From assembly GCA_020746835.1 (NCBI GenBank), contig JAGPNK010000051.1:1-31612 (forward strand): a DNA stretch of 31,612 nt. The letters are read 5' to 3'. The DNA is from Stachybotrys elegans (lineage: Eukaryota > Ascomycota > Sordariomycetes > Hypocreales > Stachybotryaceae). The position numbers and the translations under genes were made by a program. Below the pieces are notes generated by a model that ran no database searches, was not told the origin of the DNA, and worked only from the letters and a program-made list of their open reading frames with translations. Shown piece by piece: positions 1 to 31,612 of this stretch (positions are counted from its first letter, which is position 1; each line of letters opens with the position of its first letter).

Positions 1-66
1 TCTAAACTTTAGCTCTTTCCAAACTGGGTCCAGTTTTGGCCCCGCGTGGCGCAGGCACAGTGCCTA
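1..66 (+). repeat. Left terminal inverted repeat of element A (outer end cut by window)
   Basis: The block TCTAAACTTTAGCTCTTTCC, then a GGTCC...TTTTGG...CCCC motif and GTGGCGCAGGCACAGTG, recurs inverted at 7168-7262. It also occurs at both ends of element B (14596-14690 and 19333-19427). Confidence 0.85.
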
Positions 67-223
67 GCTTGCCTCTGTAAGTACCTGCGACGGTGAGGCA
101 TTAACAACTAAGTTGGTGCCTCAGACACGAACATTGGACAATCATCTGGAACTGGACAGGCGGCCATTTCTGCCTCCTACAACATAGCGCTTCAGCATCG
201 ACTCCAAAGTGCTTTGTTCCCTA

Positions 224-1219
224 ATGGCACCACGACTGACCCCCGAGAAGCGTGACAAGGTTTGTGCTCTACTCCTTGATAATGTTCCCATTCGAGACAT
301 CGCCCAAATGATCCCTTGCACCGAACGCAGCGTCCGTAGAATCCGAGCGACCGTAGAACGATATGGAACTACGACAACACCCTCGAACCGTACCGGCCCC
401 GACCCCAATATAACTCCCTTGATGCGTGAAGCGCTGCGGAAGCGTTTGGATAAGGAGCCTCATATGCGACGTCGTGACATGATTGCCTTTCTCCGCAAGA
501 CTTACCAGGTGGATGTGTCGCCTGCGAACATCACTCGAGCCTTGCAATCTGCGGAGTGGACACACAAGAACACACGCCGCATCGCGCGACAGCGAAGACC
601 AGAGCTGCGACACTTTTACCAGTATAGACTGAAGCGCGGAGGCTATAAGTCGTACCATTTGATCTTCATTGATGAGTCTGGTCTCGATAGAAGTATCGGG
701 GTCCGAAAGAAGGGATGGGCTCCTAAGGGCATCACTCCAGTTCAGACTGCGCACTTCCAGCGTGAAGAACGATACCAGATACTTGCGGCATACACCCAGA
801 GAGGCATCAAACTGTCTCGTGTCTATCGTGGAACTACTGATACTGCTACCTTCTTAGACTTCATCGAGCAGCTGCTCCATCACTGCGGGAAATGGCCCGA
901 GCCAGAGTCTGTTCTCGTCATGGACAACGCTGCGATCCACTGCTCAGACGAGATTAAACAGATGTGCGATCGAGCTGGTGTAAAATATGAGATGACAGCA
1001 CCCTACACACCAGATACAAATCCTATTGAAGGCTACTTCGGACAGCTAAAGGCCTACGTGAAGTCACGTTGGGATGAACATATCGGCCTCATCAGGAAGG
1101 ACTTCGGAGAATACGTCAAGTCATGCGTAAAGGCTACTGGGGCTCTGCAAACTAGTGCCGAGGGTCACTTCCGGAAGGCTGGGCTAACCATCGAGCCGTC
1201 ACCCCTGCAGTCATCATAG
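224..1219 (+). CDS. DD34E Tc1/mariner-type transposase, element A
   Basis: 331 residues, intact. The start is the ATG at 224 (MAPRLT...), chosen because the transposases of elements C and D begin with the same MAP(R/Q)LT motif at the same spacing from their TIRs. The N-terminal ~120 residues form a helix-turn-helix DNA-binding region with basic RRIR and RRIARQR segments. The catalytic domain shows D150 in IFIDES, D234 in VLVMDN and E269 in NPIEGYF. There are 34 residues between the second Asp and the Glu, so this is a DD34E enzyme as in Tc1-type elements. The KKGWAPKGITP block is typical of the IS630/Tc1 group. It would cut at the TIRs and integrate at TA. The gene is convergent with the companion gene, with 46 bp between stop codons. 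The remnant in element B is closely similar over its first ~30 codons. Confidence 0.93.
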   Translation: MAPRLTPEKRDKVCALLLDNVPIRDIAQMIPCTERSVRRIRATVERYGTTTTPSNRTGPDPNITPLMREALRKRLDKEPHMRRRDMIAFLRKTYQVDVSPANITRALQSAEWTHKNTRRIARQRRPELRHFYQYRLKRGGYKSYHLIFIDESGLDRSIGVRKKGWAPKGITPVQTAHFQREERYQILAAYTQRGIKLSRVYRGTTDTATFLDFIEQLLHHCGKWPEPESVLVMDNAAIHCSDEIKQMCDRAGVKYEMTAPYTPDTNPIEGYFGQLKAYVKSRWDEHIGLIRKDFGEYVKSCVKATGALQTSAEGHFRKAGLTIEPSPLQSS

Positions 1220-1265
1220 CACTCATACACATGCAGCGCACTCTGGCTAAAACACGAACTCATTT

Positions 1266-2591
1266 CTATGCGTTGAAAGTTTCCTGCGCCCAGTCCTGAA
1301 TATCCCCGACAAAAGATAAAGCAATGCCCAGCTTGACGCCCTGTTTGGTATAGAAGTCAACATCATTGGTTGTATAAACATGCCTTAGATCAAGGCAGTC
1401 CTTCCTAGTAATCTGGTATGGCTCCCAGAAGCCCGCCTTCCATGTCGGACTATCGACCTTGCTGCACTGCCACTGGTAGTACTCTGTCAGAGCCTTATCT
1501 CTTGACAGTGGAATCACGAGTTTGGCATGATCGGTTTGGGCTACGATGGTGCCGTCAAAGCCTGTTCCAGCGTTCACCACATCATCGCCGGAAGTGTGGC
1601 TTTGATGCCCTGGGCACATGATGCTTATGTTGATGGGAGGCAGGCTTCCTGATCTTTTGCGCTTGAGCTCTTTGCGTTCTGCAGTTTCTTCAGCATGTTT
1701 ATAGATCAGCTGGCGAATGTCCTCAGGCGCGTCATTATGTGTTCTTAACACCTTGCCCTCCTCGGCATGGTCAACAAGCTTATCGAGGATATTGGTGTCA
1801 AGTTTATAGTGTTTCTTGCTTTCCGGGTCACGCCAGCAGTAGAATTGGTTGTTGGTGCATGGAACTCCTGTGCAATGGAATAGGGCATAGACCTCCTTCC
1901 AGACAGGTCTTGTCCCAGATTCTTCCTCTTGCTGAGCCAGGAGTCGGTCCCTGGCATTCAGCTGCCTACCTGTAGCACCCCGACCATTCTGCTGCGTTAT
2001 TACGTTGGTCGATTGGATGATCTCCCTGTAAATAAAGCATATATCGATTCTCAGCTTATTGCCATCTTCGAAAAAAGGACCCCAGGCTCGTATTTTATTC
2101 TCGATGGGTTCCCAGTCTACGTGTAGCCCGTCGTCCTGTAGCTTGAGCTTCTTTTCGCCACGCTTCGTGGTTGATACGATTATCGTTGTCTCGTAAGGCT
2201 CGTATTTCGCGCCTGGCAGCTTGGCTTCTACCATCTTTGCCAGTGCCAGACAAAGGTACTTCTCCCAGTACGTGCTGGGTGCTAAAGTAAGGTTCTCTTC
2301 TGTGATCTCGGCGAGCGTCGTGGACTTCTTGTTCTTTCTGAGCTGTAGTTTCCACTCAATATCATAATGAATGCATGTAGGGTTCAAGCCATCGTCCTGG
2401 AAGTCAGAGTTCCAATCACTTAACTGGAGTAGGGGTAGCGATCCTTGACCTCGTCTGGGAGGGTTCTGACTCTGCTCGCTGGGTCTTGTACTGGGACTGC
2501 CAAAGTCAGGTAGCACGGGAGTGCCATAGTTGAACTCGAACTGGCTTGCATCATAAGCATACATAAAGCTATCATCGGGCGGCGAGCACAT
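1266..2591 (-). CDS. Transposon companion protein of unknown function, element A
   Basis: 441 residues from the ATG at 2591; a second in-frame ATG ten codons in is possible. I recognise no named family, but the proteins at 20104-21306 and 22824-23999 are clear relatives. Conserved parts: an acidic or aromatic N-terminus with a PDFGSPS-like motif; a domain at about residues 75-195 with hydrophobic I.W.L.LRK and VSTTKRGE blocks; a Cys cluster C240, C245, C252 inside W..VY.LFHC....C......YCW; a basic KRKR stretch at 310-313 that could be a nuclear localisation signal; and a C-terminal helical, SAM-like segment at about 385-440 ending G(I/V)..GIA..FV..I..W. Stops of this gene and the transposase face each other 46 bp apart. 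Its start shares a 302 bp intergenic region with the NLR cargo. A DNA-binding or regulatory partner of the transposase is my guess only. Confidence 0.85.
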   Translation of the reverse strand: MCSPPDDSFMYAYDASQFEFNYGTPVLPDFGSPSTRPSEQSQNPPRRGQGSLPLLQLSDWNSDFQDDGLNPTCIHYDIEWKLQLRKNKKSTTLAEITEENLTLAPSTYWEKYLCLALAKMVEAKLPGAKYEPYETTIIVSTTKRGEKKLKLQDDGLHVDWEPIENKIRAWGPFFEDGNKLRIDICFIYREIIQSTNVITQQNGRGATGRQLNARDRLLAQQEEESGTRPVWKEVYALFHCTGVPCTNNQFYCWRDPESKKHYKLDTNILDKLVDHAEEGKVLRTHNDAPEDIRQLIYKHAEETAERKELKRKRSGSLPPINISIMCPGHQSHTSGDDVVNAGTGFDGTIVAQTDHAKLVIPLSRDKALTEYYQWQCSKVDSPTWKAGFWEPYQITRKDCLDLRHVYTTNDVDFYTKQGVKLGIALSFVGDIQDWAQETFNA

Positions 2592-2893
2592 GATTCACGA
2601 TGATGGGGTGGCAAAAGGAAAGCGATCCGAAAGCCCCTGACAGATGCATGCGAGGATGGCTTGCATGCAAGACTCGCATGAACGACGACGACACGTAGCA
2701 GCATGGCTGCCTGGAATGCACGTGATACTGCTGAGGGTCTTCTGTCAACCTGTCGCACCAATCATGAAAAGCTACGGCCGCGTAGTGGATCAATCAATCT
2801 CTCGCTGTTGCCTAGCTTACCCCGCCGAAGCTGGCCTGTCCTCACAAGTCTCAAGCTTAAGCAAAGGCCTCAAACCTACAATGCCATTCCGTC
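2592..2893. promoter_or_regulatory. Shared divergent promoter region of companion gene and NLR
   Basis: The only sequence between the divergent ATGs of the companion gene (2591, minus) and the NLR (2894, plus) of element A. A homologous stretch lies upstream of the NLR of element B (about 18835-19085), where the companion is lost, so the NLR-proximal part is conserved. No clear TATA box was seen. Confidence 0.5.
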
Positions 2894-5800
2894 ATGGAAG
2901 GGCTCGGCGCCGCGGCTAGCGTCATCGCCGTCGTCGACATATCGGCTAAGATCGCTTCGATATGCTCCCAATACATCAAAGACGTTAAGAATGCCGAAAA
3001 TGACGTGCGGCAACTTCTGCAGGAAGTCAACAATCTCCATGCAATTGCAGAAGACATCAATGGCCTGCTTAACGGTCCTCATTCCGCGAAGCTAAAGAGC
3101 TCGCAGAAGCTGGAAGCTGGGCTCAAAGATAGCTCACATAAACTTCAAACGTTGGAGAAGAAGCTTGAAGGACTCAAGCAGAAGCTTCAACCAGGAGGAA
3201 CACGGCACAAGATCAAAGCCCGCCTCGGACTTACGGCCTTAAGATGGCCTCTCAGCAACCAAGAGATGGAGAAGGATGTCCAGGACATTGCACGCTACAC
3301 GCAGACACTTTCCCTGGCGTTACAGCAAGACCATCTGTGAGACATAACTATCCTCGTTAAACATACTCTTTCGAGCTAACAGGAAGGTCGATAGTGCCAT
3401 TTCCTTGAACACTGATCAAGTTGTTGTGCTCGACCGGCTTCCTGTCGCTAAAGGTGCCTCGTTTAACTCGCATGACGAAGAGTCGAATCCGATCTGCCTT
3501 GAAAATACGCGGGTGGAGCTCCTCGATCAAATATTAGGATGGATTGACGATCCTAGCGCCAAAGCACTCTTTTGGTTGAATGGCATGGCTGGGACGGGAA
3601 AATCAACCATATCGCGGACCATAGCTTGCTCGCTCTGTCGGACGAACCGCCTTGGTGCCAGCTTCTTCTTCAAAAGAGGAGAGGCTGATCGAGGAAATGC
3701 CACTAAGTTAATGCCGACGATAGCCCGCCAGCTGGCAGATAAAGACCCGAGGTTAGCTCCAATGCTTATGAAGACAATCGAAACAGACTCAACGATACCG
3801 GGCTCAGCCATCCAGGAGCAGTTCCAGAAGTTGGTCTTTGAGCCCTTGTCGGAGATCAATCTATCGGGTCCACTCGTCATTATTATAGATGCGCTGGACG
3901 AATGCGAAGGCGATGATAAGATTAGAACCATCATTCATCTCTTTACACGCATACAGTCTCAATATATACCTTGGCTAAAAGTCTTTATAACCAGTAGGCC
4001 AGATTGGCCGATCCGCCCTGGTTTCGCAAAGGCACAGGGCACCTACCAAGATTTCATTCTTCACGAAATCAGATCCGACATTATCGAACATGATATCTCG
4101 ATATTTCTAGAACATGAGTTCCGATCGATACGGGATGAGTATAACCTTACGGTAGTAGAAACACGGCTACCTCCGGAGTGGCCAGGCAATTCGAGGATCG
4201 AAGCTTTAGTGGATCTCTCTAAACCACTTTTCATCTCTGCCGCAACGGCTTGCCGCTTCATCTCTGAGCGCAGACATGGCCACCCTGACGACTTACTCAA
4301 GGAGGTTCTTGCACATCGAGGCAAAAGTGCAAGCTCTGGCCTCAGTGCGACATACTTGCCAATCTTGAATCGACAGCTGATTGGTATCCAATCGAAGCAA
4401 AAGAAGGAGGAGATTATCCAGCAATTTCGAAAAATTGTTGGCACGATCGTGACTCTTGAAAGCCCTCTTTCGAGCTCAGCCCTAGCGCGATTGTTGAACT
4501 ATCCACAAGCGACTATTAGCGTAAGGCTGGATATGCTCCATTCCGTCTTGCATGTTCCCTCTTGGTCAACGGGCCCCATACGCCTACTCCATCTGTCTTT
4601 CCGGGATTTTCTAGTCGACCCTGAAACACGGGATGAAACACCGCTTGGAGTAGACGAGAAACAGATGCATCAAAACACAGTGGCAAGTTGCCTCCGCGTT
4701 ATGAAGGAAAGTCTTCGAAGGGATATATGCGATTTGCAAATACCAGGAATTGCTCGATCCGATATAAATCAGCAAACAGTAGGTAACCATATTCAGCCAG
4801 AGCTTGAATATGCCTGCCTTTACTGGGTCGATCACCTAAACAAAGGAGACAAATACATCTCAGATGATGAACTTCACCTGTTCCTCTCCAGCCACCTGCT
4901 ACACTGGATTGAGGTACTAAGCCTAGTAGGGCGGGCATCAGAGAGTCTTGGAATTCTACGAACATTGCGTTCTGTTTTACAGGTGCGTTCTGCTCATCTT
5001 AATTGAACAGAAAAGGATACTTATTGCTATAGAAGCCCCAGAAGAGCGAAAAAGCATTAATACTACTTGATGATGCTATCCGCTTTACCCTTACCTATCT
5101 ATCCACTATTGATTCTTACCCGCTTCAAATCTACGCTCTTATTGCCTTCTTACCACTCAAAAGTCCTATACGAAAGGTGCTCCTAGAGAGTCAATGGGAT
5201 TGGTTATCTATCTCTGGTATTTCAGAACAGAACTGGGATTCATGCCTGCAGACGCTGGAGGGCCATCGCGACGCGGTAAGGTCGGTGGTGTTCTCGCCGG
5301 ATGCGAAGCATCTTGCATCGGCCTCGGATGATCGGACCGTTCGGGTCTGGGATGCCGCGACCGGCCAATGCCTACAGACGCTGGAGGGCCATAGCGGCTG
5401 GGTAAACTCGGTGGTGTTCTCGCCGGATGCGAAGCATCTTGCATCGGCCTCAGGGGATAACACCGTTCGGCTCTGGGATGCCGCGACCGGCCAATGCCTA
5501 CAGACGCTGGAGGGCCATCGCGACGGGGTAAGGTCGGTGGTGTTCTCGCCGGATGCGAAGCATCTTGCATCGGCCTCGGATGATCGGACCGTTCGGGTCT
5601 GGGAGGCGGCGACCGGCCAATGCCTACAGACGCTGGAGGGCCATAGCGACGCGGTAAGGTCGGTGGTGTTCTCGCCGGATGCGAAGCATCTTGCATCGGC
5701 CTCAGAGGATAACACCGTTCGGCTCTGGGATGCCGCGACCGGCCAATGCCTACAGACGCTGGAGGGCCATAGCGACTGGGTAAGGTCGGTGGTGTTCTCG

Positions 5801-6709
5801 CCGGATGCGAAGCATCTTGCATCGGCCTCAGAGGATAAGACCGTTCAGCTCTGGGATGCCGCGACCGGCCAATGCCTACAGACGCTGGAGGGCCATCGCG
5901 ACGCGGTAAACTCGGTGGTGTTCTCGCCGGATGCGAAGCATCTTGCATCGGCCTCGGATGATCGGACCGTTCGGGTCTGGGAGGCTGCGACCGGCCAATG
6001 CCTACAGACGCTGGAGGGCCATAGCGACGCGGTAAGGTCGGCGGTGTTCTCGCCGGATGCGAAGCATCTTGCATCGGCCTCAGAGGATAAGACCGTTCAG
6101 CTCTGGGATGCCGCGACCGGCCAATGCCTACAGACGCTGGAGGGCCATCGCGACGCGGTAAGGTCGGTGGTGTTCTCGCCGGATGCGAAGCATCTTGCAT
6201 CGGCCTCAGGGGATAACACCGTTCGGCTCTGGGATGCCGCGACCGGCCAATGCCTACAGACGCTGGAGGGCCATCGCGACGCGGTAAACTCGGTGGTGTT
6301 CTCGCCGGATGCGAAGCATCTTGCATCGGCCTCGTTGGATAAGACCGTTCGGCTCTGGGATGCCGCGACCGGCCAGTGCCTACAAATCTTCAATACTGGA
6401 GTGATATCTCGGCTATTATTTACTCCAGACGGCTCCCACCTACAGACAGGCACCGGGATTCTAATGATAGAGAGCACTCACTTATCGCGCCTACCACCTA
6501 ACCTACCTTTGGATATCAATAACCCTATCCTATCAGGATGCGGGCTGGATGAAGATGGCTGTTGGATTACATGGGACGGGGACAAGAAACTGTGGTTGCC
6601 GGTAAACTTCCGGCCAACCTCCGGAAACAGCCTCGCTGTCTCAGAATCCAGAGTAGTAATTGGTTCTCCATCTGGACGAGTCACTTTTATCTGTATATCT
6701 AATGCGTAA
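2894..6709 (+). CDS. NACHT-WD40 STAND NLR protein, cargo of element A
   Basis: Three exons, 2894-3336, 3395-4982 and 5033-6709, give an uninterrupted 1235-residue protein. The introns have GTGAGA and GTGCGT donors. The first acceptor (GATAG at 3390-3394) lies 14 bases after a CTAAC branch motif and matches the only in-frame acceptor in the element B copy. Residues 1-148 are a helical N-terminal domain of the type seen on fungal STAND proteins. The NACHT domain has Walker A GMAGTGKST (K217) and Walker B IIIDALDE (D313). Residues 748-1125 are nine 42-residue WD40 repeats, followed by a ~110-residue tail with an ITWDG...LWLPVNFRP motif. The architecture resembles fungal NLRs of the HET-E/HET-D type, which act in non-self recognition. 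No HET domain is present; the N-terminal helical domain would be the effector. The gene lies inside the transposon TIRs. Confidence 0.92.
5243..6376 (+). repeat. Nine tandem 126-bp WD40-encoding repeats
   Basis: Each unit starts at the TGC of CLQTLEGH (5243, 5369, 5495 and so on, every 126 bp) and encodes one WD40 blade. The units are almost identical in DNA. They differ at a few codons only: the two to three residues after LEGH (RD, SG, SD; A, W, G), the R/N before SVVF, the residues before TV (DDR, GDN, EDN, EDK, LDK), R/Q after TV, and the V/L and D/E around the W. Variation confined to blade-surface positions is the known signature of recognition repeats in fungal NLRs. Confidence 0.93.
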
Positions 6710-7167
6710 TCAATGTAAAAACTAATAACTTCTGCATTGATTAATAGAAGATGTTGTTTTGTATAATAAATCTGCTTCGGAGGGTCACAGGGGAGCTCCT
6801 GATTATATGCATTGGTCTCATGTTCTAGAATATTCTGGTGGACCAAGCTGAGCCATTAGCCACAATGTTCATCCTTCTCGACTGGCGGCACTAAGGAAAA
6901 TTCTGGAAAATAGGGCGTGATTATTCTGTTCCATGTGAAAGGGCAGGAAGCAGTACCATTATCAGAACCTCCAATCGCTGCGCTCGGTGTAAGGGATCGC
7001 GATGGCATTACTGCTTGGAATATTAGCTTAAAATATACTATTCCATTGAAGCAAAAACCCGCTTACTCTTTCTTCCTAGGGCTTAGTCATGAGATCCCCT
7101 TTTATACCTAAGGCATAAAAAGTTGGCTGTTAGAGGTAGAGGACTTAAGAGACCTCCGTCAGCAAAC
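6710..7167. other. Non-coding 3' tail of element A between NLR and right TIR
   Basis: No supported gene. Parts are recognisable inverted in element B (14690-15130), for example a GAATATTCTAGAA-like segment and a GGGCTTAGTCAT segment. The tail therefore belongs to the cargo-carrying element. Confidence 0.6.
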
Positions 7168-7262
7168 TGCACACTGTGCTTGCGCCACGTGGGACCAAAA
7201 ATGGACCAGTTTAGGAAAGAGTTGAAGTTTAGATTAGCGGACGCTGAACCTGAACCTCACTG
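7168..7262 (-). repeat. Right terminal inverted repeat of element A
   Basis: Read on the minus strand from 7262 it begins CAGTGAGGTTCAGG, reaches AGCGTCCGCTAATCTAAAC, and then the GGTCCATTTTTGG and GTGGCGCAAGCACAGTG blocks shared with 1-66. A TA dinucleotide follows on the outside, as expected for a Tc1/mariner insertion. Confidence 0.85.
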
Positions 7263-7264
7263 TA

Positions 7265-8134
7265 TTAACACCTACCATAATAAGTTGAAATTTATATTTA
7301 GGAGCATAAACTATACCTAGAGCTACTTCTAGCTCCCTGTATATATGGCTTAGCATAATCCTCTAGCCTTGGCTAGTTTAAGTTGCTTTTTGTCTAATAA
7401 CTGCAATTTAGACCATTGTAGGGACATTCGATGCAATATCAACTCCTGACTCCAAGTTATTTCACCTGATGTTAGGCATCCGTCCACTTTAGCATTAGGG
7501 TATGGAAGAGTGGTATTGGGTCCAAATCGGCATAGTGGTTCAATAAACCCTGTACACCTACGGCCTTTTCCCATGTTGAGTGTAGCGTAGAGATATGGTA
7601 GAATGCATGAAATGATTTTAATTTACTGTTATTACATGCATATATATACTATAACCACAGTATACAAGTACCGGCTGTATACATAGTAGTCGTGATCTGC
7701 GTTAGCATTTCATGAATACCGGTACCGGTACTAATGCGCTTTCTATACAAGCTAAAAGATCCATAATGTGTCTGCTATCGTGTGACATTATCTAAGTACT
7801 AAATCCACTTCTGGGTATAAAATCCAATTTTGGCTCCTGAACATCACTGAGTAGGAACTCAGCGCTCAGGCCCACCCACAATAGCCACTATTAGCTCTTG
7901 TAATCAAGGGCAGTGCAGGCAGTCTCCATTGCGCCCTGGGGAAGGTGGATGTTTCAATCCAGTGATCTTTACCGGTTGCATTGGGTCAGGCAACATGTAA
8001 TAAGCCATTACTGGTTATTATACAATTGGACTATATGTAGCTCCTATCCATGTCTCTATACATAATGATAGAAAGGGTAATCATATGGCTTTCAATTCTA
8101 TATTGGTTCTTCATATAGCACCTTGCTTTGCAAT
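7265..8134. other. AT-rich intergenic stretch without supported gene
   Basis: The stretch holds only short open frames with no recognisable motif, plus scattered TATATA runs and an ACCGGTACCGGTAC motif near 7720. It is the right flank of element A. Confidence 0.5.
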
Positions 8135-8491
8135 ATGTCGCTTAATCAACATGGAATGGAAAAGAAGAGGGACAGAAGCAGCGAAAATTTCAAAAAAAGA
8201 TGGCACACCTTTGCAAGAAATGGATTCCGTGTTCACAAGTCCTATCATGCCGACGTATATATCCTTCTACGTCGTAAAGGGCAGATATATGAATTTAAAT
8301 CTACCGAGCGAGCATGGCCGCTACAACCCGAGGATATTGTATGCTTTATTGGCCTTTGGTTCGAGTGGCTTTGCTAACTATAGGGTCAGGAAAGTTACTA
8401 TCCAGTACCTATTCAGATTACGGCAGCTACTATAGCTTCTCTGGGGGAAAAAAGGCAGTGCAATTCAGACGAAAAAAATTGTATAACTTAG
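8135..8491 (+). CDS. Small MADS-box-like protein, two exons
   Basis: Exons 8135-8338 and 8384-8491 encode 103 residues. The 45-nt intron has a GTATGC donor, a GCTAAC branch site and a TATAG acceptor, and the frame is kept in phase 0. Residues ~15-55 (FKKRWHTFARNGF...ADVYILLRRKGQIYEF) follow the MADS/SRF pattern of FKKA.EL...C.A.V.LII...GK.YEF, although the usual N-terminal basic arm is short. MADS-box proteins are DNA-binding transcription factors. This one is much shorter than typical fungal Mcm1 or Rlm1 and has no activation region. The start ATG at 8135 is the first in frame; a later one lies eight codons in. The family call rests on motif resemblance only. Confidence 0.55.
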
Positions 8492-8605
8492 ATTATAATA
8501 AGTAACATTTAATCTCAGTAGCTTGCATAAAAATAAGAAAAGAAAAAGAAAAAGATAAGGGTCTGTAATACTTGGAGTTATAGAATCCTATACTTGTTTT
8601 CTCGT

Positions 8606-8950
8606 TTAAACTCCTTTACTTATGGTGGTCTTGAGGTCTTTCTCTTTGCTAGCCTTTGCTTTTAACTTTCTTTCCTCCCAAGTTTTCAACATCTCTTGAC
8701 TTAGGTTTTCCTTCGGCTCTAAAGTTGGTGCCCAGAATACTTTGAACTTCTTAACGCCATTATGCAAAACTTCATCGACTACTTCCCCCTCCCACTCGAA
8801 ATAGAAGAGAGGATTTCCATTAGGGTCGAATTCGGTAAAGGTAGCATCTGGTGCGTTCATGCCTAAGGCGGCGTGGTCATGTGTATGACTCAGACTGGGC
8901 ACGACTGAGTCAGATACAGGTGCCGAGCTCCCTGGGTTAACAAACGCCAT
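8606..8950 (-). CDS. Small protein with chromo-like domain
   Basis: 114 residues from the ATG at 8950, which has a good context (CTAAAATGGC). An upstream in-frame ATG near 9019 would add a hydrophobic stretch and is less likely. Residues ~45-105 contain W.GEVVDEVL...VKKFKVFWAPT.EP.ENL....L..WEERK, which follows the chromodomain pattern of a V..I/VL strand pair, an aromatic K..W strand, a WEP-like turn and a C-terminal helix. The first canonical aromatic residues are not certain. Such short chromo-like proteins can come from retrotransposon integrase tails, but no reverse transcriptase or integrase is seen nearby. The lysine-rich end could be nuclear or DNA-contacting. The function is unknown. 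Confidence 0.5.
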   Translation of the reverse strand: MAFVNPGSSAPVSDSVVPSLSHTHDHAALGMNAPDATFTEFDPNGNPLFYFEWEGEVVDEVLHNGVKKFKVFWAPTLEPKENLSQEMLKTWEERKLKAKASKEKDLKTTISKGV

Positions 8951-9037
8951 TTTAGGTAAAGACAGAGAAATGGATAAAGGTTGATAGGGCGCCCAAAATA
9001 CCAAAGCGGGTAGGCACATGCGTTTATAACTGCTCAA

Positions 9038-9452
9038 CGAATGCTTGGTGCACGGTATGCTCCATTTTTCTTAAAGAGCCAGAAAGGGCCCGCAAGCTTA
9101 CAATGTGGATATGACCTCTGAACCCCGGAGCCTACCACGACGTACTGCAATTAGTGGGTCAGTATCTATTGTAAGTATCGCTTGCAGTTCATTACCTCCT
9201 TAAGCCAAAGAGCCAGAATCAGCTCTTTGGCTTTTGCAGTCCATGCATATCAACATCCAACATTCCAAGTAGGCGTGTATTTATATATATACAGTGTGCT
9301 GTATGTATATTTGTATGTACTGTATATTGAATATACATACAGAGGAGTCTGAAAATTCACTGCATATTATCCGTATGCAGCACGTCGAACCCAGCAGATT
9401 TCACTCTGAACCAACTGTAACCTTCTGAAAAAGGCTCCCGCTAGAAAGAGAC
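9038..9452. other. Intergenic stretch with a TA-rich palindromic patch
   Basis: No gene seen. Positions ~9279-9342 are rich in TATATACA, TGTATGTA and similar words and could fold back. I could not match them to any TIR in the window. Confidence 0.4.
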
Positions 9453-9905
9453 TTACTGCAACTTTGCTAGTGAAGAATGTAAAATAATAGCTAAGCTACT
9501 ACCAGTAAGGACTGACAGCATAGTGGCAAGGATAGAAGTCTGAAAGATTGCAATACCCGCAACAGTTACCAATAGTGTGTAAGGTTGCGTACTCAAGGCC
9601 CCCTGCCAACCGAAAAATCGAAGGAAATTGTCGGTCTTGCCTCCAACTCGTACGCAAGCGGTCATAAAGATAGCGCTGCTGAGTAGTTTCCAGTGACTAA
9701 GGAGAGAGTATGTAATAGCTATCACAAAAACAGCAAAATAATGTTTCGAAAAATGAGAGAAATTGCGTGTCATACGTAGTTTCCAACTGATCAAGTTTAC
9801 AGGAGTTGACATTTCTTTAATGTCCAAAAGTTCAATGACCAATTCCAGGCTTTTCCGAAGATACGATGAAACTTTCAAAATGCTAATAAAGGTGTTTTCT
9901 GACAT
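9453..9905 (-). CDS. PRA1-family (prenylated Rab acceptor) membrane protein
   Basis: 150 residues from the ATG at 9905. Residues 25-75 carry a LLD....STPVNL.....R...NFSHFSKHYFAVFV....YSLLS pattern that matches the conserved entry region of PRA1/Yip3 proteins. Four hydrophobic segments follow, at about 57-70, 72-87, 108-121 and 124-144, arranged as the two helical hairpins usual for this family. PRA1 proteins sit in Golgi, ER or endosomal membranes and bind prenylated Rab GTPases during vesicle transport. Fungal members are usually near 160-180 residues, so this copy is slightly short at both ends. It may be a divergent paralogue rather than the housekeeping gene. It is divergent from the Cdc25-like gene, with 429 bp between them. 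Confidence 0.75.
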   Translation of the reverse strand: MSENTFISILKVSSYLRKSLELVIELLDIKEMSTPVNLISWKLRMTRNFSHFSKHYFAVFVIAITYSLLSHWKLLSSAIFMTACVRVGGKTDNFLRFFGWQGALSTQPYTLLVTVAGIAIFQTSILATMLSVLTGSSLAIILHSSLAKLQ

Positions 9906-10334
9906 GTTTGCTGTACAGTAATTCTTTCTGGCTTGACCGGGTATATGTAGACCATCAAAGTAGCAATCGATGTCGTGGTATTTATGTATTTGTCACGAGG
10001 CTGACGTGGGAATATCCCGTCGTCCAAAACTAGCCTCGCCCAAGACCCACCCCTTCTCCAGCTATACCCGTAGTACCTATTACAGTAAGAACCTCGAACG
10101 AGGGACAGGTGCCATAATTGGCTCTTCAGGCTCAACCAGGCTGAGTATATCAAAACGGCTTTTGCGCGTTCCACTTCAGCAGTAGTGTATATGAATAAGT
10201 CCTTAACAGTAGTAAGTGCATTGTCTCTTCTGGTTCCTCAATCTGTTCATCTTCATCTTTCAATCCACGGTGCCATTGTTCAATTCTAGGACGAATGCAC
10301 ACGAGCTTGTCGTGAGCAGCCTCCAAAAGTCAGA

Positions 10335-10865
10335 ATGTCGGAACTCGATGAGCGTCATGTCTACAAGTTACCTCATACCAGCAACGAAGATGATGTCTTC
10401 CCGCGAATTTCTCTGGAAACAATGTTCAACGTCATGCAAGGCAATTACCGAGATAATTACGACCGATCTATTATCGTTGACTGCCGATTCGACTATGAAT
10501 ACAAGGGTGGACACATCGATGGTGCTGTCAACTTCAGCCATGAAGAGTTGCTCATCAGCCACTTATTTTCAGCCCCTACAGTTGGATGCACATTGCTGAT
10601 CTTCCATTGCGAGTACTCGAAATTAAGGGCACCGACTATGGCATATCATATTCGAGCAAAGGATCGCAATGAAAACAGTGGACAATATCCAAAGCTTAGC
10701 TTTCCGGAAATGTACATCCTGGATGGAGGGTACAATGCTTTCTTTAATCAGCACTTTGATAGCTGCATACCTAGAGGCTATGTTGGGCTGGATGCCGAAG
10801 AATATACAGCTGTGCGTGACCTCGAGCTGGCTCGCATCCGGCGTGCCATGAAAGGTCGCTCTTAA
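10335..10865 (+). CDS. Cdc25-like rhodanese-fold phosphatase, catalytic domain only
   Basis: 176 residues from the ATG at 10335. A DCRF.YEY.GGHI.GAVN block (residues 49-66) and an IFHCEYSKLRAP block (89-100) are the two hallmark motifs of Cdc25 phosphatases. The catalytic HCX5R loop is complete, with C92 and R98. The C-terminal YILDGGYNAFF...C.PRGYV segment also matches Cdc25. Full-length fungal Cdc25/NimT proteins have a long regulatory N-terminus that is absent here, so this is a stand-alone catalytic domain, or a gene whose 5' exons I cannot see. The substrate could be a CDK; some Cdc25-like mini proteins act as arsenate reductases. The frame is intact with no stops. Confidence 0.8.
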   Translation: MSELDERHVYKLPHTSNEDDVFPRISLETMFNVMQGNYRDNYDRSIIVDCRFDYEYKGGHIDGAVNFSHEELLISHLFSAPTVGCTLLIFHCEYSKLRAPTMAYHIRAKDRNENSGQYPKLSFPEMYILDGGYNAFFNQHFDSCIPRGYVGLDAEEYTAVRDLELARIRRAMKGRS

Positions 10866-11324
10866 CACCTATTAGAAGCTTCCGGTGGAGCCTTGAGTCA
10901 ACGTCGTTAATGGTAGACTACGGTATTGACTACTGCTATACTAGGTATCTAACCTCAAAATACAAACTACAAACTACAACCTGCAACTGCATTATTCTTA
11001 TTGTGATGTTCGATCTGGGAGCTGAAGGTTAACATTGGAGAGTGTAGTTTATCCAAAGCCCCCCAAAGACTCCTCGGAGATGGATCTCACATTTTAAACG
11101 TGGAAATAGTAAATAAATAGAGGGGAGATGGTTCATGATTCATCTCACATTCCCGTCCAAGACTTATCAAAGAAAGGCAATCAAATTCCCAACGGTCTAC
11201 CTACTCAATACATACTTTCTTTTTCTTCAACAAGCTTGTTACATACATACCTACTGTATGTATATACTAGGAAGTAAGCTTTTGGAACCATTAACGCTCA
11301 CCCCTCCGACATTCTACATGGATG

Positions 11325-11740
11325 TCACTTTTCCATGAACCGTCCTTGTTCCTGCCTGAGTAGTGCTGTGAGATCCTTAATAGCATCTGTAAGATCCCGG
11401 AAGGTTGCATTTGATGTAATACAGCTGCAGCAGTTTTTGCACCGATGCTCCATCGACCCTCTTTGCAGGTCTCCGTTGTAAAGCGTAGGCCTCCGTAACA
11501 TTGTGCGTCCTCGTCGATGTCGTGAAGGACTCTGATCATCTCCACTGGACAAAGGTGATCCTGCTGCCGGAGTTGGCATGTAGCTCTCGTCAGAGGCAAT
11601 AAAATGCTCAAGGCTGCCGGCACTGTCGCTTTCAACTTCTGTGTCGCTAGCTGATATACAGTATGACCTTAGTTTTCTAACCTAAAAAGCAAGGGAGCTT
11701 TTGTTACTGTACCTGTTGTGTCAGATGAGCAGGATGTCAT
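11325..11740 (-). CDS. Hypothetical spliced protein with Cys cluster and C-terminal helix
   Basis: Exons 11740-11713 and 11650-11325 join across a 62-nt intron (GTACAG donor, TATATCAG acceptor) to give 117 residues. The N-terminal half is Ser/Thr/Asp-rich and probably disordered. Then come an RHRRGR basic run, a HRCKNCCSC cysteine cluster, and a helix-like end (LTDAIKDLTALLRQEQGRF). The frame stays open upstream of this ATG to a second possible acceptor at 11780, so another 5' exon may exist. It would overlap the relic transposon end F, where I find no in-frame start. The family is not recognised. It could also be the tail of a truncated gene. Confidence 0.4.
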
Positions 11741-11859
11741 TGTGGCGGTTGTACTGGCAATGCTATCAAAACGTTTGCGCTGTTAAAGTAAGGAAGACGA
11801 ACATACTGGGTCTAGAGCTACTATATAGAGCAATACTCACCGTCGAGAAAGCGCAATTT

Positions 11860-12310
11860 TTGGCTCTTAGTCATCATATAAGTCAAAGATATGATACTAT
11901 TGAAAAGCCAGTGTCCGGCATGACGTCCTGGGAGAGCAAAGGCGCGAAAAGGCGATAAATGAGAACACAAGTGGGAGAGGCAGAAAGAGGGGAGGACAGA
12001 GAGAGGGGGGACAGAGAGTGGGCGAACAGAGAGAGGGAGAGCAGGGAGAGGGAGTGTTAGAGGGTGGGGGGTGGGGGTGGGGGGGTGGGCAGAAGGTAGA
12101 GGGCGTGTGATCTGTTAGAGCCGTTTTTAGATGTCATCTTACCTAGCAATTGGAACTGCTCGTGGGGTTGCTCACGACAAAAATGGGGACCCGGTGGGGT
12201 ATTTATATTGCTAAAGCTAAAGATCGAGATGACAGGGTATGCACACTAGATGCACTGTAGTGTAGCGGTGGTACAGCGGTTTGGTGAAATCCATGGTTAG
12301 ATCGTCATCC
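11860..12310 (-). mobile_element. Relic F: decayed companion-gene end of a C-like element
   Basis: Read on the minus strand, 12260 to 11860 matches the left part of element C in order: an ACACTACAGTG patch, TCATC.CGATCTTTAGCTTTAGCA, a TATAAATACC box, GTAAGATGACATCTAAAAA.GGCTC, a long pyrimidine tract, and a start region reading ATGCCGGACACTGGCTTTT (ATG at 11921). The companion frame then carries a one-base insertion and stops, and similarity ends near 11860. The outer TIR at about 12310 is no longer recognisable. It is a dead fragment with no transposase. Confidence 0.75.
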
Positions 12311-12931
12311 ACGGCTTCTGGAAATATGAGCCAGAGTACGGGCTGCTACGTTCTCTAATTTGCCAATTCCGTGTGATTAACCTAGCAGGGATTGCAGGTG
12401 AAGAAGCCAACTGCCTGCAGCCTGTTCTCGATTTAACCCCTCTGTTACTAGTTTCCCTGAAGATCGCTTCATTGGTATTAAAGATAGATATATGCTGTAA
12501 ACGTAGGGACGCTGCGACTAAAGCGGGCGATGACTCGAAGTGCGACGTAGGCCTCGGGACCGGCGCGTAGGCGTCTTAGGGTCCAGTTGTTAACATGACA
12601 TGTGTGTAGAGATGATCATAACCTACATCCTGCAGGGGGCGACGTGACCCTGAATGTGTTCTTTGGCGTCATTGGCGCCGAATAGGTTGTGTGCGTGCTC
12701 ATAGTGACTTACAATGCTTACCATGCAGGTCAAATTTGGGGAACAATGCCAGAGTATTTAAAGTTGTCCGTAAAAGCTAAATTTGGCTACCACTGATTAC
12801 TGGTATTCCCAAGTCCCCACCTCCGAACCAGGCATCCAATTCGACACATACCGCACTGCATCACGGCGAGCTACGTATGGGTGCCAAATAGTTGGCCAAG
12901 GATCTTTTGAAAGAGTAACGATGTGTGTTGA
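12311..12931. other. Intergenic stretch without supported gene
   Basis: Short open frames only, none with a recognisable motif. It lies between relic F and the 3' end of the GH64-like gene. Confidence 0.5.
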
Positions 12932-14257
12932 TCAGTCTACAAATGTACATCCGCTTGCAGGTGCCCCAACGAAAATAGTTAAAGTGTCTGCGGCTCCAGA
13001 AGAGAGTGTACCAGAAGCGTCCTCGTGATCCGGGTTGACGTCATCGTAGGCGTAAGTATAGCCCTTCCCATCAATTTCATACTTGTGTACCAGACGGCTG
13101 TAGTGGTTCGTTGGATTTGCCCGATAGTACTGGGAAGAATCTACGCTAGGTTGTATATTCCCATATTCTAGGAGGAGAGTAGAGCGCACAAAAGCAGAAC
13201 ATAGCCGTGGGATAACAGCAGTGTGTATGATGTTATCGCCATCCATCTTGCCAAACGGACCACTATCACATCCCCAGATGTCCAGGGCCGTAGGCTTTTC
13301 GTAGTCACGATTATCGCCATCACAGGTGAGGAGAGTTGCAGTAACTCGGCATGTGATATTGCCAGCCTCTGTTTGTGTATTGATAGTTAAGGGTGTGGTG
13401 GCATAGTATTCCCAGACCCGGTCGATGTACCGACTCCAGTAGTGCTCAAAATCGGTGGGGTTGACCATACTGTACTGGCTTGGAGAAAGAACACGGATAG
13501 GTCTTCCGAGCTCATTTACAACGCAAAGGTTGCTCCAGGGAAAGCCGTCGGTATTGGTCTGGATAGCAAGCTCCCTACATATGTCTGCAACGGCAGCTGG
13601 GCGCAGGCCACATGTGATCTGTGTCTGACTGCCATCGAGAACAGTGAGCTGCATGCCTAATACCATTCCAACGAAGTCAACGAGGCTGAGGTTAGCATAT
13701 AGCGTTAAATCAGCAGTGTATGTCAGTTCGACAAATCCCCAGCTCAAGTCAAAACTCGAATCGTTGGGGTCAATTGCTGAGGGATGTATCAGGCCATCTC
13801 CGTTAGGTGTATTAATGACATAAAAGTTGAGTCTACCCTCGCAAAAATATATTCGGGCTGAGGTGATAGATCTTGTCAGGTTTACTTCTATGGACTCTCC
13901 CTTCTGGGGCAGGGAGATAGCAACACGTTCGGATATTGAGACGGGTACATGCGAGCCTCCAGAACTGGGGTAGATGAGGGTCCCATCAGCAGCAACAAAG
14001 ACAATTGCGTTGTTAGAGTCTAGTCCAGTCAAATAAGCATGAACTTGAGCACCTTCAAAGTTGTTCACAAATTGTACAGATAGTGGTTTTGATGTGGCAC
14101 CCTCTCCCCGTCGAACCGCCTCTGAAGGGAATAAGTAAGAGTCCTTGATGATGTCTTCCTCTTCTAAAGTAACGTTTTGAATACCTCTAGGGCGTGCAAT
14201 TGTGATATTATTGATGCTATTGGCTTGGCTACCGTTAGCAATATTTGAGAGTGCCAT
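12932..14257 (-). CDS. GH64-type beta-1,3-glucanase / thaumatin-like fold protein
   Basis: 441 residues, single exon, from the ATG at 14257. The sequence follows fungal GH64 proteins: an LSVQFVNNF...AYLTGLD start of the beta-barrel, a WGFVELTY...DLTLYANLSLVDFVG core, and a C-terminal YYRANPTNHYSRLVH...GKGYTYAYDDVNP block. GH64 enzymes cut beta-1,3-glucan using a Glu/Asp pair. E177 and D194 sit in the expected core segment, but I cannot confirm the exact pairing by alignment. No N-terminal signal peptide is visible, since the first 25 residues are polar. The protein is therefore either cytosolic or missing a 5' exon. Its substrate would be cell-wall glucan, self or from another fungus. Confidence 0.75.
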   Translation of the reverse strand: MALSNIANGSQANSINNITIARPRGIQNVTLEEEDIIKDSYLFPSEAVRRGEGATSKPLSVQFVNNFEGAQVHAYLTGLDSNNAIVFVAADGTLIYPSSGGSHVPVSISERVAISLPQKGESIEVNLTRSITSARIYFCEGRLNFYVINTPNGDGLIHPSAIDPNDSSFDLSWGFVELTYTADLTLYANLSLVDFVGMVLGMQLTVLDGSQTQITCGLRPAAVADICRELAIQTNTDGFPWSNLCVVNELGRPIRVLSPSQYSMVNPTDFEHYWSRYIDRVWEYYATTPLTINTQTEAGNITCRVTATLLTCDGDNRDYEKPTALDIWGCDSGPFGKMDGDNIIHTAVIPRLCSAFVRSTLLLEYGNIQPSVDSSQYYRANPTNHYSRLVHKYEIDGKGYTYAYDDVNPDHEDASGTLSSGAADTLTIFVGAPASGCTFVD

Positions 14258-14478
14258 TTGTATTGCGTATAAAGCCCAGGAAGGCAGACACCCTAAGGTG
14301 CATTAGACAAGACTAGGAAAGAGAGAAAGGGGAATGACTGGCTAGCTTGCTCTAGTCTTTGCCTGTATAGGAGCAAAATATGGCCTTGCGTAAAACAGAT
14401 ACACAATAGCCGTTTTATAAATATGAACAGTATATTTATATATACATACATACATACACATTACTATTAATTTTATAG

Positions 14479-14593
14479 GTTATCTTAGGTATACCTAGAA
14501 AAAGTACTGGATGGGCACCTAATCCAGTATTGGAGGCTTATACTAGCTTATTAGGAACAGAAGAGAGCATTGTTCTTTTGTACGAACTAAATG
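14479..14593 (+). pseudogene. Host membrane-protein gene, fragment 1 (left of element B)
   Basis: An open frame of 38 codons (from GTT at 14479 to AAT at 14590-14592, then the first base of the next codon) reads into the left boundary of element B. A TTTTATAG acceptor-like site precedes it and no ATG is present, so earlier exons are missing or unrecognised. The predicted peptide runs naturally into the fragments at about 19430-19494 and 25299-25822. Confidence 0.5.
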
Positions 14594-14595
14594 TA

Positions 14596-14690
14596 AGTAG
14601 AAGTCAGGTTTAGCGTCCGTCAATTTAAACTTTCACTCTTTCTAGAAGGGTCCATTTTTGGCCCCGCCTGGCGCAGGCACAGTGTGTGGC
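14596..14690 (+). repeat. Right terminal inverted repeat of element B
   Basis: It shares TCAGGTTTAGCGTCCG, GGTCCATTTTTGGCCCC and TGGCGCAGGCACAGTGTG with the ends of element A. The terminal C of CAGT is absent, so the end reads TA then AGTAGAAG. Confidence 0.8.
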
Positions 14691-15130
14691 TTGCTTCCAG
14701 AAGTCTCTTGAGTCCCTTACCTCTAACAGCCAGCTTTTAGTGCCTTAGGCATTAAACGAATTTTATGACTAAGCCCTGGGAAGAAAGAGTAAGCGGAATA
14801 AATGATCTAGCAACATTGCCATCGTGATCACTTATACCGAGCGTAGTGGTTGCAGGGTTCAACAATGGTACTGCCTCCTGCCTTCTCGTACATATGGAAC
14901 AGTATACTCATGCCGTATTGTCCAGAATATTCCTCAGTGCCGCCATTTAAGAAGGATAAACATCGTGGCTAACGGCTCAGTTTAGTGCACTAGAATATTC
15001 TAGAATATGAGATCAATGCATATAATCAGGAGCTCCCCTATGACCCTCCCAAGCAGAGTTGTTTTACAAAATAATATTTTCTACTAACCAATGGAAGAAG
15101 CTATTAGTTTTACATACGCTATACAGTAGT

Positions 15131-18100
15131 TTAAGTTAGCTTATCTGTGTATATACAGATAAAAGTGACTCTTCCAGATGGAGAACCAATTACCACTCTG
15201 GATTCTGAGATAGCGACACAGTTTTGGGGGGCTGGCCGGAAGTTCACAGGCAACCACAGTATCTTGTGCCCGCCCCATGTAATCCAATAGCCATCTTCAT
15301 CCAGCCCGCATCGTGATCGTATTGGGTTGCTAACATCCAAAGGTAGGTTGGATGGTAGGCGCGACAAGTGAGTAATATTTATCTTAAAAATCGTGGTGTC
15401 TGTGTATAGGTGGAAACCGTCCGTAGTGAATGATAGCAGAGATGTTGCTCGAGCGTTGAAAATTTGCAGACACTTGCCGGTCGCGGCATCCCAGAGCCGA
15501 GCGGTGTGATCCCATGAGGCTGATGCAAGATGCTTCGCATCCGGCGAGAAGACTACTGACCTTACCCCGTTGCTATGGCCCTCAACTGTCTGGAGGCATT
15601 GGCCCATCATGGCATCCCAGAGCCGAATGGTATGATCCCATGAGGCCGATGCAAGATGCTTGGCATCTGGCGAGAAGACCACTGAATATACCCATCGGCT
15701 ATGGCCCTTAAGTGTCTGGAGACATTGGCCGGTCACGGCATCCCAGAGCCGAACAGTCTTATCACCTGAGGCTGATGCAAGATGCTTTGCATTCGGCGAG
15801 AAGACCACTGAGTATACCCCGCCACTATGGCCCTCAAGTGTCTGCAGGCATTGGCCGGTCGTGATATCCCAGAGCCGAACAGTCTCATCATGTGAGGCTG
15901 ATGCAAGATGCTTTGCATCCGGCGAGAAGACCACTGAGTATACCCCATCGCTATGGCCCTCAAGTGTCTGTAGGCATTGGCCGGTTGTGGTATTCCAGAG
16001 CCGAACAGTCTTATCATCCGAGGCTGATGCAAGATGCTTTGCATCCGGCGAGAAGACCACTGAGTATACCCCATCGCTATGGCCCTCAAGTGTCTGCAGG
16101 CAGTGGCCGGTCGTTGTATCCCAGAGCTGAACGGTCTCATCATGTGAGGCTGATGCGAGATGCTTTGCATCCGGCGAGAAGGCCACTGACCTTACCCTAT
16201 CGCTATGGCCCTCAAGTGTCTGTAGGCATTGGCCGGTTGTGGTATTCCAGAGCCGAACAGTCTTATCATCCGAGGCTGATGCAAGATGCTTTGCATCCGG
16301 CGAGAAGGCTACTGACCTTACCCAGTGGCTATGGCCCTCAAGTGTGTGCAGGCATTGGCCGGTCACGGCATCCCAGAGCCGAATGGTGTGATCATATGAG
16401 GCCGATGCAAGATGCTTCGCATCCGGCGAGAAGGCCACCGAGTTTACCGGACTGGTATGACCCTCAAGCGTCTGCAGGCACGAATCCCAGTTCTGTTCCA
16501 TAGTCCCAGATACAGACAACCAAGCCCATTGTGCCTTTAAGAACACCTTTCGTATAGGGCTTTTGAGTGGTAAGAAGGCGATAAGAGCGTAGATTTGAAG
16601 CGGGTAAGAGTCAATAGTTGACAGATAGGTCAGGCTAAAACGGAAAGCATCATCAAGTAGTAGCAATCCTTCTTCGTTTTTCTGCGGCTTATATAGCAAT
16701 GAGTATCTTTTGCTGTTTAATTAAGATAGGCAGAACGCACCTGTAAAACGGAACGCAATGTTCGCAGAATGCCAAGGCTGTCCGATGCCCGCCCTACCAG
16801 ACTCAGTGTTTCAATCCAGTATAGCAGGTGGCTAGAGAGGAACAGGTGAAGTTCATCACCCCAGATGTGTATGTCTCCTTTCTTTAGGTGATCGACCCAA
16901 TAAAGACAGGCATATTCAAGCTCCGGCGGGATATGGTAAATTATCGTTTGCTGATCTATATCGGATCGAGCAATTCCTGGTCTTCGCAAATCGCACATAT
17001 CCCTTCGAAGCTTTTTCTTCATGAGGCGGAGGCAATGGACCACTATATCTTGATGTATCTGCTTCTCGTCTATCCAAAGTCGTGTTTTCTTCCGTGTCTC
17101 AGTATCAACTAAGAAATCCCGAAAAGATAGATGAAATAGGCGTACAGGATCCTTCGATGACATAGGAACATGCAGAACTGAATGAAGCATCTTCAGTTGA
17201 TCGACAATCATGGCTTGTGAAACGCTCAGCAATCCCTCCAGAGCCGAGATCGAAAGGGGACTCTCAAGAGTAATAATGATGCCGACAAGCTTTCGAAGCT
17301 GTTGAATGACTTCATCTCTCTTTCGTTCCGATTGAATACCGACGATTTGTCGATTCAATATTGGCAAGTACGTCGCATCGAGGCCGGAGGTTGCACTCTT
17401 GCCCTTGTACACCAAAATCTCCTCGAGAAGCTTGTCAGGGTGGCCATGACTGGGCTCGGAGATGAATCGACAAGCAGTTGCGGCGGAGATAAAAAGTGGC
17501 TTTGCGAGGTCCACTAAAGCCTTGATCCTGGAATCGCCCGGCCAGTCCGGAGGTAGCCGTGTTTCCACGACCGTAAGGTTATAATCATCCCGTATCGATC
17601 GAAACTCGTGTTCTAGAAATACCGAGATATCGTGTTCGATAATGTCGGATCTGATTTCGTGAAGAATGAGATCTTGGTAGGTGCCCTGTGCCTTTGCGAA
17701 CCCAAGGCGGATCGGCAAATCCGGCCTGCTAGTCACAAACACTTTCACCCCGGGTATTTGTGGAGACTGCATGCGCGCAAAGAGATGGATGATGCTTCTA
17801 ATCTTGTCATCGCCCTCGCATTCATCTAGTGCATCCACAATGATGACAAGTGGGCTCGACAGAGTGATCTTGGACAAGGGCTCAAAGATCAACTTCTGGA
17901 ACTGCTCATGCATAGCTGACCCCGAAATTGTCGAGTCTTTCTCGATTGTGCTCATCAACATCGGCGCTAAGCTCGGCTCTTTATCTGCCAGCTGGCGGGC
18001 TATCGTCGTCATGAACTTGGTGGCATACCCTCGATCAGCCTCTCCTCTTTTGAAGAAAAAGCTGGCACCGAGGTGTTTTGTCCCAGACAACGAGCGAGCG

Positions 18101-18834
18101 ATGGTCCGTGATATGGTTGACTTTCCCGTCCCAGCCATGCCATTCAACCAAAAGACTGACTTGGCGCTAGGATCGTGAACCCATGCTAGGATCTGGTCGA
18201 GGAGCTCCACTCGCGTATTTTCAAGGCAGGTTGGATTCGACTCTTCGTCATGGGAATTAAACGAGGCACCCTTGGCGATAGTAAGCCGGTCAAGCACCAC
18301 AACCTGATCAGTGTTCAAGGCAACGGCACTATCCAATGTTTCTGTTAGCTCGAAGGGTCCTGTAAGTGTGATAAGGATAATCGTGACTCACAGATGGTCA
18401 TGCTGTAGCGCCAGGGAAAGTGTCTGCGTGTAGCCTGCAATCTCCTGGACATCCTTCTCCACCTCTTGGCTGCTGAGAGGCCATCTTAAGGCAGTGAGTC
18501 CAAGACGGGCCCTAATCTTATGCCTTGTTCCTTCTGGTCGGAGCTTTTGCTCGAGCTTTTCGAGTTTCCTCTCCAAGGCTTGAAATTTGCATAAGCTGTC
18601 TCGGAGCCCGGCCTGCAGCTTCTGGGAGCTTTTAAGCCTCGCGGCAGTAGGACCGGTGAGCAGCCTGTCGATGTCTCCTGCGATCGCACCAAGATTATTA
18701 ACCTCTTGCAGGAGTCTCTGTACATCGCTCTCAGCATTCTTGACGTCTTTGATGTATTGTGAGCATATCGAAGCAATCTTGGCCGACAAGTCGACGACGG
18801 CGATAATACTAGCCGCGACGCCGAGCCCTTCCAT
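15131..18834 (-). CDS. NACHT-WD40 STAND NLR protein, cargo of element B
   Basis: Exons 18834-18392, 18328-16741 and 16687-15131 encode 1195 residues. The first two exons have exactly the same length as in element A. The first intron (GTGAGT...GGATAG) is in frame only with the distal acceptor. The second ends in ATAAG. The domains match A: helical N-terminus (49 of the first 59 residues identical by eye), Walker A GMAGTGKST (K217), Walker B IIVDALDE (D313), then eight 42-residue WD40 repeats (747-1082) and the ITWGG...LWLPVNFRP tail. All motifs are intact, so the gene may work although its transposon is disabled. It probably acts, like related fungal NLRs, in ligand sensing and triggering of cell death or defence. 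That role is inferred from architecture. Confidence 0.92.
15473..16480 (-). repeat. Eight tandem 126-bp WD40-encoding repeats
   Basis: Unit length and register are the same as in element A (CLQTLEGH start), but the units differ from each other more. The residues after LEGH are TSP, SHW, SDR, SDG, SDG, SGG, SRW and SNG. Before the T they are YDH, DDK, HDE, DDK, HDE, GDK, WDH and WDH. The repeat pool hardly overlaps with that of element A. Confidence 0.92.
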
Positions 18835-19084
18835 GACAGAATGGCTTGGTGGGTTTGAAGTCCCTGCTTACCCTTTGGACTGGACTGTGAGGACGAGCCA
18901 GCTCTGGCGGGGTAGTTTAGGCTACGGAGTAAGAGTAAATTCAGCTCCCTTCTCATGATTGGCGCGATAAGGATAAGTGAGGCGATCTGTGTCACGTGCA
19001 TCATAGGTAACCATGCTGCCACGTATCATCTGTTCGAGTCATCCACATGCGGGTCAGCTCTCGCAGCCAGGCGTTCGTCAAGAG

Positions 19085-19175
19085 TGCACGGGATCGTTTG
19101 GGCGATGTCCTTGATCGGGACATTATCCAGGAGCAGAGCATAAACCTTCTCCTTCGGAGTTAGTCACGGGGCCAT
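19085..19175 (-). pseudogene. Transposase 5' remnant in element B
   Basis: The ATG at 19175 begins MAP then a stop. In shifted frames the sequence continues as TPKEKVYALLLDNVPIKDIAQTIPCT, the counterpart of A's transposase residues ~6-32. Homology ends near 19085, where the sequence changes to the NLR upstream region. This is the internal-deletion junction. Confidence 0.8.
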
Positions 19176-19332
19176 TAGGGGATAAAGCACTCTTTTGAGC
19201 CAATTCTGAGGCTTCTGTTGTAGGAGACAGAAGTGGCGGCCTATCCACTCGTGGATGGCCGGCCAATGTTCGTGTCTGAGGCATCAACTTGGTTGTTAGT
19301 GCTAGAGTGCCCACGGTACTTCCAGAGGCAGG

Positions 19333-19427
19333 CTAGGCACTGCGCCTGTGCCGCGCGGGGTCAAAAATGGACCCTAGTTGAAAGAGTCAAACTTTAGATC
19401 GGCGGACGCTAAACTTTAACCCTACTG
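19333..19427 (-). repeat. Left terminal inverted repeat of element B
   Basis: On the minus strand from 19427 it reads CAGTAGGGTTAAAGTTTAGC, then the GGTCCATTTTTGACCCC and CGGCACAGGCGCAGTGCC blocks, matching A's left end through the conserved segment up to CTAGC(T/C)TGCCTCTG. Confidence 0.85.
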
Positions 19428-19429
19428 TA

Positions 19430-19494
19430 TATTCCAACTGGATGTGTTAATTAGAAGCTATATCTTAAGCAAGCAATATGAATTCAATGCAAAG
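19430..19494 (+). pseudogene. Host membrane-protein gene, fragment 2 (between B and D)
   Basis: The 67 bases between the ends of B and D hold an open frame (TTC at 19432 through AAG at 19492-19494), QLDVLIRSYILSKQYEFNAK. It continues in frame through the TA target of D into 25299 onward. At the B side one extra TA puts it two bases out of frame with fragment 1. Confidence 0.5.
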
Positions 19495-19496
19495 TA

Positions 19497-19530
19497 CAGG
19501 GTGGGCCAAATTGAATGTCCGTACTTTGTT
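19497..19530 (+). repeat. Left terminal inverted repeat of element D
   Basis: CAGGGTGGGCCAAAT...TGTCCGTAC..TTTG; partner of 25263-25296 in inverted orientation, with several mismatches. Confidence 0.7.
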
Positions 19531-19711
19531 TTCAACAAAATATTTCAAAGGGCTATTTTTGGACCCAGTGTGGCTTAAGACAGTGTGAACAAAATCTGTA
19601 GACTGTGGTATGAAGTACCCGTTTCCCTATTTAGTCCCCCTCTCCCCCTCCCCCACGCTAAGGCAGCCTGTTGCGGTCATCCAATTCTGGCTTTGTGAGC
19701 TCCAAGACGTA

Positions 19712-19745
19712 CAGTAAAATTCATGTTTAGCTTCCCTGTTTTTGG
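19712..19745 (+). repeat. Left terminal inverted repeat of element C
   Basis: It shares CAGT..AATTCA...TTAGCTTCC with 22555-22588 (inverted) and with the relic end E at 29968. Confidence 0.8.
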
Positions 19746-19837
19746 ACTAAGTGGATTCTAAGTTAAGGTTACAATATGACTACACTACAGTGTATCTAGT
19801 ATACACACTGTGTCATCCCGATCTTTAGCTTTAGCAG

Positions 19838-19845
19838 TATAAATA
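19838..19845 (+). promoter_or_regulatory. TATA-like box upstream of element C companion gene
   Basis: TATAAATA lies 266 bp before the ATG at 20104. The same TATAAATACC box, with its flanking CTTTAGC(A/T)TTAGCA, survives in relic F near 12200, so it is conserved between copies. A role in transcription is inferred. Confidence 0.4.
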
Positions 19846-19954
19846 CTCCACTGGATCCCCTTTTTTGTCACAAGTAAACCCAACGAAAAGTTCCGATTGC
19901 TACAGAGTAGGTAAGATGACATCTAAAAATGGCTCCAACAGGTCACACGCCCTC

Positions 19955-20080
19955 TCCCTTCTGCCCACCCCCCCACACCCCCTCCTCTTGCTCTCGCTCT
20001 CTCTGTCCCCCCCTCTGTCCTCGCTTTCCCTGTCCTCGCTCTCTCCTCCCTTTCCACCTCTCCCACTTGTGGCCTTTTCG
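19955..20080 (+). other. Pyrimidine tract upstream of element C companion gene
   Basis: A long CT-rich stretch with C6-C8 runs on the plus strand, directly before the companion ATG. CT tracts are common in fungal promoters and leaders. The matching purine run in relic F (11985-12110) has several G runs long enough for a G-quadruplex. Confidence 0.55.
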
Positions 20081-20103
20081 CGCCTTTGCTCTCCCAAGAC
20101 ACC

Positions 20104-21306
20104 ATGTCGGACACTGGCTTTCAAGATCACCTTTTTGACTTTTATAATGACTATGAGCTTGACTTGACCACACCTGTCGCTAGCCCAGCCGACTCCATCG
20201 AGCCACAGTGTCACCTGTTTCCATTCCATTACACCATCACCTGGATGCTGCGTTTGCGTAAAGGGAGATTGATGAAGCTTACAGATGACACTATAGAACA
20301 CGTCAACATTGCGCCTGGTGCGTACTGGAAAGACAACTTGGAATCGAAAGTTGTGAGCGAAGCCCAAGAACGAGTGCCCGAGCCCCAATACGATCATCAC
20401 GACACCGTCATTACTGTGTCTACTTCTAAACGCGGTGAACATAAATTCGAAAAGCCCTTCCGCAAATTGGACATTGATTGGCAGGTCATCGAGAACAAGC
20501 TGAGATCCTGGAGTAACCCAAAGGACAGCCTCAGAGTGACAATCCTATTAATTTACAAGGAGAGCCAGCAGGCACCCGAGACAAAGAAGGCCGGACGTGG
20601 AGCTACAAAGAAGCACGCCGCCGCCCTAGACAAACTCGTTGCCCAACAAAACACAGCCGGAGTGGGTGCTGTATGGCAGGATATCTATCGTCTTTTTCAC
20701 TGCAACAGCAAGAACGTGTGTACAAACTTCGGATTCTACTGCTGGATTCACGAGGATAGACACTATAAGCTGGATGACAAAATTTTGGAGCAGCTGATTG
20801 ATTGCGCCGAACAAGGTGTCGAGCTAAAATCACACGCCGACGTACCAGATAGGATCCGCGAGATGGTCAAAGCACGTGAGAAGGAAGACATGCAGCGCGC
20901 TAGCAGAAAGCGCAAAGCTGGCGCATCGTTGTCGGATCCCCTGGACCGCTGCTATGGCCAGTGTCGTCATGACAATGCCCCGCCAGATTGCCCTGACAGA
21001 CGCCATGCATGCGGGGTAAACGTGGCCAAGCTTAATTTGCCAATGAAGATCGACGAGGCTCTCGGGTTGTATAGCGATTGGCTTGCCGACCAGGTCGCTA
21101 ATCTAGAATGGCAAACATCTTATCGGGCAGCTGGTAAGGCTGCGATAGAAGGTGGGTATGAACTTCAATGGTTTTGCGATGACAAGGCTGCTGGGATCGA
21201 TATGCTCAAGGCTGCTGGAATCAGACCGGGCATTGCCGACCAGTTTGTAAAGAAAATTACTGAATGGGTGGACGAAGTCAATAAGAAGAATGTTTCATCT
21301 GTCTAG
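20104..21306 (+). CDS. Transposon companion protein of unknown function, element C
   Basis: 400 residues from the ATG at 20104, which follows the pyrimidine tract. It is a relative of the companions in A and D. It shares YTITWMLRLRKGRL.KLT near residue 43, the APG.YW block, VSTSKRGE at 105-112, LDIDW..IE.K.R.W at 122-136, and W.DIY.LFHC....C......YCW with C200, C206 and C213. It also has a basic RKRK patch before residue 280 and a C-terminal GIRPGIADQFVKKITEWV helix. It is somewhat shorter than the element A protein, mainly at the N-terminus and in the linker. Stops of companion and transposase are 21 bp apart. Function unknown; conservation in three elements argues that it matters for transposition or its control. 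Confidence 0.87.
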   Translation: MSDTGFQDHLFDFYNDYELDLTTPVASPADSIEPQCHLFPFHYTITWMLRLRKGRLMKLTDDTIEHVNIAPGAYWKDNLESKVVSEAQERVPEPQYDHHDTVITVSTSKRGEHKFEKPFRKLDIDWQVIENKLRSWSNPKDSLRVTILLIYKESQQAPETKKAGRGATKKHAAALDKLVAQQNTAGVGAVWQDIYRLFHCNSKNVCTNFGFYCWIHEDRHYKLDDKILEQLIDCAEQGVELKSHADVPDRIREMVKAREKEDMQRASRKRKAGASLSDPLDRCYGQCRHDNAPPDCPDRRHACGVNVAKLNLPMKIDEALGLYSDWLADQVANLEWQTSYRAAGKAAIEGGYELQWFCDDKAAGIDMLKAAGIRPGIADQFVKKITEWVDEVNKKNVSSV

Positions 21307-21327
21307 AAATCTAGCAATTTACAACAG

Positions 21328-22314
21328 TTATTCTGGAGGTTGTTCAACGTAGAGTCCAGCATTGCGAAAATGACCTTCAGCACTCTCACGTCGACTGCCT
21401 ACTGCCTCAACGCAGCATCTTACGTAGGCTTCAAAATCCCTCTGGATAAGCCCTGTGTAATTTTTGCGCTGAGACTTTACTTCTGTCTTGACTTCTCCAA
21501 AGAATTCTTCAATTGGATCAGTCCTTGGTGTGTAGGGCGCAGTGAAATTTTGCATCACCCCGGCGTCTGCACACATCTGCCTGACTCTGTCTGAATAGTG
21601 AAACCCAACATTGTCCATGATGAGTACAGTTTCAGGCTCCGGCCACCTACCACAGTGACAGAGTAGCTGTTCAATAAAATCTTCAAACAAAGGCCTGTCC
21701 ATTGATCCGCTGAAAAAGCGGGATAGCTTCACGCCCCTCTGCGTATACGCTGCGATCAACTGCACTCTAGGCCCACGCTCAAACCGAGCCTTCTGCACTG
21801 GAGTGATCCCCTTTGGAGCCCATCCCTTCTTTCGAAACATGCCTGGTCTATCGAAGCCGCTCTCATCGATAAATATGTAGTGATATGAACGGCTTCCCAT
21901 CATTTTAAGCCGGTAGTAATAAAAGTGTTGTAGATCAGGGACCTGTTGCTGGGCTACACGTCTCATTACCTTTAATGTTGTGTTGAGCTTTTTAAGGGCC
22001 CGGAATATCGTGGTAGCTGATACCTCCTCGCCGAACTCTTCTCTAATAAAACGAATCATCTCACGCTGGGTCATGTCAGGCTCCTTGGCCAGCTGATGGG
22101 AAAGTAAAGTGGCCATTGTAGGGGTGATCTTAGGCTCAGGACCAGTCCGGTTCTTAGGTACGGTTGTCGTTCCGAATCGCGCGAACGTTGATCGTATTTT
22201 ACGGAGTGATCGGGCAGTGCAAGGCATAACATCAAGAATAGCTTTGTCGGAGAAGGCTCCTTTTATCATGTGCAGGATCTGGTCATGCTGGGATCGAGTA
22301 AGTCGAGGAGCCAT
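21328..22314 (-). CDS. DD34E Tc1/mariner-type transposase, element C
   Basis: 328 residues from the ATG at 22314, starting MAPRLTRSQHDQ. N-terminal helix-turn-helix region (residues ~1-120), then the catalytic core with D150 (IFIDES), D234 (LIMDN) and E269 (DPIEEFF), the same spacing and numbering as in element A. The KKGWAPKGITPV block is conserved. The ATG lies 275 bp from the right end, near the 276 bp seen in D. In sense orientation its leader has a C/T-rich tract (about 22345-22400), mirroring that of the companion gene. No stops or frameshifts are seen, so it is probably functional. Confidence 0.93.
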   Translation of the reverse strand: MAPRLTRSQHDQILHMIKGAFSDKAILDVMPCTARSLRKIRSTFARFGTTTVPKNRTGPEPKITPTMATLLSHQLAKEPDMTQREMIRFIREEFGEEVSATTIFRALKKLNTTLKVMRRVAQQQVPDLQHFYYYRLKMMGSRSYHYIFIDESGFDRPGMFRKKGWAPKGITPVQKARFERGPRVQLIAAYTQRGVKLSRFFSGSMDRPLFEDFIEQLLCHCGRWPEPETVLIMDNVGFHYSDRVRQMCADAGVMQNFTAPYTPRTDPIEEFFGEVKTEVKSQRKNYTGLIQRDFEAYVRCCVEAVGSRRESAEGHFRNAGLYVEQPPE

Positions 22315-22344
22315 ACTGAGGAACTGGCCTGATCATGGGGTGGT

Positions 22345-22400
22345 GAGAGGACGAAGGAACTGGAGGGGGGAAGGGGGAGGGGAGAGGGGGGATGGGGGGA
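22345..22400 (-). other. Pyrimidine/purine tract in transposase leader of element C
   Basis: Runs of five or six G on the plus strand (C on the sense strand of the transposase gene). Four or more G runs lie close together, so a G-quadruplex is possible. Confidence 0.5.
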
Positions 22401-22554
22401 TACCTGTAAAACGAGGTCCAGTTTTGGCCCTGGTCATTGTGACAGATCGCCGCAGGGGACCAAAAGTGGTCCCTGTTAAGCCTGGTACTTTGGCCCACTA
22501 TTTTGCACACTGTGACTAGACCAGAGAGTGACTTGCCCTAAAGAACTTTATAAA

Positions 22555-22588
22555 GCTAAAAAACGGAAGCTAAAGGTGAATCTCACTG
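22555..22588 (-). repeat. Right terminal inverted repeat of element C
   Basis: Read on minus: CAGTGAGATTCACCTTTAGC then TTCCGTTTTTTAGC. The inner sequence down to about 22440 (GTCACTCTCTGGTCTAGTC, GTGTGCAAAATAGTGGGCC) is repeated in relic E at 30022-30070. Confidence 0.85.
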
Positions 22589-22823
22589 TATTCGTGGGTC
22601 TTTCTTGCTGAATACACAGATGGCCTCTATGGACTTAGGTTAGTTGGTTTCCTCTACTCACGCTCCACCCCACTCCGTGGAAGGGAATGGAAGGCCATGG
22701 AAGAACATGGAAGTGTTCGAGCCAACAGGCTCTGACCTTTGTCGACAACCAGTGTTGCCCTCTGCCGCCTAGCCCAGCCAGGTTACACATGTCCATCTAC
22801 GGTTGCCTTTCGAGCTCGCCACC

Positions 22824-23999
22824 ATGAGCCAGAACGTTCTAGATGCAAGCCAGTGGCTTTATAATGACGATGATTTTGACCTTTCAACCCCTGGCCCTGT
22901 GGACTTTGGCAGTCCAGGTGCGAGCCAGCGGCGACATGCAGCGTCGCAAGAGAGCCAATTGACAAACCGAGACCCTTCCAGATGCCATCCGTACACGATC
23001 AACTGGACATTTTGCTTGAAAAAAAGGAGACTCAATAAGCTTACGGGTAATGCAGTGCAGAACATCGACCGCTACCCAAGCGTATTCTGGGATACCAACC
23101 TCAAGTCCGAGATTGATGCCCTGGTCAAAGAGAAAGGGTTAGAAAATACTCACGAGCCTGACGAAACACAAATCACGATAGCTATTAATGCACGAGGCGA
23201 AGACGATATCCCGAAGCGATTCACGGGCCTTGATATCAGTTGGAGAGAGGTGGATGAGCAAATAAAATGCTGGTCCAACCTTGTCCGTAGTGGACGGAAG
23301 CTGACCGTAAAGGTTACCTTCATCTTCAAAGAAACTGGTTCAGCGGCGGCATCCACAAGAACAGGGCACAATGGACGAAATGCTACAGAAACCCAGCTGA
23401 ACGAACGAGCTGCGATCCATAATATCCAGAATGAGGTGCCTATCTGGGAGCAAGTGTACGATCTCTTGGAGTGCCCTGGAGCAGGTTGCGAAGTAGGACC
23501 CTACTGCTGGCGCAACCCTGACACTGGTATTCGCCATGCTGTGACCACCAGTGTGCTGCTGAAAATAGTTGAGCATGTTGAGAAGGGTGGAAAGTTTAAG
23601 GAGCACAGCGATCTCCCGAAACATTTCCGGAACGAGATCCTGAACCCTCCGTCCAAAAGAAAGCAGGCCAGCAGCCCCCAAATTAGCATTACCAATGTTA
23701 TGCCGGGGGCTGAGACAGCTCCGCCACCCAAAAAGCTTAAAATTCCGGGTCGTCGAGATGAAGCCATCTATCACTGTCGAGATTGGCATTGCACCCTGGT
23801 GACTGATACAAACTGGAAGAAATACTTTCATGAAATCGCAAAGATCACATTACAGGCAGGCCTTACATTAGATCGACTTTTCGAGGCGCAGGATGAAGAG
23901 ATAAAATTCTTTGTCTCCAAAAACATTCCGCGAGGCATCGCACATCAGTGGTGTAGCAAGGTGGATGAATGGGTAAACAGTACTGAGGATGGGCAGTAA
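22824..23999 (+). CDS. Transposon companion protein of unknown function, element D
   Basis: 391 residues from the ATG at 22824, in a textbook context (CGCCACCATGAG). The N-terminus DASQ...DFDLSTPGPVDFGSP resembles that of the element A companion. Shared blocks: YTINW.F.LKKRRLNKLT at 57-74, YPSVFW, a strand and RGE block at 117-126, LDISWREVD near 137-144, W.QVYDLLEC....C.....YCWR with C217, C222 and C228, a basic SKRK patch, and a C-terminal NIPRGIAHQWCSKVDEWV helix. The conserved order of three Cys and the GIA helix in all three proteins suggests a small metal-binding or structural knot plus a SAM-like domain. That is inference. Confidence 0.87.
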   Translation: MSQNVLDASQWLYNDDDFDLSTPGPVDFGSPGASQRRHAASQESQLTNRDPSRCHPYTINWTFCLKKRRLNKLTGNAVQNIDRYPSVFWDTNLKSEIDALVKEKGLENTHEPDETQITIAINARGEDDIPKRFTGLDISWREVDEQIKCWSNLVRSGRKLTVKVTFIFKETGSAAASTRTGHNGRNATETQLNERAAIHNIQNEVPIWEQVYDLLECPGAGCEVGPYCWRNPDTGIRHAVTTSVLLKIVEHVEKGGKFKEHSDLPKHFRNEILNPPSKRKQASSPQISITNVMPGAETAPPPKKLKIPGRRDEAIYHCRDWHCTLVTDTNWKKYFHEIAKITLQAGLTLDRLFEAQDEEIKFFVSKNIPRGIAHQWCSKVDEWVNSTEDGQ

Positions 24000-24043
24000 G
24001 TGTTCTGCGAATTTTACTTGGATAGAAATGGCATGTAATTGCG

Positions 24044-25021
24044 TTATTTGCTTGGATATTCTATGGTAACTCCAGAATGAAGAAAGTGACCCTCTGCGCT
24101 CTCCCTCTTTGCTCCCACCTGATTAATACACCACCTCAGAAATGTGGCAAAGGGTAGGTGTTCTGTGTCCTGCTTGCACCACTCCTTCCTCATGAAATCC
24201 TTTACTTCTCCAAAATGCTCCTCTATAGGATTCAAATCCGGGGAGTACGGAGGGAGGAATAGAAGCTCTACCCCTGCCTCGGAGCACAACTGCTTGAGGT
24301 ACTCCGGCCGATGAAATCTTGCATTGTCCATTACTAGCACAGACTTGGGCTGCGGGAACCTTCCACAGTGACGCAGCACCTGTTTAATAAAGTCCTCAAA
24401 TACGGCATGGTCAGTTGAGCCTTGGAAAATGCGTGACAACATAACCCCATCTTGAGTGTATGCTGTGATAAACTGATGTCTTTTCTCACGCCTGAAGTCA
24501 GAAATATGGACTGGGGTTATCCCTCTGGGAGACCATCCTTTTCTCCGATGAGCAGTCGAGGTGTCGCAACCAGACTCGTCAATATAGATCAAGTGATACG
24601 ACTTATACCTCGATAATTTGTAATGATATAAATGTCGGAGAAGGGAGTTCCGTTGCTTTGCAACACGGCGTATGGTCTTCTTAGACCAGTTCCTGGACTT
24701 CAGAGCGCGGGAGAGGCTGCTTAGCGAGATGTCTACTTCGAACTCATCACGAAGAAATGTAATCATTTCGTCGCGAAACATGCGTGAGTTCTTTGTCAGT
24801 TCACTGCATAAAGCATCCAGCATATCCGGAGAGACGCTTCGTTTGCGACCGCATCGATTTCGGGGTGGTCTCGTCGTTCCAAATCGTTGTAGGTTCCAGC
24901 GGATCCTCCGCACTCCACGCTCGCTACATTCGACTTTCTCCGCAATCTTGCGCACAGGAAGGTCAGTCAATAGCAAAGCCTCGATCTGCTTATGCTTGGA
25001 GACAGTCAGTTGCGGCGCCAT
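24044..25021 (-). CDS. DD34E Tc1/mariner-type transposase, element D
   Basis: 325 residues from the ATG at 25021, starting MAPQLTVSKHKQ. HTH region in the first ~120 residues. The catalytic triad is D148 (IYIDES), D232 (LVMDN) and E267 (NPIEEHF) with 34 residues between the last two. PPYSPDLNPIE is the canonical Tc1/IS630 form, while the A and C proteins have diverged there (APYTP.T.PIE). It is intact, convergent with its companion (44 bp between stops), and lies 276 bp from the right terminus. Confidence 0.94.
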   Translation of the reverse strand: MAPQLTVSKHKQIEALLLTDLPVRKIAEKVECSERGVRRIRWNLQRFGTTRPPRNRCGRKRSVSPDMLDALCSELTKNSRMFRDEMITFLRDEFEVDISLSSLSRALKSRNWSKKTIRRVAKQRNSLLRHLYHYKLSRYKSYHLIYIDESGCDTSTAHRRKGWSPRGITPVHISDFRREKRHQFITAYTQDGVMLSRIFQGSTDHAVFEDFIKQVLRHCGRFPQPKSVLVMDNARFHRPEYLKQLCSEAGVELLFLPPYSPDLNPIEEHFGEVKDFMRKEWCKQDTEHLPFATFLRWCINQVGAKRESAEGHFLHSGVTIEYPSK

Positions 25022-25262
25022 CGACAGTATAGATCAACCAAATCTAGCTCCTGTGTTGTAGGGAAAGAAATGGATGGCGAGAACAGCAGAACAAGGGGAC
25101 AGGGTTAGTCGTGGGGGGACCCCGGGTACCTGAACTGGCACCAGCAAAACCATGTGGGCCCAGAACATGGGCCAAGAACATGTGTACAAATGGACTACAG
25201 TGAGTGCACGGTGTTCAGCCACATGTGGCGTACCTGCCCTGTGCTCAAAACTAATTCTGTTA

Positions 25263-25296
25263 CAAAAAGGATGGACAGTCATTCTGGCCGATTCTG
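25263..25296 (-). repeat. Right terminal inverted repeat of element D
   Basis: On minus it reads CAGAATCGGCCAGAATGAC, then TGTCCATCC and TTTTTG, pairing with 19497-19530. TA follows outside. Confidence 0.7.
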
Positions 25297-25298
25297 TA

Positions 25299-25822
25299 CA
25301 ATGACATGATTCTTGAAAATGCTAAGGAAGTCTCTTATCTACACTCCTTGGGGGCAAAGGCTTGTACATGGCTGTTGCTCGCAGGCTATCTGACATTTCC
25401 ATCGACATTTGCATCTCTACAAGATTCCCAATTCTTGCATAAAAGTGGGAAAGCTGGAAACTATATTGCTTCTGCGGTTGAGAATGTCCCACTGCTCTAT
25501 GTTGCTTCTTTCTGTTGCGCCTTTGCTGCTATTGGTCTCATCTTCTGGGTTAGATGGAGGCATAACTATGTCTTCTTGATGGATCGAATATTTGAGTAAG
25601 TGTCCTGCCATGGTCAAGATCAGAATATCTAATTTCCCGACCAGGCCTGTTGTGATCTACTCCTTTATGGGCTTATTGCCAACTTTACAGAACGTATATG
25701 CAGTTCATAAAGGAGAATGGTCTATAACGGCTACCATTACTGGTTCTATTGTCTGTGCATGGTTTGCCTTCTTTATAATTATATTCTCAGTCTACAGATT
25801 TTGGTTACTGCAAATATTGTAA
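25299..25822 (+). pseudogene. Host membrane-protein gene, fragment 3 (right of element D)
   Basis: The reading frame enters directly from the right TA of element D (TAC AAT GAC ATG). Exon part 25299-25595 and exon 25645-25822 join across a 49-nt intron (GTAAGT donor, CGACCAG acceptor). From the first ATG (25306) the product would be 155 residues. There are about four hydrophobic helices: KACTWLLLAGYLTFP, VPLLYVASFCCAFAAIGLIFW, VVIYSFMGLL, and ITGSIVCAWFAFFIIIFSVY. The style is that of fungal hypothetical multi-pass membrane proteins. The frame extends upstream through the 67 bp between elements into 14479-14593, so this is the 3' part of a gene cut by D and B rather than a complete small gene. 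A truncated product from ATG 25306 is possible. Confidence 0.6.
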
Positions 25823-26274
25823 AATTGCACCCAGTATATAGTAATGAAAAGAGCTATGTAGTAGGAGTTACAAGAAGCAGTAGACCGACTATATAGTAGT
25901 AGCCCTTGAGCGTTACCCAGTCTAATTAAGTGTATAAAGATATGGGTTTTCCCGATTGTATGTCCTAATAGAATGCAGACCAGCAATACCGAGGAGGCTT
26001 ACTTAATAATAAAGATAACCTTGAAGTCACTGGTCTGTATGCCATTGGCGAACAAGAACAGGAAATCCCATACAATCATAAGGATATTATTAAATCAATA
26101 AACAAAATTTGGCAAGAAAATCTGTGCTTATAGGTGATAGTGAAATTAAGTTTTCCTAGCTATCTGTCATAACTAGTTGGAAACTTCGCTGAACATATCA
26201 AGGTTTTCGATGGAAGATGGCTTCCAGTGGCTCTGTCAACGCTGCCGCTGGATGGCTTTCGGCGGATGACTTGA
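25823..26274. other. AT-rich intergenic stretch without supported gene
   Basis: Only short frames, with no motif or repeat matching the elements in this window. Confidence 0.5.
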
Positions 26275-26931
26275 TCAAAGTTGGAGAGAGGGGGGTATAA
26301 AGATAGTAGTGCAATAGGGCGGTCTGTTTTTCGTTTGTAGCACCGTGATTTCAATCTTATCAGCCCGGGCTGATAGTTGGTCAATATCAACCTGAACCAT
26401 ACCCGAGTAAATCTCTGTAGATCGTAGCGCTCGAGATTCAATCCATAATTCGAGGGCAGTGATGTTGTTACTTAGGTGCTCTACCTTGTGCATCTGGCTT
26501 GCTTCAAAGGTCTTTATCAAAGCTCGGCCAAGCGGTAGAAGAAGTAATCGTTCATTTAGAAAAATTTCCCAAGCAATATCAAACATTGCCACTGCGTCCT
26601 CTCTTGGTATAATTTCGCGACGGATCAGTACCCAGAGTTGGCGGTATACCTGCCCAAAATTTGGGTCAAGATAGCATCCATCCAAGATACTTCCTCCACT
26701 ATTGGCCTGTGTATGGCATGCTCGTATGAATATTGTGGATAAAATCCTTCTGCTAGATCTGATAAATATATTTCGGAAATCTGAATAAGTCTCAATAAAT
26801 GATAGTAGAGATGATATGTCAGATATATTGATCATTATTTCGAACTTTAGTTCAGGGGGAAGTGTCTGTAAAGGAGACAGGCCGATTTGTTCATTGTCTT
26901 CGCTGCTCTGGGATATAGTAGGCTCATGCAT
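26275..26931 (-). CDS. F-box-like protein
   Basis: 218 residues from the ATG at 26931. Residues ~20-55 (SPLQTLPPELKFEIMINISDISSLLSFIETYSDFRNIF) match the F-box pattern LP.EL...I...I.D..SLL....S..FR..F that binds Skp1 in SCF ubiquitin ligases. The remainder is helical and leucine-rich with no recognised substrate-binding repeat. Many fungal genomes carry large, fast-evolving families of such F-box proteins. The end at 26275 may be an exon end rather than the true terminus, because a protein-like frame continues in another phase just downstream (to about 26160). Confidence 0.6.
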   Translation of the reverse strand: MHEPTISQSSEDNEQIGLSPLQTLPPELKFEIMINISDISSLLSFIETYSDFRNIFIRSSRRILSTIFIRACHTQANSGGSILDGCYLDPNFGQVYRQLWVLIRREIIPREDAVAMFDIAWEIFLNERLLLLPLGRALIKTFEASQMHKVEHLSNNITALELWIESRALRSTEIYSGMVQVDIDQLSARADKIEITVLQTKNRPPYCTTIFIPPSLQL

Positions 26932-27043
26932 TTCCGTTATTATGAGCAAGGGCTGACTGAAGAACGATGTAGAGCATAGAATTTAGATCTACCAGCTCAA
27001 TGTATTTAAAAGAAACTCTTGCTAATTCCTACCTAGTCCTAGG

Positions 27044-27735
27044 ACAAATATGAGCTAGCTCTAAAGTCGTTTATTGCTTTTAGCTTTCCGCATGTCCTAG
27101 GACAAAATATGAGCTAGCTCTAAAGTTGTGGAAGCAGAAACTTAGAGCTAGCTCAAATATAGCCCCTAGGACAGCTCTAGCGAGTCCTAGAACAAGAGCT
27201 GGTTCTGGGACGAGAGTGGGTGTTAGGACAAGAGCTGGTTCTGGGACGAGAGCTGGTTCTGGGACAAGAGCCGGTTTTGGGACGAGAGTGGGTTCTAGGA
27301 CGAGAGTGGGTTCTGGGACAAGAGCTGGTTCTGGGACAAGAGCTGGTTCTGGGACAAGAGCCGGTTTTGGGACGAGAGTGGGTTCTAGGACAAGAGCTGG
27401 TTCTGGGACGAGAGTGGGTTCTGGGACAAGAGCCAGTTCTGGGACAACATATGAGCTAGCTCTAAGGGGACTACATTTGAGCTAGCTCTAAGTTTCTGCA
27501 CCCACAACTTTAGAGCTAGCTCATATTTTGTCCCAAAACCGGCTCTTGTCCCAGAACCAGCTCTCGTCCCAGAACCAGCTCTTGTCCCAGAACCCACTCT
27601 CGTCCTAGAACCCACTCTCGTCCCAAAACCGGCTCTCGTTCTAGGACTCGCTAGAGCTGTCCTAGGGGCTATATTTGAGCTAGCTCTAAGTTTCTGCTTT
27701 TATCATCCCACAACTTTAGAGCTAGCTCTAAGTTC
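27044..27735. repeat. Foldback repeat with 18-bp minisatellite arms and GAGCTAGCTC palindromes
   Basis: Fourteen 18-bp units of the type CAAGAGCTGGTTCTGGGA (27193-27444) face six inverted units (27531-27638). Outer arms 27105-27192 and 27639-27735 are inverted copies sharing AGCTAGCTCAAATATAGCCC, CTAGGACAGCTCTAGCGAG and GCAGAAACTTAGAGCTAGC. The central spacer is itself an inverted repeat. The 10-bp perfect palindrome GAGCTAGCTC occurs eight times. The whole block could form a very large hairpin. No TIR or transposase is linked to it. Confidence 0.85.
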
Positions 27736-27879
27736 TAATCTTTAACCCCACTATCCTACTATTTTTGGTTCTAGGACTGACAAATACTTAGGAAGTTAGA
27801 GATAGCTCGGTTGCATCCTAGGACCTAGCCTGAGGATCAATAATCATGCCATGGCTCTGTGATAGACTATCTATTACAC

Positions 27880-28130
27880 CTATTTTACACACCTACAGAT
27901 GAACGACTTTCTCAAGTAGCCAATCCTGAAACTTCTGTATGTGTCCTTGTGGTGGACTCTCGATATTGCCGCCTTAGTGATAATCGTGAAATGGCGTGAG
28001 TCTAGGTGTTGCAATTAACGCGTATCCTAAACCTGGTGGCTTATGCTGCCAGCAGGCCGCCACCATATTATTTTGGGCATATGGAGGACGATATTGTTTT
28101 ATTACTTCTGTAGGCTTGTAAATTGATTTT
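27880..28130 (-). pseudogene. Coding-like remnant with internal stops
   Basis: One minus-strand frame reads protein-like for about 80 codons (KPTEVIKQYRPPYAQNNMVA ... GLGYALIATPRLTPFHDYH, stop, GGNIESPPQGHIQKFQDWLLEK, stop). Only one internal stop separates the two halves. The family is not recognised. It may be the decayed tail of a gene or a lost exon. Confidence 0.3.
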
Positions 28131-28284
28131 TTTTCCCTATGATAGAAAGCTCTTCAACTGATACATCTTGTACATTGAGACCAAAAACTAGACTGCATGC
28201 CTTAATCACTTGAGGTTTCTTGAGCCCTAGCATGCACGTAGACAGATCATCTCCAGCTTACTTCCCATTGCCCTAGGAAACCGA

Positions 28285-29953
28285 CTAGACGTTCGTGTTT
28301 CTTTTCAGATGGCATACAGCTTCTTCAAGACGCGAATTGACGTCCAGGTCATCATTCGGCAACAATATAATGGCATATAGCCCTGATAAGCACGCCGAGT
28401 CGAATACTGCGCCTGGGGTCATCAGAGGTTCGCGCTCCGTTGAATATGGTATAAAGCCGTCGTCCTTATACTGCTCTGCTGTACTTTCCACGACTGAACG
28501 GTCAACGGCTACTCTGCGGTCGATCTGCAAGCTACCTTGTCTGAAGGTATAGAACGATATTGTGGCAGGATGAGGCTCGGGAAGCTGGGCTTCGAGATAT
28601 TGGCTGGTTATATGCCTAGCTTCGCCCCTTTCTTCTGTCGTCAAGATCTCAGTTGCAGCTGCATTTTGCATGTGTGTATCTCCTGCATCCTCAGAACTGC
28701 CTTTCCGCGATGCCGCTTTCATGTCCGTTAGCATAGATGGAGTGAGGTCGAACTGCTTTATGTTTCTGCCAAAGAATGCAAAGTACATTGCCCTTAGCAC
28801 GAAGAAAGAAGTGAATTCCTCTGTCTGTGCATGAAGGTTATGTATGAACAGCAATTCCCTGTCTTTTTCGTATGTATTATCATAGGGGATGCCGCTGCGT
28901 CTCCTCGGGTTTGGAGTGCTGCAAAAGGAGGGGATATGGTCCTGCCGCTGGATACATATACTTTCACTATTTGACTGCTCACTACCTGGCGCCACGAAGC
29001 CAAGACGGTTGGCGAGGCCAGAAAACTCGCTCAGGACGTCAACTTCTGCTTCTTGGAGCTCACATTTCGCCAGAAGTTGTTTACCATTACTTTGTCGAGG
29101 CCATGCCATTGACTTCCAATTCCTCATGACATACAGCCATAGCTGGCGTTGCGCCAGATCAAAGCGAGCATCTGCAGGAACGGATAATTGATAGAACACT
29201 CCGCTTGATACCTCGACTGGCATGGTGCCACCACCTTCAGTCGCTGAAAACGAGCCTTTCAAGATGGAGTCTACAGTAGGAGGCGGCACCCTGTCGTAGG
29301 GTTTGTTACCTGGCGGGCGCTTCCTCTTTGGAAATTTAATAACGTGACGAATGCTGGGCGCGATGGTGTCGATAAAATGCAAATCTTTTAGGAGTGTAAA
29401 CAGACTTAGAACGGGATGGTCAATCGAGAGCAGCGAATTCCACAATTCATGCCGTTGCGCTTGGGTGAGAGCGGTGAATATCTGGCCTGCCTGTAATTTC
29501 TCGAAGATTTCTCTTTTATCATCCTGGCAGTATTTGGGGCATTTCCCCTCTATTGCAGTGACAGAAATAGAGTCTGTTTGTGTTCTTGCGTCCTCCTGCG
29601 GTATGAGTTTGGTCCAGTCTGCTGATACTTGGGAGTTATAATGAATAACCTGCTATGGAAAGTCAATACCATATTCGTCGTGGACTGTTTATCTCTACCT
29701 CGGCATATCTTGAGTATTTATGCCATTGACTGACGCTCCAGCCACCCCGTAGACCTTTTATCGTAAGCGGTTCGTCGAATGACTTGGCAAGTGCTTCGTG
29801 GTCAAGAAGCGCATTCACACATCGGAGAGCATGTTTAGACGAAAGCTGAGATATATACTGGCTTTCGGAATGTCGATCCTTCTTTAAGCGGGATTCTCGT
29901 ATCTTACAATAAATTTCTACATCCGAGGTGGACTCCAATTTCCTCTTGCTCAT
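28285..29953 (-). CDS. DUF3723-like fungal protein, two exons
   Basis: Exons 29953-29699 and 29649-28285 join across a 49-nt intron (GTAGAG donor, CATAGCAG acceptor, phase 0) to give 539 residues starting MSKRKLEST. The core resembles the fungal DUF3723 family as I remember it: HELWNSLLSIDHPVLSLFTLLKDLHFI, then FDLAQRQLWLYVMRNW and FFVLRAMYFAFFGR. Function unknown. Such genes are common in accessory fungal regions. A lysine/arginine-rich KFPKRKRPPGNKP stretch could be a nuclear signal. The relic transposon end E begins 14 bp upstream of the ATG, so the native promoter has been displaced. An upstream in-frame ATG lies inside the element and is probably not original. Family assignment is moderate. 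Confidence 0.6.
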
Positions 29954-29967
29954 CGTAAATGAAGATA

Positions 29968-30268
29968 CAATGAATTTCATGTTTAGCTTCCATATTTTAG
30001 CTTTATTATATTTTGAGGACAAGTCACTCTCTGGTCTAGTCACAGTGTGCAAAATAGTGGGCCAAAGTACCGAACTTAACAGGAGCCATTTTTGGTCCCC
30101 CGTAAGTGGGTCTCATATTGACCAGTGCCCAAAACTGGACCCTAGTACCGGTATCTCCATTCCCCTCCATCTTCGGTTCCTTCATCCTCACCACCCACGA
30201 TAGGCCAGAACACGCCCAATTCCCCAATATGGCTCCTCCATTGACCCGATCCCAGTATAACCAGATAG
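29968..30268 (+). mobile_element. Relic E: transposase-side end of a C-like element
   Basis: After TA (29966-29967) the end reads CAATGAATTTCATGTTTAGC. It continues with GTCACTCTCTGGTCTAGTC and GTGTGCAAAATAGTGGGCC, as in the right end of element C. An ATG at 30229 begins MAPPLTRSQYNQI, matching MAPRLTRSQHDQI of transposase C. Homology stops at about 30268. The catalytic part, companion and opposite TIR were not found, so this is a truncated copy. Confidence 0.85.
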
Positions 30269-30763
30269 GTAATCAAGCATAATAAGGCCGGCGGAGGGCG
30301 CTTAAGTGGGCGGCCACGGCCGTGGCGATCACTTAGAGGTAGGTGTACAGTCCAAACGGTTGGCTTCACAGTTAAACAAAGCTCGACGAAGGCATACGGC
30401 CCGGATAAGTTTACAACAGCGCGCTGGTTATCAGATTCAAAGAGGATCTTTGAAGGTAGGACAAGGTCAGGACACTGTAATGGAGGCACGCAACTACATT
30501 AAAGAAAAGAGGCAGAGAGTGGCGTAGCGGAGCCTGGCAAGGAGGGCCAACTTTACAAATTTTGAAAGTGAAGTTTCTCGAATATTCCACATCTACTAGA
30601 AGGCAAACCTCTAATAGTATATTAATGTGCTCCTTGAAACCTCCTCTGCAAAGCTAATAAAATAATAATTGTGATAAAAATTAGAAAAGTCCTTCCATCC
30701 TACCCTTAGCTCCCCATATCAGGTGCTTAATCACCTAAGAGAACGGCACATTTAGGGACATCC
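30269..30763. other. Unassigned stretch between relic E and WD40 gene
   Basis: A minus-strand open frame near 30489-30300 has no recognised motif and no sign of splicing. I see no gene I can support here. Confidence 0.4.
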
Positions 30764-31612
30764 TCATAACCACCATGCGTCCCGTCGAACGGCCGACGGC
30801 AATTGCTGACCCATCTTTCGAAATGTCTGATTGTCCAGGTCGGAAATCAGGTGGGAGCCATATTGCCCCCGACCACACCATGTGACCCAAGAACCGTCGC
30901 CACTTAGATTCCACGCCAGCCTCATCCCGTTAGATGCTGATTGTTGATCCAAAGGTAATTGGTCATCGGATTGGATCTCAACGTCAAGGTCGATGCTGCC
31001 GGCATTGGTTTGAAGCTGCAGGCCGAAATCGCTCGAGCGTTCAAATCGAAGACGGTCCACGGTGAGGCCCATAGGCACAGTACGGACCTCCTTGCCCGAC
31101 CTGGCATCCCATATCCTGATGGTATCATCGTATGAGCCCGATGCGATGCGGCTGCCATCAAGCGAAAACGCTACTGAGCTAACCCAACTGCTATGGCCTC
31201 GAGCTTGCGGACCTCCTTGCCCGACTTGGCATCCCATATCCTGACGGTACGGTCGTATGAGCCCGATGCGATGCGGCTGCCATCAGGCGAAAACGCTACT
31301 GAGTTAACCGAACGCTATGGCCCTCGAGCTTGCGGACCTCCTTGCCTGACTTGGCATCCCATATCCTGACGGTATCATCGTATGAGCCCGATGCGATGCG
31401 GCTGCCATCAGACGAAAACGCTACTGAGTGAACCGAATTGCTATGGCCCTCGAGCTTGCGGACCTCCTTGCCCGACTTGGCATCCCATATCCTGACGGTA
31501 CGGTCGTATGAGCCCGATGCGATGCGGCTGCCATCAGACGAACGCTACTGAGTGAACCCGATGATCGCTATGGCCCTCGAGCTTGCGACCTCCTTGCCCG
31601 ACTTGGCATCCC
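30764..31612 (-). pseudogene. 3' end of a WD40 (probable third NLR) gene, frameshifted, runs off window
   Basis: At least three WD40 blades ([39 protein letters not shown] type) end at a TGA at 30764-30766. The tail with GDGSWVTWCG recalls the ITWDG tail of the two NLRs above. Comparing units, single- or double-base losses occur near 31198, 31311, 31541 and 31585, with extra bases near 31566, so no frame spans the blades. Clean base substitutions are few. The gene is either a young pseudogene or the indels are sequence errors. Its repeat type ([10 protein letters not shown]) differs from the KHLASAS type of A and B. The 5' part, including any NACHT domain, lies outside the window. Confidence 0.75.

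Follow-up and report, generated by a model that had tools for sequence, protein, structure and literature searches.

An NLR-type receptor gene as the probable third gene of a DD34E Tc1/mariner-type transposon family in Stachybotrys elegans

An NLR gene of Stachybotrys elegans lies inside a DD34E Tc1/mariner-type cut-and-paste transposon, where it is very probably a standing third gene beside the transposase and a companion gene. The window analysed here is the whole contig C47 (31,612 bases), and relatives were searched in the genome of 43.4 Mb in 61 contigs. Insertion at a TA dinucleotide as a whole unit, from one terminal inverted repeat (TIR) to the other, is seen for two members of the family, E and F. 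The N-terminal effector domain of the NLR also differs among copies sharing the NACHT-WD40 part and the TIRs, with a HeLo-like domain in elements A, B and E and a PNP domain in F and G.

Element A occupies positions 1-7262 of the window as a Tc1/mariner-type unit, and its large ORFs are those of the transposase, the companion and the NLR. An earlier note on this DNA had proposed an inverted-repeat pair enclosing these three genes, and the repeats were indeed found at 1-72 and 7162-7233, which are 81% complementary. Base 1 of the window is the end of the contig (C47:1). The alignment puts this base some 31 bp into the left TIR, so positions 1-72 (+) are the inner part of the transposase-side TIR, and the outermost ~31 bp and the left TA lie past the contig end, out of view. 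The NLR-side TIR (7162-7262, - strand) terminates in CACTG at 7262 and is followed by the target dinucleotide TA at 7263-7264, which corresponds in the alignment to C32:111974-111975, a site lacking an element; the CAGT terminus with a TA flank described in the note is thus confirmed. The transposase and companion genes are convergent, and the companion and NLR genes are divergent.

The transposase of A (224-1219, +; 331 aa) matches PF13358, DDE_3, at E 2e-26, and its catalytic residues D150, D234 and E269 have the DD34E spacing, in agreement with the complete DD34E transposase claimed earlier. For the N-terminal helix-turn-helix DNA-binding domain of the superfamily, HTH_32 scored 28.9 bits, under the cut-off of 33.7. 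The frame is complete and is 91% identical to the transposase of element E and 55% to that of element C. The frame in E lacks an ATG at the usual position, element B retains a relic (19074-19175, -) covering query residues 1-36, and the search of the genome gave no transposase match in F and G; therefore only A looks self-sufficient. By the usual thresholds, RIP-type indices do not seem to be elevated in the elements.

The companion protein of A (1266-2591, -; 441 aa) has homologues in elements C, D and E. It matched no Pfam family (the few matches up to E 10 lay at E 0.11-0.18, far under cut-off) and no PDB sequence up to E 1. An AlphaFold model built from three sequences reached a mean pLDDT of 60, and Foldseek found nothing similar to it at E <= 0.001 in PDB or BFVD; the TM to query was at most 0.17 among the best 50 of each list, a value meaningless at such confidence. 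As an impression from this model, the C-terminus may resemble a SAM-like helix bundle. The companion of element C enters alignment A1 at 20086, 18 bases ahead of its likely ATG at 20104. No relative was found in IMG/VR scans with the companion and the transposase.

The NLR of A (2894-6709, +) consists of a PigL_N domain, NACHT and nine WD40 repeats. The splice model has two introns (3337-3382 and 4983-5032) and three exons without a stop. The full NLR of the earlier note therefore stands with open frames, at a modelled length of 1239 aa instead of 1235. Pfam matches were NPHP3_N at 118.9 bits, NACHT at 36.0 bits and WD40 in nine stretches, the array being made of nine 42-aa repeats. The N-terminus matched PigL_N (PF17111) at 29.9 bits with a cut-off of 27.2, which we take to be a HeLo-like N domain. 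Each of the seven copies read (A, three copies of B, E, F and G) has open N-terminal, NACHT and WD40 frames; the model of the exon joins covers A, and a join from PNP to NACHT in F and G is putative.

When 681 aa of the A NLR, comprising its N-terminal and NACHT regions, were used to search the genome, at least 45 matches were obtained, with 65 of 81 candidates scored. Five loci, A, B, E, F and G, fell into one NACHT clade with support of 99/98 in a tree of 11 rows, in which long branches outside this clade were flagged. Element B (14596-19427, -; 4.8 kb) has both TIRs, an NLR with open frames (15131-18834, -; a PigL_N-type N terminus, NACHT and eight WD40 repeats) and the transposase relic, with no companion match; at its NLR-side end the initial C of CAGT is missing. 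Its copies in C47, C32 and C15 are read as probably a single insertion that was later duplicated together with its flanks. Elements E (C22:110025-125271) and F (C7:16846-22596) have both TIRs with TA at both ends. An unrelated insertion of 8.7 kb lies in E just inside the NLR-side TIR (C22:~110160-118881), and E without it would therefore be ~6.5 kb long. This insertion (L062, L078, L013) contains large ORFs of 837 and 1258 aa and is possibly a large transposon of another kind. Element G (C16:287117 onwards) has the NLR-side end, and no second end was visible up to C16:296500. The note had proposed to look for copies with the same TIRs and NLR; relatives with ends of the same TIR family and an NLR of the same lineage occur in this genome, with both TIRs in B, E and F. 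As for the left TIR and TA, E and F have the full set and B has both TIRs with one terminal base missing; in A the contig ends first.

The TIR ends are of two types, transposase-side and NLR-side. A genome-wide search with a 165-base query from the NLR-side TIR gave at least 16 matches, and the other ends of B and A were added by local BLAST of five end queries against fetched stretches. All seven ends classed as NLR-side (A, three copies of B, E, F and G) adjoin an NLR of the A/B/E/F/G clade. In A, B, F and G they lie ~0.5-0.6 kb beyond the stop codon, and the distance in E is stretched by the nested insert. Among the matches obtained, none of the NLR-side type lay at the other NACHT loci. 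Six of the 13 transposase-side ends belong to A, the three copies of B, E and F, two to the loci H and I, and the remaining five (J, K, X, M35, M7) stand alone, read on one side each, with no NLR detected there. At H (C5:1433172) and I (C7:5070), a transposase-side TIR and a transposase relic are followed by a NACHT_N-NACHT-WD40 gene (Pfam run for H only). These two loci were considered as further elements of the NLR lineage and dropped: reading as far as C5:1442000 and C7:13200 showed no second end, and in the tree their NACHTs join NLRs without a TIR match, apart from the clade of A. They are possibly a second NLR capture.

Empty sites demonstrate the movement of E and F. The joined flanks of E match C29:86147-86556 at 96% (query 1-400), where a single TA and no element are found; they also match C33:56153-56551 at 88% (query 1-388), known by the match alone. 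The joined flanks of F match C22:102190-102586 at 97% (query 1-400), again with a single TA and no element. The note looked to other strains for empty TA sites; for E and F this genome itself supplies them. Membership in Tc1/mariner is seen in these single TAs together with the TA at both filled ends, i.e. TA insertion with TA duplication, and in the TIRs at both ends of B, E and F and at the right and inner left ends of A. The empty sites miss exactly the stretch from TIR to TIR; hence the possibility raised earlier, that the TIR pair comes from two nested elements, is ruled out for E and F. For A, the evidence is one-sided because its left flank is not in the assembly. All 638 bases of its right flank match C32:111974-112611, where A is missing, and C29, C15 and C33 match at 86-87% from query base 20 only. 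The identical flank in C32 suggests a recent insertion of A, provided that C32 and C47 are not alleles or assembly duplicates of each other.

Two sister elements without an NLR lie in the same window, and their transposases and companions are homologous to those of A. Element C (19712-22588, -; 2.9 kb) has a transposase at 21334-22314 (-) and a companion at 20104-21306 (+), and its TA site is empty in C32. Element D (19497-25296, -; ~2.9 kb excluding the nested C) has a transposase at 24053-25021 (-) and a companion at 22824-23999 (+), and its site is empty in C15:357106-357110. Element C sits at different TAs in C32 and C47 (two filled/empty pairs) within surroundings 99.9-100% identical where compared, and its two copies are 94.5% identical. 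The different sites of C and the empty site of D indicate that these two-gene units have moved. The NLR lineage appears to derive from such units as a three-gene form. Fragments of the C type, 77-84% identical, were also noticed at 11863-12265 and 29965-30142. The relocation of C, and a TACAGT...TTTAGC-TCC-like motif common to the ends of C and A, would fit an explanation in which A-type elements are now non-autonomous and are moved only in trans by the two-gene C/D family. This explanation is rather unlikely, since the complete transposase of A is 91% identical to that of E with a dN/dS of 0.10 and only 55% identical to that of C, and the ends of A and C look different past the terminal motif.

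The NLR-bearing family is itself variable at the N-terminus of the NLR. The N termini of B and E are homologous to that of A (76-79% identical). Those of F and G match PNP_UDP_1 at 41.7 and 37.8 bits (cut-off 25.1), and their NACHT-WD40 parts have 86-88% identity to those of B and 83.5% to each other. The PNP domains of F and G are only 45% identical over 336 residues, and G retains a short decayed piece with 62.5% identity to the end of the F PNP domain over 32 residues, which together suggest a second replacement in G. The replacement probably proceeded from HeLo-like to PNP.

Divergence between A and E (Nei-Gojobori) was similar across the three genes: dN 0.056, dS 0.544 and dN/dS 0.10 for the transposase; dN 0.074, dS 0.657 and dN/dS 0.11 for the companion; and dN 0.113, dS 0.638 and dN/dS 0.18 for the NACHT exon. 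Ten pairs of the NACHT exon gave a dN/dS of 0.125-0.227 at dS 0.26-0.69, and three pairs of the HeLo-like exon gave 0.175-0.363. The similar dS values argue that the three genes have been joined since before A and E split; combined with the low dN/dS between A and E, they indicate that the NLR has moved along with the transposon while being kept by purifying selection.

The WD40 repeats vary most at paired positions. Among 44 units (A 9, B 8, E 3, F 12, G 12), which were chosen by motif pattern and a fixed 42-aa step so that some may be missed, the most variable of the 42 positions were 29, 11, 31 and 13, flanking the invariant V12 and D30, and 40 of the 44 units had distinct combinations at these four positions. 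In HET-D/HET-E, according to the available text of Paoletti et al. 2007 (PMC1805685), codons 7, 9, 25 and 27 are positively selected around the constrained 8 and 26. The positions found here share this spacing with an offset of four, as a statement about variability, not about selection. The NLR might instead be neutral hitch-hiking cargo, a resident gene captured once whose copies are passive and decaying, and a resident relative does exist at C4:1309609 (46% identical); moreover, only A looks complete, given the relic in B, the lack of a transposase in F and G and the missing start in E. We consider this quite improbable, because every copy read keeps its NLR frames open as the transposases decay, the NACHT exon keeps a dN/dS of 0.13-0.23 over dS 0.26-0.69 in ten pairs, and variability is concentrated at the WD40 recognition positions.

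The window segment 7263-26523 is duplicated at C32:111974-131224 and differs from it by the insertions of A and C. It is 99.9-100% identical where compared (7263-7900, and 13428-26523 without element C), and the offset is the same on both sides of 7901-13427, a stretch outside the comparison; the segment could be allelic or an assembly duplicate. These long near-identical stretches, the three copies of B that seemingly arose by segmental duplication, the five transposase-side ends without a detected NLR and the position of H and I upstream of NLRs of another group could suggest that the NLR spread by segmental duplication or ectopic recombination, with TIR pairs nearby merely because transposons cluster in a repeat-rich compartment, but this is highly improbable, being contradicted for E and F by the single-TA empty sites and opposed by the constant adjacency of NLR-side ends and clade NLRs.

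Other features of the contig were also recorded. A GH64 beta-1,3-glucanase ORF of 456 aa with a full Pfam match lies between the elements (12932-14302, -), a low-complexity repeat at 27080-27485 codes for PEPALVPEPTLV-like units on one strand, and an ORF near the contig end (30764-31282, -) has WD40-type repeats similar to the C-terminus of an additional NLR. A DUF3723 protein is encoded at 28285-29652 (-; E 8.5e-49). In the available text of PMC12506042, DUF3723 appears among the families of Starship accessory genes, and the contig may therefore lie next to a Starship or a remnant of one.

In the mechanism that we favor, the element's own or a related transposase would act on the TIRs, excise the unit and insert it elsewhere, perhaps assisted by the companion (found in A, C, D and E, with an A-E dN/dS of 0.11). 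The NLR, which is presumably a non-self or incompatibility receptor, may sense a ligand with the variable side of its WD40 propeller; a cell-death or incompatibility response would then be set off by the N-terminal domain. Selection on this response would keep the gene, and the element with it, in the population. More tentatively, the self-mobilising family may own the receptor: the NLR would be selected inside the element, its WD40 face would diversify, HeLo-like and PNP domains would be exchanged, and specificities would be seeded around, and perhaps between, genomes. In the strongest form of this proposal, cells without the element, or with rivals, would be killed or isolated by the NLR, which would thereby enforce the persistence of the element.

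Impala-type elements usually have one transposase ORF. The present elements resemble impala, a fungal Tc1/mariner element according to the part of PMC3599309 available, as Tc1/mariner elements with TIRs, and differ from it in having two or three genes, including the companion. The closest published case found is ToxTA (formerly ToxhAT) of Bipolaris, Pyrenophora and Parastagonospora, which is assigned to Tc1/mariner and carries a Patatin-TPR gene placed in the NLR family in the available text of PMC6737239 and PMC12506042. As in A, these sources describe TIRs, a TA target duplication, mobility and an NLR-type gene. Unlike A, ToxTA is 14 kb long with eight genes, including ToxA, and is called non-autonomous; as far as the available text goes, no NACHT or WD40 is named, the receptor is not linked to a transposase of its own, and no multi-copy NLR family or swap of effector domains is described. 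An NLR-type cargo on a Tc1/mariner-type element is therefore less new than the earlier note supposed when it knew of no NLR on a small element of this kind; for elements that code for a transposase, no such case was found in the open-access literature available in full or in part (including PMC9262711, PMC9594970, PMC10691877 and PMC4779268).

Starships also carry NLRs as accessory genes, and in the available text of PMC12506042 they measure, for example, 170-196 kb and have a DUF3435 tyrosine-recombinase captain. Their NLR cargo is the likeness to A, whereas A has DDE_3, TIRs and ~7.3 kb, and no DUF3435 tyrosine recombinase matched among the A proteins (for the WD40 part, among the best 25 of 65 families). 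The NWD/HNWD genes of Podospora (het-d, het-e, het-r) combine NACHT with a WD40 array under concerted evolution, with two variable residue pairs 18 apart (PMC1805685, available text). The present NLRs share the NACHT, the WD40 array and the paired variable positions, and have HeLo-like or PNP N termini in place of HET. One Podospora pseudogene, NWDp3, adjoins a transposon relic, and residence inside a transposon is not mentioned in the available text of that source. The apparently new observation is an NLR that a transposase-coding Tc1/mariner family carries as a standing gene, with exchanged effector domains; we found no precedent for it in the open-access literature searched.

To our knowledge, how fungi generate and spread large and patchy NLR and incompatibility repertoires is an open question. 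A TA-specific transposon of 5-7 kb with a constrained, diversifying receptor and exchangeable effectors would offer a simple physical route for NLR spread, and presence or absence of the elements in populations would make this route testable. Our findings suggest that immune-type receptors can be a transposon's genes rather than the host's.
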